A stretch of DNA of 64,000 nucleotides from a virus. A program made the position numbers and the translations under genes. This document shows positions 1 through 64,000 of this stretch, piece after piece. The notes beneath the pieces were generated by a model that saw nothing but the letters and a program-made list of their open reading frames with translations, did not search any database and was not told the origin of the DNA. The stretch lies in IMG/VR virus record IMGVR_UViG_3300028920_000072, positions 1 to 64,000 of that record. One strand, written 5' to 3'. Numbering within the stretch: the first letter of the stretch is position 1; each line of letters opens with the position of its first letter.

Positions 1-2
1 TA

Positions 3-110
3 TGGGATTCAGTATTAGGTAGATTTAAAGTACCATGTGGTGCAGAGTTATTTGGCAGATTCATTGCCTTAGTTGGTGGTGTTGCTATGATATTACAAAT
101 GATTAAATAG
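3..110 (+). CDS. C-terminal end of a small membrane protein (partial)
   Basis: An open frame enters from the left edge and stops at a TAG at 108-110. The visible 35 residues include a hydrophobic stretch (FIALVGGVAMILQM) close to the C-terminus, so the protein probably has at least one membrane helix. It sits directly before the lysis group on the same strand, and a role in lysis or virion entry is possible. Its start lies outside the window and I do not recognise the family. Confidence 0.5.
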   Translation, partial: WDSVLGRFKVPCGAELFGRFIALVGGVAMILQMIK

Positions 111-133
111 AATGGAAAAACAAGATTTACAAG

Positions 134-400
134 ATGGAGAAAGAAGAAGTTAAGATAAAAACTATTCCAAACGAGATATGGGAAAGGATGCAAGCTGATA
201 TAGCAGAAATAAAAGTTGCTCTTTTGGGCAATGAATATAATCCGTCAGGAGCACTTCATCAACTCAAACAGCATGAAAAATGCATTACAGAATTACAAAC
301 AAGGTTTAATAAATTAATATGGATGGCAGCAGGAGGAGGTGCAGTGGCTGGTTTTTTGATTAGTATATTGTTCAAGTTGCTACCATTAATATCCCATTAA
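134..400 (+). CDS. Small one-helix membrane protein, holin/XhlA-like
   Basis: This 88-residue protein has a charged N-terminal part (residues 1-62, helical, with a possible short coiled coil) followed by one hydrophobic segment (about 63-83, WMAAGGGAVAGFLISILFKLL) and a very short tail. That layout matches the XhlA-type accessory holins that sit in front of endolysins, although I see no diagnostic motif. The stop is 1 base before the endolysin start codon, so the two genes are translationally linked. Role in lysis is inferred from layout and context. Confidence 0.55.
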   Translation: MEKEEVKIKTIPNEIWERMQADIAEIKVALLGNEYNPSGALHQLKQHEKCITELQTRFNKLIWMAAGGGAVAGFLISILFKLLPLISH

Positions 401-401
401 A

Positions 402-884
402 ATGTTTAAATTAAGCGAAAAATCTAAGACAAAATACGTAACTTTACATGAAGATTTACGTATTATAATAGATGAGGCTTTAAAAGTCTCTAATATTGAT
501 TTTGCAATAGTAGAAGGGCATAGACCTGTAGAAAAGCAAATGGAATATTATAAAAAAGGTCGTGAAGAAATAGATGGCCAATGGGTCATAGTAGATAAAT
601 CAAAGGTTGTTACTTATGTAGATGGAGTTGTAAAGAAGAGTAAACACAATTACAATCCTTCTCTGGCCTTTGATTTTTGTATTTATATACCTGGTAAACC
701 TTTTATGAGTTATGACAAAATTCACATGGCAGCTGTGGGCCATATGTTTGTTGTTTTAGGCAACAGACTTTATTCAGAAGGCAAGATCGCTCACAATGTT
801 CGTTGGGGCGCAAATTGGGATGTAGATGGAGAAATAGTGTCAGATGAGAATTTTGTAGATTTTCCACATATAGAATTGATATAA
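402..884 (+). CDS. Endolysin, M15-family peptidase (D-Ala-D-Ala/L-Ala-D-Glu carboxypeptidase-like)
   Basis: The protein is a zinc peptidase expected to cut peptidoglycan cross-links or stem peptides during lysis. The M15 zinc-site pattern is visible: EGHRP at residues 38-42, SKH(x)6AFD with H82 and D91, and DFPHIEL with H156 as the last zinc ligand. The 160-residue length is typical of single-domain phage M15 endolysins. There is no signal peptide or wall-binding domain, so it should depend on a holin. It lies between a one-helix membrane protein and a three-helix holin, forming a lysis cassette at the head of the late block. Confidence 0.85.
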   Translation: MFKLSEKSKTKYVTLHEDLRIIIDEALKVSNIDFAIVEGHRPVEKQMEYYKKGREEIDGQWVIVDKSKVVTYVDGVVKKSKHNYNPSLAFDFCIYIPGKPFMSYDKIHMAAVGHMFVVLGNRLYSEGKIAHNVRWGANWDVDGEIVSDENFVDFPHIELI

Positions 885-885
885 A

Positions 886-1041
886 ATGAGTAGAAAATTG
901 TTAACATCAGATTTAAGCCTTGAGATAAGAGAGGCAATGTATACATATAAGTATATGTTAAAAAGATGTAGATTTCATGAGTTTGTTGAAACGGTAATTT
1001 CTGCTGTAATAAAGAATATTCGTAATGATTTTAAACATTAA
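886..1041 (+). CDS. Small conserved-position protein in the lysis cassette
   Basis: An ATG starts 2 bases after the endolysin stop and the frame runs 51 codons to a TAA 3 bases before the holin ATG. Start and stop spacing fit the tight packing of the neighbouring genes, which is the main reason to call it. The product (starting MSRKLLTSDLSLEIREAMYT) is mildly basic and helical, has no membrane helix, and contains one Cys and several Tyr. No family is recognised. Confidence 0.6.
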   Translation: MSRKLLTSDLSLEIREAMYTYKYMLKRCRFHEFVETVISAVIKNIRNDFKH

Positions 1042-1043
1042 TT

Positions 1044-1469
1044 ATGGCAAAGTTTAGTTTAAAAGATTTTTTTGGTAGTACTTTTGCTGCTATTATAGAC
1101 AGTATAGGAAACGCTATTGATAGAAATGTGACTAATAAGAAAGAAAGATTAGCTGCTCAGAAAGAAATAACAGAAGTACTATTAGCATATCAAGTAGAAG
1201 TAGATAGTGAAGTTACAGAGCGTCTAAAGATAGAGATGCAAAGCGATAATAAATTAACAAAGATGATAAGACCTCTTTCGTTGATATTTACTACAATAGT
1301 TGTATCGGCGTTAGCTATTACAGATGGTAATTTTGGTAGTTTTGTTGTAGATGATTTGTATATAGAATTATTTAAAAGTTTGATGGGGCTTCAATATATG
1401 TTCTATTTTGGTTCTAGAGGAGCAGAGAAAATTATGGAAAAGATATATACAAACAAGAAAGAGAAATAA
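1044..1469 (+). CDS. Holin, GTA/3TM type
   Basis: This 141-residue protein has a charged helical N-terminal half (residues 1-72) followed by the sequence KMIRPLSLIF and a hydrophobic segment at about 79-95, then a second hydrophobic region ending in YFGSRGAEKIM. The order MRPL...TM...YFG(S/G)R near the C-terminus is characteristic of the phage three-helix holins (GTA_holin_3TM family). It would form pores in the inner membrane that release the M15 endolysin encoded upstream. The stop codon overlaps the next start (ATAATGG). Confidence 0.75.
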   Translation: MAKFSLKDFFGSTFAAIIDSIGNAIDRNVTNKKERLAAQKEITEVLLAYQVEVDSEVTERLKIEMQSDNKLTKMIRPLSLIFTTIVVSALAITDGNFGSFVVDDLYIELFKSLMGLQYMFYFGSRGAEKIMEKIYTNKKEK

Positions 1470-2164
1470 TGGCAGTAACGTTTGTAACATTAAATACTAT
1501 AACGACCGATTTACTTAATATAATTAGAGGATCTAATATATCTGGTAGTGAATCTATATCTAAGCGTCAGTTAGAAGCATGGGTTCATGAATATAGAGCC
1601 TTGTTGCTTAAACAAGATATAGACAAAGGCAAATATCCTAATCCTGATTATATTCAAGTCATTAGTCATATTAAATTAGAGAAAATAGATTTAGCTGGAG
1701 ATGCTACAAGTACAGATAGTTTATTGACAGATGAATATATATATCGTACTTCTTTGACTATACCTAAAACTATTGATTTAAACTATAAATCAGGTTTTAT
1801 GTTTATAGGTTCTCCTACAGGAGATGAGATACAGTTGGTCCCAGAAGGTAGGCAGACATGGCAACAGTATAGGAAATATACATCTACTCAACCAATTTGT
1901 TTCTTAAAAGATAATAGGATATATGTTAGGAATAACGAACCACTTGAATACCTTACTATTCGTGGTATATTTGAGGTACCGTCTGAAGTTGGTAGATTTG
2001 TTAATGCCAAGACAGATCAACCTTACTTCAACGAAGACAGTAAATATCCTATTCCTATAAACATGATACCTGTATTGAAAGAAATGATATTAACAAATGA
2101 GTTAAAGATTGAATCAGTTACTCCCTCTGATACTACTAATGATAGTTCAGATAATCCAATATAA
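1469..2164 (+). CDS. Tail ring/adaptor-like structural protein
   Basis: A 231-residue protein without signal or membrane segments. The N-terminal 60 residues are helical (including QLEAWVHEYRALLLKQDIDKG) and the middle is rich in short beta strands; the C-terminus is acidic and low complexity. Position directly before other neck/tail genes and the muzzle protein fits one of the ring or stopper proteins that stack under the portal in crAss-like virions. The function is inferred from order and composition, since I see no motif that identifies a specific ring protein. Confidence 0.5.
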   Translation: MAVTFVTLNTITTDLLNIIRGSNISGSESISKRQLEAWVHEYRALLLKQDIDKGKYPNPDYIQVISHIKLEKIDLAGDATSTDSLLTDEYIYRTSLTIPKTIDLNYKSGFMFIGSPTGDEIQLVPEGRQTWQQYRKYTSTQPICFLKDNRIYVRNNEPLEYLTIRGIFEVPSEVGRFVNAKTDQPYFNEDSKYPIPINMIPVLKEMILTNELKIESVTPSDTTNDSSDNPI

Positions 2165-2166
2165 AT

Positions 2167-2631
2167 ATGGCGTTTTACGGCAGAGGAAAAAATAGAATAC
2201 AGAAACCATATACAATGCCTGATTTCTATAAGAGATATCAAGATACTCATGATGAATTGTATCAAATTGAATATTCATTATATAGAGATATTGTTTCTGA
2301 ATTTTATAAAGAGATGATGAATATTATATTACTTGATGCTAAAACATTTAAAATGCCATTTAGATTAGGTGATATAAAGGTATTTAAGAAAAAAATGAGT
2401 CTAAAGCATTTGAGTGCTAGACAAATGAATTGGAAAGAAACTTCTAAAATAGGAAAAAGAGTTTATCATTTAAATGAACATAGCAGAGGATATAAATACA
2501 TGTTTAGATGGAAAAAAAAGTCACATTGTTTAAAAAATGCATTCCTGTATAGATTCGTTCCTAGTCGTGCTAATAAACGTGAACTAGCTAGGTTAATTAA
2601 GACAGGAGAATATGATTATTTTGAAAAATAA
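2167..2631 (+). CDS. Basic structural protein, probable neck/tail component
   Basis: A 154-residue, strongly basic protein (rich in Lys, Arg, Tyr) starting 2 bases after the preceding stop. The sequence RYQDTHDELYQIEYSLYRDIVSEFYKEM suggests a long amphipathic helix; the middle is FRLGDIKVFKKK followed by a conserved-looking WKETSKIGKRVYHLNEHSRGY block that may form a beta domain. It lies inside the tail-ring gene group, so a ring or DNA-contacting neck role is plausible. No family is recognised with certainty. Confidence 0.5.
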   Translation: MAFYGRGKNRIQKPYTMPDFYKRYQDTHDELYQIEYSLYRDIVSEFYKEMMNIILLDAKTFKMPFRLGDIKVFKKKMSLKHLSARQMNWKETSKIGKRVYHLNEHSRGYKYMFRWKKKSHCLKNAFLYRFVPSRANKRELARLIKTGEYDYFEK

Positions 2632-2850
2632 ATGGTTAAGTATGCTAATATAGCCGGGGATACCTTAAGAGGTATAATTAATAGAATAAATATTTTGTGG
2701 AGAGCTATATTTACTACAGATGATATTACTCCAATAATGAATACTGATACTAATGCTAGTGGGGTAGCAAGTACAACTTCTGCTGGTAGTACAGGAGAAC
2801 AAGCAGAAGATACATTAAAGAAAGCTAAACTAGCTGCATTTAAATTATAA
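2632..2850 (+). CDS. Short Thr/Ser/Ala-rich protein in the tail block
   Basis: A 72-residue product that begins immediately after the previous stop codon (TAA then ATG), so it is read from the same message. The first 30 residues are mixed helical and hydrophobic (DTLRGIINRINILWRAIF); the rest is a low-complexity Thr/Ser/Gly/Ala linker and a short Lys-rich helix. Such small proteins often act as scaffolding, linkers or tail decoration, but nothing identifies the role here. Confidence 0.45.
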   Translation: MVKYANIAGDTLRGIINRINILWRAIFTTDDITPIMNTDTNASGVASTTSAGSTGEQAEDTLKKAKLAAFKL

Positions 2851-2853
2851 ACA

Positions 2854-3762
2854 ATGATATACAAAAACGTAAGTGTAAAACGTGTAATAGCAAAAGTGTT
2901 TGCCGATCTTGATCTTCAAGAAGGAGATCATAAAATTAATGATATGATAGAATGGGCAGGCGAAGCTTTGGAAAAAATCGGTGTGTTTTCATCATTTATA
3001 AACAAAGTCACCGGTAAAGATGGAGTTCCAATATTAGAAGTCTTTAACTATCAAACTAAACTACCTTGTGATTTTTATAGACTTATTCAGGTATCTTTTT
3101 CTGAAAATGAAGCTGGGCCTTATTATCCTATGAGATATGCAACTGGTAGTTTTGATTATGGGTCTGTTATAAATGAAAGTACTAGTGATAGTATTGTTTA
3201 TCCAGAAAGTTCTCTTATTAATATAACTATGAGTTTATATGATCTTACATACGAACAAGCATTAGAAAAACTAAATGACGAACCTGCTACTCGTAGTCTT
3301 ATTAATTCTATGATCTCAGATATGGACAATAGAAGTGTTAATAATATAGTAGATGATCAAACTTTAGATTACACATATTTAATAACACCGAGTTATATAA
3401 AAACAAATCAAGAAACCGGTTATATAATGTTGGCTTATCAAGCAATACCAACAGATGATGAAGGATTTCCATTAATACCAGATCATGTTTCTTTTATGGA
3501 AGCTATATATTGGTATATAACTATGAAAATTTTATATCCTCAATGGAAAAATGGCAGAATAAGGGACGCTGTATATTATGATGCAAGACGTTCTTGGAAT
3601 TATTATTGTAAACAGGCATATGGTAATGCTCTCATGCCAAATAAAGATCAAATGGAAAGTATTAAAAACACATGGTTAAGAATAATACCAGAAATAAATG
3701 AACACGCCACTGCTTCTTCAACATTAGGGCAAAGGCAAATTATATATAATGCTAATAGATAA
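2854..3762 (+). CDS. Tail tubular/ring protein (adaptor, P22 gp4/T7 gp11-like position)
   Basis: A 302-residue protein whose N-terminal helix (VIAKVFADLDLQEGDHKINDMIEWAGEAL) and following beta-rich part (LPCDFYRLIQV) resemble the head-to-tail adaptor/tail tubular A proteins of podoviruses. It ends in helices with many Trp and Tyr (YWYITMKILYPQW). The stop overlaps the muzzle gene start (TAATGAGG). In crAss-like phages the ring proteins are encoded directly before the muzzle, which supports the assignment. Confidence 0.6.
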   Translation: MIYKNVSVKRVIAKVFADLDLQEGDHKINDMIEWAGEALEKIGVFSSFINKVTGKDGVPILEVFNYQTKLPCDFYRLIQVSFSENEAGPYYPMRYATGSFDYGSVINESTSDSIVYPESSLINITMSLYDLTYEQALEKLNDEPATRSLINSMISDMDNRSVNNIVDDQTLDYTYLITPSYIKTNQETGYIMLAYQAIPTDDEGFPLIPDHVSFMEAIYWYITMKILYPQWKNGRIRDAVYYDARRSWNYYCKQAYGNALMPNKDQMESIKNTWLRIIPEINEHATASSTLGQRQIIYNANR

Positions 3763-6700
3763 TGAGGCAAACTTCAGTTAATACATATGTTGAAGGTATG
3801 AATAAAGATGTTGATCGTGGATTAATATCAAACAAAGCATATCTAGAAGCTAATAACTTTAGGCTTGTTACTACTCAGGGTAGTACAACAGGTTCATTGG
3901 AAAATATTCGTGGTAATAAATCCATTATACCCTTTGCTGATATGATGGACGAAGGAGATACTTACAGCAATGGAGTTGATTATTTTGTGTTAGCTGGTGA
4001 AATTACAGATAATGGTGGTGCTGGTACGGATTATGTAGCTGGTGAACATTTTTCTATGGTTGGCACTGCTGTAGCAAAAACCACTGGGTATACTGGAGTA
4101 GTTAGAATTATACCATCTTCTTATGTAATAGATGATGGTCAGATGATTGTAGGTGGGATTCAAATGAGAGATGAGATCATATTGTTTACTACGAATAATA
4201 CTTCTAGTAGTCCTACTGCAGGTAAAAGCTGTATATATAAATTAATAGTAGATAATGAAGATGAAGAACAAGATTCTTTAACTAAGATATATGATGATAA
4301 TTTAAACGCAGGTACTAATTCAACTGATTTTCTTACTTTTAGTACATATTATCCAATCAAAACAATAAGTAGATATGAAACAGATAATATACAAAAAGTA
4401 TATTGGGTCGATGGTTATAATGAAATAAGATATGCAATTATTAGTAATAATCTTACTATAGATGGTACCGCTTATTCTAGTAATGATTATATGCCAACTG
4501 ATAAGTTTGCGTTGACACCAGATTTTACATATACTAAACCTGCAATTACAGACATAGTTAGTGGTACATTACTTCCAGGAATGATACAATATACATATCA
4601 ACTTTATACAGTGAATGGTTCTGAAACAGCTTATTCTCCACTGAGTGATATTATTCATATAACTAATTCTGATGATTATGCTCCAGATGATTCTGAATAC
4701 AAGGGTGAATCAGATATAACGGTTTCTACTGGCAAAGGATTAAGAATTAATATTAATAATAATGAAAATCCTGGTTATGATAGATTAAGATTGGTAAGGA
4801 TACAATATACGGCTATAAATGAAACGCCTAATGTTAATATTGTAACAGAGGAGTGTATAAATCCAGAAGGTGAATCTATAGATATAATAGATACTGGGGA
4901 TTTCATTAGTGAACTTACAGTCGCAGAGGTCAGTTTATTAATATCTGATTTTGAAAAATTAATCGCCCAAGATCTTGCTACTAAAGATAACAGGTTGTTT
5001 GCTGCTAATATATCTACAGATGTTTTCGATATAGGTACATATGACTCTAGAGTTGTAAGATATCGAGATTACACAGAACCGGCATCTGGTGAAGATACTA
5101 TATACAAAAACACTGTTGATAGTGATCCAAGTGTCAGTGCTGGATATATAGATGACAATAGTATACAAATCAGTATTAGTGGATGGCCCACTTGGGCAGC
5201 AGTTCCTACCTCTAGGACTGTTACAGATGTTGATGACGTAGAGACTTCACATTTGGAGATATATTATACGATTGATAGTGTACAATACCATAAGTGGTTT
5301 ACCTCTGGTATAACTACTGATAATGAAAACTATGCATCCACTACTCTCACTTTTTATGTAAATACATCTGTAAGTATATTTGGTGGATCTGGAGTACCTG
5401 ACTCAATCGACTCAGTAGACATAGCATCAACAATGTATCATTATGACTATACTGCTCCAGGTACTACTACTTATGAGACAGCTTTGATATACGATACTGG
5501 TCTTGGTGGTGATTTAGAAATAGAGGTACCTAATGATACAAATAGTCTTTCATCTTGGAATAGTGCAGGTTGGACTAATTACACAGATGAACATGATGGT
5601 ATAAATTATTATAATGATCCAGATCAATTTAATAAAGATTCTAAATTGTGTGTGTTTCAATCTGATTTATCTACAGTCGGAGCAGAGGGTCCTAATATAT
5701 TAATTGAAGTTGTTACAGATACTTTTGTTATAGACGAAGCAGCTAGTGCTGATTATACATATTATTCTGATTTAGAAGGTACTGGGGAAAATCCATCATA
5801 TCAAAATTATTCCAGTCCGTTTAAAACAGGTAAAAGATCACTTCAACGTGGTGAAGTTTATAGATTGTTTTCTACGTTTTATAACGAAGAAGGACAAGCT
5901 TCTTTTCCACAATGGATGTGTGATCTTAAAATGCCAGAAATGAATGATACGTACGGTGATACCGTTACGTACGAATTAACTACAACTAGTACAGGTGAAA
6001 CAGTTGCTAAGACATTAGCACTTGAAGTCACATATAGAAATTTTCCAACAGACGCAGTTGCTGCTCAAGTTTTTGCAGTACCGAGAGAATCTGGTGATAG
6101 ATCTATTCTTACACAAGCCTTGGTTATTCCTATGACAGAAGTTACTAGTTATTTTGAACCTAGAACTTTAGGTGTAGCTTTACCAAATACAGAAACTATA
6201 ATAAAATTAGTATCTCCTGAAATTAATATAAATCAAAATCTTAAATTTGGTAGTAATGATTATCTTTATGATTTGGGTTATTTTGCAGAAGTTACAGATG
6301 GAGGGATAGGTGCCAATTCAAGGTGTATTCATAAATTTCAATCGCACACGGTAAGTACAAAGGGTGATAACAATGTAAGAGAAGTGAGTGCTATTCGTAA
6401 GGTCACTCCTACTGCAAAAGATTATTATTATACAGTTGGTTCATACGATTGTAGGAATTATAGCGATACGGAAGAGGCATATGGATCAAGTGGATATATA
6501 GTAGAATATAACACTACTGCTTGGACAGCAGAAACAAACACTAGAAATTTAGCTAATTATTGTAGGAATGTGTTTGATTCTCAATACGGTGGAAATACTT
6601 ATGAAGCTAGAACTAGAAATTATTGTACTGCGATTTCTGGTTTGGTTACTGCTACAGGTACTCCTGTTACAGCATATGGTGATACATTTATAAACTTTTT

Positions 6701-8219
6701 TGATGTAAATACATTGTTATATGATACAGCTCAAAGTGGTACTGATTCTTTATCAGAAGCTGTATATGTTCCTTGTGAAAGTAGTATTAATTGTGATTTA
6801 AGACATGATTCTCCGATGCATGTTATAAGAGGTACGGCTACATATTATTATTTGATACAGGAAGAATCTGGAGAATGGGAAGAAGCCAGTAGTGGAAACA
6901 TATATACTCAAGATACGGATGCTTATCAGTATAATACTGTTTATTCTCAAATACCTAATTTAGATTATAAATATGCTGAACCTATGGATTGGTCAGAGAA
7001 TATGGAATTTGACACTACTATTAGATCTTCTGATGTTAAAGTAAATGGAGAAACTAGTGATTCGTGGACTAATTTTCCTACAAATGAATCTATAGAAGTC
7101 GATTCTGAGTATGGTCCATTGAATGCTATATATACATTTAATAATGATTTGTATTATTTTCAGGATCGTGGATTTGGTATTGTATCTGTGAATCCTAGAT
7201 CGTTAATACAAGATAGTAACACTACTCAATTAGTTTTAGGCACAGGTGGAGTATTGGACAGATATGATTATATATCACAACACATTGGTTGTAAAGATAA
7301 GTTTAGTATAGTAAAATCTAAGTCATCTTTATATTGGTTTGATAGAGAAGGTAAATCTTTATATAAATTAGGAGAAGGTTTAATTAGTTTAACTAGAGCT
7401 AAATATATGCAATCGCATATGGATTATTTTTACGATTCTAGGTTAAGTATTATATCTGCTTATGATAAAAATAATGATGAAATTTTATTTACTTTCTTTT
7501 TAGATCCAATAAATTATGATGATAGTAATTATGATAGAAGTTACACTTTAGCATTTAATGAACTCGTTGGTGTTTTTCCTTCTTTTTATTCTATTAAACC
7601 TACTTTGTATATTCCATATAAGAACAAATTGTTGGTAACAACAGATGACGATGGTCTTACTGAAAACACTGGAGATCATTTGAACGTCAGCAGAGAAACT
7701 TTATGGTTTTATGACAGTGAAAATGTAGATCGTTGTTATTTTTGGTCACATGATGGTTCAGGTTTAGAAAGCGATTGGTTTGTAGATTCTAATGTCGAAA
7801 TATTATTTAATCCAGAATACCAATTTACAAAAGTATTTGATAATATTACTTTTATTGCTAATGCTTGGAATAGAACGTTAAGTGGTTTGACCATTCAAGA
7901 TAACACCTCTTATGATGAATTTTTTGATACTATGCAATTTTATAATGATTATCAAAACACCGGAGAAGTAACTTTAACTTATGGTACAAATTTAAAACGT
8001 AGGGAACGTGGTTGGTCTACTTATATACCTAGAAACATTGTAGATACTGCTGTTACTTCAAATCCGAATATATATACAGCAACGGATACAAGTAGAATAT
8101 TCAAAGAACGTATGCGCGGTAAGTACTTAATAGGGAATTTTATATATAACAATGGTACTACTCATGATAAATTTGTAGTATCAGATATGATATTACATTA
8201 TAGAAAATCTTTTAGATAA
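3762..8219 (+). CDS. Tail muzzle-like protein (crAss-type, 1485 aa)
   Basis: A very long, Asn/Asp/Thr/Tyr-rich beta protein without signal or membrane segments. It begins with a motif common to these tail proteins (TYVEGMNKDVDRGLI) and NNFRLVTTQG, followed by many repeated strand-turn units. This matches the podovirus tail nozzle/muzzle class (P22 gp10-like in general role), and the size fits the crAss-like muzzle that forms the wide distal tail with a beta-propeller core. It would hold cargo proteins and seal the tail before infection. It overlaps the ring-like gene upstream by 1 base and the cargo-like gene downstream by 1 base. Confidence 0.7.
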   Translation: MRQTSVNTYVEGMNKDVDRGLISNKAYLEANNFRLVTTQGSTTGSLENIRGNKSIIPFADMMDEGDTYSNGVDYFVLAGEITDNGGAGTDYVAGEHFSMVGTAVAKTTGYTGVVRIIPSSYVIDDGQMIVGGIQMRDEIILFTTNNTSSSPTAGKSCIYKLIVDNEDEEQDSLTKIYDDNLNAGTNSTDFLTFSTYYPIKTISRYETDNIQKVYWVDGYNEIRYAIISNNLTIDGTAYSSNDYMPTDKFALTPDFTYTKPAITDIVSGTLLPGMIQYTYQLYTVNGSETAYSPLSDIIHITNSDDYAPDDSEYKGESDITVSTGKGLRININNNENPGYDRLRLVRIQYTAINETPNVNIVTEECINPEGESIDIIDTGDFISELTVAEVSLLISDFEKLIAQDLATKDNRLFAANISTDVFDIGTYDSRVVRYRDYTEPASGEDTIYKNTVDSDPSVSAGYIDDNSIQISISGWPTWAAVPTSRTVTDVDDVETSHLEIYYTIDSVQYHKWFTSGITTDNENYASTTLTFYVNTSVSIFGGSGVPDSIDSVDIASTMYHYDYTAPGTTTYETALIYDTGLGGDLEIEVPNDTNSLSSWNSAGWTNYTDEHDGINYYNDPDQFNKDSKLCVFQSDLSTVGAEGPNILIEVVTDTFVIDEAASADYTYYSDLEGTGENPSYQNYSSPFKTGKRSLQRGEVYRLFSTFYNEEGQASFPQWMCDLKMPEMNDTYGDTVTYELTTTSTGETVAKTLALEVTYRNFPTDAVAAQVFAVPRESGDRSILTQALVIPMTEVTSYFEPRTLGVALPNTETIIKLVSPEININQNLKFGSNDYLYDLGYFAEVTDGGIGANSRCIHKFQSHTVSTKGDNNVREVSAIRKVTPTAKDYYYTVGSYDCRNYSDTEEAYGSSGYIVEYNTTAWTAETNTRNLANYCRNVFDSQYGGNTYEARTRNYCTAISGLVTATGTPVTAYGDTFINFFDVNTLLYDTAQSGTDSLSEAVYVPCESSINCDLRHDSPMHVIRGTATYYYLIQEESGEWEEASSGNIYTQDTDAYQYNTVYSQIPNLDYKYAEPMDWSENMEFDTTIRSSDVKVNGETSDSWTNFPTNESIEVDSEYGPLNAIYTFNNDLYYFQDRGFGIVSVNPRSLIQDSNTTQLVLGTGGVLDRYDYISQHIGCKDKFSIVKSKSSLYWFDREGKSLYKLGEGLISLTRAKYMQSHMDYFYDSRLSIISAYDKNNDEILFTFFLDPINYDDSNYDRSYTLAFNELVGVFPSFYSIKPTLYIPYKNKLLVTTDDDGLTENTGDHLNVSRETLWFYDSENVDRCYFWSHDGSGLESDWFVDSNVEILFNPEYQFTKVFDNITFIANAWNRTLSGLTIQDNTSYDEFFDTMQFYNDYQNTGEVTLTYGTNLKRRERGWSTYIPRNIVDTAVTSNPNIYTATDTSRIFKERMRGKYLIGNFIYNNGTTHDKFVVSDMILHYRKSFR

Positions 8220-10030
8220 TGACTAAGAAAAAACCAAAAGATCCAAAAAAATATACAGATAGGAAGCAGCCAATACTTACAGAAACTGGAGCTCACCTTG
8301 ATCCTACTATGTTAGAAAAGGAAGAACGTAGACAACGTGTAGCTAATTATTTTAAAGATGCTGGTACTACGTTATCTACTCTCGGTACTCAATTACGTAT
8401 GCCCACAGAGGAAGAACTCGAAAGAGCACGATCTGGATTAATGGGTCAAGCTGAAATGCTTTCTAAGGGTATTACATGGAGTATGATCGATGCTCTGACT
8501 GGTAAAGCTCTTGGTCGATTACCGGGAGCAATTAAATCATTAAGAAAACGTGGTTCTTCGAATGTATACAACTCTGGACCTATTATTAATGAATTAGAAA
8601 GTGGAGTTACAAAAAAATTATCTCAAAAACAATATATAACTACTGGTTATTTATATGATCCATATGAAGATATAGCTGTACAAGAGGGGGATAGATTTGT
8701 TAGAGAGTGGTTTAACCATCCAGCTAAAATAGAACAATTCGGTAAGGAACGTGGGTTGGATATTGCCAGAAGAGCATCAAGAGTAAATACTAAATATGTT
8801 AAGCCTGATTTGATAAATAATAGTTTAGGACAATCTGCATCTTTAGCATTTGATCCTGATGACTATTATTCTGTAGTTAGCGAGGAGATAAGAAAATATC
8901 CATCAAAATATAAAACTTCTATATCTGCTCATGAAGCTACTCACGCTAGTACATTAGGAGGCAGACTCTTGTCAAAAGAGGAAATAGACATGATTGAAAA
9001 TAAATTACTAAATCGAGTCGAGTATGTGGAGAATATCTATCCTAATTCTCATAGTAGTCTATCAAACGATCAAATAAAAGGTATGTATAAAATGCATGAT
9101 TATCTTTCTAAACCCACGGAAATACATGCTCGTATTATGCAACTAAGACAATTAGCAGGAGTGGCACCAGGGGAAGAATTTACTGGTTTACATTTAAAAA
9201 AGGCTTTAAAAAAAGTAGAAGGTGCAAAAGCAATTGGTCACAAAGATTTTGGTCACTTCAAACGTCTATCGAGTATGCTTAAAGGTGGGAATAAAGATAT
9301 TATAAAATTAGCTAATAGTTTACGTGCAGTTCCTGGAGTTGCTATTGGTTTAAACAACAAAGAAGAAATGGCAAAAGGTGGTTGGGTACAGAAAGCAGCA
9401 GCTTCTGTGAAACGTAGAGGTACCGAAGGCAAATGTGGTCCTAATTGTGATCGTCCTGGATGTACTGGTCGTGCATTGGCATTATGTCATGCTTTTCACA
9501 CGATAGCTCGTAATCGCAAAAAGAAAGCAGATGGAGGCGAAGTTGAAAATATGTCTTTTGGTGGCATTGCTAAAGAGACAATTGGTGGCGGAGCCAAGGG
9601 AGGTCTTACTGGTATGGGGCTTCCTGGTGTAATAATGGGAGCAGGTTTAGGTCTTGTTCGGGGTCTGATAGATCATGTTCATGAGAAAAAAGAAGAAGAT
9701 GAAGATCAAATTAGTCCAATGGCAGCTTCAGCCAGGGCTCGTCAAGCGTTTCAATCTTCTTATAATCCATATAATGTTACTTTTCCAGAAGGAGGAATGA
9801 TCCCAGAAGCTAATGTTGAATTAGAAAGAGAGGAAGTATTTCAAACTCCAGAAGGTGAGATAGGACAAGTCAATGCTCCAGATCATTCTCAAGGTGGAAT
9901 AGATATGTATTTGCAACCAGGAACTAGAGTATTTAGTGATAGGTTGCAAACAACTACTGGTAAAACCTTTGCAGAAGAAGCAGAGAAGATAAAAAAACAA
10001 ATAGCCAAATACGAAAAAATGTTAAATTAA
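8219..10030 (+). CDS. Virion cargo-like protein with a zincin motif and Cys-rich motif
   Basis: Of 603 residues, the central part contains an HExxH zinc-peptidase motif (HEATH, H238-H242) with a likely third ligand Glu near 301 in KPTEIHARI. About residues 390-440 hold a segment shared by many Bacteroidota phage proteins: GGWVQKAAASVKRRG followed by a Cys cluster (CGPNCDRPGC) and a basic stretch. The C-terminal part has Gly-rich hydrophobic segments (about 450-480) and a conserved-looking block EGEIGQVNAPDHSQGGIDM ending PGTRVFSDRL. This combination and its place between muzzle and RNA polymerase suggest a packaged, ejected protein. The peptidase activity is predicted only. Confidence 0.6.
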   Translation: MTKKKPKDPKKYTDRKQPILTETGAHLDPTMLEKEERRQRVANYFKDAGTTLSTLGTQLRMPTEEELERARSGLMGQAEMLSKGITWSMIDALTGKALGRLPGAIKSLRKRGSSNVYNSGPIINELESGVTKKLSQKQYITTGYLYDPYEDIAVQEGDRFVREWFNHPAKIEQFGKERGLDIARRASRVNTKYVKPDLINNSLGQSASLAFDPDDYYSVVSEEIRKYPSKYKTSISAHEATHASTLGGRLLSKEEIDMIENKLLNRVEYVENIYPNSHSSLSNDQIKGMYKMHDYLSKPTEIHARIMQLRQLAGVAPGEEFTGLHLKKALKKVEGAKAIGHKDFGHFKRLSSMLKGGNKDIIKLANSLRAVPGVAIGLNNKEEMAKGGWVQKAAASVKRRGTEGKCGPNCDRPGCTGRALALCHAFHTIARNRKKKADGGEVENMSFGGIAKETIGGGAKGGLTGMGLPGVIMGAGLGLVRGLIDHVHEKKEEDEDQISPMAASARARQAFQSSYNPYNVTFPEGGMIPEANVELEREEVFQTPEGEIGQVNAPDHSQGGIDMYLQPGTRVFSDRLQTTTGKTFAEEAEKIKKQIAKYEKMLN

Positions 10031-10033
10031 ATT

Positions 10034-10993
10034 ATGGCAACAAAGATACAAAAGAATACAGCACAATTGATGATAAATAAACTTCAAGCTAAGTTAGATG
10101 CTTTATACAATGAGCAAGAAGGTATGAAAGTAGATAAAATGAAGTGTGGTGGTAGAGTTAGTTCTAGAAAACCTAAGAAAATGCTAAGTGGTGGTGAGAG
10201 TCCTTACTATTCGATGGATTGGCCACCTTGGAATACTCCAGCTGATTGGTTGAACGCAGGTCCTTTGGTTGGTGCTAATATAAAACCCATTAATGGGAAT
10301 TATGATGTAAACATGGGAGCTAAACCTATAAATACAAATAAATTAGCTGGTACAAACGCAGGAGGTGTATTTGGAGATAGATACAGTGCATCTGATTTTG
10401 GTAATGGCGGATTTGATTGGGGAAATGCTGGTTATCAAGCTGGGGTTGCAGCTCCGTTTTTTTACAATTTATTCATGGGATTAAAAAAACCAGAGCAAGA
10501 AAGAGCGTCTGATTATTATAATCCTTATGCTAATAGGGTTTTGGACAATCTTAGAAAGCGTAGATATGATATTGATCCAGTGTTACAAGCCAACCTAGGT
10601 GCACAGAATATTTATAATAGGAATGTAACTAATGCTTCTGGTGGTAATAGAGGACAATTGTTAAACAATCTGGGGGCAGGTATGGTTAATAGACAGGTGG
10701 CTGATGCTAATGCATTGTCACAAGCTTCTAATGTGAATAATCAATATCTTGGTGAACTTGCTCAAGGAGAAATGGATATAGGTCAACAAATGGCTGATAT
10801 TAATTTTCAGATTGCTCAGATTAATGCTGCTAATAGAGCAAAACAGAGACAACATCTTGCACAGTCTGCTTCTGATTTAGCCAATATGTTACAAATTAAT
10901 AAGTTAATGGGTAATCAACAACAAAGTGATACGCAAAAATCAGGTATGTTTAGAGACACGTTTAAAGAAATACTTCCTTTTTTAACAGGATAG
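10034..10993 (+). CDS. Gly/Asn/Gln-rich cargo-like virion protein
   Basis: A 319-residue protein. The N-terminal 40 residues form a Lys-rich helix, followed by CGGRVSSRKPKKMLSGG, a short motif type that recurs in crAss-like internal proteins. The middle is Gly/Asn rich with a hydrophobic patch (GVAAPFFYNLFMGL), and the C-terminal half is a long Gln/Asn/Ala-rich helical region (residues about 195-300). It starts 3 bases after the preceding gene. An internal virion or ejection protein is the likeliest role. It ends in TAG; the next gene starts after a short A-rich leader. Confidence 0.5.
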   Translation: MATKIQKNTAQLMINKLQAKLDALYNEQEGMKVDKMKCGGRVSSRKPKKMLSGGESPYYSMDWPPWNTPADWLNAGPLVGANIKPINGNYDVNMGAKPINTNKLAGTNAGGVFGDRYSASDFGNGGFDWGNAGYQAGVAAPFFYNLFMGLKKPEQERASDYYNPYANRVLDNLRKRRYDIDPVLQANLGAQNIYNRNVTNASGGNRGQLLNNLGAGMVNRQVADANALSQASNVNNQYLGELAQGEMDIGQQMADINFQIAQINAANRAKQRQHLAQSASDLANMLQINKLMGNQQQSDTQKSGMFRDTFKEILPFLTG

Positions 10994-11014
10994 GAGATTA
11001 AAAAATTATAAAAC

Positions 11015-12913
11015 ATGGGTGTAAATAGATTCGATACTCCAGCTCAAGCACAGTTTATAAACACATATGTGCCGATTCCATTTGAAGAAATGATGAAAGT
11101 TGGACAAATAAAACAAGAGAGATATGATCGGGCTATGGCCGCTGCTGATGCTGCTGTAGCTCGAGCAGAACAACTGACCGCTATACCTAATAGTGAGGAT
11201 CAATCTTATATAGAAGATGTACAAAAAACTATGTATGAGATACGTGATAAATATGTTGTTAAAGATTTAACAGATACTATGGTTATTCGTCAAATGAATA
11301 ATGAAATAAACTCTAGACTAGATAAGAATTTAATAAATCATATACAACAATCTTATGGTGGTTGGCAAAAGTACATGCAACAAAAAGCATCCATGGAAGC
11401 TAAAGGACAAAAGGTGTATGATGATTTTGATTTTACAGGATACAGTTCTAGAGGAAAAGAACATGGCGGAAAAGGAATATTTACTGGTTTACCTGTTATG
11501 GATTTAGGTGCTCAAGCAGAAGATGCTATTGATAAATTCCTTAAGACAGCCGAAATGAAATGGCGTACTGCTGATGTAACTTCAGATCGTAAAGGAATAG
11601 AGCACTATAAAGATATCAATACACTTTATGCATTAATTGATTCTGAATCTGGTGAGCTGAGAGATAATCCAGCAATCCAGCAGTTCATGGAAAGAAATAA
11701 TCTAGATGAAGAGGGATTTAAGGAAATACTTAAAAAAAGAGCTCCTAACTATATAGTGAGTCAAATATCTTCTACTTGGAATACTTCTGATGAAAAAACA
11801 CCTCATCCTCCATATATGCCTGCCCCATTTGATGTTAGTGGTACTGAAACAGAGTCGATTGGAGATTTGAATTTACGTAAAATAGAAAAGAGAATTGGTT
11901 CTTTGTTAGCTAGTTCAAGTAAATCTCAGAAAGAAAAAGGCAGGGAAATGGAGGCTGTATATGAGAAAATTAAAGAAGAATTTGGAGATAAAATTTCTCC
12001 AGATGTAGAAACTGCTAAAGATGATCTTATAAAAGAATTAGAAGGTTTTGGTCCAGATGTTGTTTTGTCTTCTTTGTTAAACAGTATTATGGAACGACCT
12101 GGAGATTTTACAGAAGGTTTTTCAGCAGATCTTATTGCTAGTAGCAAATTTCATAAAGATATAAACAAAGAGCAAAAGAAAGCAATAGTAAATTATGCTA
12201 AAAAATTAAAAGAATTTCAATCAGAAACACTTAAGGGCATCGAAGGACTTACTCTTGACTTGTTAAATGAAACAGTTCAAGTTGATTATACTTTAGAACC
12301 ACCAATTACATATAGTGCTGGAGTAGATTACATTGTAAACAGATTTACAGGTGAAAATGTGGGTCCTTCTGATTTTTCTCCTATTATGAAAGTGAATTTA
12401 TTAAATCCTAAAGACATTAGTATTATAGGAACTGAAGGCAAAGATGGTAAACCTATAAAGAATTTTGATAAAAACATATTAAAAGAATATATACCAATTA
12501 ATATAAATACTCAAACGGAGTTACGTTTTCAATATCAATATAAACCCGTAGTAGAAATTAATTTACAAAGAAGAGATGATGAAAACGATATCATAACCGT
12601 GAAGATGGCTGTAAACAATGAGAGACAACATCAAGCTCTTGTTAATGATCATATGAAAGCAGGTAATATAGAAACGGCCACTATATTAAGTTCTGGAAAT
12701 GTAACTAAACAGGTAGATGAAATGGAATATGATGAACCTACTTCTATTGATTTACCAACCGGCGATGCAGTAGATGTAAAACCAGGAGATTTTCCAGGCA
12801 CATATGTAGTAAATTATCAAGGAATTGAGTACAAAGGTAGTAGAGAATATGTTAAAAAGCTTCTTTATCAATTTATGTACGAAATTAACAAACGTACAAT
12901 GTTTTTACAATAA
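11015..12913 (+). CDS. Large helical cargo-like virion protein
   Basis: A 632-residue protein beginning GVNRFDTPAQAQFINTYVPIPFEEMMKVGQ, a type of start seen in crAss-like virion proteins coded next to the polymerase. Residues 20-130 are helical with Ala-rich and Gln-rich stretches (RYDRAMAAADAAVARAEQL), the middle is mixed helix, and the C-terminal third (about 420-632) is beta-rich with a YQGIEYKGSREYVKKLL tail. No catalytic motif is seen. Gene order makes it a candidate third cargo protein delivered with the RNA polymerase. Confidence 0.5.
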   Translation: MGVNRFDTPAQAQFINTYVPIPFEEMMKVGQIKQERYDRAMAAADAAVARAEQLTAIPNSEDQSYIEDVQKTMYEIRDKYVVKDLTDTMVIRQMNNEINSRLDKNLINHIQQSYGGWQKYMQQKASMEAKGQKVYDDFDFTGYSSRGKEHGGKGIFTGLPVMDLGAQAEDAIDKFLKTAEMKWRTADVTSDRKGIEHYKDINTLYALIDSESGELRDNPAIQQFMERNNLDEEGFKEILKKRAPNYIVSQISSTWNTSDEKTPHPPYMPAPFDVSGTETESIGDLNLRKIEKRIGSLLASSSKSQKEKGREMEAVYEKIKEEFGDKISPDVETAKDDLIKELEGFGPDVVLSSLLNSIMERPGDFTEGFSADLIASSKFHKDINKEQKKAIVNYAKKLKEFQSETLKGIEGLTLDLLNETVQVDYTLEPPITYSAGVDYIVNRFTGENVGPSDFSPIMKVNLLNPKDISIIGTEGKDGKPIKNFDKNILKEYIPININTQTELRFQYQYKPVVEINLQRRDDENDIITVKMAVNNERQHQALVNDHMKAGNIETATILSSGNVTKQVDEMEYDEPTSIDLPTGDAVDVKPGDFPGTYVVNYQGIEYKGSREYVKKLLYQFMYEINKRTMFLQ

Positions 12914-12931
12914 AAGATTAATATTTTAAAC

Positions 12932-15900
12932 ATGTTGGATAAAAAAGACATATTCGCTTCTTTAGGGAGCGATAAAAAAGATACACCATTAGGTCAAGAA
13001 CCAGTTAATCCAAAAACAGGTCTTACAGAAGAAGATAAGAAAAAATTGTTTGAGGGATTAACTGGTTCAAGTCTTGGTGTTACAACTATCAGGGGGAGAG
13101 TTCCAAAATCTTACGAGCGTATACTCGGAGAGGAAGGCTATCACCCTGAATTTGGTTTTACAGCTACTCAGCAACAATTAGCAGAAGAACAATCTTGGGT
13201 TGGACAGTTTGGTAATATGTTAAATCAAATGATTGTTGGAGAAATTATAGGTGGCACCATTGAAGGTATTGGGTATTTATTAGATATACAACAATATGGG
13301 GATTTAGTAAATGGTACAGAACAAGAGTGGGGTAATTGGTTAAGTGATGTAGGTAAAGATCTTAGAACTTGGACACAAGAAGTGAGTCCAATTTATGTTA
13401 GTCCCACTGCGCCTAAGTTTAATCCAGGTAGTTGGTCGTGGTGGATGTCTAATATGCCATCTATTGGTTCTACGTTGTCGTTGTTGATACCTGCAACAGG
13501 TGCTGTTAAAGGGATATCGTTGTTAGGTAAAGCACTTAACATAGGTCAAAAAATTGGTAGGACTGCTGGTTGGATGGCCACTGGGATTGGTCGAGCGCTT
13601 GTATCTAGACATATGGAAAATCTCATGGAAGCTTCTGGTGTACATGAAGAGTCGTATCAAATAGCTAAACAGGAACTTATAAAACAATATGCTGATCAAA
13701 TAAATCAAGAACTTAGTCAAAGTGCTTTAAAAAATCCATTTGCTACAGAAGAAGAAAAATTAGCAGCGGCTGAAGTCATAAATACCAAGTGGGAAAAAAT
13801 AATAAACGAACAAGCTAAAATTCATGCTTCTAAAGCAGCAGCTAATACATATAAAAAACAATGGGTTACTGTTATGCAGGATATACCACAGTATTTGTTG
13901 TTTGGTATGCCACCTGGACTTGGTGGCGTTGTTGGAAAGGCGACAAAGGCCGCAAAGACAACTAATTTAAGTGGTAAAGTGGCTCGTGCTATGGGGATGG
14001 ATGTTACTAAGTTATTTGCTAATAAAGCTCGTTCTGTTGCTTTTGATATGTTGGGAGAAGGAGGAGAAGAAGCTTATCAATTTATTATTAATGAGCAATC
14101 AAAAGCTTTGATGCGTAAAGCGTTTGATCCTGATGTCAAACATAGTTTTTTAGATATTATAAAAGAAAACTATGACGATGGAGAATTATGGACATCTGCT
14201 GTTTTTGGTGCTTTAGGCGCTGGTGCAATGCAAGCAGTTGGTCGTGGTGCTAATAAACTTTTTATGGGAAAAGCTGATAAACGTAAAATAGAGAATATAC
14301 GTAGCTGGAGCCCAGCTATGGCACAGGCATATCAAGAATATTCTGCTGCTTTAGCGTCTGATGATCCTATTAAACAAAGACAAGCATACAATAGTTTTAT
14401 TGCAATCAACGCCATCAAAGCAGATCTAAGTGGCAATGCTGACAATTTTGTTGAATTTATAGAACAAATGGCTGATAATCCGGATGATGCAACTTTGGCT
14501 AATTTTAATGTACAAAAAGAACATATTAGTTTTTTATCTGAAAATCCAGAACTCAAAGATACCATCAAATCTGATATGAACAGAATTGATAAACTTTTAC
14601 GTACATATACTAAAGAAGTAGATAAAAACGATAAAATATCAGCGGAAGACAAACTCAAAGCAGCAGCTGCTCTTACTCATAATAGGTTTTTGAAAGAAAA
14701 AACTTCTAAGGAGTTAAATTCAATCAATGATGAAATATCCCAAATAGAGAGTGATCTTCCTGGTTTTGTCAATTCAACAGATGAAGTAAATGAACAAGGA
14801 GAGAATTTAATATATTCAGATACTGGACGTGCTATAAAACAACTTGAGTATTATAAACAGTCATTGGAAGACACCATAGCTAAGCGACAAGCTTATATGG
14901 ATGCCCATGATGATACTATGGGAGAAGTTGAAAAAGCTCAAAGTAAACTTGCAATATCAGTTGCGAAAAATAGATTACAACGAGCAAAAGGTGATCTCAA
15001 AGAACTTAGACAAAAATATACTAAAGAAGAAAGGAAAAACGATAAACAAATTCTTTTAGATGAACCTACTCTTAAGGAATATTTTTCTGCTAAGAAAAAG
15101 AAAGCATGGACAGAACTCGCATTAGATCAATTGGATGCAGAAAAGAAGTATATAGAGTCCGGTAAACCCTTTGCTACTTCTAAAGATAAAGAAGATACAG
15201 CGGGAGAAGATGAAAAAACACGCAAAGAAGATAGTCCAAATATAGATGACACAGTTGAATATGTAAATAAAGATGGTCAAACAGTACGTGGTAAAATAGA
15301 TGATATATTATTAGAGGATGAATCTGCGACTAATCCCATGTATGTTGTTAGACTATTAGACGAAGAAGGTAAACTTACAGATCAAACTATTGTACTTGAT
15401 CCGGAAGAAATACAAGATCACTTTAAAGATTCTACTGCATTAGAAGATAGTATAGATGATATTAGTTCTCCTTTAACTACAGAAGAGGAGAAGTGGTTTG
15501 AAATATTTAGTGAAGATGAAGAGATAGGCTCTGAAGGATCAGATGCTATTAATGGTTTGTCTTATACTCATTTCGATAAAGCCAAAAATTTGGAAATACG
15601 CAATGAAGCTTTAGATAAAGCTCTTAGAGACAAAAACAGAGATTGGTCTAAAGCTAAAGCATATTATTATATTGATGTCAATAGTGAGAGTTTTGATAAA
15701 ATATATGATGAGTTAGAAGATATACTTACTGATGCTCAGAAAGCAGTTATAAAAAAACTAAAGAAGATACAGCAGGAAAACTCTGATAAAAAACTTACCA
15801 AAAAAGAGATAGGTGCTTTGACCATTGTTTCATATCCTTTAACAAAAGAAGAATATTCAGTTGAAAATAAAATCAAAAAAGGGGAAGATTTAACTAAAGA

Positions 15901-18900
15901 AGAAGAGGTTATATCAAACAGAATACATAAAAAGAGACGTGCTTATAATTCTCTTTTAGATAGAATACCTATATTTGTAAAAATAGTACAGGGGGATGAG
16001 GTGTTCGATGGTGGTATGTATTTACATGCTACTGGTCATGATCGTATGCATGTGCCTAATAGTACAAAGAAAAAAGGACAAGCTGCTATTGATCAATATA
16101 AAGAAGAAAAGAAAAGTATAGCTAGGAGTAATCGTTCTGCTATTTTTTGGGCATATTTAAAAGGAGAAGAACCTTATACTACTGGATTGAAAATAGGTAG
16201 AGGATCTCTTAAAACTATTGATAAGAGTTTGCCTAAAAGCAAAAGACAAAGAAATTTAGCAAAAGTTTTAAAGAAAAAATTCAATGATTGTAAACTTTTA
16301 ATTGCTAATGGTACGTTAAGCAAAGGTACAACTGGTATAACTTTATATTCTGGACCTGTTACTTCAGGAGGCAAAGAGTCTAAATTTGGTCGTGGTTACA
16401 AATCTGCTGGTGGGGTATATATACGTGATGAAGAAGAAACACTTAACGGTGAACCATATGCTATTCATACAAACAAACGAAACATGTCTGAAGAACATGC
16501 TTTGATTGTACTTGAAGCATTTAGACAACAAGCATATGGAGTAAGAAAACCTAAAGGCAAGGATATATATGAAACTAGATTTCTTAAACCTTTTGTATTT
16601 AGTGAAAGTTCTTTAATAGATGAAGATGCTGTTGAAGGTTTAACTACTGGTCAAGTACTTGAATTATTAACTTATCACGGTCGTCATAGAACAGATCCAA
16701 CTGATCCTAGATTTAATGCTAAAGGCAAAGATCCAAAATTATTAAAGGCACTTGAAAATAAAACTTTGTATCTTGATATAGGGGATCGTGCTTTGAAAGT
16801 ATTTGGTGGTAAACCAACTGTTGCTTTGGTGTACGGTAAGGATAAAAAAATGATCAACTTACTTAACTATAGTGATGTTTTAGAAAAGAAAGATGATTTT
16901 ATTAAGTGGGCTACTAAAAATTTAGTTTATCCTGTACATCTTGAAAACAGAGCGCTTCATTTAGAATTAAATAAGAATTTTTTAGACGGTCGTACTTTTA
17001 GAATAGGAAAGAAAGATCCAATAGAACGCAAAAGGGGGGATAGATATAATGGTTTTGTTGTTAGAAATAATTTAATAACAGCTGATTTTGAACGTTTGGC
17101 CGATGGTAATCTGTATAGGGCGCCTTTTGTAGATCTTAATATAACCGATGGTAAAGGTAATCAAAGGATATTTACAAAAGACAATAAACCCGTACAACCT
17201 GTTGTGCCTGAACAAGAAAAGATCAAATCTAAGGCAGAGGTTGAGTCTGAAAAAGCAAAGAAAGAAGCAGAGGTAGAGTACAAAAATCCATTTAATACAC
17301 GTAGAGCACGTAGAGTCACTGTATTTAGAGAAAATATACCAAGTAAATTAACTGATCAAGAAACCATAGTGCTTGTAGAAAATATTTCTAGGCACCTAGA
17401 AGAACTTATTACTACTGATAAGTCCACTCCTTATACTCCTTCAGAAATAGTAGATAAACTTTTAAAAGATACAGAAACATACGATGCAATCGTTTTTGGC
17501 GATAGACGAGGTGAACTTAATAAACCCATCAAGGAATATATCAAAATGCGTGTTGCTGGAGTTATTACTCGTACTTTAATAGATGAGTATAAATATGGGG
17601 AAACTTTAACTGATGGGGCCAAAGGTTCTCCAACTGAAGAGGCCGTTGCTCCTAAAGTTGTACCAAATGTAGTAGAAGAGTATAAAGACGAAGACGAAGT
17701 TGTAAAACCAGCTAAGGTTAAAAAAGAAGTTGAACAAGTTGCTGAAGAAGATATTGAAACAATAGAGGATGTATCTATAGATGATCTTAATAGTGTTTTT
17801 GAAGATCTTGATAACAACGATGATTTGTTTAAACCCAGACAGGTCAGGAAAGAGTTAAAAAATTATACTGAACAAGATTTGGAAAAGGAACTCAAACGAG
17901 TTCTTAAGATGATAGGGCGTGATGTAAACGATATCAAATTAATTAAACGTCTGGTTGATCTTACTGGAAATGGTAAACTTGATTGGGCAGCTTATTCGCA
18001 CGATGCTATTGTATTATACGAAGCAGCAGAAGAGGGTACTATATATCATGAGACTTTTCATAGAGTTAGTTTAGGTTATTTAAAACCTATAGAACGTAAG
18101 CGGTTGTACAGTTTAGCTAAAGAATTTTATAAACTCAAAGAGGATGCCACTGATGACGAAATAGAAGAACGTTTGGCAGAAGAATTTAGGACTTACGTGT
18201 TGTTACAAGAGGAAAATGCTCCACGTGGTATAATGAAAATTCTCAAAGACATATTAAATTTCATACGTGCGTTTTTTGTACGTCCAAATGGTATGACTAA
18301 GAATGAATTAGATGCTTTTTTTGAATCTATTTATAGAGGAGATTATAGATTTTCTAAAAAATTAGAAGAAAATAGAATAAAAAATGGCAAAAAATATGCT
18401 AGAGCTATAAAAGATAAAGAATTTGACACTATAGTGTCTAGGGATTCTTTAAAAAACATAACTAAAACTCTAGCGGCTAAACTCTTAGCGGTAAATAATG
18501 TTACAGATCTTAATAATGTGGTTGCTATAGATCCAAACAAACTAATAAATTATTTAAGAAGACAAATAAAGATATTTAGTGTTCTTGAAACAAAAGAAGG
18601 TATACCAGAAATTCAAAAACAAAGAGCTACTAAAGTTAAAGCTCTGTTTGTTGAAATACTAGGCGATAATGAAGAAGGAGTTGCAGAAAATTTTCCTATA
18701 TTTCATGAATATATAAACGCCTATTTAAAAGATTTAGGAGTAAGAAAAACTAAAGAAGTAGACACATTTGATGAAAACGAAGAAGTTGTAGGTAAAGTTA
18801 GAATGGACAACACTCTTAAATCGTATGAGGTTTCGGTTTTAGATAGATCAATGGCTAGTGTTAAGTTTTTAGTTGGAACATTATATGAAGTGGCAGACAT

Positions 18901-21900
18901 TGAAAGAGAAGTTCAAGAAGATGGTACTGTTAAGATTATTCCTATTAAAGCAATAGATGAAACAACAGGATTGACAAAATTTGTGGATTTACATGAAGTA
19001 TGGAGCAGAGCATTAAATGATTTACATATTTATTCTACTATAGAAGAGATGATAGATGAAATGCGTGCTTTTGCTGAAAAAGAAAACAGGTATTATTACT
19101 ATGATTTAGCAAATAAATTAGAAAAACGAAAAGATGGGAAAAATGAACAGATAAGAAATCAATTTTTATCTACTTTTAGAAAACATAAGAGTTTGTTTAT
19201 AGAAATGGGTTTTAAAAAACCCAGAGGTGGTTTTAGTTATAACTTTGTTATTAGAGAATCTAGCAGTAAACAGTTGGCTCGTGAAGTAGTGCTTATGTGG
19301 AATGAATGTTTTTATTTAGATCCTAGTATAGTTAGTACGGGTATGGATGGTAATAAATATTTAAACAGAGAATTCTTTCATAAATTGAATGCTGATTTTA
19401 CAAATTTGTCCTCTGATTATGAAGAGAAATTAGATACAAATAAAGTAGATGCTAAAGTTATATCAGATACATATGATAAATTATCTGAATTATTTGATAG
19501 AATTCATGTAGGCGTTGATGTTGCTACTTTACAAACACTTGCTGATACTTTTGATAAAAAAACAGAAGAAGAAAGAGTTGGTTCTCTTATATCTTTTGTT
19601 GAAAAAGTATTTGTTGGAGAATTTGCACGTAAAGCGGAAGAAGAGGAAGCAGTGGAAAAGATACCACGATCCTTTATTAACGACAGAGTATTTTATAGTG
19701 GCAGAGAAAATACGGAGCAATCTTTGAGCGAAGCTTATGCAAAAGCACATCCTGAAAAGTTTAGTGACATGGTATTAGGGGCTGAGAATTCAAGGTATTA
19801 TACTTTTTCTCAACATAATTTAATAACTGAAAATGTACTTAAGTATAAAACAGATCCTGATTTTATAAGAGGAAAAAAGAGCAGATTTTATAATCATCAT
19901 AGTATTGGTTTACAACATTTATTGGAATCTGAAGAAAATAGAAGAAATTTTGATATTGTTACTTTTAATTTAATGCGTAATGAAAGAATTAGAGATAAAG
20001 GTAGTTCTTTTAATAAATTATCTGTAATAGAAACTTATTTAATTAAATTTGCTGCTTTAGAGAATGGTTTTATGCCAATGCCAGTTCAAGCTAATCGTAG
20101 TAAGTATTATTTTATGAAAGGTTTGCCTGTTCTTAATTTTAATGAAGTTGTAACTAATATAACAGAAGATGGTTATGTGACTTTTAGTGATACTACTTTA
20201 GAAAGATTTTATGGTTATTTCTTAGATGAAAAAGAACGCATAGAAGAAATTAAAAAATTAGAGAAGGAGTATAAAGCAGCCGACGAAGATGGTAAAGCAG
20301 AAATACGTTCTAGAATGATATTAAATTATCATCACGATGGTTCGTTTGATTTTAAAACAGGAAACGCCAGAAATTTTATACACTTTAAAGTTTTTAATGG
20401 TAAAAATTTAAGTAAACTTTCTAAAAAGGAGATAAAAAATTTAATTAATGATGATCTAAACGCTAGATTAAAAGACGAAATAGATTATCTTGTTGGTATA
20501 GATGTTATATTAAACGAAGGAGAGGGTAATATATCCAATTTATTATTACAAGAGAATAAACTCATGGATATAGAAGATTATCTATCAGAAACAAGTAAAG
20601 AATTAGGTAGTGATTTAGAGAGTCCTGCTCTTAAAGTTAGAATAGCTGAATATTTAGTTAATCACATGTCTTCTATACTGGAATCGGAAAAGATGTTTTT
20701 TGCTGATCCGGCTATGTTTAAAAAAGACAAAGGATCTAAATTTGATGTTGCAGATGATGTTTATAAACGTTGGTTTGGCCCAGGTTCGACAGGTGAGAAA
20801 TTTGCTGAACAAACGGATAGTATGATGGATACTACTTATAATGTTGTTACTCTTAACACACAAACGTTTAAAAGTAAATATTATGATCGTTTGTTTGCTA
20901 AGCACGTAGAGTTAAACAAACAAATATTCGGTGAAGATAAACAAGATCATGCTGAAAAAGCTGCACAAATAGCATTAAAAGCATATGAAAAAGTAGATGC
21001 TACAGATGGTGCCATGTTAATATCTCCTGAGTTTTATCGTTCTCTTATGATGAGGTTAGGAGCATGGTCTAATGAAAATCAAAAAGCATTTGAACTTTTG
21101 CAATCAAATAAAAAACTTACTCCTGAGGAAGAAGTTATTGCCAGAAACATTGTATTGCAACCAATCAAAACAGTATATGTAGGTAGTCAAAATAACAATG
21201 GAGTTGATCATTTTATTTATGATAAAATGGCTATGTTTCCTATATTTAGACAAGTGGTTACAAACAAACACATGAAGATGTTACTTGATAGAATGGAAGC
21301 AGTTGGAGAATTTAAAGGGTTGGATAAAATACATGCTTTCAAATTTGATTCTGCTACCAAAGTAGGTAACGTGAGAGGTATTGATTTTTATTTAGATCCT
21401 GAGAATAGAAAACAGGTTAACGTAGATGGTCTTAAAAATGCTGTAATTACTCCACAAATGTATGAAAATTTGAGATATCAACTTGTAACTGATGTTCATG
21501 ATGTCGTTGAACAAAATGTAGCTAGTCAAGTTGCAAAAGTTGCTATGGGTAATATACAAAAAGATGCAACGTATGGTGATAAAACAGGTAGGGAATTAAT
21601 TCAGGATTTTGTTAAGACAATATCAGAATTAAGTAATATAGGGACAGAGAAAGTAAAGGCGGATTTTAATATAGAAAATGGTCGTATATCAGATAAAAGA
21701 TTAGTTGCTACTTTATTAAGAGCAGCTACGTCTGCTAATAAATCAGAAGATTTAATAAATGCCTTGAGATACGATGAAGAAAGAAATGAAATATATCTTA
21801 GCATTGATGCTATGACTAATAGAGCTTGGGTATATTCTAGACTTATGCCCATGATAAGTGAAAAAACGATTGATTTGACTTTTCCTGGTAATCAATTGAT

Positions 21901-24900
21901 ACAAGTCCCAGATTATGGCCAAGGGGTAGGTGTGGATGAAGAACTTGGTTTTTCTTATATGGACGAAAAAAACGAATTTATTAGAATGGAATCTAAAGTC
22001 TCTGAAAGATTACTTAGAGATATAATACCTAATTATGCAAAACTAACTCATGAACAAAGAAAAGCTTTTATAAAGAAAAATGATATAACTTTAATAGCTT
22101 ATCGTGTACCTGTACAAGGGCAAAACTCCATAGTTGTGATGAAAATAGCTGATTTATTACCAGAACAATCTGGAGATGTAATACATGTACCACTGGAATT
22201 TACTGCACTTACTGGTTCTGATTTTGATATTGATAAGCTGTTTGTTATGCGTAAGTATTATAAAGTTAACAAGAAAGGCGAAGCCGTTCCTGTTAAATTT
22301 AGTACATCTGATTCATCAGAAGCAGTAAAAAGCAGGTATATAGCTAAAATAAATGAATTATATAATATACATAAATTTAACGAAGTTGTTATACCTAAGA
22401 GTATTCGTGAAAAAGTTGAAACATTTAAGAAAGTTGAACATTCGGCCAGATTAGAAAAAAGTAAAATATATAATGACGGTAGTTATAACGAACTTAAACC
22501 TTTGTACGATGAATTAAAAATACTTAAAAGTAAGTACCAATTAGCTCCTGAACAAGACAAAGAGTCAATAATGGATGTAATATATGACATTCAAGAAAGG
22601 ATAGCAATAGTTGAAGAAAAAAGAACAGATGTAGAAACTGGTGGAATAAACGATATTATATTAGCTGTTGAAGATGTTAAATTCCAAACTATAAAAGATC
22701 TTTTGGTTAAAGCTGGTTTAATTTCTGGTGATATAGAAGTGTTTGCTAAATTACCAATAGAACAACAGAATACTGAAAAAGCTTTAAAAAATAGACTTTT
22801 TGATATATATACAACTATACTTACTGATGAAAAACAATATCTTAATATTTCTACTCCATTGGGCAATTTGGTTAAATTGCTCGAAGAAACAGCAGATAAG
22901 TATGAAACTTTGGCCAAAAAGGATAAAAACAAAGGGTTGGAATCATTGGAAACACTTACTCCTAAATATCAATCGGAAACAAGGTTTAAATTCATATCTT
23001 CTGATATGGGTATTGGTCCTGCTGCTTTAACTAACGTACATCATGTATTAACTCAATTGACTGAAATACAACTAAAAACTAGAAATAACTATGGTTGGAA
23101 TGAAAAAGGCAGGCTTGATTTAAGTAGGGAAGTTGGAGAAGATGGTAGAAAGATACTTGATTGGACTTCTACTCAAATTGATGCGTTTGTAGATGCTGTT
23201 AAAAATCCTTTCATAATGAAACTTAACGTTAATGATGCTACACAAAGTGTTGTCAACTTATTGTTAAGAGCAGGATTAGGTCTTACTACTTTTTCTTTTG
23301 TGTCTCAACCAATTCTAAAACACTATGCTTTTGAATATTTTAATGCATCTGGTAGTATTAATCGATATTCTTCAGGTAATATAGAAAAACTAGTGGCAGA
23401 TAACATCATGGCTATTTGGGCAGAAAAAGTTAATCCAGATGTAAGTGCTGAAGATTTGTTTAATGAAGATGAAAATAGGATAGACTTGCCTGCTATTTTA
23501 AATCAGACACAATTAGAAGAAGATATAGATGCAAATAAACAAAACAATTCAGCTTTTTATATAAGACAGTTAAATGTATTACGACATTTTATATCTATAA
23601 ATCAAGATGCTAAAGCGTTAAATGCATTGGTCCTGGCCACGAGGGTTGATACAAAGGATTATGGTAGTAATCCAATAGAACTTAGACAATTTTTATATAA
23701 TATACAAACACTAGAAAATAAAAACAAATTTGTTAATTTAGAAAAACTGATTAGTTCAGACGGTGAGGTTGTAGATGGAGGAATACATTTATCTGCTTTA
23801 CTTAAAAACAGTGTCTTATTAGGCTTAGAACTAATGGGAGACAAAAGTATGTTTGCTACTACAGGTTTTGCTAAAACTATTCGTGATATATATGATTCTA
23901 TACCTGGGGGTAAATCTTCTAGGATACTTAAAGAATTAAGCGAAGAATTATATACTTATTTCATTAGTGGTTTTTTCATAGATGCAGAAGACGGATTGAA
24001 GATGACACAAAAACAATTGTATAGATTGTTCTTTGGTTTACATCCAACGGATGAAGGTAAAGATTTAAGTAATGATTTAATACCTGATTCTGTCTTTAAT
24101 ATGCTCAATAAAGCGCGTAGTAAAAATAGTAAATATTACGCAGAGTTGTCTAATAATAAATTTATACAATTTTTAACAATAGATGTAGATCCAGAGGGAG
24201 TTGTCAAAACTTTTATACGTACTCCGTTTCATTCGTTTAATGAAAAGTGGAGCACGGACGATCTTATAGAAGATTTTAATAAGTTATTTACTCATGAAGC
24301 TAAAGAGATACGTGATTTAGCTAGAGTGTTATATATTTATTCTTTTTATTCTACTGGTTTTAGGCGTACGATGTTTGGTTATAATACGTTTATACCTAAT
24401 GAAATCAATAAAGCAATTAGATTACAAAATGGTAAAATTGTTAGTTTTGACAGACATGTAAAAAAGATTGTTGAATTTCTTAATAGCGAAGAGGGAAATA
24501 CGTCTATGCTTTCGTCTGCTAAAAGAGAAGTATTTAAAAACAACTGGCAAAACGATGAGATTGTTAAAGTAGTGCCTATCACTGCTATAGAAGATAGTTT
24601 CACATATGGGGATAAAGGCGCTCAATATGCATTTGAATTAAGTTCTAAAAAGTTAACAAGATTCAAAGTTGGTTTAAATGCAGATGGTCAATCCTTATTT
24701 GCTCCTTATATCAAAATGGAACTTTTTGGTGAAAAAAATGTATTATTAGAATACGTTGGATATAATCAAGAAACTAAAAATCCTATCTATGTTATTGTAC
24801 CTAGAAAAGGTTATAGGTTTAGGGGTAAAGTATTAAACGAATATAACATAGGTAAAAAGATGGGCAACAGTATTCTTTTATCTAACGATCCGTTTTATTT

Positions 24901-26383
24901 ACAACGTAATTTCTTAGCTGAAAAAGATGAGGAATTAGAAAAAGGAAAATTACAATATTTAACTGTAGAACAAGCGGTTGAAAAATTACGTAATGTTGAT
25001 AATTTTGTGCATGTTCCTATGGAAGCACAACTTATAGTACGTAAAAAAGAAGAAAATCCATATCTAATAGATTATAGAGGCGGTATTGATGTACAAACTG
25101 AAGGGGATGAAACTATGGAAGATCCTAACGCTATTCCGACTAAAAAAATAATATCTGGTTTTCAATCAGGCATGGATGAAGAATTGCTATCTTTGGCTAA
25201 AGAATTCAATTATGAAACAGGTGGCACTACTACTAGAGATTATGGTCAAGAAGGAAATAATAAAGTTAAGAGTAAAGCACAACAATTTGGTGTAGAAGCA
25301 GTAACAGAAAAGCAAGAAGAAGCATTTAAAGAAGCGTATCCATACAGAAACGATCCTAAATCGTTGTATTATTTGCCACGTACCGAATTGAATGTTATAA
25401 ATTCTGATGCCACGGTGTATTTTTCGGCAGATATAAATGCAACTGACGGCGGTTTACCAGCTACTCTAGGTGCTGCTCAAAGACATTCCAAGCCTTTCTT
25501 TATGTATACCCCCGAAGGACAAACATGGGAGCGTAAAGAGTGGGGAATTGGTTTCTCTAGTTCAAATGAGTTACAAAGATTACTTAGGAAATATAAAGTT
25601 AGAACTTTAAATGTTGCTGGTTCCAGACTTTCTAAGTTATCTCCTGAGCAATTACGTGAATTTAAGAGAGTGTTTAAAGAGACCATTGGGGCAGAACCTG
25701 ATACAACTACGGATACAACTCAATTATCCATATCATTTACTACAACATCTGACATTCCAGAATTTAGAACGGAAAGTTTATCCACTCGTAATCATCCAAT
25801 AACAATATATGTAGATGGGTCTGATATCAAAGGTACTGGTCAAATAGGCTATGGGGCGTATGCTAATTTTATTGGTGTTGATTATACTATGAGTGGCATA
25901 TCTGATAAAAAAGCTTTTGCTGATTTTTATAACATATCTGAAACAGATATAACTAATGCAATATCTAATCCAACTATGGAATTATTAGGCACAGTTAAAG
26001 TATTAGAACAATTTTCTAAAACAGGTGAACATTTATTAATTAGACAAGATTATGATGGAGTACAGAAGTGGATAAAAGGTGAATGGAAGCAGAAGAAACT
26101 TTGGATAAAAGATCTTGTACAAAAAGCTAGGGAACATATTGCTGCGATTGAATCTCATGGTGGTTCTGTTAGATTTGAGTGGATTCCTGGGCATGTTGGT
26201 ATACCTGGTAACGAAAAAGCAGACACATTAGCTAAAAGTAGAAAAGAACATAATAACATATCTAAGTTGGTTAAAATGTCTCCAACTATTCGTGCTACCA
26301 CAGGATCTATACAAACATCATTTGAATTTTCGGAAAAAGACATAGAAAAAGGTAAAGAAACTAAAGAGAAGTGTAATGAGTAA
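12932..26383 (+). CDS. Giant virion RNA polymerase polyprotein with zincin, YpsA-like and RNase H domains
   Basis: This 4483-residue protein is expected to enter the host with the DNA and transcribe early genes. From N to C: hydrophobic and Gly-rich segments at about 170-220 and 315-450 (possible membrane insertion during ejection); a zincin-like motif HETFH (H1706-H1710) with a likely third ligand in RLAEEFRTY; a long helical region; the polymerase core ending in YRVPVQGQNS and TGSDFDIDKLF, the DxDxD metal site (D3097, D3099, D3101) of two-barrel RNA polymerases such as YonO and phage phi14:2 gp66. About 4070-4240 is a YpsA/molybdenum-carrier-like domain (ISGFQSGMDEELL). About 4288-4440 is an RNase HI with D4295, E4350, D4373 and D4431. 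It overlaps the next gene by 8 bases. Confidence 0.85.
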   Translation: MLDKKDIFASLGSDKKDTPLGQEPVNPKTGLTEEDKKKLFEGLTGSSLGVTTIRGRVPKSYERILGEEGYHPEFGFTATQQQLAEEQSWVGQFGNMLNQMIVGEIIGGTIEGIGYLLDIQQYGDLVNGTEQEWGNWLSDVGKDLRTWTQEVSPIYVSPTAPKFNPGSWSWWMSNMPSIGSTLSLLIPATGAVKGISLLGKALNIGQKIGRTAGWMATGIGRALVSRHMENLMEASGVHEESYQIAKQELIKQYADQINQELSQSALKNPFATEEEKLAAAEVINTKWEKIINEQAKIHASKAAANTYKKQWVTVMQDIPQYLLFGMPPGLGGVVGKATKAAKTTNLSGKVARAMGMDVTKLFANKARSVAFDMLGEGGEEAYQFIINEQSKALMRKAFDPDVKHSFLDIIKENYDDGELWTSAVFGALGAGAMQAVGRGANKLFMGKADKRKIENIRSWSPAMAQAYQEYSAALASDDPIKQRQAYNSFIAINAIKADLSGNADNFVEFIEQMADNPDDATLANFNVQKEHISFLSENPELKDTIKSDMNRIDKLLRTYTKEVDKNDKISAEDKLKAAAALTHNRFLKEKTSKELNSINDEISQIESDLPGFVNSTDEVNEQGENLIYSDTGRAIKQLEYYKQSLEDTIAKRQAYMDAHDDTMGEVEKAQSKLAISVAKNRLQRAKGDLKELRQKYTKEERKNDKQILLDEPTLKEYFSAKKKKAWTELALDQLDAEKKYIESGKPFATSKDKEDTAGEDEKTRKEDSPNIDDTVEYVNKDGQTVRGKIDDILLEDESATNPMYVVRLLDEEGKLTDQTIVLDPEEIQDHFKDSTALEDSIDDISSPLTTEEEKWFEIFSEDEEIGSEGSDAINGLSYTHFDKAKNLEIRNEALDKALRDKNRDWSKAKAYYYIDVNSESFDKIYDELEDILTDAQKAVIKKLKKIQQENSDKKLTKKEIGALTIVSYPLTKEEYSVENKIKKGEDLTKEEEVISNRIHKKRRAYNSLLDRIPIFVKIVQGDEVFDGGMYLHATGHDRMHVPNSTKKKGQAAIDQYKEEKKSIARSNRSAIFWAYLKGEEPYTTGLKIGRGSLKTIDKSLPKSKRQRNLAKVLKKKFNDCKLLIANGTLSKGTTGITLYSGPVTSGGKESKFGRGYKSAGGVYIRDEEETLNGEPYAIHTNKRNMSEEHALIVLEAFRQQAYGVRKPKGKDIYETRFLKPFVFSESSLIDEDAVEGLTTGQVLELLTYHGRHRTDPTDPRFNAKGKDPKLLKALENKTLYLDIGDRALKVFGGKPTVALVYGKDKKMINLLNYSDVLEKKDDFIKWATKNLVYPVHLENRALHLELNKNFLDGRTFRIGKKDPIERKRGDRYNGFVVRNNLITADFERLADGNLYRAPFVDLNITDGKGNQRIFTKDNKPVQPVVPEQEKIKSKAEVESEKAKKEAEVEYKNPFNTRRARRVTVFRENIPSKLTDQETIVLVENISRHLEELITTDKSTPYTPSEIVDKLLKDTETYDAIVFGDRRGELNKPIKEYIKMRVAGVITRTLIDEYKYGETLTDGAKGSPTEEAVAPKVVPNVVEEYKDEDEVVKPAKVKKEVEQVAEEDIETIEDVSIDDLNSVFEDLDNNDDLFKPRQVRKELKNYTEQDLEKELKRVLKMIGRDVNDIKLIKRLVDLTGNGKLDWAAYSHDAIVLYEAAEEGTIYHETFHRVSLGYLKPIERKRLYSLAKEFYKLKEDATDDEIEERLAEEFRTYVLLQEENAPRGIMKILKDILNFIRAFFVRPNGMTKNELDAFFESIYRGDYRFSKKLEENRIKNGKKYARAIKDKEFDTIVSRDSLKNITKTLAAKLLAVNNVTDLNNVVAIDPNKLINYLRRQIKIFSVLETKEGIPEIQKQRATKVKALFVEILGDNEEGVAENFPIFHEYINAYLKDLGVRKTKEVDTFDENEEVVGKVRMDNTLKSYEVSVLDRSMASVKFLVGTLYEVADIEREVQEDGTVKIIPIKAIDETTGLTKFVDLHEVWSRALNDLHIYSTIEEMIDEMRAFAEKENRYYYYDLANKLEKRKDGKNEQIRNQFLSTFRKHKSLFIEMGFKKPRGGFSYNFVIRESSSKQLAREVVLMWNECFYLDPSIVSTGMDGNKYLNREFFHKLNADFTNLSSDYEEKLDTNKVDAKVISDTYDKLSELFDRIHVGVDVATLQTLADTFDKKTEEERVGSLISFVEKVFVGEFARKAEEEEAVEKIPRSFINDRVFYSGRENTEQSLSEAYAKAHPEKFSDMVLGAENSRYYTFSQHNLITENVLKYKTDPDFIRGKKSRFYNHHSIGLQHLLESEENRRNFDIVTFNLMRNERIRDKGSSFNKLSVIETYLIKFAALENGFMPMPVQANRSKYYFMKGLPVLNFNEVVTNITEDGYVTFSDTTLERFYGYFLDEKERIEEIKKLEKEYKAADEDGKAEIRSRMILNYHHDGSFDFKTGNARNFIHFKVFNGKNLSKLSKKEIKNLINDDLNARLKDEIDYLVGIDVILNEGEGNISNLLLQENKLMDIEDYLSETSKELGSDLESPALKVRIAEYLVNHMSSILESEKMFFADPAMFKKDKGSKFDVADDVYKRWFGPGSTGEKFAEQTDSMMDTTYNVVTLNTQTFKSKYYDRLFAKHVELNKQIFGEDKQDHAEKAAQIALKAYEKVDATDGAMLISPEFYRSLMMRLGAWSNENQKAFELLQSNKKLTPEEEVIARNIVLQPIKTVYVGSQNNNGVDHFIYDKMAMFPIFRQVVTNKHMKMLLDRMEAVGEFKGLDKIHAFKFDSATKVGNVRGIDFYLDPENRKQVNVDGLKNAVITPQMYENLRYQLVTDVHDVVEQNVASQVAKVAMGNIQKDATYGDKTGRELIQDFVKTISELSNIGTEKVKADFNIENGRISDKRLVATLLRAATSANKSEDLINALRYDEERNEIYLSIDAMTNRAWVYSRLMPMISEKTIDLTFPGNQLIQVPDYGQGVGVDEELGFSYMDEKNEFIRMESKVSERLLRDIIPNYAKLTHEQRKAFIKKNDITLIAYRVPVQGQNSIVVMKIADLLPEQSGDVIHVPLEFTALTGSDFDIDKLFVMRKYYKVNKKGEAVPVKFSTSDSSEAVKSRYIAKINELYNIHKFNEVVIPKSIREKVETFKKVEHSARLEKSKIYNDGSYNELKPLYDELKILKSKYQLAPEQDKESIMDVIYDIQERIAIVEEKRTDVETGGINDIILAVEDVKFQTIKDLLVKAGLISGDIEVFAKLPIEQQNTEKALKNRLFDIYTTILTDEKQYLNISTPLGNLVKLLEETADKYETLAKKDKNKGLESLETLTPKYQSETRFKFISSDMGIGPAALTNVHHVLTQLTEIQLKTRNNYGWNEKGRLDLSREVGEDGRKILDWTSTQIDAFVDAVKNPFIMKLNVNDATQSVVNLLLRAGLGLTTFSFVSQPILKHYAFEYFNASGSINRYSSGNIEKLVADNIMAIWAEKVNPDVSAEDLFNEDENRIDLPAILNQTQLEEDIDANKQNNSAFYIRQLNVLRHFISINQDAKALNALVLATRVDTKDYGSNPIELRQFLYNIQTLENKNKFVNLEKLISSDGEVVDGGIHLSALLKNSVLLGLELMGDKSMFATTGFAKTIRDIYDSIPGGKSSRILKELSEELYTYFISGFFIDAEDGLKMTQKQLYRLFFGLHPTDEGKDLSNDLIPDSVFNMLNKARSKNSKYYAELSNNKFIQFLTIDVDPEGVVKTFIRTPFHSFNEKWSTDDLIEDFNKLFTHEAKEIRDLARVLYIYSFYSTGFRRTMFGYNTFIPNEINKAIRLQNGKIVSFDRHVKKIVEFLNSEEGNTSMLSSAKREVFKNNWQNDEIVKVVPITAIEDSFTYGDKGAQYAFELSSKKLTRFKVGLNADGQSLFAPYIKMELFGEKNVLLEYVGYNQETKNPIYVIVPRKGYRFRGKVLNEYNIGKKMGNSILLSNDPFYLQRNFLAEKDEELEKGKLQYLTVEQAVEKLRNVDNFVHVPMEAQLIVRKKEENPYLIDYRGGIDVQTEGDETMEDPNAIPTKKIISGFQSGMDEELLSLAKEFNYETGGTTTRDYGQEGNNKVKSKAQQFGVEAVTEKQEEAFKEAYPYRNDPKSLYYLPRTELNVINSDATVYFSADINATDGGLPATLGAAQRHSKPFFMYTPEGQTWERKEWGIGFSSSNELQRLLRKYKVRTLNVAGSRLSKLSPEQLREFKRVFKETIGAEPDTTTDTTQLSISFTTTSDIPEFRTESLSTRNHPITIYVDGSDIKGTGQIGYGAYANFIGVDYTMSGISDKKAFADFYNISETDITNAISNPTMELLGTVKVLEQFSKTGEHLLIRQDYDGVQKWIKGEWKQKKLWIKDLVQKAREHIAAIESHGGSVRFEWIPGHVGIPGNEKADTLAKSRKEHNNISKLVKMSPTIRATTGSIQTSFEFSEKDIEKGKETKEKCNE

Positions 26384-29300
26384 TCCATTTTGCATAAATC
26401 CAAATAATGAAGAATATAGAGAAATGGTCTCTATATTTGGTGAAGATTTAACATATTATCTGTGGAACGAAAACGGCGGGCAACCATTAGATCATGCTCC
26501 AAACGGAGAGTATAGTAATTTATTTAATGATTTGTTTGCTTTATCTGGTAATAGGGAAGATGCGTTAGAATTAAAAGCTCAGATATATACTGAAGATTTT
26601 AAAACGATGTTCGATGGTGAAAGAGATGAAAACGGAGAACCTGTTGCAAGTAGTTTGTTTGTTACTGAAGAAGACGAAGATGAAATAACTAAAAACAGAA
26701 AACATCCTAAAGTAAAAGAAGCATTAGAAAATCCTAAATACAAACCAGGTGAAATAAATGATTTTAATAATCCATTGTCTTGGGATATAGAGAAGGAGTT
26801 TGATTTGCTTGAAAAAGAGAAGAATGACAAAGGGGAGTTGGTAGATAAATGGACTACTCTATTAGGCAGAAGAATAAAACATTATCGTAAATATAGGAGA
26901 GACAGAGCTGAGAGAATAGCAAGTGAAATAAGGGCAAAGGGACATTTAGCAGATATACGTAAAACATATAGAGGTAACACAGTTAAATATTATGTAGTTC
27001 CAGGAGTTCCTATTGGCATTAAGGGAGATAGGTATAAATACATGACTGTTGCTGGTAGGGAAATACAAACCAAAGAAGAAGATGCTCCTCATATAAGGAG
27101 ACTGTTGGGGTTTGTAAATAGACCTAAAACTAATGTTATATCTTTACTTAAAACTTTTCGTTCAGAGTATGGAGAAGTACTTGAGAATAATCCTCTCTTA
27201 AAAGCTAAATTTGATTTCATAATTAGACAAGAGGAGAAGTTAAAAACTTTACGTGTCTATAATCTACCAGAACATGATAGTCCTAATGCATATGCTGTGT
27301 ATGATCCTACTTTTCATCTCATAGGTTTTAATGTTGAAAATTTAATAGAAGAGCCTAGTTTAGAGGCTTTTGCAGAGATATTAGTTCATGAGGCATATCA
27401 TGGTATGACAGCTAAAGCAATTGATGATCCAACTTCTGAAGCAGAACGCAAGTTTAAAGCAGAAATCGAAAAGATATTTGAAACCTTTTTAGAGACAAAT
27501 AAAGACAATACTGATTACATAGAGATGTATCAAAGTGCTTGGACTAAAGAAAATAAAAAGACTGGGGAAGTTGTAAATGATGTTCATGAGTTTATAAGTG
27601 CTTTTAATTCTAATAGCGACTTTGCTGCTTCTTTAAAACCAACTATTATAAAACGCATAAGGCATGCAGTTTACAACTTTTTTGTTGATTTATTAAATGC
27701 AGTTGGTGTAGATATTTCTAAAAAAGGGGATTTTACTTATGATAAAGTCGATAGGGTAGTTAACAGCTTTATAGAAAATCAAACTAAGTTTATGCCTGTT
27801 AGTCCAACTACTTATTCTAAGCGAGACGATAATGCTAAGAAGTATGTTGCAGCAAGAGACAGCATTAAAGAAAAAATAAGGCACATTCTTGAAGGCAGAC
27901 CGAAAGAGATAGCAAAAGCTTTGCGTTCTATTGCTAATGACTTTATATTTGACAAAAAAGAGCATACATATTATCATAAGCCTACTGGTACTTGGTTCAC
28001 ATCTACGACTGAATTTTTAGCTTCTGTGGGCATAGGTGGAGTTAGAGTGTTTGAAATAAAAGAAGGTAAAGAATATGTAATAGCAAAAGGTGAAATTACA
28101 TACAATAAAGTTTTATATAAGAAAGGGCAAACTTTTGTTGGCATTAAAAATAAATCTTCTTTTAAAGGTGAAGGGGAAGTAATTAGTGTTGCCGTAGAGA
28201 GAGGTGGAAATTTGGGGAATGCCATGCATAGAAGTGTTGAAAGTATAGTAGAAGACGTAGCGTATGATATAGAAGAGGAAACTGGATTTAAAGTTGGAGA
28301 ACAAGCTATTAAAAGTCTTATAAAAATAATAGAAGACCTTAAGGGAGAATCTGGTATTGCTTTATCAGAAGTGCTAGTTGCACATCCTGAAAAAAGCAGA
28401 GCCGGTACAATCGATTTAATAATAATTGACAAAACTGGTAGAGTACATTTATTTGATTTTAAGACTAAAGAAAAGGGGTTTAGATGGTACAATAGTACTA
28501 AATATGGAGTGTCTGATAAAAAGAAGTACCATATGCAATTAAACTTCTATAAGCACATGCTTGATAAAATGTTTCCATTTAAGCTGGTCGCTAGTATGAA
28601 CGTTGTTATGTTACAACCTGATGTTGTTGGTGATGAAATAGTTGATGTAGAATTAGACAATACTATTTTTGATAGTGGTATAGATAGATTTGAAACCATG
28701 GAATCGGATTTTGCTGGAACGTATGGAGATAAGCCTGTAAGATATTCTGCTAGTGCTTTAATAGATAGAGTAAAAGAAGATATACGTGCTGACAGTTATA
28801 TGGATTTGCCTGAATTTTTATTGTTAGCATCAGAAAAATCAAAATTAACAGAAGCTGAAACTTTATTGAAAGAAACTTTAAATAAATTCAATAAGAGGCT
28901 TGATATAATGCAAGCAAGATATTCTTTTAGTAAAAGAGAAGGTTTTGAAAAATTCATGGATGAATTAGTTACATCTCAAAATGCTACTTCTGCTTTTTTA
29001 CAAATAGTAACTTATGCATATAAGCAAACCAATATAGTTAAAAAACAGTATGATGATTTAATTAAAAAAGGGGAAAGACCTACTGCAGAAACATTATATC
29101 AGTGGAAAGATTACTTAGTTGTATTTGAAGTATTAGATGATATCAAAAACTTAGTAATGGATGATCCTAGTATGTTTAGTGATCCTAAAACAATGGATAT
29201 GTTAAATTCTGCAATCGATGTTAAGAATTTTATAAAACATAAATTTTTAACTATTGGTAAGGAAATTATAGCAGAGTGGTTGGCTCCATATTATAATGGA

Positions 29301-32126
29301 ATTAGAGCAGAAATTAGGGAGAAAATACTGAGGAAGTATAGAGTAGATTTGACTAATAAAACGAGAAAATTTAGAAAAGAAGGCAATTCTAAGAAAGAAG
29401 CTAGAATAAAAGCACGTGAAGAATTAGGCACAGAGGAAGAATATGTACAAGAACAATTAACTTTAAAAGGTACAGATATAGCTAAAAAAACTTATGAATT
29501 ATTATACAAAGAATTAACATTAGCATCTAGAGATGTAAGTGAATTAACCAGATGGTTAGATAATATGTTAGATGCTAGTGATCCAGTGGTTTCTGCTGCA
29601 GTCAATGCGTTTATGGAAAAAGATGATCTTCATGAAGTCGAAGCTTTAAACAAAAGAGCAGAGCTCATAGACGATTTAACAGAATTTGAAAAAACCAATC
29701 CAAAAGGCTTACTTACCTCAGAAGAAGAATTGTATTCATTTATATTAGAACGTGATGAAGATGGTGAATTAACTCAATATTTACTTAAACCTTGGACAAG
29801 TGCTTTTGAACAGATAGAAAAAAAGCATGCGGCAGAATTATTTAAAGATTATGATTCAGCACAAGCTAAGAAGAATTTAGCAGAATGGCGTAAAGAATTC
29901 ATGCCTACTGATAAAGAAGCATATTATGATGGTTTAGAGGCACATTTAAATTTATTTGTTGTAGGTGAAGAGAAGCTTATACGAAACAATGAAGTAGATA
30001 TTATTATAACAAATTTAGTACAAGAAGAATATCGAGATTTACATGAAATGGCCGAAGAAGGAGAAATAAGTGAATTTGCTGCAGATCAAGCATTAGAATG
30101 GATGAAACTTAATAGATGGAAATATAGTCAATTTAAAGATTATACAGATCCTAAAACTAAAAAAGTCACTAAAGCAATTAATCCTAAATGGTCTGAGTTT
30201 GTTAAAGAATTAGGTATATCAACAGAATTACCTATATATGAACAGATGGCAGAAGTTGAAAAATCAACCCATCCAAAAGCTAAATTATATAATGTTTTAA
30301 TGAAATTAGCCAAAGAAGCTGATAGTATGGTACCTTATAGTTATAGATTAGGGTATCGTTTGCCTGGAGTAGCCAAAACTTCTCATGAACGAGTTAGATC
30401 AGGTCAATCCCCTGCTACTTTTTTTAAAGAAGAATTTAAAAGTAGTTTGTTTTTACGTCCAGAAGATATAGAACGTGGGGAATCGATGCAATTCAAAGAT
30501 GAATTAGGCAGAGCAAAATATTTTATTCCTATTCATTACACTGCTCAGATAGAACCAAAAAATCAATCGTATGATCTTCCTGGTATATTTTATAAGCGTT
30601 GGAGTTCTGCTAATGAATACAGCCACAAACGTCAGATATTATCTGAAATGGAAATGACTAAATTTTTTGTTGAAACAAGGGATGTGAAAAAAAGAAGCGT
30701 GTTAAATAAAATTATACCAAGGAAGATAAACAAAGGGGAAGATGATGACGATCAACCAGAAAGAATGAGTGGTAGTAATCTAGCTGCTATGTTTAGTGAT
30801 TGGTTTGAGTTGGCAGTATATGGTCGTAAGACTAAAGATACTAACAAGGGAACACCTAGTGGATTAATAAAGATAAATGAAAATTGGGTATTAGATACCA
30901 GTAAAGCAGTAGATGCATTGAATAGATATACCTCATTAAATTTACTCGGGGGCAATCTAGTGCAAGGTGTAGCTAATGTGCTAATAGGAGAAACAATGCA
31001 AGCGATAGATACTTTTGCTGGAGAACATGTTAATATGAAGAGTTTTACCAAAGCTAATCTTATATATCATTCGTGGTTGCCTAAAATGATGTTAGATTCT
31101 GGTCTGAAACAACCTCAACACAAAGGGTCTTTGATTATAGAACGATTCGGTATATTACACGGAGATCCTAGATATACTAATTTTGCTATGCGTACTCGTG
31201 TAGGTCAACAATTAAACTACGGTTCTTTGTATTTTATACAACAAGCGGGGGAACATTGGATGCAAGCTAGATTTTTATTTGCGTTGTTGTTAGACAAAAA
31301 GGCTTATGATAAGGAAGGCAATGAAATAGGTAGTATGCTTGAACAGTATCAAGTTAAAAATGGTAAATTAATTATTAATCCAAAAGTTGATTTGATTAAA
31401 TCAAAGTGGACAGCAAAAGATCAGGCAGCTTTTAAACAAAGAGCCAAGGGGTTACTTTCCAGAATGCACGGTGAATATAGTGAATTAGGTCGTGTAGCTA
31501 TACAAAGATTAGCATTAGGTCGTATGGCGTATATGTTTCGTAAATTTGTAATACCTGGTATTAAACGTAGATATGGTAGGAGAAAATATATACAAAGATT
31601 AGATCAATTTGTAGAGGGTAATTATATTACTACTGCTAAATTTGTGGCCAATTTATTTCAAGATTTAAAAATATTTAAACTTGCTTTAATGTCAGAAGAA
31701 TGGGCTAAATTAAATGATCACGAAAGAGCTAATATATATCGTACAATAGCAGAAGTAGCATTTGTTATAGGTACTACTATATTAGCTAATGTATTCTTCA
31801 GGCTAAAAGAGGACGACGATGACGATGATCGTTTCAATGCTTTTCTTGCATATCAGTTTTTTAGGTTACAAACTGAATTGTTGTTTTTCTCACCTAAATT
31901 AGACGAGGCGATAACTATATTACGTTCTCCTATGGCGAGCATGTCAGTTGTAGAAAATATAATTAAAATGTTAGGTCAAATATTTCATCCGTTTGATGAA
32001 TATGAACGTGGACCATGGAAAGGAGAATATAAGATTAAAAAGACTATGATTAATTTTGTTCCATTATATAAACAATATTATAAAGCACGAGATGTTGAAG
32101 AACAAATACCATGGTTTAAGAACTAG
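26376..32126 (+). CDS. Giant virion protein with zincin motif and PD-(D/E)XK nuclease domain
   Basis: A 1916-residue protein whose ATG overlaps the polymerase stop. Domains seen: a zincin-like HExxH (HEAYH, H338-H342) in a helix preceded by EAFAEILV; a RecB/Cas4-type nuclease at about 520-770 with the motifs GNAMHR, AGTIDLIII, FDFKTKE (near D694-K696) and QLNFYK; a long helical region (780-1900) with many charged residues; and C-terminal hydrophobic patches (FVIGTTILANVFF) before an Asp-rich run. It may help process DNA or host proteins on entry. Zinc and nuclease functions are predicted from motifs only. It is the last gene before the convergent terminators. Confidence 0.7.
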   Translation: MSNPFCINPNNEEYREMVSIFGEDLTYYLWNENGGQPLDHAPNGEYSNLFNDLFALSGNREDALELKAQIYTEDFKTMFDGERDENGEPVASSLFVTEEDEDEITKNRKHPKVKEALENPKYKPGEINDFNNPLSWDIEKEFDLLEKEKNDKGELVDKWTTLLGRRIKHYRKYRRDRAERIASEIRAKGHLADIRKTYRGNTVKYYVVPGVPIGIKGDRYKYMTVAGREIQTKEEDAPHIRRLLGFVNRPKTNVISLLKTFRSEYGEVLENNPLLKAKFDFIIRQEEKLKTLRVYNLPEHDSPNAYAVYDPTFHLIGFNVENLIEEPSLEAFAEILVHEAYHGMTAKAIDDPTSEAERKFKAEIEKIFETFLETNKDNTDYIEMYQSAWTKENKKTGEVVNDVHEFISAFNSNSDFAASLKPTIIKRIRHAVYNFFVDLLNAVGVDISKKGDFTYDKVDRVVNSFIENQTKFMPVSPTTYSKRDDNAKKYVAARDSIKEKIRHILEGRPKEIAKALRSIANDFIFDKKEHTYYHKPTGTWFTSTTEFLASVGIGGVRVFEIKEGKEYVIAKGEITYNKVLYKKGQTFVGIKNKSSFKGEGEVISVAVERGGNLGNAMHRSVESIVEDVAYDIEEETGFKVGEQAIKSLIKIIEDLKGESGIALSEVLVAHPEKSRAGTIDLIIIDKTGRVHLFDFKTKEKGFRWYNSTKYGVSDKKKYHMQLNFYKHMLDKMFPFKLVASMNVVMLQPDVVGDEIVDVELDNTIFDSGIDRFETMESDFAGTYGDKPVRYSASALIDRVKEDIRADSYMDLPEFLLLASEKSKLTEAETLLKETLNKFNKRLDIMQARYSFSKREGFEKFMDELVTSQNATSAFLQIVTYAYKQTNIVKKQYDDLIKKGERPTAETLYQWKDYLVVFEVLDDIKNLVMDDPSMFSDPKTMDMLNSAIDVKNFIKHKFLTIGKEIIAEWLAPYYNGIRAEIREKILRKYRVDLTNKTRKFRKEGNSKKEARIKAREELGTEEEYVQEQLTLKGTDIAKKTYELLYKELTLASRDVSELTRWLDNMLDASDPVVSAAVNAFMEKDDLHEVEALNKRAELIDDLTEFEKTNPKGLLTSEEELYSFILERDEDGELTQYLLKPWTSAFEQIEKKHAAELFKDYDSAQAKKNLAEWRKEFMPTDKEAYYDGLEAHLNLFVVGEEKLIRNNEVDIIITNLVQEEYRDLHEMAEEGEISEFAADQALEWMKLNRWKYSQFKDYTDPKTKKVTKAINPKWSEFVKELGISTELPIYEQMAEVEKSTHPKAKLYNVLMKLAKEADSMVPYSYRLGYRLPGVAKTSHERVRSGQSPATFFKEEFKSSLFLRPEDIERGESMQFKDELGRAKYFIPIHYTAQIEPKNQSYDLPGIFYKRWSSANEYSHKRQILSEMEMTKFFVETRDVKKRSVLNKIIPRKINKGEDDDDQPERMSGSNLAAMFSDWFELAVYGRKTKDTNKGTPSGLIKINENWVLDTSKAVDALNRYTSLNLLGGNLVQGVANVLIGETMQAIDTFAGEHVNMKSFTKANLIYHSWLPKMMLDSGLKQPQHKGSLIIERFGILHGDPRYTNFAMRTRVGQQLNYGSLYFIQQAGEHWMQARFLFALLLDKKAYDKEGNEIGSMLEQYQVKNGKLIINPKVDLIKSKWTAKDQAAFKQRAKGLLSRMHGEYSELGRVAIQRLALGRMAYMFRKFVIPGIKRRYGRRKYIQRLDQFVEGNYITTAKFVANLFQDLKIFKLALMSEEWAKLNDHERANIYRTIAEVAFVIGTTILANVFFRLKEDDDDDDRFNAFLAYQFFRLQTELLFFSPKLDEAITILRSPMASMSVVENIIKMLGQIFHPFDEYERGPWKGEYKIKKTMINFVPLYKQYYKARDVEEQIPWFKN

Positions 32127-32158
32127 GTAGCTAGTTTTAGAACAGCGATAACAAATTT

Positions 32159-32189
32159 AAAAAGGTTACTTTAATTAGTAGCCTTTTTT
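32159..32189 (+). terminator. Terminator of the late block, hairpin plus T run
   Basis: A 12-base stem (AAAAAGGTTACT with AGTAGCCTTTTT, one G-T pair) closes a 6-base loop and is followed by a run of T. It lies 33 bases after the stop of the last plus-strand gene. The A/T flanks make it symmetrical, so it may also stop minus-strand transcripts. Confidence 0.85.
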
Positions 32190-32197
32190 AATTAAAA

Positions 32198-32221
32198 AGG
32201 GGTTAGCCCTCACTAACCCCT
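32198..32221 (-). terminator. Terminator facing the minus strand
   Basis: A 9-base perfect stem (AGGGGTTAG/CTAACCCCT) with a 6-base loop. The T run (CCCCTTTTTAA) is on the minus strand only, so it should end the early-block transcript before it meets the late block. Confidence 0.75.
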
Positions 32222-32312
32222 CATAATTAAACATCAGTTTAACCATAACACAAAAACAAAAAATGTATTTTAATATTGTTTTAAGTTCTTCTAATCAATT
32301 TTTTAATTAAAT

Positions 32313-32338
32313 AAGGGTATCATATTACTGATACCCTT
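32313..32338 (-). terminator. Hairpin downstream of the last minus-strand gene
   Basis: A perfect 10-base stem (AAGGGTATCA/TGATACCCTT) with a 6-base loop lies 42 bases past the stop of the 32380 gene. The trailing sequence on the minus strand is TTATTTAATT, so it is a weak terminator or an RNA 3'-end stabilizer. The rest of 32127-32379 is AT-rich spacer. Confidence 0.6.
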
Positions 32339-32379
32339 AAATGTCTTTAAATCGCTTTAAAATAGTTATTAGAGCCAAT

Positions 32380-32595
32380 TTAACTTTTATATTTATCTAT
32401 GTCTATTTCCGACATTATTCTTTTTTCAATTTCTTCGTATCTTTCTATAGGCACTAATGATAGTTTTGCTAATATTTCCATTAGCAAGTTTTTTTCATCT
32501 ATAGTTTCATCTTCTTTCAAAGTAGCTTTAAAGATATTCATTATATGATATGCTATAAATTGTACTTGAAATTGTTCTAACATGTTTTCTCTCAT
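32380..32595 (-). CDS. Small acidic helical protein, unknown
   Basis: A 71-residue, largely helical protein (MRENMLEQFQVQFIAYHIMNIF at the start, then KNLLMEILAKLSLVPIERYEEI). It is the last gene of the minus-strand block, ahead of two minus-facing hairpins. An A-rich leader (GATAAAAAAACA) precedes the ATG. No motif or family is recognised. Confidence 0.5.
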   Translation of the reverse strand: MRENMLEQFQVQFIAYHIMNIFKATLKEDETIDEKNLLMEILAKLSLVPIERYEEIEKRIMSEIDIDKYKS

Positions 32596-32652
32596 TGTTT
32601 TTTTATCGTTTTTTTAAAACGACATACCTTTATTTATATTTGGAATTAAAAA

Positions 32653-32676
32653 GGGGGCTAATCAACTCTAGCCCCC
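32653..32676 (-). terminator. Terminator overlapping the 3' end of a coding region
   Basis: A perfect 8-base stem (GGGGGCTA/TAGCCCCC) with an 8-base loop and TTTTTAA after it on the minus strand. The last codons and the TAG stop of the gene at 32658-33161 lie inside the hairpin, so termination occurs as translation ends. Confidence 0.8.
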
Positions 32677-33161
32677 ATATCATAAATTTCATAATTTAAA
32701 TCAAACCTGTCAAATAATTCATCAATTCTGCTCCAATTGATATCATATTCTAACTTGACTTGTTTATCATTTTTCTTTTTGTTTATTTTATATAATATGC
32801 AATGCATGTCTGAGCCTTCTTCTTGTTCCCAAAATTGTAACAATCGTTTCTTATATTCATCAGTTAAAGTTGAATATAAGCCTGCCATTGAACTAAAAAA
32901 ATCTTCTTCTTGTTCTTTTGGGGTTTCAAAAACATATATAACATGATTATTGTGAATGTATACTTCTTTCCATCCACCTATTTCCTCTTCTTCATAAAAA
33001 ACAACTAGTATCATGTTATCATATTCTGGCTTATTAAAATCTGCAATATAAGCATTTATAAAATTATCTGTTAAAATGTCTTTATATGTTTTGTCATCAC
33101 TTAATACCATAGGCAAAATAAACTTTGTTGTATTGTTTTTATTTAGCAATATTGGATTCAT
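32658..33161 (-). CDS. Unknown 167-aa acidic protein
   Basis: The product has alternating short strands and helices (YDNMILVVFYEEEEIGGWKEVYIHNNHVIYVF), an acidic composition and no signal or membrane segment. It lies next to the PD-(D/E)XK nuclease, 5 bases after its stop, so it is probably co-transcribed with the nuclease and primase genes. No family is recognised. Confidence 0.5.
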   Translation of the reverse strand: MNPILLNKNNTTKFILPMVLSDDKTYKDILTDNFINAYIADFNKPEYDNMILVVFYEEEEIGGWKEVYIHNNHVIYVFETPKEQEEDFFSSMAGLYSTLTDEYKKRLLQFWEQEEGSDMHCILYKINKKKNDKQVKLEYDINWSRIDELFDRFDLNYEIYDMGARVD

Positions 33162-33166
33162 GTGAT

Positions 33167-34144
33167 TTATATTAATTCTATTCCTTCACCTTCATAATAT
33201 AAACGAGAATGTTCCCATTCATTATTATCAAAATGCCATTTTAATTCATTCATTAACTTCTCTATTTCCTCTAGTCCTTCAAGTAATCGTCTTTCCGACA
33301 TTTTAAATACTTTTGTTTCTGGAATTTCTTTTGTACTTGTTGCTACTATGAATGTCTCTTTTTCATATTCGTCAATATCGAGGTTTAGTTCATTTTTAAA
33401 ATACCAACCTACAGCTATCCAATAAAAAGCTAGTTGACGATTATACTTATATTCTATGGCTTTGTCTGCGAACTCTGATAAGTGACTAGATGTTTTCAAA
33501 TCTACTAGAATTACTTTTTTTTCTTCATGGTTAATTATAATCCTATCAACCATTGATTTACATGGTATACCATTTTTATAAACCCAATAAATAGGCAATT
33601 CGTTTTTAATGTATAATTTATCTGAGTTTCCAAATGTTGCATTTGTTTCATTATACATTAATTCTCTTGCTTTTTTGTGGGTTAATAAACTATGTTTGAT
33701 GTTATTGTAATCATTTAATACTTTTGTTGGTAGTATTTTAGTATACTTATGTGAAAGTTTTAAATATTTTATATAATCTTCGAAATCTTTTACTAATTTT
33801 TTAGCTTTTTCTAGTATAATTTCATCATTTTCTTTAGTAGAGTATGCAGATTTATACGCTTTTATAAGTTTTTCATCTTTTTTTCCTTTCCTTAATCTAG
33901 AAAAAGTCTCACAAAATGCTTTTTGTTGACTACTTTTAGGTTGTGGATAATCCATAAAGATGTATTGTTTATCAAATTCTTCAGGTTCAAGTATATACAT
34001 ATGTATTTCTTGACCTTTTTCAAAATAAGAAGGTATAATTTCTTCAATTTCTTTGTCTAACATTAGTTTAAAGTATTTGGGAGATACTTGAAACCACGAC
34101 AAAGAGGAATTACTTACCTTTTTTTCTTTGTAGTAATCCTTCAT
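33167..34144 (-). CDS. PD-(D/E)XK exonuclease, RecB/exonuclease VIII-like
   Basis: A 325-residue nuclease of the phage RecE/Exo8 type that should resect double-stranded DNA ends in phage recombination or repair. Motifs: EKGQEIHMYIL (His of motif preceding the core), CKSMVDRIII (Asp of motif II), VDLKTS (D-x-K, motif III) and YNRQLAFYW (QxxxY). The N-terminal part NSSLSWFQVSPKYFK is typical of this family. It overlaps the neighbouring nuclease gene by 35 bases and sits with the Sak4-like ATPase and SSB, a frequent phage recombination set. Confidence 0.8.
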   Translation of the reverse strand: MKDYYKEKKVSNSSLSWFQVSPKYFKLMLDKEIEEIIPSYFEKGQEIHMYILEPEEFDKQYIFMDYPQPKSSQQKAFCETFSRLRKGKKDEKLIKAYKSAYSTKENDEIILEKAKKLVKDFEDYIKYLKLSHKYTKILPTKVLNDYNNIKHSLLTHKKARELMYNETNATFGNSDKLYIKNELPIYWVYKNGIPCKSMVDRIIINHEEKKVILVDLKTSSHLSEFADKAIEYKYNRQLAFYWIAVGWYFKNELNLDIDEYEKETFIVATSTKEIPETKVFKMSERRLLEGLEEIEKLMNELKWHFDNNEWEHSRLYYEGEGIELI

Positions 34145-34616
34145 TTTTACTTTTTATTATTTCAATTACTTCATCTACTTGTTTCTGATTTCTAGGCATG
34201 TATAAATCTAACAATAGATCATTTCTATATATATAATATTTAAATAATTTCCATCTTAAAGGAAAAGCATCGTTGGGATTTCCTTTAGTTTCTATTATCC
34301 ATCCTATTATTTCAGGATTAAATGCATATGTACCTACAAAATCAGGAGTGTAATTTATGCTTCTTATTAAGGGACGTTGTAAACCAAACGTTCTTACTCC
34401 TTTTCTTTTAAATAATTCATAACTATCGTTTTCAAATGTAAACGACGGCATTAGTTCAAATTTATTTTCTTCATATTGGAATAAAAGTTTAGCTTCTTTT
34501 AATTTTTTATAACAATATAGTTCAAGTTTACTTTTAAATTGTATTCCATTATATTTAAGAGGAGTAGCGTTACGAACTTTCTTGTTTTTCTTCTTTATTT
34601 TCCTCTTGTATTGCAT
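34110..34616 (-). CDS. DUF1064-like PD-(D/E)XK endonuclease
   Basis: A 168-residue basic protein with KYNGIQFKSKLELYCYKKLKEA (the F-x-S-K-x-E motif that starts this nuclease fold), YTPDFVGTY (Asp) and GWIIETKGNPND (E-x-K). The spacing matches DUF1064/T7 endonuclease I-like enzymes that cut branched or replicating DNA. It overlaps the genes on both sides (47 and 35 bases). Holliday-junction or junction cleavage is a plausible substrate assignment, not shown by the sequence. Confidence 0.65.
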   Translation of the reverse strand: MQYKRKIKKKNKKVRNATPLKYNGIQFKSKLELYCYKKLKEAKLLFQYEENKFELMPSFTFENDSYELFKRKGVRTFGLQRPLIRSINYTPDFVGTYAFNPEIIGWIIETKGNPNDAFPLRWKLFKYYIYRNDLLLDLYMPRNQKQVDEVIEIIKSKNEGLLQRKKGK

Positions 34617-34902
34617 AATATAATATTGCTAGATAGTTTATAGCATCCGATATAGTATCATAGATGCTTTCATCTTTCACATTAGCATCTTGTTCTATAA
34701 GATTACTAATCCTAGTTATCTTATCCATAATTCTAACTAAGATACCTTGTGACATTTTTATTTTAGCTAAGTTGGCTGATAATTCAAAATTTCTAAGACC
34801 AAACTTATGATCTTTACCTGAATAATCAGCATTTTTAACTTTCATTGTTTCAATCGAATTTCTATATAGTTCAATTGTATTTTCAATCAAATTCATTTTC
34901 AT
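34570..34902 (-). CDS. Nmad1/DUF1599-like nucleotide-associated protein
   Basis: A 110-residue all-helical protein with KNADYSGKDHKFGLRNFELSA, ILVRIMDKITRISNLIEQ and ESIYDTISDAINYLAILYYA. This KxxDY...RxxDKxxRxxNL...ESIxDTxxDxxNY pattern is that of the Nmad1 (DUF1599) family, which is related to MazG-type NTP pyrophosphohydrolases and found beside nucleotide modification genes in phages. Its role may be nucleotide-pool sanitation. It sits between the primase and a nuclease in the replication block. Confidence 0.65.
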   Translation of the reverse strand: MKMNLIENTIELYRNSIETMKVKNADYSGKDHKFGLRNFELSANLAKIKMSQGILVRIMDKITRISNLIEQDANVKDESIYDTISDAINYLAILYYAIQEENKEEKQESS

Positions 34903-34903
34903 T

Positions 34904-35905
34904 TTATTTTAAAACCTCTTCTTTGAACAATTCTTTTAATAATTCAATTGTCTTCTCTTTACTCATCTCTTTACGAAAGTCACTTATATCTTTTACTTTG
35001 TATATTTCAAGATAATGTTTTGGTATAAATACTGATTTAAGATTATATCGTTTAGATAGTTTTTTTGCACCTTCAACGCCACCATCATCGTAGTCAAAGA
35101 ATATTACGATTTTTTTGAATCTTTGTTTCAAATTATCCATTATTTTTTTAGGTATGGTAGATTGTTCACTTTGTGGTGCTACTGAAGTATAACCTAATGA
35201 ATGTAGGGTCATTACATCTTTTAGAGATTTAGTTATTATAAGTAAATCACCAGAGTCTGGTAATTGTTCTAATCCTTGTAAATCATAAGAACTACAATTG
35301 TTTCTCCATTTGTTTTTTCTTACTTTAGCATATGGTCTATAGATTTTAAACTTATCATATATTTTATATGCATATATAGGATTATCTTTATTATAAGTAA
35401 ATCCAGATGGTTCTCCATTTACCCAAAAGGTTTGTATTGGAAAGACGTTAAAATACTTTAGTATTTCCCTATCTATTCCATATTGTTCCCAATACTCATC
35501 ATCAGCTTTAGTGAAGTATTTACGAGTTATTCCTATTATAGTGCTTGGTATAGATACTCTTTCTGCTGGTTTAATAGATTTAATTTTAGGCTTTAGTTCT
35601 TTACCTGCTATAATATCTTCCCATACTTTCTCTAATGCTTTATTAAACTTTAGATCAAATAATTTTTGTACAAAGGTTATTACATTGCCTGCTTCACCTG
35701 TTGCAAAATCTTTCCATAATAAGTTGCCTACTTTATTTCTGAATATACTCCAAGATGGATGTTTATCAGTTCTAAATGGAGATGACATTGGTTTGTTAAC
35801 TTTTAAATTGTAACCTAAGTAATGACTATATATTTGATATTCATCAACATATTTTAAAATTTTCTCATAAGTTACTTCGTCTGTTACTTTGGTTGTATCG
35901 TACAT
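34904..35905 (-). CDS. DnaG-type DNA primase
   Basis: A 333-residue primase expected to lay RNA primers for phage replication. The frame is open further upstream, but I use the ATG at 35905 because the longer version runs through a structured RNA stem at 35920-35982 and would add a nonconserved leader (MTRNATPSPFIF). The N-terminal part (SPFRTDKHPSWSIF and DFATGEAGNVITFVQ) resembles the CHC2-type zinc-binding domain fold but lacks its cysteines. The TOPRIM core is visible as LLIITKSLKDVMTLHSLGY and VIFFDYDDGGVEGAKKL (DxD). The usual TOPRIM glutamate is replaced by TKS. It sits beside SSB, helicase and polymerase genes. Confidence 0.75.
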   Translation of the reverse strand: MYDTTKVTDEVTYEKILKYVDEYQIYSHYLGYNLKVNKPMSSPFRTDKHPSWSIFRNKVGNLLWKDFATGEAGNVITFVQKLFDLKFNKALEKVWEDIIAGKELKPKIKSIKPAERVSIPSTIIGITRKYFTKADDEYWEQYGIDREILKYFNVFPIQTFWVNGEPSGFTYNKDNPIYAYKIYDKFKIYRPYAKVRKNKWRNNCSSYDLQGLEQLPDSGDLLIITKSLKDVMTLHSLGYTSVAPQSEQSTIPKKIMDNLKQRFKKIVIFFDYDDGGVEGAKKLSKRYNLKSVFIPKHYLEIYKVKDISDFRKEMSKEKTIELLKELFKEEVLK

Positions 35906-35919
35906 AATTATAAATATAA

Positions 35920-35982
35920 AAGGGCTCGGTGTCGCATTGCGTGTCATTTCACGAACTTACGTTCCCTGTCTACCAAGCCCTT
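35920..35982 (-). ncRNA. Structured RNA element before the primase gene
   Basis: A 10-base closing stem (35920-35929 with 35973-35982) has one G-U pair that forms only in the minus-strand transcript. Inside are hairpins GAAC-GTAA-GTTC (a GNRA-type loop) and CGTG/CACG, plus CGC-AAT-GCG, giving a multi-branched element of about 63 bases. It lies between the SSB stop and the primase ATG, in a strand with no open reading need for it. It could be a terminator, a leader regulating the primase, or a processing site. Confidence 0.55.
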
Positions 35983-35991
35983 GATTATATA

Positions 35992-36588
35992 TTAGAATGG
36001 CAGTCCTTCAGTACCGCCTGTTGTTTCTGATTGTGTATCATTACTTTCTGTCCCTGCAAAAGGATTGGACTCAACCTTAGGTTCGTTATCTACCCTATCT
36101 CTTTTCATCTTATCTATGGATATGATTTCAAGTTTGGACTTTTCCTTAGGTACATCCATGCTTTCTATAAAAGGAACATAATTTGGTAATGATGTATAAT
36201 TGTTGTTCGAATAAACAACTTTAATTCTGACTAACTTGTTGTTAAATTTATCATCTAAAAGCTTTATAGTATTTTCACAAAATGATTTAAAATCTTCTGC
36301 TTTAAATACATATGCTTCTTCTGGTATAAATTTTGTTACTATATGTTTTACCCTTTTCATCTGATTTGCTTTCTTATTTTTAAGTTTAACAGGATCAGGA
36401 TCTTTGGGTTCCCATTCTGTATGTGGAAGAGTTTTACCCTCTTTCTCAAAAGTAAACACCATAAATTTATTACCTTCGGTGCTTTCTTTATATTCCACAT
36501 TTGTAAGTTTTACATTTTCATGAATACCTACATCTATGAAATTTACTCCAGTTGTTTCAGAATTTATTTCTAAAGTTACATCGTACAT
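35992..36588 (-). CDS. Single-stranded DNA-binding-like protein
   Basis: A 198-residue protein with beta-rich residues 1-160 (VTLEINSETTGVNFIDVGIHENVKL, VRIKVVYSNN) and an acidic low-complexity tail ending in GGTEGLPF. The acidic C-terminus with a final Leu-Pro-Phe resembles the tip of SSB proteins that recruits replication partners. The location between the Sak4-like ATPase and primase fits the assignment. OB-fold membership is inferred from strand pattern and context. Confidence 0.6.
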   Translation of the reverse strand: MYDVTLEINSETTGVNFIDVGIHENVKLTNVEYKESTEGNKFMVFTFEKEGKTLPHTEWEPKDPDPVKLKNKKANQMKRVKHIVTKFIPEEAYVFKAEDFKSFCENTIKLLDDKFNNKLVRIKVVYSNNNYTSLPNYVPFIESMDVPKEKSKLEIISIDKMKRDRVDNEPKVESNPFAGTESNDTQSETTGGTEGLPF

Positions 36589-36606
36589 GTTTATAATACT
36601 CCTATA

Positions 36607-37272
36607 TTATTTATTACTTAATTTCTCGTTTACTTTTTTAACGAATTCTGCATAATCATTAGGTATAGTATCCATACTCATAGATTCAGGATCATCTAAA
36701 AACACTGGTGGAGTTTTCGCAGAATTATATCCATCTGAGTTTAATATTATATAATAATTACGTTTGTCATCTACAATATTCATTTCGGTGAAATGTACAA
36801 TAGTAAATTCTTTTTCCACTTTACCTTTCCATTTACCACCTGGTACATACATTCTTTTTTCCTCTGCACCACGTTCTGTTTCTACCCAATCATAATGTGC
36901 TGTTACAACAATATGTTTTGGATATTTTTTTATCATGAATAATAGTTTTCCAACTTCTTCGTTAAAATAATTCCAAATATCAAAACCTTTCTTTGTTTCA
37001 TGAGCAGTTTTGTGTAAACTATCAAAGTATGCCGATAAACTGTCTAATACAACTAACTCTATAGTATCGTCTTTTGCGTATTCGATAAGTTTCTGATAAC
37101 ATTCTTGCCAATTATTCGGAGTACTATAATGTTTAAAATTGTTAATGAAAGGCAATGGTTTATTCTCCATATTTACAAATCCAGTAGTTTCTGGATCTAA
37201 ATTTCGAAGTGCCATTGTCTTTCCTTTACCTGGCATACCAACTAATGCGAATTGGTATGGCGTTACTTTCAT
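36607..37272 (-). CDS. Sak4-like RecA-fold ATPase
   Basis: A 221-residue P-loop ATPase with Walker A GMPGKGKTMAL near the N-terminus, Walker B ELVVLDSLSAYF, and HIVVTAHYDW (a sensor-like strand). Single-domain RecA-like proteins of this size, next to SSB and nucleases in phages, are the Sak4/AAA_24 type used for single-strand annealing and recombination-dependent replication. The gene starts 20 bases below a structured RNA element. Confidence 0.75.
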   Translation of the reverse strand: MKVTPYQFALVGMPGKGKTMALRNLDPETTGFVNMENKPLPFINNFKHYSTPNNWQECYQKLIEYAKDDTIELVVLDSLSAYFDSLHKTAHETKKGFDIWNYFNEEVGKLLFMIKKYPKHIVVTAHYDWVETERGAEEKRMYVPGGKWKGKVEKEFTIVHFTEMNIVDDKRNYYIILNSDGYNSAKTPPVFLDDPESMSMDTIPNDYAEFVKKVNEKLSNK

Positions 37273-37291
37273 TATAGTTTGTTTTTTTAAA

Positions 37292-37410
37292 ATAGTACCT
37301 GGGGCAAGTAACCGCTATTGCGTTCGGGTACATTTCTGTCCACGGTGGCATTGCATATTGTCTATGGACGACGTTACAATCTTGCCCCATAGCCTCAATT
37401 TTGGTACTAT
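37292..37410 (-). ncRNA. Multi-stem structured RNA before the Sak4-like gene
   Basis: The 157-base gap holds a stack of stems: 37292-37299 with 37403-37410 (8 bp), 37301-37307 with 37382-37388 (GGGGCAA/TTGCCCC), 37308-37312 with 37373-37377, 37338-37342 with 37365-37369, and a CGC-loop-GCG hairpin at 37313-37322. The 3' side runs into a poly-T on the minus strand. The branching exceeds a simple terminator, and the element could be a regulatory leader or riboswitch-like fold. It resembles no known riboswitch class that I can name. Confidence 0.55.
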
Positions 37411-37429
37411 ATATAGTTAATTAATAAAA

Positions 37430-38149
37430 TTAACGAATTTCGAAATCGAGATATTTTCTACCTCTATAATCTTCGTTAATGAAAAGTTTAGTACCGTCAA
37501 CGATAATAAACTCATTTCCAAAAAGGTCTACGTAGATGTCATATTGATCATAACCGATTTTTACCCAGTTACGAAATATATGTACACTATCTACATTTTT
37601 CTCTTCAAGCAAAACTACTACACCTTCGGCTACGATACCACCAAGAACATGTATTAGAATTGGTTTTTCTTTCTTACTCTTTTTAGGTTTCCTTTTTGGT
37701 TTTCTTCTTTTTATTGGTTCTTCGATGCAGATACAATCAAATCTTATATCATCATCTTCATAAGATACAGTAGCAGTATTTGCTTTTGAATACTTATGTA
37801 CAAAACCTATTAGTTTCTCAAATTCCATTATACTAAATATGTTTTTAGTATGACAATATTTTCTCTCGTCAAGAGAAAAAACTTCTTTTGGATCTTTGAG
37901 TATGCGGTAATCATAATTACGTCCATCTCCGAACACAATTACATCACCTTCTTTAGCTTGGCTAATATGAGGAGTTCCTCTTTTATTAACAAGTTCATTT
38001 TCAATTACTTCAACTTGAAAAAGTCCAAATAGAAGTTTGGCATACCCATTAGTAGCATCATTAAGTACCACAAATGGGTATTTTTTGCCAGATTTGTTAT
38101 TATTTGTTACTTTTTCTGTAAAGGCGCTTACGCCAAATATATTTGTCAT
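37430..38149 (-). CDS. Unknown 239-aa protein, beta-rich with a basic linker
   Basis: The sequence divides into a beta-rich N-terminal part (KYPFVVLNDATNGYAKLLFGLFQVEVIE), a strongly basic linker near the middle (RRKPKRKPKKSKKEK) and a C-terminal beta-rich part (VKIGYDQYDIYVDLFGNEFIIVDGTKLF). The linker suggests nucleic acid contact. It lies between helicase and Sak4-like ATPase genes, so a replication or recombination accessory is possible. I do not recognise a family. Confidence 0.5.
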   Translation of the reverse strand: MTNIFGVSAFTEKVTNNNKSGKKYPFVVLNDATNGYAKLLFGLFQVEVIENELVNKRGTPHISQAKEGDVIVFGDGRNYDYRILKDPKEVFSLDERKYCHTKNIFSIMEFEKLIGFVHKYSKANTATVSYEDDDIRFDCICIEEPIKRRKPKRKPKKSKKEKPILIHVLGGIVAEGVVVLLEEKNVDSVHIFRNWVKIGYDQYDIYVDLFGNEFIIVDGTKLFINEDYRGRKYLDFEIR

Positions 38150-38159
38150 ATATGTTTAT

Positions 38160-39119
38160 TTATTTTACTTCATTAATGTTTATTTCTTCTATAGAATTAT
38201 ATTTCAAATTATTATAGAAGGTGAAAATTTTAGGCTCTCCTTCCCGAACTTTTAAAAAATGCATATAAATTATATTCTCGACAGGTTTTTTGCTTGGTCC
38301 ATATCTTGATATTTGTAAAAGTTCAGGACGATGTAATACTATAACATAATCCGAAATTTGAAATATAGAATCAGAACCAAATAAATCTCTTCGCATTGGA
38401 AAATGTAACGAAGGATTATTGATTCTTTCAGAGCTTTCTATTTCTCTGTTCATTTGACTTAACTGAATAATAGTAGTTTTACCTACTTTCTTAGCTTCCA
38501 TAAATACTCTTTGTAACTCGTACAATGTTTCTCTTTCTTTTTGTCCTTGTTTGTTTTTAGTTAATAAGGTATGATCAAGGATAATAACTATCCATGTACC
38601 TTTGGGGACAAACTTTTTATGAAAATAGTCAATAGTATTTTTTATTTCATCTACTGTACCAGGGCGATCTACATAGTAGATAGGATACTTTTCGATTAGT
38701 TTCGCATGATGTTTTATTTGTTCAAATTCAGAATCCTGCATTGTTTTTATTCGATCATCACCACTGTAAAGTTCACTAGTTGTCTTTTTTAATTTGTAAC
38801 TTAATTTTCTTCCAATTTGTCTGCTACTAAGCATTTCAAAATTGAAAGATAAGACTATAAAATTTTCAGTTGGATTTAAATCAAACAAATCCGTTTCTAA
38901 ACTATTAACAAATGAAGATTTACCACTACCAGATATACCAGCAATGCTGTATATCGTACTTGGTTCTATACCACCCATACACTGACGATTAAATTTAGAC
39001 CATCTAGTTTTTAGAGATTTGACAACTCCTTTACGTCTGTTGTCAATATAATGGACTATCTCGTTAGTTGGCTCTTTTATATGTCTAAAAGGCAGTATAT
39101 TATTCGATGTCTGTTCCAT
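38160..39119 (-). CDS. DnaB-like replicative helicase (C-terminal ATPase domain)
   Basis: A 319-residue helicase core with Walker A SIAGISGSGKSSFVN, Walker B VIILDH, and the DnaB-type stretch TTIIQLSQMNREIESSER followed by DLFGSDSIFQISDYVIVLHRP. It lacks the DnaB N-terminal primase-interaction domain, so it is a short form. It would unwind the fork as a hexamer. It overlaps the upstream gene by 20 bases, which suggests a loader or partner encoded there. Confidence 0.8.
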   Translation of the reverse strand: MEQTSNNILPFRHIKEPTNEIVHYIDNRRKGVVKSLKTRWSKFNRQCMGGIEPSTIYSIAGISGSGKSSFVNSLETDLFDLNPTENFIVLSFNFEMLSSRQIGRKLSYKLKKTTSELYSGDDRIKTMQDSEFEQIKHHAKLIEKYPIYYVDRPGTVDEIKNTIDYFHKKFVPKGTWIVIILDHTLLTKNKQGQKERETLYELQRVFMEAKKVGKTTIIQLSQMNREIESSERINNPSLHFPMRRDLFGSDSIFQISDYVIVLHRPELLQISRYGPSKKPVENIIYMHFLKVREGEPKIFTFYNNLKYNSIEEININEVK

Positions 39120-39687
39120 AGCCTATAGTTTTGTCATCTGGAATGGTTACATGGTCGTCTTCGGCCATATCTGTAAATGTCGTCCAGGCTTCAGATGAGA
39201 GCCATGTAGGCATACGTTTCATAAAACGCATCGAACCATGAGATTCTCTGTATTCTATTTCTTTTTCTAGACATTTTATTATAAACCTATGTTTACTAGG
39301 ATTACCTGAGATAATGTTATTGTAAATCTTTTTGCACCTCTTACGATCCATTCTTAAATAATCATAACCACCATCTGGTCTTAAAACTTTTACAGGATAA
39401 GTTTTATAGAATTCTTCAAAAGGATCTTCTGAGAAAGATAATTCTTTTAAAAAATCCGAAGATGGTTGTATTTTGTTGACACTTACATATTCGTCTGGAG
39501 GTTCGCTTAATAGACCTATACTATACAGATATTTCCAATCTTGAAATAAAGTGAGATGTGTTTCTGTAGTTCTCAAATAATTGTTTAATTGAGAGTGTTT
39601 ATTGTCTAAAGCTAATTTTAGTATTAGATATTGGTGAGCTGTTATTCTCTTTCTTTTTAAGTATTGTAAATCAATCTCTATTATCAT
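39100..39687 (-). CDS. Replication accessory or helicase-loader-like protein
   Basis: A 195-residue protein overlapping the helicase start by 20 bases. The N-terminal third is helical (YLKRKRITAHQYLILKLALDNKHSQLNNYL, winged-helix-like), and the C-terminal part holds KRCKKIYNNIIS followed by a MPTWLSSEAWTTF tail. Such wHTH proteins with WLS/EAW tails are common among phage replisome organizers. The assignment as loader rests on position beside the helicase. Confidence 0.5.
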   Translation of the reverse strand: MIIEIDLQYLKRKRITAHQYLILKLALDNKHSQLNNYLRTTETHLTLFQDWKYLYSIGLLSEPPDEYVSVNKIQPSSDFLKELSFSEDPFEEFYKTYPVKVLRPDGGYDYLRMDRKRCKKIYNNIISGNPSKHRFIIKCLEKEIEYRESHGSMRFMKRMPTWLSSEAWTTFTDMAEDDHVTIPDDKTIGYGTDIE

Positions 39688-39734
39688 GTTGTGTTAAATT
39701 ATAGAGAGTGATTACATTTGGTAAATTTGTAGAA

Positions 39735-40139
39735 TTATTTAATTCTCACTCTTTTAATTATTGTTTTATATTTACCTTCTTTTATTTTTTTTACTTCAAC
39801 TATTTTTTTTCTAAATAGTATTTTTTTAAATGGTTGTATTTTCATAATATGATCTATTTCAACATCATATTTAAATACATCTTTAACAAATTCAGCTTTT
39901 GTTCTTTTATCTGCTTTTTTATATAATGGATACATAACATCAATTAATTCAAGAGCTAATCGTAATTCTTTGACATTTGGTCTATAACCACCTATATCAA
40001 CTTTACCATTAATTATGTGTAATTCATTATCAAAAGTTATGCATGTTATGCTTCCAAATTTATCACTTAAATTATTTATATTATTTAGAATTTCTTCTTC
40101 TAATCTTTTGCGAAGTTTTTTTGGTACTTTTTGTGACAT
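39735..40139 (-). CDS. Unknown 134-aa basic protein
   Basis: A Lys/Ile-rich protein (starting SQKVPKKLRKRLEEEILNNI, ending YKTIIKRVRIK) of mixed helix and strand. It lies 5 bases after the polymerase gene stop side in the direction of transcription and is probably co-transcribed. The stop region (39731-39746) contains a palindrome (AGAATTA..TAATTCT), possibly weakening transcription into the next gene. No family is recognised. Confidence 0.45.
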   Translation of the reverse strand: MSQKVPKKLRKRLEEEILNNINNLSDKFGSITCITFDNELHIINGKVDIGGYRPNVKELRLALELIDVMYPLYKKADKRTKAEFVKDVFKYDVEIDHIMKIQPFKKILFRKKIVEVKKIKEGKYKTIIKRVRIK

Positions 40140-40144
40140 TTAAT

Positions 40145-42007
40145 TTAATTGAATAAAGATAATTGTCTATCTATAATAGCATCAATTATCTTTTGAGTTG
40201 TATTAATGTAATAATTGTAATCTATATTGTATTCATTAATTTCTTTTTCTTCAAAGGTGTTAAATATAGTAACTCTTTTGTTTGCCTCATAATTAGTTAT
40301 TATATCTTCTTCTCTATTTGTTTTTAATAATGTTCCACCATCAGTTGAAACATAATATCGCACTGATCTTTGAAGTAAGGTTTTATGAACTTTTCCATTC
40401 TTTACATAATGAAATTCATTTTGAAATCTTTCATCTATTTTTTTAGCAATGCAAAAATTATATATATCCTTATTGTTATATATTGTATCTTTTATTGGTA
40501 TGTTTTTTACAAAGTAATTGTATAATGCAATAGAAACAATTGGTTTATCCCAACCTTTATTTAAAGGATCTGTCATATTTGAAAACTTTTTAGGAAAATC
40601 TTTTATAAATATTCCTTTAGTCTTTACTTCACCTCCTCGTTTTATTGCTATATAATTATTTACATCTCTTCTAATATACTTAGTATAATATGCATATTCT
40701 AATTCATATTTAGTATATTGTTCCCATCTTTTGCATATTTCAAAATATTTGTCTTTCTTATTCTTAGGTACTAAAACTGTGATACCATCTGTATTAGCAG
40801 ATATAGTTTTAAATCCATTTAATGATAATTGTTCTATTAACATTAATAAAAATAATTGTCCATTTATACTTACCTTAACGCTAACTAATGGATCATAAAG
40901 CCAATGATTAGGATTTAAAGTTTTTCCTACTGTAGCATTTAATACTATTTTTAATCCTTCACTGGTAGTCATATCTCCCTCTTTCTTAGCTTTTATTCTA
41001 GTGTTTCTTAAATCTATAAAGTTTTTAAGAAATTTATTACCTAAATGAGCAGGAGTTAATTCATAGTTAATAAAGGTTGCTGGATACATTGAAGCTATAT
41101 CTGCATCAATTATATATGTATCATCTGTTTCTTCAAACATTGCACCTTTATCTACTGAATGGAGACCTCCTACCCCCATTTTATATTTAGTGCCATCAAA
41201 TACGAAAACTTTATTAAAGAACGGCATGTCTTTATAATAGACATGGTTTTTAACATTTTCTAAAACTTCATCTAAAGTATTTGTATTGAATCGTACATTA
41301 TCTAATACAACCCAATCAAATCGTATGAAAGGTCTTTTAGTTCTTAACCCTTTAAAATATTTGAACTGAAGTCCTGATGTTTCAGAATAAAATTTTTCAA
41401 GTAATCTATTAGCTATTCCACTATCAGATTCTGAAAAAACATTTACTTTATATTTTTTAGCCAGTTCAAATCTTAGTTTAATATTATCTTCTAGATGGTA
41501 AAATAATTTTTCAGTTATTAAAACATCATTTAAATTATATTCACGAATTATATCTACTTCATTAGCTTTAATCACATTATTCATAGGTATTGGTAAATCT
41601 TGTAATTTAGGCCATTTTAATGAGACTCCTATTAGTTTTAATGATTTACGATAAAATCCTATTTTCATTAAATCTAAAAATTTAAATGGTAAATTATATC
41701 TATAATCAGTAAAATCACTATCTATTAATATTTTAGCAAATTTAAATAATTCATTAGCTTGCTCTTCTGGTGGTCTCATAGTTAAAGAAAAATGATTCTT
41801 ATATATATAATTTAATATTTGGTTATCAAAAGTATAATTATTATAACCTACTAACCACTTTTCAGAATCATTTATAAACTGATATAATTCATCCATATCG
41901 CTTTTATCATCAAATATGATAAATTCTTTTAGTTCTTTGGTATTTGGATTTTTAAATATAACAGAAAAATAATTAATGTATGTTTCTATATCGTATATCC
42001 AAATCAT
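40145..42007 (-). CDS. Family B DNA polymerase, short crAss-like form
   Basis: A 620-residue polymerase with a 3'-5' exonuclease: WIYDIETY (D6-x-E8), GYNNYTFDNQIL (D61) and EYNLNDVLIT (ExoIII Asp near 161). The polymerase motifs are A (DADIASMYPATF, D301/D303 region), B (LKIVLNATVGK, K353, N357, G361) and C (SANTDGITV, N405-T406-D407-G408, where most family B enzymes have DTD). It replicates the phage genome. It is shorter than cellular family B enzymes. A structured RNA element immediately precedes its start. Confidence 0.85.
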   Translation of the reverse strand: MIWIYDIETYINYFSVIFKNPNTKELKEFIIFDDKSDMDELYQFINDSEKWLVGYNNYTFDNQILNYIYKNHFSLTMRPPEEQANELFKFAKILIDSDFTDYRYNLPFKFLDLMKIGFYRKSLKLIGVSLKWPKLQDLPIPMNNVIKANEVDIIREYNLNDVLITEKLFYHLEDNIKLRFELAKKYKVNVFSESDSGIANRLLEKFYSETSGLQFKYFKGLRTKRPFIRFDWVVLDNVRFNTNTLDEVLENVKNHVYYKDMPFFNKVFVFDGTKYKMGVGGLHSVDKGAMFEETDDTYIIDADIASMYPATFINYELTPAHLGNKFLKNFIDLRNTRIKAKKEGDMTTSEGLKIVLNATVGKTLNPNHWLYDPLVSVKVSINGQLFLLMLIEQLSLNGFKTISANTDGITVLVPKNKKDKYFEICKRWEQYTKYELEYAYYTKYIRRDVNNYIAIKRGGEVKTKGIFIKDFPKKFSNMTDPLNKGWDKPIVSIALYNYFVKNIPIKDTIYNNKDIYNFCIAKKIDERFQNEFHYVKNGKVHKTLLQRSVRYYVSTDGGTLLKTNREEDIITNYEANKRVTIFNTFEEKEINEYNIDYNYYINTTQKIIDAIIDRQLSLFN

Positions 42008-42022
42008 TTTTAAATGTATTTA

Positions 42023-42098
42023 AAGACAGCATAAGGCATTTTATCTAACTTGTTGGTACTCTTATATACCTGAGTCTTAAAATGCCTTAAATCGTCTT
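42023..42098 (-). ncRNA. Long-stem RNA element before the DNA polymerase gene
   Basis: A 12-base perfect stem (42032-42043 with 42078-42089) is extended across an internal loop by AAGAC/GTCTT (42023-42027 with 42094-42098). The large loop contains a GGTA/TACC hairpin (42055-42058 with 42067-42070). The element overlaps the stop of the upstream gene and ends 16 bases before the polymerase ATG. There is a short T run on the minus strand after it (CTTTAAATACATTT), so a terminator or a regulatory leader are both possible. Confidence 0.55.
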
Positions 42099-42660
42099 AT
42101 TTTGTTTTCTCTTTTTGTTTTTTCACTTGTTCATGAATAGTATGCCATGGATCTGTACAAAGTTTATCTTCTATTTTACCACGTTCTCTTTTTTTACAAG
42201 TTGGACATACTTTATTCTTTTTATAGTGTTCTTCAAGTTTTTTCTGTTCCTCTTCTCTTTTACGTTTTTCCTCTTCAATTTGTTTCCTATATTCGAAGAT
42301 TTTTTTAGATATTTCTGGAGGATAGTTATATTGTATTATTGTTTTATATTTAGGTTTAGCAATACGTTTTACTATAACTATTTTTTCTTCATATCCTGCC
42401 AATATCTTTTTATATAAGTATTCACCTTTACTATTTATACGTATTCTTTCTGTACCATCTGAAAATCTATCGGTCCAAAGAGTATAATAAAAAATGGGTC
42501 GATTAACTTTAATTCGTTTTTCAATCCATTTGTCTTTTGGTTCTATTTTTATTGTTTGTAGTTTAGCAAATCTTGAATTTAATCTTCGTTTTTGATTGCC
42601 TCTACGTATTCGTCTATCTCCTTTACCAATAGGCGAAGGAGTATTGTTTTCTTTAGTCAT
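42097..42660 (-). CDS. Basic protein with a C-terminal Cys motif, unknown
   Basis: Of 187 residues, the first 100 are basic and beta-rich with many Arg/Lys; residues about 120-145 are a highly charged helix (EYRKQIEEEKRKREEEQKKLEEHYKK). It is followed by CPTCKKRERGKIEDKLCTDPWH, which could bind zinc with two CxxC-like pairs or Cys/His ligands. The composition suggests nucleic acid binding. Function is unknown. Confidence 0.5.
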   Translation of the reverse strand: MTKENNTPSPIGKGDRRIRRGNQKRRLNSRFAKLQTIKIEPKDKWIEKRIKVNRPIFYYTLWTDRFSDGTERIRINSKGEYLYKKILAGYEEKIVIVKRIAKPKYKTIIQYNYPPEISKKIFEYRKQIEEEKRKREEEQKKLEEHYKKNKVCPTCKKRERGKIEDKLCTDPWHTIHEQVKKQKEKTK

Positions 42661-42661
42661 A

Positions 42662-43384
42662 TTATACTGCTATTTTAGTACCATTGGTAAGTAATACATA
42701 CAACTTAGTTTCATGTATTACTTTAGTATTTTTGGCTGGTATATTACCGTGCCTATTGCGTATTTTCTTTTGTTTTTCTTCTTTGTCTTTTAATGAATTA
42801 GCATATATACCTAAGAAACATTTGCCAATATTATCATTTGGAACATCTGCAATTGGATTTCTACTATCTAATCTTAAAAGATATCGCCAATCTTGATTTA
42901 TAGGATCATTTATTTTATTTTTAGTAAACCATTTATCATATATCGGTTTTTGAATCATATCAAATTGGCTAAGAAGTCTTTGATGTATACCTTCTACATA
43001 TACATCATGTTCATAACATTGATTATCTTTTTTAGGATATACTACTACTTTTAATCCTCTTATTTTGAACATTAATGGTAAATTATCATAATGTAATAAC
43101 CTATAAAGATAATCAGTTTTGAAATATTTTTTCACTTTTATATAGTTTTTTTGTAAAGCTTTCTTCAATTCTTCTTTTCTATTTGCATAATAATGATCTT
43201 CTCCGTTTTTACCTACAGTTTCTTCTACATAAAATATTGTGATTTCTCCATTCGGTTTACGAAAAATAACATTTGGTCTTTCATAAAGGAAACCTTCCTT
43301 AGAAAATTCTCCTAAAGAAGGTGTCCTATATAAATTATAATAAGTAAGTCTGAAAGCTCTACTAAGAGCTTTGTTTTTAGTCAT
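42662..43384 (-). CDS. Unknown 240-aa protein, positively charged
   Basis: A Lys/Arg/Tyr-rich soluble protein. The strand-helix pattern (RPNVIFRKPNGEITIFYVEE, then LFKIRGLKVVVYPKKD) has no catalytic motif that I recognise. It begins immediately after the neighbouring gene in the series of small early genes above the polymerase, with an 8-base overlap to the upstream gene. Confidence 0.45.
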   Translation of the reverse strand: MTKNKALSRAFRLTYYNLYRTPSLGEFSKEGFLYERPNVIFRKPNGEITIFYVEETVGKNGEDHYYANRKEELKKALQKNYIKVKKYFKTDYLYRLLHYDNLPLMFKIRGLKVVVYPKKDNQCYEHDVYVEGIHQRLLSQFDMIQKPIYDKWFTKNKINDPINQDWRYLLRLDSRNPIADVPNDNIGKCFLGIYANSLKDKEEKQKKIRNRHGNIPAKNTKVIHETKLYVLLTNGTKIAV

Positions 43385-43604
43385 TCTTCTCGTAGATGTT
43401 ATTTTCTCTTAGAATTTTTGATCGTTCTTTTTTAAGTTGTTTTTTTCTAACATCATAATAATCTTTTTCTATGAAAGGAAGAGCTCTATCTAGCTCTGCT
43501 TCAGCATAGTGTATTCCTACAAGATTTGTTATTGTTTCTGTGTTTTTTTCATCAAGAATTTTTATTTGATGCATAAGAGCATCTTTTTTTTCATCTGTGT
43601 TCAT
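43377..43604 (-). CDS. Small helical protein (75 aa), unknown
   Basis: A Glu/Lys-rich, helix-forming protein (MNTDEKKDALMHQIKILDEKNTE, ending RKKQLKKERSKILRENN). It overlaps the phosphoesterase gene by 14 bases upstream and the next gene by 8 bases, so it is translationally coupled. A coiled-coil partner of its neighbours is possible but unproven. Confidence 0.45.
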   Translation of the reverse strand: MNTDEKKDALMHQIKILDEKNTETITNLVGIHYAEAELDRALPFIEKDYYDVRKKQLKKERSKILRENNIYEKND

Positions 43605-44856
43605 TTGATTTATTTTTTTTATTGACTAATTTATTTCTATTTGCTTCATATTGACCAGTCCAAATCGTAAAGTTGGCAAATATTCCCATTTCTTTTGACC
43701 ATAAGAATGATTCTCCACCTGGTATAGCATCAGTAAATACATTATCTGCATGCCATTTGTCAACTGGTGATAAAGCGGTTATTTGACGACATAAAACTCC
43801 ACCACTAGTAAATATTGGTGCAACTTTTATATCTTGTTTTTTGTGTAAATGACCATGATGCCATTCTCTAAATTTACTTTTACCCCACATTTCTGGGAAT
43901 TTCTGGGCAAGTTCATTACTCCAAGTGTTTTGTTTGCCTGTAATTCTATGAGTCCATCCTACTAATAAGGTGCCCCATAGTCTGGCTTTGCTTGGATCTT
44001 CGCTTGTATCAAAAGTAACTCGTTTATAATTACGGAAATATTGTTCTAATGCATGACATAGCATGAATGATGCTAAGAAGTCATGATTACCAGGTATCCA
44101 TATAACTTCAACAGGGGCAATCTTACTTGCTTTAATAATGTTATCTTTGCTTATAATAAAAGCTTTCTTATGTACTTTTGTTATTCTACCATCAACATCT
44201 AAAGTATGTTGACCACCCGTTGTATTTCCCGCCATGTTATCCATATGATACATGTCTTGTCCTATGATATAAAATATCTTTTCAGGTTTATGTGGAGCTA
44301 TCAATGCAAGATTTTCATCTGTTGCATATTGATAATCTTTTAATGCAATATTGAGATCATAATTCCTATAACCTGTTTCTTGCAACCATGCTAATTTTGC
44401 TAAATGAGCATCAAAAGTTGTTAATTCTGCAGCTATACCATTTTCATAGTGTTTACTAAGAGTAAGAACTTCTGGTGGTTTATAAGCTGGCATATCTTTT
44501 ACTATTTCTTCAAAAGATTTAAGAATATCAGCTTCAATAGGTTTACGCATGAATGTTACCTCAACTGAATTGGTTTCATTTTTAGCTACCATAAATTCTG
44601 GAAAATGTTGACTATGACCATCCATAAGTTGTTGTTTGATCATGTTTCCTTTTTCATCTGGTTGAGTCTCAATAGTCCATGTTAATTCTTGTTCTCGTTT
44701 TTTAGCTGATGTATTCCACCAACCTTCTTTTACTTTAAAGGAATGTACATAAAATAAGTTCATGTCTATTTCTAATTTCTTAGCTATTTCTTTTATAACT
44801 TTAGAACCTATTCCACTATAATTTCCTTTACCTGTTACTTTTTTTGATGTATTCAT
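43591..44856 (-). CDS. Calcineurin-like metallophosphoesterase
   Basis: A 421-residue protein with two-metal phosphoesterase motifs: FYIIGQDMYHMDNMAG (D-x-H near residue 200, in place of the usual DxH), VEVIWIPGNHDFLA (GNHD), LLVGWTHR and FREWHHGHLHKK (GH-x-H). The N-terminal 170 residues are an extra helical and beta region. Phage relatives sit in replication clusters and may be SbcD-like nucleases or phosphatases. An A-rich leader and a tRNA-like element precede it. Confidence 0.7.
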   Translation of the reverse strand: MNTSKKVTGKGNYSGIGSKVIKEIAKKLEIDMNLFYVHSFKVKEGWWNTSAKKREQELTWTIETQPDEKGNMIKQQLMDGHSQHFPEFMVAKNETNSVEVTFMRKPIEADILKSFEEIVKDMPAYKPPEVLTLSKHYENGIAAELTTFDAHLAKLAWLQETGYRNYDLNIALKDYQYATDENLALIAPHKPEKIFYIIGQDMYHMDNMAGNTTGGQHTLDVDGRITKVHKKAFIISKDNIIKASKIAPVEVIWIPGNHDFLASFMLCHALEQYFRNYKRVTFDTSEDPSKARLWGTLLVGWTHRITGKQNTWSNELAQKFPEMWGKSKFREWHHGHLHKKQDIKVAPIFTSGGVLCRQITALSPVDKWHADNVFTDAIPGGESFLWSKEMGIFANFTIWTGQYEANRNKLVNKKNKSNEHR

Positions 44857-44885
44857 ATTTTGATGTTTTAATATTTAAAAAGGGT

Positions 44886-44966
44886 GGCCCTACTTGGGTT
44901 CGCACCAAGGACTCATACTAAATTTATAGTAAGCTACTACCTTAATTCTGTGATAATAATAGGGCC
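44886..44966 (-). tRNA. tRNA-like element (possible degenerate tRNA or tRNA-like terminator)
   Basis: On the minus strand GGCCCTA (44960-44966) pairs perfectly with TAGGGCC (44886-44892), giving a 7-bp acceptor stem. It is preceded by a 5-bp T stem (CTTGG/CCAAG, 44893-44909) with a 7-base loop TGCGAAC; these are standard tRNA parts. An ATTA/TAGT stem could be a D arm. The anticodon arm is not canonical: the best stem gives a 6- or 8-base loop. The 3' end reads ACCC then T5. So it is probably a degenerate tRNA, a tRNA-like structure or a terminator. The 120-base gap between genes is otherwise empty. Confidence 0.45.
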
Positions 44967-44977
44967 TTCCCGTTAAT

Positions 44978-45859
44978 TTACTCTTCTCCAAATAATTTTT
45001 GGATTTCTTCTAGTTTTTCAGCAACTTTTTCTTCTGATAAACAATCTCCTTTATCAATAACTACGAATTCTCTACTTTCAGAAACATCTATTTCTATACC
45101 TGGTTCTGGTTCTGAGTTATCCCAGGACCATTCGTCAACAGTGTTACTAAGTATAGAAACTGCTTGTCCTAATCCATAGTTTCCAGCTATTTTTCCTATC
45201 ATGATTTGAAATAGCCAATATCTCAAAAACCATGGAGAAAATATATTTAATAATAAAGATTTGTTTATTGGTTCAGTGTAATCTTTTACAAGTATTTCTA
45301 TACTTAGATAATCAATTGGTTTGTCATGATAATATCCAGTATTTTTACCGCTTTCTACTGCATATATTCTTACTTTATAACTTAAATTTTCTAAATAATC
45401 TGCAATAGTAACTGCTGCAAATGCTTTATATAACATTTCTTCTGGTGATACAAAAGCATTTTCACCTACCATAACGTACATATCAACAAATTTACCATTT
45501 TGGTTACCTTTGTCTCTTACACGTTCTTTTAAAAATTGTTTTCCTTCATACAATCTTTCAATATCCATAGTGTCTCCGTCTATATCATTCCATTTATATT
45601 TAAATTTAGATGATCCTAATTCAGGAAACATATCTTCAATTTCTTGTAATTTTTCTATTCCTGGAGTATAACCATATTTATATTTTTCAATATCTATATT
45701 TGTTAATCCTCTAAAACCTGGATTATCGTTAAATATTTCATCTTTTATTCTCTCTTCACATCCTCCTGCTTCATGATCTATTATTCCACATTCAGTATAA
45801 AAATCATCTAGAGAGTCAAATTTGAAATATAAATTTACTCCATCACTTTCATTTTTCAT
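44978..45859 (-). CDS. VWA-like partner of the AAA+ ATPase, inferred
   Basis: A 293-residue acidic protein that overlaps the AAA+ gene by 4 bases (ATGA). The middle contains MYVMVGENAFVSPEEMLYKAFAAVTIADYLENLSYKV, a pattern like the phage family whose proteins pair with MoxR-type ATPases and resemble von Willebrand factor A domains. The MIDAS residues are not obvious, so the fold is uncertain. It is likely a substrate-binding or cofactor-binding adapter of the ATPase. Confidence 0.5.
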   Translation of the reverse strand: MKNESDGVNLYFKFDSLDDFYTECGIIDHEAGGCEERIKDEIFNDNPGFRGLTNIDIEKYKYGYTPGIEKLQEIEDMFPELGSSKFKYKWNDIDGDTMDIERLYEGKQFLKERVRDKGNQNGKFVDMYVMVGENAFVSPEEMLYKAFAAVTIADYLENLSYKVRIYAVESGKNTGYYHDKPIDYLSIEILVKDYTEPINKSLLLNIFSPWFLRYWLFQIMIGKIAGNYGLGQAVSILSNTVDEWSWDNSEPEPGIEIDVSESREFVVIDKGDCLSEEKVAEKLEEIQKLFGEE

Positions 45860-46977
45860 GTATCTTTTCTAATTTCGCGTAATCCTACTGTATCGGTAAT
45901 TTCTTCAAAATCAATATTTACTTCATTGGTATCTGGTTCAATATATCTTTGTAACATATTTAGTTCATTAGGAGACCAGTTTAATATTAATCTTTCTCTC
46001 CAATCGGTTGGAAAATGTTTTTTTATATTACAACCATTTATTATCATTCTCGTAGATGCAATTCTACGAAGAGCATTCTTTTTAATGACATCTCTTAACA
46101 ACCATATGTAGTTTACAACGTCATTATCAAATTGAGATTCATATTCTATAGAATAATCTACTTCAAGTATGCCGCCAACAAATCTATCGATAGTTGATGC
46201 ATCTAATTGATTATTAGATACATATTGTCTATTAGCACCTTGTCCGAATGTATTAGAAGTAGCAATGATTATACAATCTTCGTGTCGTCGTTTAATACCT
46301 GTTGTAGTATTAACAAATCCGTTTGCTAAAGCTGAGTTAGCAACTTGAGCTACTGATGGATCAAGAGCTGTAAACTCATCTAATATTATTACAGATGCTT
46401 TTTCATAAAAATCTGCAAATTTAGTAGATTCTCGACTTGGATATTTATATCCTAAAAACTCTGTTGCACTTGTTCCTAAACCACAAGAAATTACGAAACT
46501 TTCTCTTTTTAAACGTTTGGCTACATTTTCTGACATTACTGTTTTGCCACAGCCAGCTGGTCCTACAAGCCATAGATTTTTTATACCTGCTTGTATAGTA
46601 TTAAGAATAGTTTCTTCGTCTACAAAAATATTATTTAAAGTTTCTATTTTAAAATCAACTTTTACTTTTTTATTTGCACCTTCGCCTTGTCCTGATTCTG
46701 TCTTCTTAGCTTCTTTTTTTTCATTTTCACCATCTTCGCCTTTACCTTTGCCTTCTTCTCCGTCTTTTTCTTTTGATTTTTTCGGTGGAAATTTTTCAAA
46801 AGTAACTTTATTATGAGGAACTTTTACTATTACTCCAGTAGGGGTTTTTATTTTAATGTACTTTTCTGTATTTTCAATTACTTTGAATTCTCCAGTTGTT
46901 ACATTAGAATTATCATTATTTAATTTAACTTTACCAATAAATTTATCAGAGGTTTTTAATCCCTTTAATACTTCCAT
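45856..46977 (-). CDS. MoxR/AAA_5-type AAA+ ATPase
   Basis: A 373-residue ATPase. Residues 1-110 are a low-complexity, charged N-terminal region with an EDG/EKE-rich linker. The AAA+ core shows LVGPAGCGKTVMSENV (Walker A), ASVIILDEFTALDPSVAQVAN (Walker B), and CIIIATSNTFGQGANRQY (sensor-like). MoxR-type enzymes remodel or activate partner proteins, usually with a VWA protein. Here the partner would be the overlapping 44978-45859 gene. Confidence 0.7.
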   Translation of the reverse strand: MEVLKGLKTSDKFIGKVKLNNDNSNVTTGEFKVIENTEKYIKIKTPTGVIVKVPHNKVTFEKFPPKKSKEKDGEEGKGKGEDGENEKKEAKKTESGQGEGANKKVKVDFKIETLNNIFVDEETILNTIQAGIKNLWLVGPAGCGKTVMSENVAKRLKRESFVISCGLGTSATEFLGYKYPSRESTKFADFYEKASVIILDEFTALDPSVAQVANSALANGFVNTTTGIKRRHEDCIIIATSNTFGQGANRQYVSNNQLDASTIDRFVGGILEVDYSIEYESQFDNDVVNYIWLLRDVIKKNALRRIASTRMIINGCNIKKHFPTDWRERLILNWSPNELNMLQRYIEPDTNEVNIDFEEITDTVGLREIRKDT

Positions 46978-47008
46978 ATTTGTTATGTTTGTTATATTTT
47001 AAAAATAA

Positions 47009-47032
47009 AGGGCTACTTTTCACAGTAGCCCT
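47009..47032 (-). terminator. Terminator after the ribonucleotide reductase gene
   Basis: A perfect 9-base stem (AGGGCTACT/AGTAGCCCT) with a 6-base loop is followed on the minus strand by TTATTTTT. A second palindrome (TTGCATA-A-TATGCAA) lies at 47044-47058 before it. It separates the reductase from the ATPase/VWA-like pair. Confidence 0.8.
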
Positions 47033-47059
47033 GGTCTTTGAATTGCATATTATGCAAAT

Positions 47060-49042
47060 CTAGACTATTTCGCAAGTATCATTATTACAAAATAGTTCTG
47101 GTTTAGATTCTTCACTTACACCATTTAATTCAAATGGTTTTAATTTGCGAATCATTTTTTTGTATTCATCTTCAGATATTTCTTCATATGGCATTTGTGG
47201 ATATGAAGTTTTCTCTAATTTTGGTAAAAAGCTAACTCCTTTCAATTTATATTGAAAATAATTAAGAGCAGATGCTATTTGATCTTTTTCTTCTTTTTTA
47301 AATGTTATTGTACACGATACTTGGTTATCTGCCCAGTACTCTTGTAAAAATGCGGCTAAAGATAATTGTTCCCACATACTTACTTCAGATAGTGTACGAG
47401 TTCCTGTAATTGCCACAGGAATCTCAATAACAGAAGTATTTTCTGGATCATTTACATCTAATTCTACTTTATAGTTAGCTTTTTTAATATATTCAAGTAA
47501 ATTAGAATTATTAGATATTCTAATTCTTCTTTTATAATAGTTTCCCTCAGGAAAATGCATTCCTGGTGTTACTCCAGGTAATAAAGACACTGTACCTGAA
47601 GGTTTAATGCTGGTTGTTTTTATACTTCTAGGTATAGCAAACCAGTCACTATATATTTTATCATAGTATTGTATTATATTGTATCCATCGTCCAACCATT
47701 CATATAATTGGTGAATACCATTACTGTCAAGGAATTGAGCTATTCCACTAACAGAAGTTCCAATGCGTCTATTACGTAATTGTACTCTATTTGTTTCTGA
47801 CCAATGAGTTGTACCTAAAGTTACAGTTTTTGCATATAGGTATGCGAATTTTAATGTGCGTTTAAAGTCCTCTAAGGACTCATGCATTGTTGGAAATGTT
47901 TCTACCAAGCAACACATTTCATATGATTCTAAGGTTTGTTCCATGCATGGATTAGCTCCGACACTACGTAAGTCTCTTCTGTTACTATTATCTCCGAGTC
48001 TTCCGAAGTTACGCATGTTATCAAGCCAGGCAAATCCAGGTTCACCGTTCTTACCTGCTTGCTTTGCAACAGCTTTGTAATCTTGTCCCAGTTCACAAAA
48101 TACTGAGTTATTACTTGCCCATCCCCATTGAGCACGATGCACGTTTCTTCCAACATAGGTTTCAGTTTTATTATCCCAAATGTAGTCTTTAAGTTTAAGA
48201 TAGTCTTCGTCATTTGGGTCACCAAATACTATTTGAGCAGTTCTTCTAACATTACCTGCAACTACACAAACACCAATCATATTCATAATATCTACAATAT
48301 CTTGAATAGTAATTTTTTCACCTATTCTTTTACTTAATAGATGTTTTATTTGTTCATGTAATTTACGTAATGGTTCGGCTCCTGCCGATTTACCACCAAA
48401 AGTTTTTATAGTTTCACCTTTTTTTCTTATTTTATTATATTTAAACACAGGGAGTGATTCTCCTTTAAAATAAGCATTTAAAACTAATTTGAGTGATTCT
48501 ACCCAACCTTCTCTGGTATCAGGTATTGTAAATTCATATGAATCTTTAGATGGTTTTAAAATAGTTAATTTTTTAGCTCCTTTAACATCAAATCCTACGC
48601 CTACTCCAAGCATAGAAAAATCCATCATAAATTCAAATGGTTTACTTAAGTCTTTATCTAAATTTTCAGTAGATACAAAAGCACAATTATTTAAAGCAAC
48701 AAATAAACCTCTATTTTCGATTATATCTGTTCCCATGGCCCATAAACCACGACCTGGTGGTAAAAATTTCATATTAAACATTCGATCATACATTTCTTCT
48801 GCAGATCTATGTGCTTTTTCTTCATCCCAACCTAAGTTGTTTTCTGTAATATAACGCTTTTGAATAGAATATGTGCCTTCTACAACTCTTCGAATTGTTT
48901 CATACCATTTTTCATTTAAGCCATTCTCTTTTATTCTAGAGTATGTTCTTAAATAAGTTATCTCTCCTAATCCATTAAATCCAAACTCTGGTTTAATACT
49001 TTTATATTTATTTATAAAACTATCTTTTAATTCAAAATTCAT
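47060..49042 (-). CDS. nrdJ: Adenosylcobalamin-dependent (class II) ribonucleoside triphosphate reductase
   Basis: A 660-residue reductase that makes deoxyribonucleotides for phage DNA synthesis using vitamin B12. Signature residues align with Lactobacillus RTPR: LNNCAF (C120), GANPCMEQ (C366, E368, thiyl radical site), a second Cys 11 residues later (YEMCC, C377), and a C-terminal CNNDTC (C652/C657) redox pair. The spacing of the Cys pairs equals that of the known enzyme. PSGTVSLLPGVTPG is the phosphate-binding-type loop. Anaerobic-friendly class II enzymes fit a gut host. Confidence 0.9.
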   Translation of the reverse strand: MNFELKDSFINKYKSIKPEFGFNGLGEITYLRTYSRIKENGLNEKWYETIRRVVEGTYSIQKRYITENNLGWDEEKAHRSAEEMYDRMFNMKFLPPGRGLWAMGTDIIENRGLFVALNNCAFVSTENLDKDLSKPFEFMMDFSMLGVGVGFDVKGAKKLTILKPSKDSYEFTIPDTREGWVESLKLVLNAYFKGESLPVFKYNKIRKKGETIKTFGGKSAGAEPLRKLHEQIKHLLSKRIGEKITIQDIVDIMNMIGVCVVAGNVRRTAQIVFGDPNDEDYLKLKDYIWDNKTETYVGRNVHRAQWGWASNNSVFCELGQDYKAVAKQAGKNGEPGFAWLDNMRNFGRLGDNSNRRDLRSVGANPCMEQTLESYEMCCLVETFPTMHESLEDFKRTLKFAYLYAKTVTLGTTHWSETNRVQLRNRRIGTSVSGIAQFLDSNGIHQLYEWLDDGYNIIQYYDKIYSDWFAIPRSIKTTSIKPSGTVSLLPGVTPGMHFPEGNYYKRRIRISNNSNLLEYIKKANYKVELDVNDPENTSVIEIPVAITGTRTLSEVSMWEQLSLAAFLQEYWADNQVSCTITFKKEEKDQIASALNYFQYKLKGVSFLPKLEKTSYPQMPYEEISEDEYKKMIRKLKPFELNGVSEESKPELFCNNDTCEIV

Positions 49043-49066
49043 TCGATTCTAACTTGTTATAAAAGG

Positions 49067-49087
49067 CTGTGTATTGAACACAGCCCT
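49067..49087 (-). terminator. Hairpin terminator before the reductase gene
   Basis: An 8-base stem (GGCTGTGT/ACACAGCC) with a 5-base loop followed by TTTTAT on the minus strand. It lies between the stop of the 49093 gene and the reductase ATG, so the reductase probably has its own promoter below it. Confidence 0.7.
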
Positions 49088-49092
49088 TATTT

Positions 49093-49560
49093 TTATTTAT
49101 CTTCTGTATATAATTTTTTTGAAGCAAGTTTTAAATCGTCATCGATTTCAACTTTAATTTTGGTATCTCTGTTGAAATTTGTTAGTTTAGTTTTAATTTT
49201 AGACTTTTCTTCTTCCAATGATTTAATAATGTCATTAATTTCAGTATCTATAAAGTAAGCATTATCATTATTATCGATATTTAAATTTTGAAAAAATCTT
49301 ATTCGATTATTGATATTAAATAATTTATATATATAATAATTATTTGTATTTTTATCAGCATGTTTTTGTTTATTTGCATCCTGAATGGCTTCTTTAAGTA
49401 CTATAAATTGATCTTCTAACATTTCTAATCTTATTAAAATTGAATCTAGATCAATTCCTGCTTCATTATAATCTTGGATATATTGGAGAGCTTTTGCTAT
49501 TTCTTCTTCTACTTCATCCCTCATTTTTCTTACTATTGTGAGGGGCAGTTTTATTTTCAT
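49093..49560 (-). CDS. Unknown coiled-coil protein (155 aa)
   Basis: Two long helical regions (residues 10-70 and 105-155) are rich in Glu, Lys, Ile and Asn; heptad-like patterns (LEMLEDQFIVLKEAI) suggest a coiled coil. No signal or catalytic motif is present. It ends at a terminator before the reductase. Confidence 0.45.
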   Translation of the reverse strand: MKIKLPLTIVRKMRDEVEEEIAKALQYIQDYNEAGIDLDSILIRLEMLEDQFIVLKEAIQDANKQKHADKNTNNYYIYKLFNINNRIRFFQNLNIDNNDNAYFIDTEINDIIKSLEEEKSKIKTKLTNFNRDTKIKVEIDDDLKLASKKLYTEDK

Positions 49561-49633
49561 ATTCTATTTGATTTTTTGGAACTATTAGAAAACCTGTCAA
49601 TTCTAACAGTAATTAATACATACCAAGCATTTT

Positions 49634-50281
49634 CTAATATCTTTCCAAAGCAATCATAGTATATAAATATTTACCTATACTTCTTTCCTTTTTGTTTTTA
49701 TAAGTAAATATCATGGGATCTATTGTTTTCCCATTTTTAATTATTTCATAATGTAAATGCGATCCTGTTGTTAAACCTGTAATACCCACAGTACCTAATA
49801 CTGTTTTTACATTGATAATATCACCTTTATTTACATTGATTTTTTTCAAATGTGCATACCTTGTTCTATAACCATTTGCATGTTTAATTATTACTTGGTT
49901 TCCATAGCCATATTTGGAATATTTAATAAGTTCTACAATTCCATTAGCTGTAGCTCGAACATTAGTATTTAATTCTGATTTAATATCTATACCAACATGT
50001 TTGTGCCAATGTTTATATATTGGATGTAATCTATAACCATAGTCACTACTTATTCCTTGTATTAAAGTTGGTTTAATTGGAGAGTATATTGGAATACTAT
50101 CCAAGTAAAGATATATTGCAGTGCTTTCATCTTCTATTCTGCTTTTTATTTTTTCTACTTCTTCACTATATATAATGTAATCATTTTTACTTTTTTCATT
50201 GATGATTTCACCTCCACCAACGAAAGCAGTTGAAGCATTAAGAGCAAAAAGAAGAAAAAGCAATTTTAGCAATTTCTTCAT
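49634..50281 (-). CDS. Secreted M23 peptidase
   Basis: A 215-residue zinc peptidase. It starts with a signal-peptide-like sequence (MKKLLKLLFLLFALNASTAF), so it acts outside the inner membrane. The catalytic domain has the lysostaphin motifs: SDYGYRLHPI, HKHVGIDI (H-x3-D), YAHLKKI and GSHLHYEI (H-x-H). The core is near residues 75-190. It would cut peptidoglycan peptides. It is coded in the early block, apart from the M15 endolysin, so it may modify the host wall early or act in superinfection exclusion. Confidence 0.75.
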   Translation of the reverse strand: MKKLLKLLFLLFALNASTAFVGGGEIINEKSKNDYIIYSEEVEKIKSRIEDESTAIYLYLDSIPIYSPIKPTLIQGISSDYGYRLHPIYKHWHKHVGIDIKSELNTNVRATANGIVELIKYSKYGYGNQVIIKHANGYRTRYAHLKKINVNKGDIINVKTVLGTVGITGLTTGSHLHYEIIKNGKTIDPMIFTYKNKKERSIGKYLYTMIALERY

Positions 50282-50368
50282 AATATAAAATTTAGTTTGA
50301 CATGTACGTTTATTGTACGTATGTGTTTTTAAAAGGTTGCATTTTTAATTAACATAATTTTGATTGCT

Positions 50369-50463
50369 TTGTGGTGTAACTTTTAGTTTCTACCACAATG
50401 TATACTCACACCCCTACCACGTGAAGGTAGTTACTTAAGGGGCAGGCACCCATAATAGGTGCC
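50369..50463 (-). ncRNA. Structured region above the M23 gene
   Basis: The 215-base gap (50282-50496) contains three stems: TTGTGGT/ACCACAA (50369-50375 with 50392-50398), CTACC/GGTAG (50414-50418 with 50426-50430) and GGCACC/GGTGCC (50445-50450 with 50458-50463). GC content is above that of the flanks. Near 50300-50335 is an ACGTAC direct repeat. It may be a leader RNA for the M23 gene, or one or more terminators with a promoter below. No poly-T follows directly, so it is not a simple terminator. Confidence 0.45.
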
Positions 50464-50496
50464 AATGTGATTGTTAAATGTTGTTAACTTAGAATG

Positions 50497-51081
50497 TTAC
50501 GCAATTTGCTTTATGGGAAAAATGCGATTAATTCTTATTGGTAAATTAGTTAAATGACTTTTCATATCATCTAACCAAGTTGATGTGTTTTCTTTTTTCG
50601 TTTTCATTTTTTGTCTGAATAGAGTAGTTATTCCATATATTGATCTTTTTGATATAAACGATAATGTTATATTCGAATTATAGGAATATTCAAGAGAGCT
50701 TTGTTCAGAAATTGATATATCTTGTATATTGTTACAATATAAATTAAATTGTTCCCAAACATAATCAAGTATGTCCCAATGTCTACGCATGTTCATTAAT
50801 TGAAACATTGCTGAAATTGTATCATTAAACACGACTCGATAACCAATTCCTTTGCCTTTTTTTTCTGCTTCATCTGCTATTTTCTCAGGAATGGTTTTTA
50901 TAATTAGATCCGTAATTAGTATTTTTTCTTTTTTGAAAGAATACCAATGTTTTTTTAATGTTATTATACCTGAGTGAGCTACTCTTACATAGCTCACGTC
51001 AGGAAATAATGTTGTTAGCATTTTTTTTACTCTAACTCTTGTTGATTGAGTTATATTTATTATTCTATCAATTGTTTTCAT
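50497..51081 (-). CDS. Unknown 194-aa basic protein
   Basis: A Lys/Arg/Ile-rich soluble protein (MKTIDRIINITQSTRVRVKKML) with many Ile/Ser/Thr strands and no catalytic motif. It begins 5 bases after the stop of the membrane-protein gene in transcription order. No family is recognised. Confidence 0.45.
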   Translation of the reverse strand: MKTIDRIINITQSTRVRVKKMLTTLFPDVSYVRVAHSGIITLKKHWYSFKKEKILITDLIIKTIPEKIADEAEKKGKGIGYRVVFNDTISAMFQLMNMRRHWDILDYVWEQFNLYCNNIQDISISEQSSLEYSYNSNITLSFISKRSIYGITTLFRQKMKTKKENTSTWLDDMKSHLTNLPIRINRIFPIKQIA

Positions 51082-51086
51082 AAATA

Positions 51087-51761
51087 TTATCCTGATAACA
51101 TCAATCTTATATGTTCTACAATTGTGTTATAGTCATACATTGTCATGTCATCAATTTTAACTATATTAATATGATAGAGAAATTGTTTACCAATAAACAA
51201 CATACTGCCTAATATAAAAGCAACGATTCCCATTTTTCTTAATATATATTTCCAATCAAAATATCCATGTTTATAATCATTTCTATAAAATATGAAAATA
51301 CTAAATAATAAGAAAAGAGATACAATTGTAATTAACCAAATTGTATATATTGCATCTACTTTAGCTTTTAAATTTATTAAAGATAGTATGTCTTCTTCAG
51401 TATAATTTGTAGCTCTACCTAAACGATCAATGATCGTTTCCCACCTCCCTTCTTGTTGAAATTGTAGATAGGTAAATAGATTGCTATTTAAATCATCTAG
51501 AGCTGAAACCAGTTTATTTGTTGCAATTGAATGCAATTCTGTTATTAATCCCATTTGACTAAGATATTCAGTGGTCCTTATATCGTCAATAATAATCTGA
51601 GCTGGTTCAAATTGTACATTAACTTTTGATTCCTCTTCGTACATGTATGAAGTTGAATCTTCCTGTATTACATATGGAACATCATTGTCCTGATAATATG
51701 TAAATGAGGAAAATGTATTGAATAGAAAAGGAAGCAAAATAAGTAATAAAAACTTTTTCAT
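51087..51761 (-). CDS. Signal-peptide-bearing membrane protein
   Basis: The open frame begins at 51830, but the extra 23 residues run through a terminator hairpin at 51810-51832. I choose the Met at 51761 because it starts MKKFLLLILLPFLFNTFSS, a signal peptide. After it comes an outer-facing helical domain (residues 20-140 here) and then hydrophobic segments near VDAIYTIWLITIVSLFLLFSIFIFY and GIVAFILGSMLFI, so at least two membrane helices. It could act in envelope stress or exclusion with the M23 peptidase nearby. Family unknown. Confidence 0.6.
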   Translation of the reverse strand: MKKFLLLILLPFLFNTFSSFTYYQDNDVPYVIQEDSTSYMYEEESKVNVQFEPAQIIIDDIRTTEYLSQMGLITELHSIATNKLVSALDDLNSNLFTYLQFQQEGRWETIIDRLGRATNYTEEDILSLINLKAKVDAIYTIWLITIVSLFLLFSIFIFYRNDYKHGYFDWKYILRKMGIVAFILGSMLFIGKQFLYHINIVKIDDMTMYDYNTIVEHIRLMLSG

Positions 51762-51809
51762 AATTGTTTGATGTTTAGCTTTAATTATTGATATGTCATA
51801 GATAATAGT

Positions 51810-51832
51810 GGATGCTACTAAAAGTAGCACCC
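51810..51832 (-). terminator. Hairpin with minus-strand-only G-U pair
   Basis: GGGTGCTAC pairs with GTAGCATCC across a 5-base loop. One position is a G-U pair in the minus-strand RNA and would be an A-C mismatch in plus-strand RNA. It lies 24 bases after the stop of the 51857 gene, and the tail (ACTATTATCT) is only weakly T-rich. Confidence 0.6.
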
Positions 51833-51856
51833 AAGCTATTATTAAATAAATTTTCC

Positions 51857-52315
51857 TTAAAACCGATTTTCCTTTAGTTGTGTAGTAAGAAAATCAATTT
51901 CTTTTTCAAGTTCTTCTGCTTGTTTTTCAGCAAGTTCAAGTTCATAAGCAACTAATTCTTTGGCAACTGCTTTTGCAACTTCAAGATCAGAAAAGAAAGC
52001 TTTTTCAATAGGTACTAAAGTACCTCCTTGTTTTGGCATTTCAATGTCACCATTGATTATATAATTATCTGCGTTCTTTTTTCTACCATCAATGAGTTCA
52101 ACGGTTCTTTCAACAATGCCTACTGTTTTACGAACCGAATTATCATCAAGGTTTTTACCATCTGTTACAGGAGTTAATACTATTCCATAAATAACGTCAT
52201 CTATACGTAAATCCTTAGGATTTGTTATAGGTTGACGAATAACAGTTGCTTCAAGTATTTTAGCGTTTTCTCTTGCGCCTTTTATGGCACTAATGATGTC
52301 ATTTGTCTTATTCAT
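51857..52315 (-). CDS. Unknown 152-aa protein with C-terminal coiled coil
   Basis: Residues 1-90 are mixed strand (VIYGIVLTPVTDGKNL, VGIVERTVELIDGR), followed by an Ala/Glu-rich helix (EVAKAVAKELVAYELELAEKQAEEL) that should form a coiled coil. No catalytic residues are recognised. It lies 11 bases from the neighbouring gene in an operon-like arrangement. Confidence 0.5.
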   Translation of the reverse strand: MNKTNDIISAIKGARENAKILEATVIRQPITNPKDLRIDDVIYGIVLTPVTDGKNLDDNSVRKTVGIVERTVELIDGRKKNADNYIINGDIEMPKQGGTLVPIEKAFFSDLEVAKAVAKELVAYELELAEKQAEELEKEIDFLTTQLKENRF

Positions 52316-52326
52316 TTTGTTTGATG

Positions 52327-52758
52327 TTAATAATTAGTGAATATTGTGAATTTTGATTTTTTACGGTTAAGAAATTTAATTAGAATATGATCCTTACTAT
52401 TTCTTAATTCGTCTTTTATTAGGACTATTTTTTTGGATTCATCGTTAAAATAAATATTTTTAAAATCAACAATAGTCCAAAGGTTTGTATATTCATCCTT
52501 TTCTTTTCCCCAAAAATTCTTTGGGAGTCTATTTCTTTTTGTATCCCATGCTGATTTTAATGGTCTCCAAAAAGTTATATTTTCTTTTTTGAACATTAAT
52601 GTTTTTGGAATATACAAAGATAACGAAATATTATTAACTAATAAAGGAATTTTAATTTCATTAGTTAATCTTGTTTTCACTTGATACACTAATCTCAAAC
52701 CACCTATCTGTTTATTTTCTTCTATTTTTAAAAGAGTAAATTTTATTTCTTTTTTCAT
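52327..52758 (-). CDS. Unknown 143-aa basic protein
   Basis: A Lys/Ile-rich protein with an N-terminal strand-rich part (EIKFTLLKIEENKQIGGLRLVYQV) and an aromatic middle (FWRPLKSAWDTKRNRLPKNFWGKEKDEYTN). No motif is recognised. It is the first gene below the large noncoding region, so its promoter may lie in that region. Confidence 0.45.
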   Translation of the reverse strand: MKKEIKFTLLKIEENKQIGGLRLVYQVKTRLTNEIKIPLLVNNISLSLYIPKTLMFKKENITFWRPLKSAWDTKRNRLPKNFWGKEKDEYTNLWTIVDFKNIYFNDESKKIVLIKDELRNSKDHILIKFLNRKKSKFTIFTNY

Positions 52759-52769
52759 TTTAATGATAT

Positions 52770-54300
52770 TTGTGGTTTAGCAATTAATGTGTTGAAGCAA
52801 TAACGATATTGCTATGAGTACATGGCCAATACAATTGACAGTAAACCTCTAACTAGAATAACGGGAAAAATTCTAAGTATCTTTGTCTCTACTGTTTTTA
52901 GACATCACAACTACTTTTTTTCACGAAAATAGATGATATATCTTTACTTATATTCCTATAATTACAATATATCCAATTAAGTTAGTCAAGGGATTACAAT
53001 ATCGCTACACTTCATAGAAATGTAATTCACTACCAGAGTGATTATGTGGAGTTCAATCCACTTGTACTATATATTTACTTATTTACGTTATATTGATAAA
53101 ACTTAACATATTTCGCAATATGTTTTAGTGATAATCGTTATAAGTAATAATTGAAAGAGCTATTTACTCCTATTTTTCACGATAGGCTTTACTCCACCCA
53201 ATATTTGATAAATTTGCTAGTTTATATAATATGGTTGGTAGGTTTCGAGACTAATGGAATCTCTAAGACCCATTTTCAATCTTCACTCATGTTTCAATTC
53301 TATTTATAACTGTGTTATCATAGCATACTCATAAAGCTTAATGCTACCTAAGCTTGCAATATACCCTATACACTATCATATTTGACCGTTACTGGATTAT
53401 ATAATAGTTATTAAGTAATTGAATATATTACCCCGACTTGTTATTTTATTTATGAGTGACATCACGGTCACTTAGTTAAGAGATTTTAATTTTATTATTA
53501 TCCAATTCCTATTTATTAATATTCATATTTTATTGCGGTAGGATTCTAACCTACGAAGCCATATGTTTTGTTCACATTATATTATTGTAATTTTGGATAA
53601 ATATTGATAATATAAATGTGAGAAAACTTTTTAGGCATTCTAATTACGATAGAATTCCTTTGCACTTCAAGAATTATGATGTTGGTGCATAATTCTTTCC
53701 TCTTGGATACGACTCAATCATATTTCAATTAATAACCAACAAAAATAATAATAAATACCTACATTAACAGTTTCACTTATTTTGTATTATTATTTAATAA
53801 TATCTGATACAGAGCAACCGCAAAATAAGCTGTTTCCTGCTTTTACCCCCATACTCTTATAAATGGTTGTAGCTGACATTTATGCTCCCGTATGTCCTAC
53901 GTTACTGCCTTCTTTTCAACCTCACATTGTCTGTCAATTTTGATGCCTTTCAAAAGAGTGTAGCAGAATGCAACCTTAGGAGTAATTATTTTTTCAGGGA
54001 ATTCCACCCTGTCCGTTGCAATACATAAAAGATCATTGTCTAGCCCTTCGGTTCAACACGATGTACCCAGTGTGTCTGTAGTAAATACGCTAGCATGCTT
54101 TAACTATATTTCTACGTTATGACATCTGACTGCAATTTATGCCCTCCTGACCTCATTGATCCTATTCAACATCTTTCCAACCCACTGTTGGCGATTATTT
54201 CATATTCAGCGTGTAGCTTAGACTGAGGAAATATAACTTATGGTGTTTTCTATTTGGAAGTAATTGATTGTACAAATAGTTCATATCACGTCCCTTAATT
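52770..54300 (-). ncRNA. Large structured noncoding RNA, GOLLD/ROOL-like candidate
   Basis: About 1.5 kb without a supportable gene, flanked by a terminator above (54312-54336). It is dense in stem-loops: an 8-bp stem with GCGA loop (53105-53124), an AAGC stem with GAAA loop (53827-53842), a 10-bp stem (53669-53678 with 53688-53697), GTAG/CTAC plus GACAT/ATGTC (53869-53900), GCAAC/GTTGC enclosing CAGGG/CCCTG (53970-54019), AAGCTTA/TAAGCTT (53334-53355), AGTGAC/GTCACT (53455-53472), GTGGA/TCCAC (53046-53061), and TTATTTTG/CAAAATAA (53777-53828). The GNRA loops appear only in minus-strand RNA. Size, ornateness and phage setting fit GOLLD or ROOL RNAs. Class membership is unproven, and it may be two RNAs. 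Confidence 0.65.
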
Positions 54301-54311
54301 TAAAAATTAAA

Positions 54312-54336
54312 GGAGTGCACCATCACAGGTGCACCC
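54312..54336 (-). terminator. Terminator between the ANL-like gene and the large RNA
   Basis: GTGCACC pairs with GGTGCAC around a 6-base loop, with further GG/CC outside an internal mismatch, and TTTAATTTTT follows on the minus strand. It starts 5 bases after the stop of the 54341 gene. It implies that the large noncoding RNA has its own promoter just downstream. Confidence 0.75.
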
Positions 54337-54340
54337 TAAG

Positions 54341-56029
54341 TTATTGATATAATCTTAATCTTCTTGTTAATGGTTGATATGGTAAACCATCGATAGTTTT
54401 AGTAAAAGGTCTACCTAAAATTGCCACTTCTATTATAGAATCTGATGTATATTCTGATAATTCTTTCATCAATTCTGTAATTTGAATTTTCAAAAGTGTT
54501 TGTAATTTAAATAAACCTATATTTAGACTTGATATAAATTTAACATTTGGTTCTATTACAAATGAAAAAACTTGTCTATAATTAAAAGATTTAGTATTGC
54601 GTTCTTCCAAATATATTTGACATTCAGATACATATGGAAAACTTTTAACAAATCTTTCTATTACATCTAATTGTATAGGTATCTTAAATATAGATTTTAC
54701 TCTATTGATGTTTCTACCATATACAAATAATAAATTATCTGTTATTTTAATAAAATCCTTTGATAGAAACATAGTATCTAAACCATCTCCATTGTGTAAT
54801 TCTACAAGTCTATCAATATAGTTAATATATATATTTGGTAGAATTTCTCCTGCACACATAAATTGGTTTAATGCTTTATTAGAAAAATCATTGAATGCTA
54901 TTAATTGCATTGCTTCTTGAGTACCATATGTTGTAATTAATGGAAGAACATCCTTAGCAAGATAGAGAGCTTTCATATGTATTTGTGAATTATATACTAT
55001 TATTGCTTCTTTCTTTGTTTGTTTGTTGTAGTATCTTTTAAGATTTCTTGATGCTAATTTCTTAAATAACCACTGAAGTTCCTTATGTTTAAAAATATTA
55101 TGTTTAAATCTTCCTTCCATTATAGAATCAACTTTTTCTTTCCATACGTTTTCAAAAGAAACAGTATCTTCTATTACAACTTCTGCCTTTTTCATATTAT
55201 CAACAAAAATACAATTTTTCATAAAAGGTATTAATACTGTTAATATGTGACTATATTCATATGGTATTGCTGAAAACACTGTAGTTTGAGCTTCCATGTG
55301 ATCTTTCCAAAATCTACTTTGCATAATTCTTTTCAAATGATGTGCTAATTCTCTTTCATCGACTATTACAAGTTTTTCTTGAAAATTGTGTGTGCCTTTA
55401 GTATAATAACCTAACATTCCTAATTTTTGATTATTACAGAATTTGTCAAACATTTCATCTACCTCTTGTATAGTTAAAGGTGGATTATTCATATCTCTTA
55501 CAGCATAATATTCTAATAAAGCTTTTGGTTCATCAAAATATATAGGTTTTAAAGTCAAGAGATTAAATATTCCTTTTATTAAATGTCTAGTAAATATTGA
55601 AGAATAATTTAGTCTTATGTCATTCAAGCCTAATTTATTTTCCATATATCCATCTGTAAATATATATCTCATATTATTATTGATAATAATATTTTTCAGT
55701 TTTATTTTATCAATGTTGCTAGGAATGATTATTAACTTATTTCCTGTAAGCAATGAAGCAAAATATAATAATATCCAATTCATATTTATTACAGAATCTG
55801 AAAATTTAGTTATTACACCAAGAGAATAATATTCTTTATTATCAAATATTAAGGTATTCTCAACTGATGTTCTGAATAATATAGTTAATAATCTCATATA
55901 ATATACTAATACACTGAAAAAGTCTGACATTTTGTGATTTGAAGTCACATTTGTGTAGAAATGCTTTTTTATATGATCAAAGATCATATTTTTTAAAGGA
56001 CTTATTCGTTTATCTAATATATTTTTCAT
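54341..56029 (-). CDS. Divergent acyl-adenylating (ANL superfamily)-like protein
   Basis: A 562-residue protein whose order of motifs resembles acyl-CoA synthetases and adenylation enzymes. VINMNWILLYFASLLTGNKLI is like the N-terminal helix; YYTKGTHNFQEK (208-219) is like the P-loop YTSGTTGxPK; AIPYEYSHIL is like the LPxxH segment; TTYGTQEA (367-374) is like the YGxTE motif; NLLFVYGRNINRVK (432-445) is like YxxGRxxDxIK; GLPYQPLTRRLR at the end is like PxTxxGKxxRxxLR. Key residues (GTTG, catalytic Lys) are altered, so activity may be lost or different. I infer the family from motif order only. Confidence 0.5.
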   Translation of the reverse strand: MKNILDKRISPLKNMIFDHIKKHFYTNVTSNHKMSDFFSVLVYYMRLLTILFRTSVENTLIFDNKEYYSLGVITKFSDSVINMNWILLYFASLLTGNKLIIIPSNIDKIKLKNIIINNNMRYIFTDGYMENKLGLNDIRLNYSSIFTRHLIKGIFNLLTLKPIYFDEPKALLEYYAVRDMNNPPLTIQEVDEMFDKFCNNQKLGMLGYYTKGTHNFQEKLVIVDERELAHHLKRIMQSRFWKDHMEAQTTVFSAIPYEYSHILTVLIPFMKNCIFVDNMKKAEVVIEDTVSFENVWKEKVDSIMEGRFKHNIFKHKELQWLFKKLASRNLKRYYNKQTKKEAIIVYNSQIHMKALYLAKDVLPLITTYGTQEAMQLIAFNDFSNKALNQFMCAGEILPNIYINYIDRLVELHNGDGLDTMFLSKDFIKITDNLLFVYGRNINRVKSIFKIPIQLDVIERFVKSFPYVSECQIYLEERNTKSFNYRQVFSFVIEPNVKFISSLNIGLFKLQTLLKIQITELMKELSEYTSDSIIEVAILGRPFTKTIDGLPYQPLTRRLRLYQ

Positions 56030-56417
56030 AATTTTCCTTTAGATATTTAGCATTATTTAATGCTTGATATATATTAATAGTATCCCAAGCTTTATTTATA
56101 ATAATTACAAATTCTCTTGGTTTATGATCTTTTAATTCAAAAGCATAATTCTTAAGAATTAACTTATAATCAGGAATTACACTTGCTGGATGTAAATTGT
56201 CATCTGATTCAATATGAGGAATAACGATAGTAAAATTGGAATATCTTTCGTTTTCTATTATCCTTGTTAGGTTCAATGCCATGTTTTTTAGTAATTGTTG
56301 TTTAGAAAACATGCCCGTTTCTTCTTCAATATCTAATATTTTATCATAAAAGATACTGTTTAAAATTCTTTTACTACTCCTACTTAATTTAGGAGAATCG
56401 ATTTCTAATATTGTCAT
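56010..56417 (-). CDS. Unknown 135-aa protein upstream of the ANL-like gene
   Basis: A helical start (LSRSSKRILNSIFYDKILDIEEETGMFSKQQLLKNMALNL) is followed by alternating strands (FTIVIPHIESDD, PREFVIIINKAWDTINIYQ). It overlaps the ANL-like gene by 20 bases, so the two are probably made together. It could be a partner or carrier-like subunit, but the phosphopantetheine DSL motif of acyl carriers is absent. Confidence 0.45.
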   Translation of the reverse strand: MTILEIDSPKLSRSSKRILNSIFYDKILDIEEETGMFSKQQLLKNMALNLTRIIENERYSNFTIVIPHIESDDNLHPASVIPDYKLILKNYAFELKDHKPREFVIIINKAWDTINIYQALNNAKYLKENYEKYIR

Positions 56418-56419
56418 AA

Positions 56420-56704
56420 CTATTTATTTTGATTTGGTAATTCAATTTCATCTAAAAATACTATTACACATCGTTGATTATTATATGTCATAGCATAATT
56501 AATAGTATTTTTTTCTTCATCTTCAGTAAGACTACATAATACTATTCTCTCATAATATTTATTTGTCTTTTTACCACCTAGTTTAACTAAATAATCTGGT
56601 AGTTCTCCTGAAAATGGTTTTGATAATATTTTTCTTTTTACATTAAATGAAGAAGTATCAAGTATTATCATTCCTTTTCTTAATTTGCCTTTTATATTTG
56701 TCAT
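56420..56704 (-). CDS. Unknown 94-aa protein
   Basis: A small soluble protein (KGKLRKGMIILDTSSFNVKRK, then KYYERIVLCSLTEDEE and RCVIVFLDEIELP). It has beta character and no catalytic motif. It overlaps the upstream gene by 47 bases and is 2 bases from the next, in the operon with the ANL-like gene. Confidence 0.45.
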   Translation of the reverse strand: MTNIKGKLRKGMIILDTSSFNVKRKILSKPFSGELPDYLVKLGGKKTNKYYERIVLCSLTEDEEKNTINYAMTYNNQRCVIVFLDEIELPNQNK

Positions 56705-57194
56705 ATTTTCTTAATTTTGATATTGCATATTTTAATTTATCACTATCATACCCTGATATAGGTTTTATACTAGATAAAGCAATTGATATATTATTATCTA
56801 TAGTATGTATTTCTCCCATTTCTATTTTAAATGGTCCATCGTATCCTGTACCTAAAAATAATATTTTATCACCTAGTAGTAAATATCCTTTTTGCATTTC
56901 ATCATTGGTAAACCAAAATCCTTCTTCTTCTTTTATGTTTATACCATGATGTTGCAAAATAGGTTTTAATGATCTAGCTATTGATAATTTATGATCTTCG
57001 ATTAAGACATCAATGCTTTGTAACAAATCTTTTAGTGAATCTGAATCTGGAAACACTTTGTTTACTCCATTTAACAAGAGTTGAGCCTCTCTAAGTGAAA
57101 GCTTTGCTGCTTTCAAATAAATTATTTCTCTAGATCTTTTTACGCAATTTTCTACGAGGGAGGACTCTAGGATTTGCTTTTTTATGTTTGACAT
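56658..57194 (-). CDS. Unknown 178-aa protein
   Basis: Residues 1-85 are helical (VKRSREIIYLKAAKLSLREAQLLLNGVNKV); residues 90-140 have a strand-rich GFWFTNDEMQKGYLLLGDKILFLGTGYDGPFKIEM block that may be an SH3-like or small beta domain; the C-terminus is a basic helix. No family is recognised. It overlaps both neighbours. Confidence 0.45.
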   Translation of the reverse strand: MSNIKKQILESSLVENCVKRSREIIYLKAAKLSLREAQLLLNGVNKVFPDSDSLKDLLQSIDVLIEDHKLSIARSLKPILQHHGINIKEEEGFWFTNDEMQKGYLLLGDKILFLGTGYDGPFKIEMGEIHTIDNNISIALSSIKPISGYDSDKLKYAISKLRKYDKYKRQIKKRNDNT

Positions 57195-57285
57195 GTTGTT
57201 CTGTTTTTGATTTTCGTTTGGTGTTTTTCATTGGTGTTTTTAATGGCCAATCTTTTTCTATTTGTTTACTTGTTATTTTAGGCAT
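57130..57285 (-). CDS. Short very basic protein (51 aa)
   Basis: ATG at 57285 follows the structured element at 57303 and the frame ends in TAG at 57130. The product (starting PKITSKQIEKDWPLKT) is over 40% Lys/Arg with a KRKSKTEQHVKHKK stretch, like small nucleic-acid-binding phage peptides. It overlaps the next gene by 65 bases, which weakens the call. It may be a short regulatory or DNA-binding peptide. Confidence 0.4.
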   Translation of the reverse strand: MPKITSKQIEKDWPLKTPMKNTKRKSKTEQHVKHKKANPRVLPRRKLRKKI

Positions 57286-57302
57286 GATATTTAAATAAAA
57301 AT

Positions 57303-57403
57303 GCCTTGATGCCTACCTGTTAAGATATTAATACAGATTTATTATTATATATTCCAAGGATAAAGAATATAAAAACAAATTTGTAATACATAAACATCAA
57401 GGC
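57303..57403 (-). ncRNA. Structured element with a 9-bp closing stem
   Basis: GCCTTGATG (57303-57311) pairs perfectly with CATCAAGGC (57395-57403) and encloses about 83 bases. Inside, ACAAATTTG...TATATTC and GAATATA...AAATCTGT can pair into a long AT-rich arm. On the minus strand the end is followed by ATTTTTAT, so it may terminate transcripts from the 1011-aa gene or form the leader of the small basic gene. The gap 57286-57424 contains no other gene. Confidence 0.5.
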
Positions 57404-57424
57404 TTAAAATGTTATTTATTAATG

Positions 57425-60400
57425 TTATTTATTACCGTCTATAAACTTAGCTTGTTTATCTACTGCTTTATAAAGATCGTAAACATTATTTTTTGAAATT
57501 TGTCTTGCATATTTGCCGACAGCATGTTTTCTTATAGCATCAACAATAGCGGTTCTTACACTTTTGTTTGTGCCATATTTTTTCAAAATTTCAAGAACTG
57601 CATCTTTATATTGTGTTTTATTAACAGCATTAATAGCTTTAGTTACATCATAATCTAATGGGACATTCTTTGATTTGTCTTCTTTCTTCCCAGATTCTAA
57701 AGGAACAGTCTTCACAGTCTCTTGATCTTCTCCCGTTTTTGTATCTGAAACTGTATTGACGTCCTCTGGGACAAATTCTTCCCCCGATTCATTCTTCGAT
57801 GAAAAGGTTTTATTAAACCAATGTGTTACTTGATCAACATTCCAACCTTCAGCATCTTCGATTTGCTTGTTTTCTACTATTAATTTTATACACATTTCTA
57901 TAGCAGTTTTAATGTCTAAAGCTTCTTCTCTTTCTATTGTGAAATTATATACTTGGTCAAGTTTATTAAACTTTTTTACTTTTTCCCAAATATCAGGATA
58001 TTCTTTTTCAAATTCTGTTAAATTTGAATAAATTATTTCTTGATCATCTTCCACAATTTCTGCTTCTGGTATATCATCAATTGGTTCATCAACTGATTCA
58101 ATTTCATTAACTGTTTCTTTAATAGCTTTTTCATTTTCTTCTATAGCACGTGGTCTAACTTTGTTTATAATTTCTCCAAAATTATCTCTAATTTCACTTA
58201 AATTCATAGTTATACCATTTTTTGAAAGATATTCTCTAACGTTTTTTATGATAGATACAAATCCACTGCCTGTTTTAGCAATTTCTTTTATCTTATCTTT
58301 ATCAATTGGTTTAACATTAGGAATAATTGTTTCAGAAGCTATTTCTTCGCTAAAGAACCTACCATAAATTTGATTGATAAATAATTTGATTTTTTCTTCA
58401 TTTTTGAATAAACTTTTATCAGATTTTTCTTTATCAAACTTTTCATTTTCAAGTATTTGTTCTTTAGCCCAGTCGACTAACATTTCCTCACTATAACCAT
58501 AGTTATCAACTAAGTTTTTAGCTTTAGGAAATATTTCTGAAGCACGAGTGAGAGTCAAATCATCCTTAGATGGTTTTTTATTTAGATCATCTAAAATAGA
58601 TTGAACATGTTTACTTAAATTTTTAAGATGTTTAAATTGAGCTATTTTGTAAGTAAGTTTTATATTATCGGTATTAGATCTTATTAATCCATTGTTGTCA
58701 AATATTCTTTCAACAATTTCTGAATCAATTATATCTTCAACTGATTTTGATTTATTTTCTAAAATAAAGTCATAAAACTCTTTTTTAGTTACAGCTTTTT
58801 CAATACCATCTGGTCTCATATTTTTAATGATTTCATCATATACTTCAGTAGTATATTCCTTTAGTTTATTGAGATCTCTAAAGTCTATGACTTTACCATC
58901 TTTTTGTTTATAAAGACCATCTTGTACAAGTTTCATAAATGTAGAATCAAGAATGAGATTTAAAGGAATGTGGTTTCTTATTGATTCAAGAATAGAATCT
59001 CGAAATTCACTTTCTTCTGTTATTTTAAATTCATTCATTAACTGATTCATAGTTCTGCGTATAAAATCTATAACATGTATAGGAGTATACATATTATATC
59101 TTATATTTTCAGCATTTAAAATATAGGTATTGGACAATTTAGGTTCATATTCATCTATTGTTTGTTTAATAGATGTTTCAGGATCTCCATTATTATTTTT
59201 AAGACCCTGTACTAGTTCGTGACCAAGTTTGGCACGTAGATTTTCAAAAGAATCTTCATATTGTACTAATTCTTTACGACCGCCTGATATTATAGATGGG
59301 ATACCAAGTGTTTCAAAATGATCAAGATCTGAAATTTCTTTTTCGACAATTGTTTGCTTCCATTTGTCTATTTGATTTGTACTATATCCTCTAAATCTGA
59401 AGAAAATCTCTATTAAATCATCAGCTTTTTGTTTAAGTTCTTCTTCTTCTTTAGATTTTTCATATAATTCAATATATGTACCAGATATTCGATCAAAAGC
59501 TTCTAATTCTTCTCTTAATCTTAATTTTGGTGTACCAAATTCAATTATAGCATCAAGTTTGTTTAAATCACTAGTACTATGACGTATAACATTATTAGTA
59601 TCGATGTTTAACAATAAATCAAATGCTTTTTTATCATCTTCTGTAAAAATAACTTTACTTGAATCTCTAAAATCATAAATGCGTAAAGTTTCTCTAATTT
59701 TTAAATGATTCTTGTATGATTGTAAATCTACTATTTTTTCTGCTTTATAAGCATTAGCAATTTGATCAATTTTGTTTACACCAATATTAGCATCATCGAG
59801 TATATCAAGAGCTTTTCTCTTGAGTACTTCATTGTGCTGTTTGGTTTTTTGTTCTTTTTGAGAAACTTCAGTAGGTTTGACTTCTTCAGATATTTTCTCA
59901 TAAAGATCTTTTAACCAGCTTTGAATTTCCTTATCAGTCCACTTATGTGGTTTTTTTGTTTTGTCTTTAGGAATATATTTAGCTTCAGCTAAATGTTTAG
60001 TTGCTAAATCAATAGCAACTTCTTTCCTATTCTTTTTGATTAAATTAATGCAAGCCCGTGTTAAATCTTTGAACTCAGGAATTTCAATTATTTTTTCACC
60101 ATTAAGTAAACTAACAGTTTTTGAGTCTTTAGTTTTTTCAAATGGCATTGATTGATCTGTTCCTATTGCATCGATTCTAGATGCCATAGCTTCTGAATTA
60201 ATACTCATAACATCAGCGTTAACATCAGTTAGGCGTAATAATATAGCTTCAAGTCGTGATATTTCTATATCACAAACTGCTTTAGCATCATCACATACAT
60301 GCATTTTCCTTTTTTGCCAATATTCAATAACTTCGATTACTTCGTTTGGCTTAAATAACAATTCATTAATTGTAGAGACATTAAAGTTTTCTTTAATGCC

Positions 60401-60460
60401 ATCGAACAACCAACGATTGTCAAGTTCATAGAGATTATGAGCTGTATTTTTATTGTTCAT
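57425..60460 (-). CDS. Large orphan protein (1011 aa), helical
   Basis: A Lys/Glu/Asp-rich, mostly helical protein without signal, membrane or catalytic motifs that I recognise. Several segments have a similar shape (a short helix, then IPxxIxG- or W-containing turns such as TDKEIQSWLKDLYEKI and VDWAKEQILENEKF, and VTHWFNKTF), which suggests repeated helical W-motif modules. There is an acidic linker at about 790-830 and a Ser/Glu/Lys-rich linker at about 895-930. It could be a scaffold or an inhibitor. Its own promoter region would lie at 60461-60527. Confidence 0.5.
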   Translation of the reverse strand: MNNKNTAHNLYELDNRWLFDGIKENFNVSTINELLFKPNEVIEVIEYWQKRKMHVCDDAKAVCDIEISRLEAILLRLTDVNADVMSINSEAMASRIDAIGTDQSMPFEKTKDSKTVSLLNGEKIIEIPEFKDLTRACINLIKKNRKEVAIDLATKHLAEAKYIPKDKTKKPHKWTDKEIQSWLKDLYEKISEEVKPTEVSQKEQKTKQHNEVLKRKALDILDDANIGVNKIDQIANAYKAEKIVDLQSYKNHLKIRETLRIYDFRDSSKVIFTEDDKKAFDLLLNIDTNNVIRHSTSDLNKLDAIIEFGTPKLRLREELEAFDRISGTYIELYEKSKEEEELKQKADDLIEIFFRFRGYSTNQIDKWKQTIVEKEISDLDHFETLGIPSIISGGRKELVQYEDSFENLRAKLGHELVQGLKNNNGDPETSIKQTIDEYEPKLSNTYILNAENIRYNMYTPIHVIDFIRRTMNQLMNEFKITEESEFRDSILESIRNHIPLNLILDSTFMKLVQDGLYKQKDGKVIDFRDLNKLKEYTTEVYDEIIKNMRPDGIEKAVTKKEFYDFILENKSKSVEDIIDSEIVERIFDNNGLIRSNTDNIKLTYKIAQFKHLKNLSKHVQSILDDLNKKPSKDDLTLTRASEIFPKAKNLVDNYGYSEEMLVDWAKEQILENEKFDKEKSDKSLFKNEEKIKLFINQIYGRFFSEEIASETIIPNVKPIDKDKIKEIAKTGSGFVSIIKNVREYLSKNGITMNLSEIRDNFGEIINKVRPRAIEENEKAIKETVNEIESVDEPIDDIPEAEIVEDDQEIIYSNLTEFEKEYPDIWEKVKKFNKLDQVYNFTIEREEALDIKTAIEMCIKLIVENKQIEDAEGWNVDQVTHWFNKTFSSKNESGEEFVPEDVNTVSDTKTGEDQETVKTVPLESGKKEDKSKNVPLDYDVTKAINAVNKTQYKDAVLEILKKYGTNKSVRTAIVDAIRKHAVGKYARQISKNNVYDLYKAVDKQAKFIDGNK

Positions 60461-60527
60461 ATTGATTTTTGTTTAATGAATATATACAGCTAACAACATT
60501 TCACAATCGATTTAATATTAAAATAAT

Positions 60528-60827
60528 TCAATCTTTTTCTTCGAAAAATGATTCAATTAGTTCGATTTCTTCAACAGTAGCTTCAAATAATTTATCTTGA
60601 TTATGTTCAATATAAACATTTGCAACTCCTGTTAGCATTTTTTTTCTTGCTTCTAAAACTTTGGCTAACGCTAAAATGCTTCCTGTATCCTCATATTGGT
60701 TACAGAATTTTTTTAGATTTTCAACAGCTTGCTGATTAGCAATATCTGCTTTTTTAATGTAAATATTTGATTTCAAATCTTCTAAGGATTTGATATCTCC
60801 TCGGAGAACGATGGTTTTTTGTGACAT
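60528..60827 (-). CDS. Small helical protein (99 aa), unknown
   Basis: The product starts SQKTIVLRGDIKSLEDLKSN and has a long amphipathic helix rich in Lys/Glu (ANQQAVENLKKFCNQYED, EARKKMLTGVANVY). It overlaps the upstream gene by 74 bases, with an A-run at its start codon. No family is recognised. Confidence 0.45.
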   Translation of the reverse strand: MSQKTIVLRGDIKSLEDLKSNIYIKKADIANQQAVENLKKFCNQYEDTGSILALAKVLEARKKMLTGVANVYIEHNQDKLFEATVEEIELIESFFEEKD

Positions 60828-61302
60828 TTTTTTTGATTTTATATCCTCTTTTTTCTAAGGAATCAAGTACAGATCTACCATACCTGATTTTGGTTAATAT
60901 TTTAACAAATTCATATTTTTCCATAGAATAATCAGTTAACATGGCTTTACCACGCGTTGTTATTCTATATTCAATTGGTTGTTTATCTCTGTAAATATAT
61001 GGATAAGAATGAGCAGATATTTCTATTGTTTGATTAAAAAATGGATTATAAACTACGAATTGTTTTAATTCTCTTATATCAAACAATTTAGTATATCTCC
61101 TATATTTTGTTTCTAAATATATTTCAGCTTTATTATCACCCCATGTTTCTTTGACAAAACCAGCTCCTTGTGGAGTTATTACTTTGGAACCTTTACGTAA
61201 ATTGATTGGTGTTATTGTTCTTACTCTTCCAAAATAATACTTATCATTTCTTTTTTTGTAGTTTTTGATTTTTCTTTTTATTAATTGTATTAATTTTTCC
61301 AT
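60754..61302 (-). CDS. Basic protein (182 aa), unknown
   Basis: The product is basic and beta-rich (VRTITPINLRKGSKVITPQGAGFVKETW, then AEIYLETKYRRYTKLFDIRELKQFVVYN) with an SH3- or KOW-like look at residues 27-60. The C-terminal 26 residues are read through the start of the next gene in another frame. RNA or DNA contact is plausible from charge. Family unknown. Confidence 0.45.
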   Translation of the reverse strand: MEKLIQLIKRKIKNYKKRNDKYYFGRVRTITPINLRKGSKVITPQGAGFVKETWGDNKAEIYLETKYRRYTKLFDIRELKQFVVYNPFFNQTIEISAHSYPYIYRDKQPIEYRITTRGKAMLTDYSMEKYEFVKILTKIRYGRSVLDSLEKRGYKIKKNVTKNHRSPRRYQILRRFEIKYLH

Positions 61303-61403
61303 TTTTTCTTTTTTTTATATGGGTATGTGAAAAATGTTAACAATGCTGGACCCAATTTAGTAACCAAAATTAATACTATTATGGATGCTATTATTATTTC
61401 CAT
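61290..61403 (-). CDS. Small single-helix membrane peptide (37 aa)
   Basis: The ATG overlaps the upstream stop (TAATG) and the TAA lies 13 bases inside the next gene, which is the arrangement of a translated gene. The product begins MEIIIASIIVLILVTKLG, one hydrophobic helix, followed by a basic tail (KKKKKWK). It may anchor to the inner membrane with the tail inside. Function unknown. Confidence 0.55.
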   Translation of the reverse strand: MEIIIASIIVLILVTKLGPALLTFFTYPYKKKKKWKN

Positions 61404-61600
61404 TATATTCTTTTGAATGTATGATGTTCTAATTCAGTTACTGTTCCACAACAACTACATGCTGCTAAACGAGTATCTGGATTATTTTTATTTGGCATTA
61501 GTTCTGATTGTACTGTTGCGTTTTTATTAGAACAATGAGTACAAGCCCATCTGTAAACTATTGCATTTACAGTGTAAGCTTTAGCTTTATGAGTATTCAT
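61403..61600 (-). CDS. Small zinc-ribbon-like protein (65 aa)
   Basis: The protein holds two CxxC pairs: YRWACTHCSNKN and AACSCCGTV, spaced about 25 residues apart, the pattern of a zinc ribbon. A basic C-terminal end follows (HHTFKRI). Such small ribbons bind nucleic acid or RNA polymerase in phages. It overlaps the upstream gene by 4 bases. Confidence 0.6.
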   Translation of the reverse strand: MNTHKAKAYTVNAIVYRWACTHCSNKNATVQSELMPNKNNPDTRLAACSCCGTVTELEHHTFKRI

Positions 61601-61737
61601 TTTAGTTGATTTTTATGTTTAATCTTACGAGTATAAATCTTTTTACTAGTATGAATTTTAGTTATCCTTGTAAATCCATTATCTAAGGTAGCTTCACGAC
61701 TACCTCGTCTATTTGCTTTAATGTAATCGTTTAACAT
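61597..61737 (-). CDS. Small very basic protein (46 aa)
   Basis: The frame is open further upstream, but the Met at 61737 gives a 7-base overlap with the preceding stop, the usual packing here. The product (MLNDYIKANRRGSREATLDN, then IHTSKKIYTRKIKHK) is strongly basic and may bind nucleic acid. No family is recognised. Confidence 0.45.
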   Translation of the reverse strand: MLNDYIKANRRGSREATLDNGFTRITKIHTSKKIYTRKIKHKNQLK

Positions 61738-61922
61738 TTCCGTTTTCGATATTTTGCTAATATTTTTGCGGTTTCTTTTACTGCACACGGGTCTATTGAT
61801 TTAAGTTTTCTTAAATTATAAAGCCAATATAAATATTTTATTATTTTAAACATCTTTGTAATTTTATTATAATGGGGAAAAGTTGTTTTAGATGTTTCCT
61901 CCCCCAGCTCACCCTGACTCAT
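61731..61922 (-). CDS. Small protein (63 aa), unknown
   Basis: The frame runs from an ATG at 61922 (MSQGELGEETSK) to a TAA at 61731. A second Met at residue 24 (MFKIIKYLYWLYNL) is an alternative start, leaving a basic helical peptide. A G-rich stretch with partial pairing lies at the start (61900-61920). No family is recognised. Confidence 0.4.
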   Translation of the reverse strand: MSQGELGEETSKTTFPHYNKITKMFKIIKYLYWLYNLRKLKSIDPCAVKETAKILAKYRKRKC

Positions 61923-61960
61923 CTTTCGTTTCGCAACTATTTGATGGACTTTCCTTTTTT

Positions 61961-62149
61961 TTAAAAAATTTGTTTTTCATTTGCTTTATCATGTTCTCTT
62001 AAATCATATACTATACCATTTTCTTTACATAACTTTTTACAATCAACATTAAATGCTACTGATAAAAGAATAATATGTCTTTCATTTAATAAGTTAAAAG
62101 CATGAAGATTATCCATATAGTCAATTAACTTTTTGTCTATTTCATTCAT
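61961..62149 (-). CDS. Small helical protein (62 aa), unknown
   Basis: The product begins MNEIDKKLIDYMDNLHAFNLLNERH and is helical, with two Cys (CKKLCKENG) that might bind metal or be incidental. It lies 3 bases from the upstream gene. No family is recognised. Confidence 0.4.
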   Translation of the reverse strand: MNEIDKKLIDYMDNLHAFNLLNERHIILLSVAFNVDCKKLCKENGIVYDLREHDKANEKQIF

Positions 62150-62152
62150 TAT

Positions 62153-62359
62153 TTATTGGTTAGGTTTATAAAATTCCACTTCTGTGTATGCTGCAATATA
62201 TATTCTATCTCCATCCGCATTATATCCATTGCAATATATCCCGTCAAGTCTACATATAGTAATAATATCACCCTTATTAACAGGTATTGCACCAGGTGGT
62301 ATCTTTGCATCTTCAAGCAGCTTTACTTTTATGCCGTATTCTATATCGTATGCTTTCAT
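62153..62359 (-). CDS. Small beta protein (68 aa), unknown
   Basis: The product (MKAYDIEYGIKVKLLEDAKI, VNKGDIITICRLDGIYCNGYNADGDRIYIAAYTEV) looks like a small beta barrel of the SH3 kind. It starts 9 bases after the neighbouring gene's stop in transcription order. Function unknown. Confidence 0.45.
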   Translation of the reverse strand: MKAYDIEYGIKVKLLEDAKIPPGAIPVNKGDIITICRLDGIYCNGYNADGDRIYIAAYTEVEFYKPNQ

Positions 62360-62368
62360 CTCTATTGT

Positions 62369-62860
62369 TTATAGATTAATCAAATAGTCCAAAAACCTTT
62401 TTGCTCCTTTGTTACAAAGTTCATGTAATTGCGGATGAGAAATACCAGCTTCTTTAAATTCGTCATACATTGCCATAGCTATATTAGCAAGCCATCCATG
62501 ATAATAGTCAGAGTCCTCAGCTAAACTGTCTGTCAAAACATTAATGGCATTTTCTAAGTCTGTTTTCATGATATTATTGTTTATTGGTTTGTTTAAAACT
62601 ATTTTACCTCCACAAAAAGGGCAGTAATTATGTTTGTTTTCATCCAAATCACCTACTTCTAACTGATAAGCCTCATCACATTCTGTATCGTAAAAACAAA
62701 ATTCTTCATCATATTTCCACTCGCAGGTCTTCTCCTCACAGTATTGCTCTGTAAACTTTATTGCATCAATAGCCCTTATTTTCATAAAGACCAAGTTTAA
62801 AATATTCTTTAAAAAATTCTTTTTATCAGTATATTCTTCTTTGTCATATACTGTTTTCAT
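62369..62860 (-). CDS. Protein with a zinc-ribbon segment (163 aa), unknown
   Basis: The first 35 residues are helical and the frame may start lower, at a Met at residue 26. Residues 35-90 hold Cys pairs (CEEKTCEWKYDEEFC, ECDEA) and then NYCPFCGGKIV, a zinc-ribbon knuckle found in small phage proteins. The C-terminal half is helical (DLENAINVLTDSLAEDSDYYHGWLANIAMAMYDEF). Function unknown. Confidence 0.5.
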   Translation of the reverse strand: MKTVYDKEEYTDKKNFLKNILNLVFMKIRAIDAIKFTEQYCEEKTCEWKYDEEFCFYDTECDEAYQLEVGDLDENKHNYCPFCGGKIVLNKPINNNIMKTDLENAINVLTDSLAEDSDYYHGWLANIAMAMYDEFKEAGISHPQLHELCNKGAKRFLDYLINL

Positions 62861-62862
62861 CT

Positions 62863-63213
62863 CTATTGTTTATTGGTTAAAAATTCTTTTATTTTCAGAC
62901 CTAATACATAACAAGCATCATTCCACCCTTCGTTGTATCTATTATTAGTTTTACTATAATCATCTTGTTTATATGTTTGTTCAATAATTTTATTAATGTC
63001 GTCTGTTGATATTTGATCTTTACTGGACATTAATATTTCAATTATTTTAGTTGGTAACTGAAATTTTTTCCCTTTACCATGTTGTAAAGGATAATCATTT
63101 GAATAACCAAATGTCCAATCTCCCTTTTTTGTTTGTAATACGAAATAATTATCTCCTTGAGAATAATATTCTCTTATTAACTTATTTAAAAAATTTCTGA
63201 TTTTTTCCTTCAT
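62863..63213 (-). CDS. Unknown small protein (116 aa)
   Basis: The product (starting KEKIRNFLNKLIREYYSQGDNYFVLQTKKGDWTFGYSNDYPL) has a strand-rich N-terminal half and a helical C-terminal half. It ends 2 bases above the next gene. No motif is recognised. Confidence 0.45.
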   Translation of the reverse strand: MKEKIRNFLNKLIREYYSQGDNYFVLQTKKGDWTFGYSNDYPLQHGKGKKFQLPTKIIEILMSSKDQISTDDINKIIEQTYKQDDYSKTNNRYNEGWNDACYVLGLKIKEFLTNKQ

Positions 63214-63265
63214 TGATTCTTTATATTTTTGTAGCTAGTTTTATAACCGAATATAGTAAAAAAAA

Positions 63266-63288
63266 GAGCTACACTTTTCATGTAGCCC
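63266..63288 (-). terminator. Strong terminator after the edge gene
   Basis: GGGCTACA pairs with TGTAGCTC (one G-U) around a 7-base loop and runs into eight T on the minus strand. It lies 54 bases after the stop of the 63343 gene. The gap 63214-63342 holds nothing else. Confidence 0.85.
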
Positions 63289-63342
63289 TTTTCATCAATA
63301 AATTAGTGGAAATATAAGCTAGGAAATCACGAAGCTTTTGAT

Positions 63343-64000
63343 TTATTCTTCATTATCACTTTCAACAGTGTCAACATTAGTTTCATCTTCAACATCATTG
63401 TCTACTGCTGGTGCTTCATCCAGTTTTGGTGAAATGATTTCTTTTTCTTCTTTGTGAGTTGTCTTTTTAGTCACTACAGTTTCGGCGACTTCAAAGTCTT
63501 TTACATTATTTTCATAATGTCTTGTGCATGTTTCAGCAAGTTCTTCGATATCGTCTTCATCTGCCCAAAATCTGTATATCGATAAGTGTACTGGTTGGTC
63601 TTTATGGTAATTACCTTTGCTGTCACGCCTGGTTGATGTTAGAGGTACAATTTCACCTTTTGCGTTTATTCTATGTACTGCATATTTGGGCACGTTCATG
63701 GCAATCAGTAGACCAAGGATTGCTAATCCATTAATTTTGTACTTTTTTTGCTTATTTTCTCCTGTTTCAAAATCACCACGGGTTGTACCTTGAGCTATGA
63801 AAAGACCGTTATTTTTCAGGAAATTTGCTCTTTCAGAAATTGGGGTGTCTTCTTCATATTCTCTGAGTACTTTTTCGATTTCATCGTACAATAAGGTTTG
63901 TGTATTTTTAAAAATGTTATGTGGTGGTGCTTTTTTCTTTGACCTTATTGTGACGGTTGTTTCGTTTGTTGTTTCGTTGGTAACGACTTTTGTTAATCCT
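63343..64000 (-). CDS. Unknown protein, C-terminal part (runs off the right edge)
   Basis: The frame is open to the right edge with no stop, so the start lies outside; a TTG at 63891 is not a convincing start. The visible sequence has an N-terminal Thr-rich basic part (KVVTNETTNETTVTIRSKKKAPP), a helical segment (YDEIEKVLREYEED), a beta-rich core (GLFIAQGTTRGDFETGENKQ, VPKYAVHRINAKGEI, HLSIYRFWADEDD) and an acidic tail. The acidic tail resembles those of replication-associated proteins. Family unknown. Confidence 0.5.
   Translation of the reverse strand, partial: GLTKVVTNETTNETTVTIRSKKKAPPHNIFKNTQTLLYDEIEKVLREYEEDTPISERANFLKNNGLFIAQGTTRGDFETGENKQKKYKINGLAILGLLIAMNVPKYAVHRINAKGEIVPLTSTRRDSKGNYHKDQPVHLSIYRFWADEDDIEELAETCTRHYENNVKDFEVAETVVTKKTTHKEEKEIISPKLDEAPAVDNDVEDETNVDTVESDNEE

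Follow-up and report, generated by a model that had tools for sequence, protein, structure and literature searches.

An RNase H1-like domain fused in frame to the C-terminus of a crAss-like virion RNA polymerase

Profile searches and structure prediction confirmed that residues 4287-4440 of a giant protein from a crAss-like phage form a predicted RNase H1-fold domain, fused in frame to what is, by core homology, a crAss-like virion RNA polymerase (vRNAP). The window analyzed here is a stretch of 64,000 nucleotides (positions 1 to 64,000 of IMG/VR record IMGVR_UViG_3300028920_000072), and all features described below lie on its + strand. The fusion is a variant on the known crAss vRNAPs and polyvalent proteins, and it is not described in the literature searched, where no paper was found that brings together 'virion RNA polymerase' and 'RNase H domain'. 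Searches on crAss, NADAR, SLOG and polyvalent proteins yielded no crAss-like phage paper among the top matches listed. As the most likely function, to which we assign a probability of roughly 0.4, we propose that the tethered RNase H would cleave the RNA strand of RNA-DNA hybrids formed on the genome as it enters.

The open reading frame of the giant vRNAP (12932..26383) encodes 4,483 amino acids. Its core, aligned over the DFDID region (alignment A2), matched the RNA polymerase gp66 of phage phi14:2 (PDB 6vr4) in a profile comparison (E = 2.2e-46), and the DFDID motif itself, the predicted catalytic metal-binding site of the polymerase (residues 3097-3101, 22220..22234), occupies invariant columns of that alignment. 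A zincin-like HETFH (HExxH) motif is present at residues 1706-1710 (18047..18061) as a motif alone, with no Pfam match to a metallopeptidase profile. The genome was placed in Crassvirales because it encodes a crassvirus muzzle protein (3762..8219; PF25731, 6.4e-177). The vRNAP gene is part of the crassvirus virion gene block, with the muzzle gene upstream and a second large cargo gene of 1,916 aa adjacent downstream (26376..32126; weak PD-(D/E)XK match and an HExxH motif). A homologue of this cargo gene is fused to the vRNAP in contig L035. The phi14:2 gp66 and crAss001 gp50 proteins are likewise giant virion-block proteins with a DFDxD core, each adjoining a second large RNAP-associated protein, and the RNAP-associated gp47, gp49, and gp50 of crAss001 were seen in virions by mass spectrometry (PMC10172136). 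By analogy with these two homologues, for which entry of the packaged polymerase is reported, the window vRNAP probably travels in the virion and is ejected into the cell before the DNA or together with it. The two homologues differ from the window vRNAP after the core, where phi14:2 has 71 and crAss001 90 residues without an accessory domain, whereas the window vRNAP has approximately 500 residues with a SLOG and an RNase H domain.

Several methods identified the RNase H1-like domain (25790..26251). Pfam RNase_H (PF00075) matched residues 4289-4436 (E = 1.2e-11, with a score of 45.4 bits for a cut-off of 25.8), phmmer against PDB sequences returned RNases H only (best 1.3e-7), and the PHROG annotated 'Rnase H' matched at 6.6e-19. 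The AlphaFold2 model adopted an RNase H fold (pLDDT 91.1), with E. coli RNase HI as its best Foldseek match (3.1e-10) and a VIA Z of 15.5; Z was approximately 15 to solved RNases H, including that of HIV RT. Residues D4295 (E. coli D10; 25814..25816), E4350 (E48; 25979..25981), D4373 (D70; 26048..26050), and D4431 (D134; 26222..26224), together with the loop histidine H4421 (H124; 26192..26194), lined up with the active-site positions of RNase HI and did not vary across an alignment of 24 RNase H domains. Both the fusion of an RNase HI-type domain to the polymerase and the order of the four acidic residues had been proposed in an earlier sequence-only reading of the window; both were borne out, H4421 is added here, and the structure prediction and profile search which that reading had suggested each returned RNase H. 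The domain does not reach the C-terminal end itself, as the motif GNEKADTLAKSRKEH is followed by approximately 43 residues including C4481.

The fused domain shares its fold, DEDD quartet, and loop histidine with E. coli RNase HI and human RNase H1, and differs from them in its altered NPGPGG and TNNR motifs, its inserts, its polymerase tether, and its position in a clade of its own. All five fused domains known to us (see below) have other residues in place of two E. coli-type motifs, NPGPGG and TNNRME (the TNNR of which precedes the catalytic Glu), and we therefore class them not with the E. coli-type enzymes but as a divergent subfamily of RNase H1-like domains. Long inserts occur in four of the five. 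The five domains share 142 columns, of which 29 are invariant, and the chance that all five catalytic columns would be among them is approximately 3e-4. HIV-1 RT is likewise a polymerase with a C-terminal RNase H, but the analogy extends only to how the two might work, the window protein being a predicted DNA-dependent RNA polymerase of the two-barrel type and not a reverse transcriptase.

Directly upstream of the RNase H lies a cpYpsA-type SLOG domain (residues ~4072-4240, 25145..25651), which the sequence-only reading had missed. Pfam PF12694 matched residues 4073-4236 (1.4e-11), and the AlphaFold2 model (pLDDT ~90) gave a VIA Z of 19.1 to 3imk over 157 aligned residues. Profile and fold are thus common to this domain and the cpYpsA SLOG family (3imk, 'molybdenum carrier'), from which it differs in its location within a vRNAP tail; the SLOG, NADAR, Macro, and Nudix domains of viruses are described as typically standalone (PMC9503650). 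The linker between SLOG and RNase H (25652..25789) is predicted to be partly disordered (pLDDT <50 at model residues 228-250). The tail after the RNase H (26252..26380) ends in a short helix with a near-universal cysteine, C4481 (26372-26374), whose column in alignment A5 (C496) is at least 90% conserved; a cysteine is present there in 75 of 82 vRNAP tails against a background of 1.6%.

The fusion is wider than the sequence-only reading had supposed. Using alignment queries, we found relatives of the window vRNAP in viral contigs, four of which (L020, L021, L022, and L040) carry a vRNAP-RNase H fusion; single-sequence scans of viral contigs with the window's C-terminus or polymerase segment gave no matches. 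L020, L021, and L022 retain the cpYpsA SLOG domain and form one polymerase clade with the window vRNAP (support 100), with end branches of approximately 0.3-0.9 changes per site. L040 is placed elsewhere in the polymerase tree and carries ASCH, not SLOG. The five fused RNases H are approximately 36-46% identical, with the quartet and histidine invariant, and form their own clade, separate from the free-standing RNases H encoded by other crAss-like phages. Such a free-standing RNase H, a single gene of 162-174 aa, was present in seven other crAss-like records, and most crAss-like records had no phage RNase H. In the records with a fused RNase H, one each, neither a second RNase H nor an RNase HII was found. 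Among phage and plasmid records, the closest proteins were RNases H or cpYpsA proteins of the ordinary, separately encoded kind. One candidate, MT839238.1, was rejected as a vRNAP fusion, being a free-standing 241-aa RNase H ORF with a different N-terminus. No bacterial SLOG-RNase H fusion was found in the genome contigs scanned with SLOG+RNase H; matches covered only the RNase H portion of the query (residues 173-368) and were mostly to Bacteroidota RNase HI.

RNase H was one of several modules at this position. Approximately half of the 82 vRNAP tails contained a recognizable module: NADAR in 13, DUF1848 in 8, an SF1 helicase in 8, and cpYpsA SLOG in 6 (the Pfam count; a local iterated search gave a looser 18-19, on which we do not rely), in addition to ASCH and RNase H. 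The other half had none, and sequence conservation of the tail regions was poor overall. For an unassigned FVFGSN..G module in L021 and L022, a DUF7831-like label was considered and dropped, since Pfam gave no DUF7831 for L021, L022, or L041. SF1 helicase and RNase H shared no tail where approximately 0.5 was expected, counts too small for inference. Differing modules thus occupy the same place in relatives, which makes the C-terminus a bay for exchangeable modules on a protein expected to be injected. Polyvalent proteins, described as injected multidomain effectors, include N4-like vRNAPs fused to metallopeptidase, ART, lysozyme, and PBECR domains (PMC5512222); the main text of that paper mentions neither RNase H, RNaseH, nor crAss. 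The window protein resembles them in joining unrelated enzymatic domains (RNAP, SLOG, and RNase H), in being encoded in the virion block, and in having as one module a vRNAP that is probably delivered to the host, as its homologues suggest. It differs in that its polymerase belongs to another family.

We hypothesize that the injected vRNAP would transcribe early genes from the entering genome while its tethered RNase H would cut the RNA in hybrids on that DNA, either R-loops or transcripts which a QDE-1-like single-chain polymerase has not displaced. With the hybrids removed, the incoming genome would stay available for more transcription, for ejection, and for replication to begin. The SLOG domain, as a putative module binding nucleotide or ADPr derivatives, may act separately. 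The closest structural similarity of phi14:2 gp66 is to QDE-1 (PMC10770324), and QDE-1 acting on single-stranded DNA in vitro yields mostly DNA/RNA hybrids (PMC2950127), which makes a role in hybrid removal early in infection plausible. The sequence-only reading had suggested such a role or one in priming, and for the latter we found nothing specific. Consistent with hybrid clearing are the invariant quartet and histidine in five fused domains, the RNase H fold, the recurrent fusion, and the sole RNase H per record, and the SF1 helicase in the tails of eight other vRNAPs would offer another way of resolving hybrids. Against it, the canonical RNA-contact motifs of RNase HI are altered in all five domains, an RNase H destroys rather than releases a hybridized transcript, and the usual companions in the bay (NADAR, SLOG, and ASCH) are not hybrid-related. 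Moreover, as phi14:2 and crAss001 lack a tail domain and approximately half of the tails lack a recognized module, this polymerase does not generally need its hybrids removed.

The main rival is injected counter-defense, which becomes serious once RNase H is seen as one of several modules exchanged at the vRNAP C-terminus, and which we regard as a real if tentative possibility. The tail would then be a polyvalent effector bay whose RNase H breaks down the hybrids of host defenses, either intermediates or guide/target pairings (R-loops of RNA-guided nucleases, retroelement hybrids), and whose SLOG binds or degrades NAD/ADPr-derived alarm signals. The mixture of NADAR, DUF1848, SF1 helicase, cpYpsA SLOG, and ASCH at the same site, the change of partner from SLOG to ASCH, and the precedent of polyvalent proteins (PMC5512222) all fit this explanation, as does the prediction that viral SLOG and NADAR counter such immune signals (PMC9503650). 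The tie to any particular defense system is not direct, however, and one polymerase clade has retained the RNase H, not rapidly swapped it. Absence of host RNase H1 weakens retron defense (PMC8989520), so supplying more of such an enzyme is not an evident way to counter retrons.

It is unlikely that the domain serves replication, by removing RNA primers or opening R-loop-primed origins in the first rounds in place of the free-standing enzyme of some crAss-like phages. The seven records with a free-standing gene and the single RNase H in every fused record agree with such a substitution, but most crAss-like records lack any phage RNase H, the fused domains form a separate clade and are not a relocated free-standing gene, and a late-made virion protein would be a poor supply for continuing replication. 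Retention of the fold for another substrate or for binding (e.g. host RNA, dsRNA, or structured DNA) appears slightly less probable still. The loss of NPGPGG and TNNRME and the long inserts would be expected, but the DEDD quartet and loop histidine are all invariant, and NPGPGG is absent from human/HBD-type RNases H1 as well. The notion of a functionless passenger of recent capture draws on the poor overall conservation of the tails; it is disfavored, and highly improbable, given a domain that is intact across the divergent polymerase clade, occurs again in L040, and keeps its catalytic residues.

In its broadest form our proposal is that crAss-like phages use the C-terminus of an injected RNAP as a modular bay, in which one lineage would have a two-barrel RNAP carrying its own RNase H against its own hybrids on the entering genome, and other lineages a fused helicase or signal-degrading enzymes; as a whole we consider this scheme less likely than not. 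The finding supplies a concrete crAss-like vRNAP domain, the loss of which a single substitution (D4295N) could probe. It touches on the question of how transcript and DNA come apart on a QDE-1-like single-chain polymerase, and on which other jobs the ejected complex has as infection begins, within its first minutes. As the 82 tails surveyed show, many crAss-like phages, which are abundant in the human gut, may inject lineage-specific enzymes on the polymerase polypeptide.

The vRNAP open reading frame (4,483 aa, positions 12932-26383, + strand) encodes two domains above the Pfam cut-off, a cpYpsA SLOG domain at residues 4073-4236 (1.4e-11) and an RNase_H domain at residues 4289-4436 (1.2e-11). 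The PHROGs label for the latter was 'Rnase H' (6.6e-19), and its phmmer matches among PDB sequences were exclusively RNases H. The sequence-only reading had placed a complete RNase HI, with four acidic residues in the expected order, at the end of the polymerase. Alignment to E. coli RNase HI bore out the catalytic quartet, with D4295, E4350, D4373 and D4431 equivalent to D10, E48, D70 and D134, and loop residue H4421 equivalent to H124. The domain is C-terminal as claimed, yet it is not the extreme end, because ~43 residues follow it. It was the sole RNase_H match in the 65,122-base record containing the window.

Structure prediction agreed with the profile search in assigning an RNase H fold. 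The AlphaFold2 model, built from the domain and 23 relatives (pLDDT 91.1, pTM 0.89), showed the order beta-beta-beta-alpha-beta-alpha-beta-alpha. The Foldseek matches listed were RNases HI, among them the E. coli enzyme at 3.1e-10, and VIA-align gave Z scores of 15.5 against 2ehg and ~15 against the HIV RT RNase H domain. When the last 454 residues of vRNAP were modelled, the SLOG (Z 19.1 against 3imk) and RNase H domains were both confident and separated by a disordered linker; the chain after RNase H was disordered until a last helix.

Relatives comprised 80 IMG/VR loci, retrieved by searching with an aligned, conserved stretch of the polymerase, and 18 annotated crAss-like records. The C-terminal fusion was present in five: the window and loci L020, L021, L022 and L040. 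The RNase H of L020, a 101-kb contig, was recognised by inspection since Pfam misses it, and that of L040 fell narrowly below the cut-off (3.9e-5). Scanning specifically with the aligned RNase H domains revealed no additional contigs with the fusion, and a fused-family profile found one RNase H per record in all five. In the polymerase tree the window, L020, L021 and L022 formed a clade (support 100) in which RNase H is paired with SLOG; L040, placed elsewhere, pairs it with ASCH, as assigned from sequence pattern and a local profile common to Pfam-positive L035. The five fused domains formed a single clade (98) in the RNase H tree, outside crAss-like free-standing RNases H and Bacteroidota RNase HI; its deeper placement is uncertain because the tree method was quick and the branches long. 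In seven further crAss-like records RNase H is encoded by a free-standing gene (162-174 aa). A dnaQ-annotated gene (DNA polymerase III) of an Acinetobacter phage MD-2021a contig (L143, 1489-2868) has an RNase H-similar N-terminus, an RNase H-exonuclease fusion.

Catalytic residues were conserved in 5/5 fused domains. NPGPGG, and TNNR ahead of the catalytic Glu, were absent from all five in the alignment, and four carry a long insert separating the His loop from the last Asp. Human RNase H1 likewise lacks NPGPGG, so this loss is compatible with hybrid cleavage. Judged from these sequences, the substrate specificity of the subfamily cannot be assumed.

The genome belongs to Crassvirales, as its muzzle gene matches PF25731 (6.4e-177). 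A DFDID-region profile from 16 relatives had a single PDB match, the phi14:2 RNA polymerase (6vr4, 2.2e-46). Profile searches with other genes of the window identified a DNA polymerase, primase, ribonucleotide reductase and repair exonuclease. In crAss001, the RNAP-associated gp47, gp49 and gp50 are present in virions by mass spectrometry and, as modelled, are ejected ahead of the DNA (PMC10172136). From these homologues we infer that the window vRNAP is packaged and ejected. HExxH motifs without profile hits occur at vRNAP residue 1706 (HETFH, 18047-18061) and near residue 340 (HEAYH) of the next protein, which is encoded at 26376-32126; both giant cargo proteins may therefore hold zincin-like peptidases, which could cleave the polypeptides during maturation.

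The best-supported explanation is that the polymerase-tethered RNase H would clear RNA from RNA-DNA hybrids formed along the incoming phage DNA. QDE-1, a structural relative, yields mostly DNA/RNA hybrids on ssDNA, which RNase H clears or RPA prevents (PMC2950127). Phi14:2 gp66 and QDE-1 are grouped among single-chain two-barrel polymerases, with highest mutual similarity (PMC10770324). In other relatives fused helicases could meet the same need. Against hybrid removal, RNase H would destroy a transcript held in a hybrid, and a domain of this kind is missing from many relatives. Nearly as likely is counter-defence by injected tail modules: the predicted role of SLOG and NADAR is to counteract NAD/ADPr signals (PMC9503650), and the domain layout of the vRNAP is that of a 'polyvalent protein', a class to which N4-like vRNAPs already belong (PMC5512222). 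An anti-retron role for RNase H is not straightforward, because retron defence weakens when host RNase H1 is absent (PMC8989520). We consider replication priming, an altered substrate of the RNase H fold and a passenger domain less likely than either hybrid removal or counter-defence.

The components are individually known; their combination and a survey of vRNAP tails were not found in the literature searched. In Yutin et al. 2021 the transcription block is said to consist of large multidomain proteins, and neither RNase H nor SLOG nor ASCH is named in the main text.

The window polymerase core ends near residue 3985, leaving 498 residues, compared with 71 in phi14:2, 90 in crAss001 and up to ~1,600 in other relatives. 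Pfam domains in 82 tails were NADAR (13), DUF7831, SF1-helicase-type AAA_30 and DUF1848 (8 each), cpYpsA (6) and RNase_H (4); L035 carries ASCH, and local profiles gave a rough figure of 40/82 tails with a recognisable module. Different modules thus occupy the vRNAP C-terminus, and RNase H is just one of those that can sit there. A ~110-residue module with an FVFGSN..G motif occurs in tails of L021, L022, L041 and L088, with no Pfam match in the first three. A Cys lies within the final 13 residues of 75/82 tails, against 1.6% of 13-mers drawn at random from these tails, commonly 0-4 residues from the end (C4481 in the window, 26372-26374), and is the sole near-invariant column in tail alignment A5. 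In L035 (11810-17308) and L036 (IMGVR 3300017963_000497 and 3300017971_000421) vRNAP and the downstream cargo protein are encoded by one in-frame ORF, the end of which shares 36% identity over 1,136 columns with the 1,916-aa next protein of the window. Up to five accessory modules (SF1 helicase, DUF1848, NADAR, SLOG, ASCH) occur per polypeptide in L041, L062, L088, L091, L016, L019 and others. With such multi-module tails, crAss-like virion polymerases apparently have a bay for counter-defence or for nucleotide handling.

Follow-up and report, generated by a model that had tools for sequence, protein, structure and literature searches.

A gene-less interval in a crAss-like phage genome

The DNA analyzed here (the window) covers 64,000 of the 65,122 bases of an IMG/VR record and belongs to a crAss-like phage; matches to Crassvirales, at about 30% identity, were obtained with the DNA polymerase and with one virion structural protein. 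Two minus-strand genes border an interval that we attribute to a predicted RNA element:

54341–56029, minus strand: gene of a 562-aa AMP-binding-enzyme-like protein, ahead of the RNA; homologues in four records (E ≤ 3e-27)
52759–54340, minus strand: whole element, a predicted large non-coding structured RNA of 1582 nt (no ORF, profile match, synteny, covariation)
52327–52758, minus strand: gene of a 143-aa very basic protein, directly after the RNA in every member; homologues found by profile and by reading the loci

An earlier note on this DNA had described the interval as devoid of genes, and this description holds: in none of the frames of 52759–54340 does a stop-to-stop run exceed 52 aa, and recoding any single stop codon as sense yields at most 138 codons. 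No reading frame is kept across the homologous gaps described below, where protein-level matches are short and scattered over all six frames. Within the gap, ARAGORN detected neither a tRNA nor a tmRNA (when introns were permitted, it returned scattered calls with long introns, which were disregarded), and the Rfam covariance models gave zero family matches; a TarA hit on the plus strand, at E 0.56 and far under the threshold of that model, was put down to chance. Neither the gap of the window nor one homologous gap gave a DNA match to GenBank phages by blastn, and no large RNA of crAss-phages was found in the literature searched. One long exact motif of the RNA was absent from bacterial genome contigs, an absence that is weak evidence given the strictness of the motif.

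The basic protein has a pI of 9.5–10.0 and a net charge of +9 to +19 in the nine members examined, and its predicted structure is of low confidence (mean pLDDT 52). The profile of the 562-aa family matches 2-succinylbenzoate-CoA ligase at E 8e-8, and one member displays a Pfam AMP-binding match; the family, which is fast-evolving and related to adenylate-forming (AMP-binding) enzymes, is an unusual phage cargo.

Several other features of the window deserve mention. The ribonucleotide reductase gene (47060–49042, minus strand) has its best GenBank phage match, at 47.9%, in Actinomycetia phage DSL-LC01, which is not crAss-like, and this suggests lateral transfer. Two giant plus-strand ORFs (12932–26383 and 26376–32126) encode 4483 and 1916 aa, a size that we take to be like that of giant RNA polymerase proteins known in crAss-like phages. 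A strong hairpin (TGGGTGCTACTTTTAGTAGCATCCA), terminator-like by scan, lies between two operon genes at 51809–51833 on the minus strand. Finally, a second stretch lacking ORFs of at least 80 aa (61303–62369) holds a number of small ORFs that overlap on the minus strand, a pattern suggestive of small genes rather than of a second large RNA.

The interval occupies the same gene junction in related phages

A search of IMG/VR for close relatives with three flanking proteins found none. Relatives were reached instead via an alignment of crAss DNA polymerases (at most 69% identity in IMG/VR), and searching their records with the gap sequence gave short collinear matches; the four records with homologues of the upstream protein are among them. 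The junction common to these relatives consists of (i) the AMP-binding-enzyme-like gene, (ii) a gene-less stretch of 1.3–1.8 kb and (iii) the gene of the small, very basic protein; in L164, the upstream gene falls outside the sequence examined.

Altogether, the family comprises 10 distinct members, all of them metagenomic (environmental crAss-like phages in IMG/VR). Subgroup A contains the window, G011, G009 (G020 is a second record that scores identically), G006, G061 and G075/L164; subgroup B contains G023, G013 and G014; G047 is a divergent member. The family profile, built from seven sequences that include the window itself, aligns to positions 52786–54339 of the window. G061 was recovered independently by the seven-member profile (E 1e-48) and L164 by the subgroup A profile (E 1e-40). 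G047 was missed by the profile search, and its membership rests on synteny and shared motifs:

L146:322–2033: gap of G047, very divergent; the T arm precedes the D arm; closed 7-bp acceptor-like stem

Rfam matches at L146 fall outside this gap; among the neighboring genes of G047, downstream of the RNA and in the same operon region, lies a tRNA (L146:4279–4363, 34.4 bits with the Rfam tRNA model). A match of model R1 in phage cr118_1 (E 0.03) falls on an annotated coding sequence and was rejected.

Covariation points to a conserved structured RNA

The many stem-loops reported in the earlier note are present, but the folding energy of the single sequence is unexceptional, with local z-scores no better than those of the adjacent coding DNA; stem-loops picked out by eye are therefore not evidence on their own. 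It is the comparison of homologous sequences that is decisive for the structure. Consensus folding was carried out in windows and set against alignments randomized by shuffling columns inside blocks, gaps and invariance classes being kept (40 shuffles each). The consensus energy was −376.9 for the five sequences of subgroup A (shuffled: −250.3 ± 16.0), −799.6 for the three sequences of subgroup B (−580.9 ± 16.2) and −99.2 for all eight sequences (−46.2 ± 11.1), exceeding every column shuffle in all three alignments. Compensated pairs numbered 40, 72 and 22, respectively, versus shuffle maxima of 35, 49 and 15. In each of the three alignments the minus strand out-folds its complement, in agreement with the strand assigned in the earlier note, and the compensating base changes are found in aligned members located at the same gene junction. 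The conserved structure is distributed along the full length of the element rather than concentrated near the start codon. Taken together, these comparisons make it almost certain that the element is a conserved structured RNA; the giant structured RNA, possibly of a new class, that the earlier note had put forward is thus backed by both synteny and covariation.

The following helices and motifs lie outside the tRNA-like domain described in the next section:

54313–54336, minus strand: 5′ hairpin GTGCACC-TGTGAT-GGTGCAC, scored terminator-like by consensus scan
53969–54020, minus strand: domain 1, stem TGCAAC/GTTGCA around a GGG/CCC hairpin (GGGTGGAATTCCC), from covariation
53875–53896, minus strand: hairpin P_a, stem GACAT/ATGTC, loop ACGGGAGCATAA (similar in relatives), compensated in five of the five subgroup A members examined
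53849–53866, minus strand: hairpin P_c, CCAT/ATGG, with compensated stems in relatives
53775–53830, minus strand: stem P_e, GCTTATTTT/AAAATAAGT, around the AAA-loop hairpin P_f (53785–53802), compensated
53169–53186, minus strand: GUGAAA-loop hairpin CCTATC[GTGAAA]AATAGG, from covariation
52789–52798, minus strand: 3′ conserved motif GCTTCAACAC, immediately ahead of the next gene, from the subgroup A alignment

Domain 1 is paired in all eight members, with changes on both sides at four of its five outer pairs and a covariation score of 0.375 (shuffled: 0.165 ± 0.040). The GUGAAA hairpin, which is also present in the divergent G047, scores 0.595 (shuffled: 0.237 ± 0.066), and its loop is unchanged in seven of the eight members of alignment A8 while the stems vary. 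P_c is replaced in relatives by CTATCA/TGATAG, CCATCT/AGATGG, CCAGT/ACTGG and TTACTA/TAGTAA, and P_e by CCTATTTC/GGAATAGG, CTTTGTTC/GAACAGAG and others, again with compensation. Further stems display 4–10 compensated bp across relatives. Slid controls, in addition to the shuffles, were used in judging covariation.

The 5′ hairpin calls for a separate comment, as the earlier note had placed a terminator just above the interval and deduced that the RNA has its own promoter. Most relatives have a hairpin at this position, with a compensated stem (GTAGC/GCTAC, ATAGC/GCTAT, ATGAC/GTCAT) that is not followed by a U-tract; the U-run of the window belongs to a second hairpin. Judging from this conservation, the 54313–54336 hairpin is better explained as the opening stem of the RNA than as a terminator, and a separate promoter is consequently not implied.

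An internal domain resembles tRNA-Tyr

Inside the element, the subgroup A sequences can be arranged as a cloverleaf, with the following parts in the window:

53532–53718, minus strand: tRNA-Tyr-like cloverleaf with a bulged acceptor-like stem, UA, D stem, anticodon-like arm, long variable arm and T arm (model R2, pair counts)
53669–53697, minus strand: hairpin P_j (AAGAATTATG/CATAATTCTT), at the D-loop place of a tRNA; both-side changes at 7 of 10 pairs (alignment A11)
53638–53654, minus strand: anticodon-like arm TTCTA[TCGTAAT]TAGAA, 5 bp and a 7-nt loop, with a central GTA and C at the U33 place
53538–53554, minus strand: T arm GTAGG[TTAGAAT]CCTAC, with the T-loop motif TNNRAAT, present in all 10 members

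Matches of the family profile in unrelated viral contigs were mostly tRNA-Tyr genes, with E-values that are biased because a T-arm pattern derived from the family had served to retrieve the contigs. For this reason, we built a covariance model, R2, from four subgroup A members, the window being left out, and used it with an unbiased control that no pattern had selected, namely 39 kb of E. coli K-12 in four stretches that carry 14 annotated tRNA genes (three Tyr, three Leu, one Ser, Asn, Thr and Gly). In the structure of R2, 13 pairs are changed on both sides versus 4.6 ± 1.6 after shuffling, and none of 500 shuffles reached the observed value. R2 matches the domain in the window at E 4.1e-9 (48.5 bits) and aligns tRNA-Tyr genes of viruses end to end, from E 1.6e-6; the top matches among viral tRNAs are Tyr, with some Leu ranked lower. 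In the E. coli control, R2 matches exactly tyrT, tyrV and tyrU, leaving all tRNAs for Leu, Ser, Asn, Thr and Gly without a match. Small sequence-only profiles, which had been tried for isotype assignment, detected the T arm and did not separate Tyr from Ser/Leu, a point that the covariance model and the E. coli control resolved. Since E. coli tRNA-Tyr aligns to R2 with P_j deleted, P_j sits in the D loop.

When paired cells are counted over the members having each helix, the anticodon (36/36), T (39/40) and variable (24/24) helices reach values attained by none of 2000 partner shuffles, bearing in mind that the cloverleaf helices were partly hand-placed, so that these counts lean towards structure. 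The D stem, with 27 of 27 cells paired and a P of 0.06, provides weaker evidence. The acceptor stem of G014 is reduced to one pair, the acceptor and D stems of G075 were not placed and the anticodon arm of G047 was not located. The anticodon-like stem becomes CCCA/TGGG or CTTTG/CAAAG in relatives, and five of the six members with the natural order have the central GTA in its loop. The strongest alteration is seen in the variable arm, which has an insert of 73 nt in the window, 58 nt in G075 and 21 nt in G009.

The domain thus has the acceptor–D–anticodon–long variable–T order of a tRNA-Tyr, including the T-loop, this natural order being restricted to subgroup A. No CCA end and no 7-bp acceptor stem are found (the stem is short and bulged), and position 33 is C or G instead of U; these departures from a regular tRNA make a use in translation unlikely. 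Judging from the model matches and the covariation, the element very probably contains an internal domain related to tRNA-Tyr. No other feature of the element is as distinctive as this domain, which lay beyond what the earlier note could see.

The cloverleaf occurs in two circular orders

In subgroup A, the chain runs through the cloverleaf in the order acceptor–D–anticodon–variable–T–acceptor. In subgroup B, the order is anticodon 3′ strand, variable arm, T arm, closed acceptor-like stem, D arm and anticodon 5′ strand, both ends of the chain lying at the anticodon loop; G047 is permuted as well. The permuted form is supported by two features of the sequences: (i) pairing between the anticodon strands of subgroup B spans the entire domain and is compensated (CCTGAT/ATTAGG, CCCGAT/ATCGGG, CCCAAT/ATTGGG); (ii) the acceptor-like stems are closed, as in CAATC-AACA-GATTG (G013) and CATAGTT-TGCAAG-AACTATCG (G047).

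Possible roles of the RNA

The reading that we favor, with a probability of roughly 0.45, is that of a structural RNA, or ribonucleoprotein scaffold, equipped with a tRNA-derived docking arm. The RNA would be transcribed from the minus strand within the flanking operon, or processed from it, and would fold into a compact ornate particle, either alone or with the adjacent small basic protein; the tRNA-derived arm would have no part in translation and would act instead as an architectural element or as a dock for proteins, and the whole would work as an assembly or scaffold RNA in the manner of GOLLD and ROOL. A fuller version of this proposal, which we advance somewhat more tentatively, is that the element represents a new giant phage RNA class built around a captured tRNA-Tyr, remodeled by a D-loop hairpin and permuted in one lineage, which might form an RNA machine or cage during infection, possibly with the basic protein.

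Two other roles start from the position of the RNA and from the identity of its tRNA-like domain. The RNA could be a giant cis-regulatory 5′ leader of the downstream operon, whose tRNA-like domain senses or mimics tRNA for translational or transcriptional control: it reaches to within a few tens of nucleotides of the next start codon, the same genes lie downstream across members and neither end shows a clear terminator or spacer in homologues. Because no recognizable terminator separates the RNA from the downstream genes, a leader or an intra-operon RNA has to be reckoned with; 1.3–1.8 kb would, however, be very long for a phage leader, and the conserved structure covers the whole length rather than lying beside the start codon, so that we deem a leader unlikely. 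Slightly less probable is a tRNA-Tyr decoy, or sponge, unable to function in translation, for host enzymes that attack or bind tRNA-Tyr, the remaining RNA being a stable carrier. The domain resembles tRNA-Tyr and no other tRNA type tested in the E. coli control, and the variable arm, its most altered and expanded part, corresponds to the loop of tRNA-Tyr that PtuAB of Septu and retron-Eco7 cleaves, an attack counteracted by a phage tRNA-Tyr discussed as decoy or supplement (PMC13096335, PMC11555353). Against a decoy, about 1.4 kb of extra conserved structure would be needless, recognition may be lost through the permutation and the missing acceptor stem, and the published rescue relied on the loops and anticodon of a real tRNA.

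The two remaining explanations concern the nature of the element itself. It resembles GOLLD in size, phage origin, tRNA association and ornateness (PMC12286853), as would a divergent representative of one of the known classes (GOLLD, ROOL, tmRNA, group I or II intron), and the earlier note had pointed to GOLLD or ROOL. Searches at permissive E-values with the Rfam 15 models of GOLLD, ROOL, tmRNA, group I/II introns and riboswitches gave no match in the window gap or in eight homologous loci, where no Rfam family reaches E 0.5, and ARAGORN calls neither tmRNA nor tRNA; the GOLLD or ROOL identity is accordingly not borne out, and we hold membership of any of these classes to be very improbable. 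A degenerate or frameshifted gene, or a set of unannotated small genes, might be read into the ORFs of 60–107 aa found in the gap of some homologues, but these ORFs differ in frame and strand and are not conserved, and compensatory changes in stems dominate, which leaves this explanation next to no weight.

Comparison with known large RNAs

To our knowledge, few classes of large structured RNAs are known in bacteria and phages, and we know of no established origin or task for GOLLD and ROOL. The present family extends such large RNAs to crAss-like phages; it offers a recognizable ingredient, tRNA-Tyr, within a giant RNA, together with a natural pair of permuted versions, a consistent gene neighborhood that includes a candidate partner protein and a possible link, open to testing, to defenses that target tRNA-Tyr.

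The tRNA-like domain shares with bacterial tRNA-Tyr (class II, anticodon GUA) a D stem, an anticodon-like arm, a long variable arm and a T arm that align end to end; it departs from it by the extra hairpin in the D loop, by being embedded in about 1.5 kb of other RNA and by its permutation in subgroup B and G047. A tRNA-like domain within a larger structured RNA is also found in tmRNA, where, however, the tRNA-like part is formed by the two ends of the RNA, whereas it is internal in the element, which is negative with both ARAGORN and Rfam.

GOLLD and ROOL are large phage RNAs that lie near tRNAs and assemble without protein into RNA cages of unknown task (PMC12286853). Like GOLLD, the element is a large, ornate, phage-encoded non-coding RNA with extensive conserved pairing and an association with tRNA. 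In GOLLD, tRNAs lie in or near some members, whereas here the cloverleaf is integrated rather than being a tRNA gene, carries a D-loop hairpin, lacks CCA and has a permuted form; many GOLLD members exceed 800 nt, as compared to about 1.3–1.8 kb for the present family, and the flanks here are the AMP-binding-enzyme-like and basic-protein genes instead of a tRNA island. ROOL (Rumen-Originating, Ornate, Large) is likewise a large structured non-coding phage RNA, one example of which, 659 nt in length, forms an 8-mer cage; GOLLD forms a 14-mer RNA cage. We file the element as a new class among the loosely known 'large ornate phage RNAs', outside GOLLD and ROOL, from which the Rfam models set it apart.
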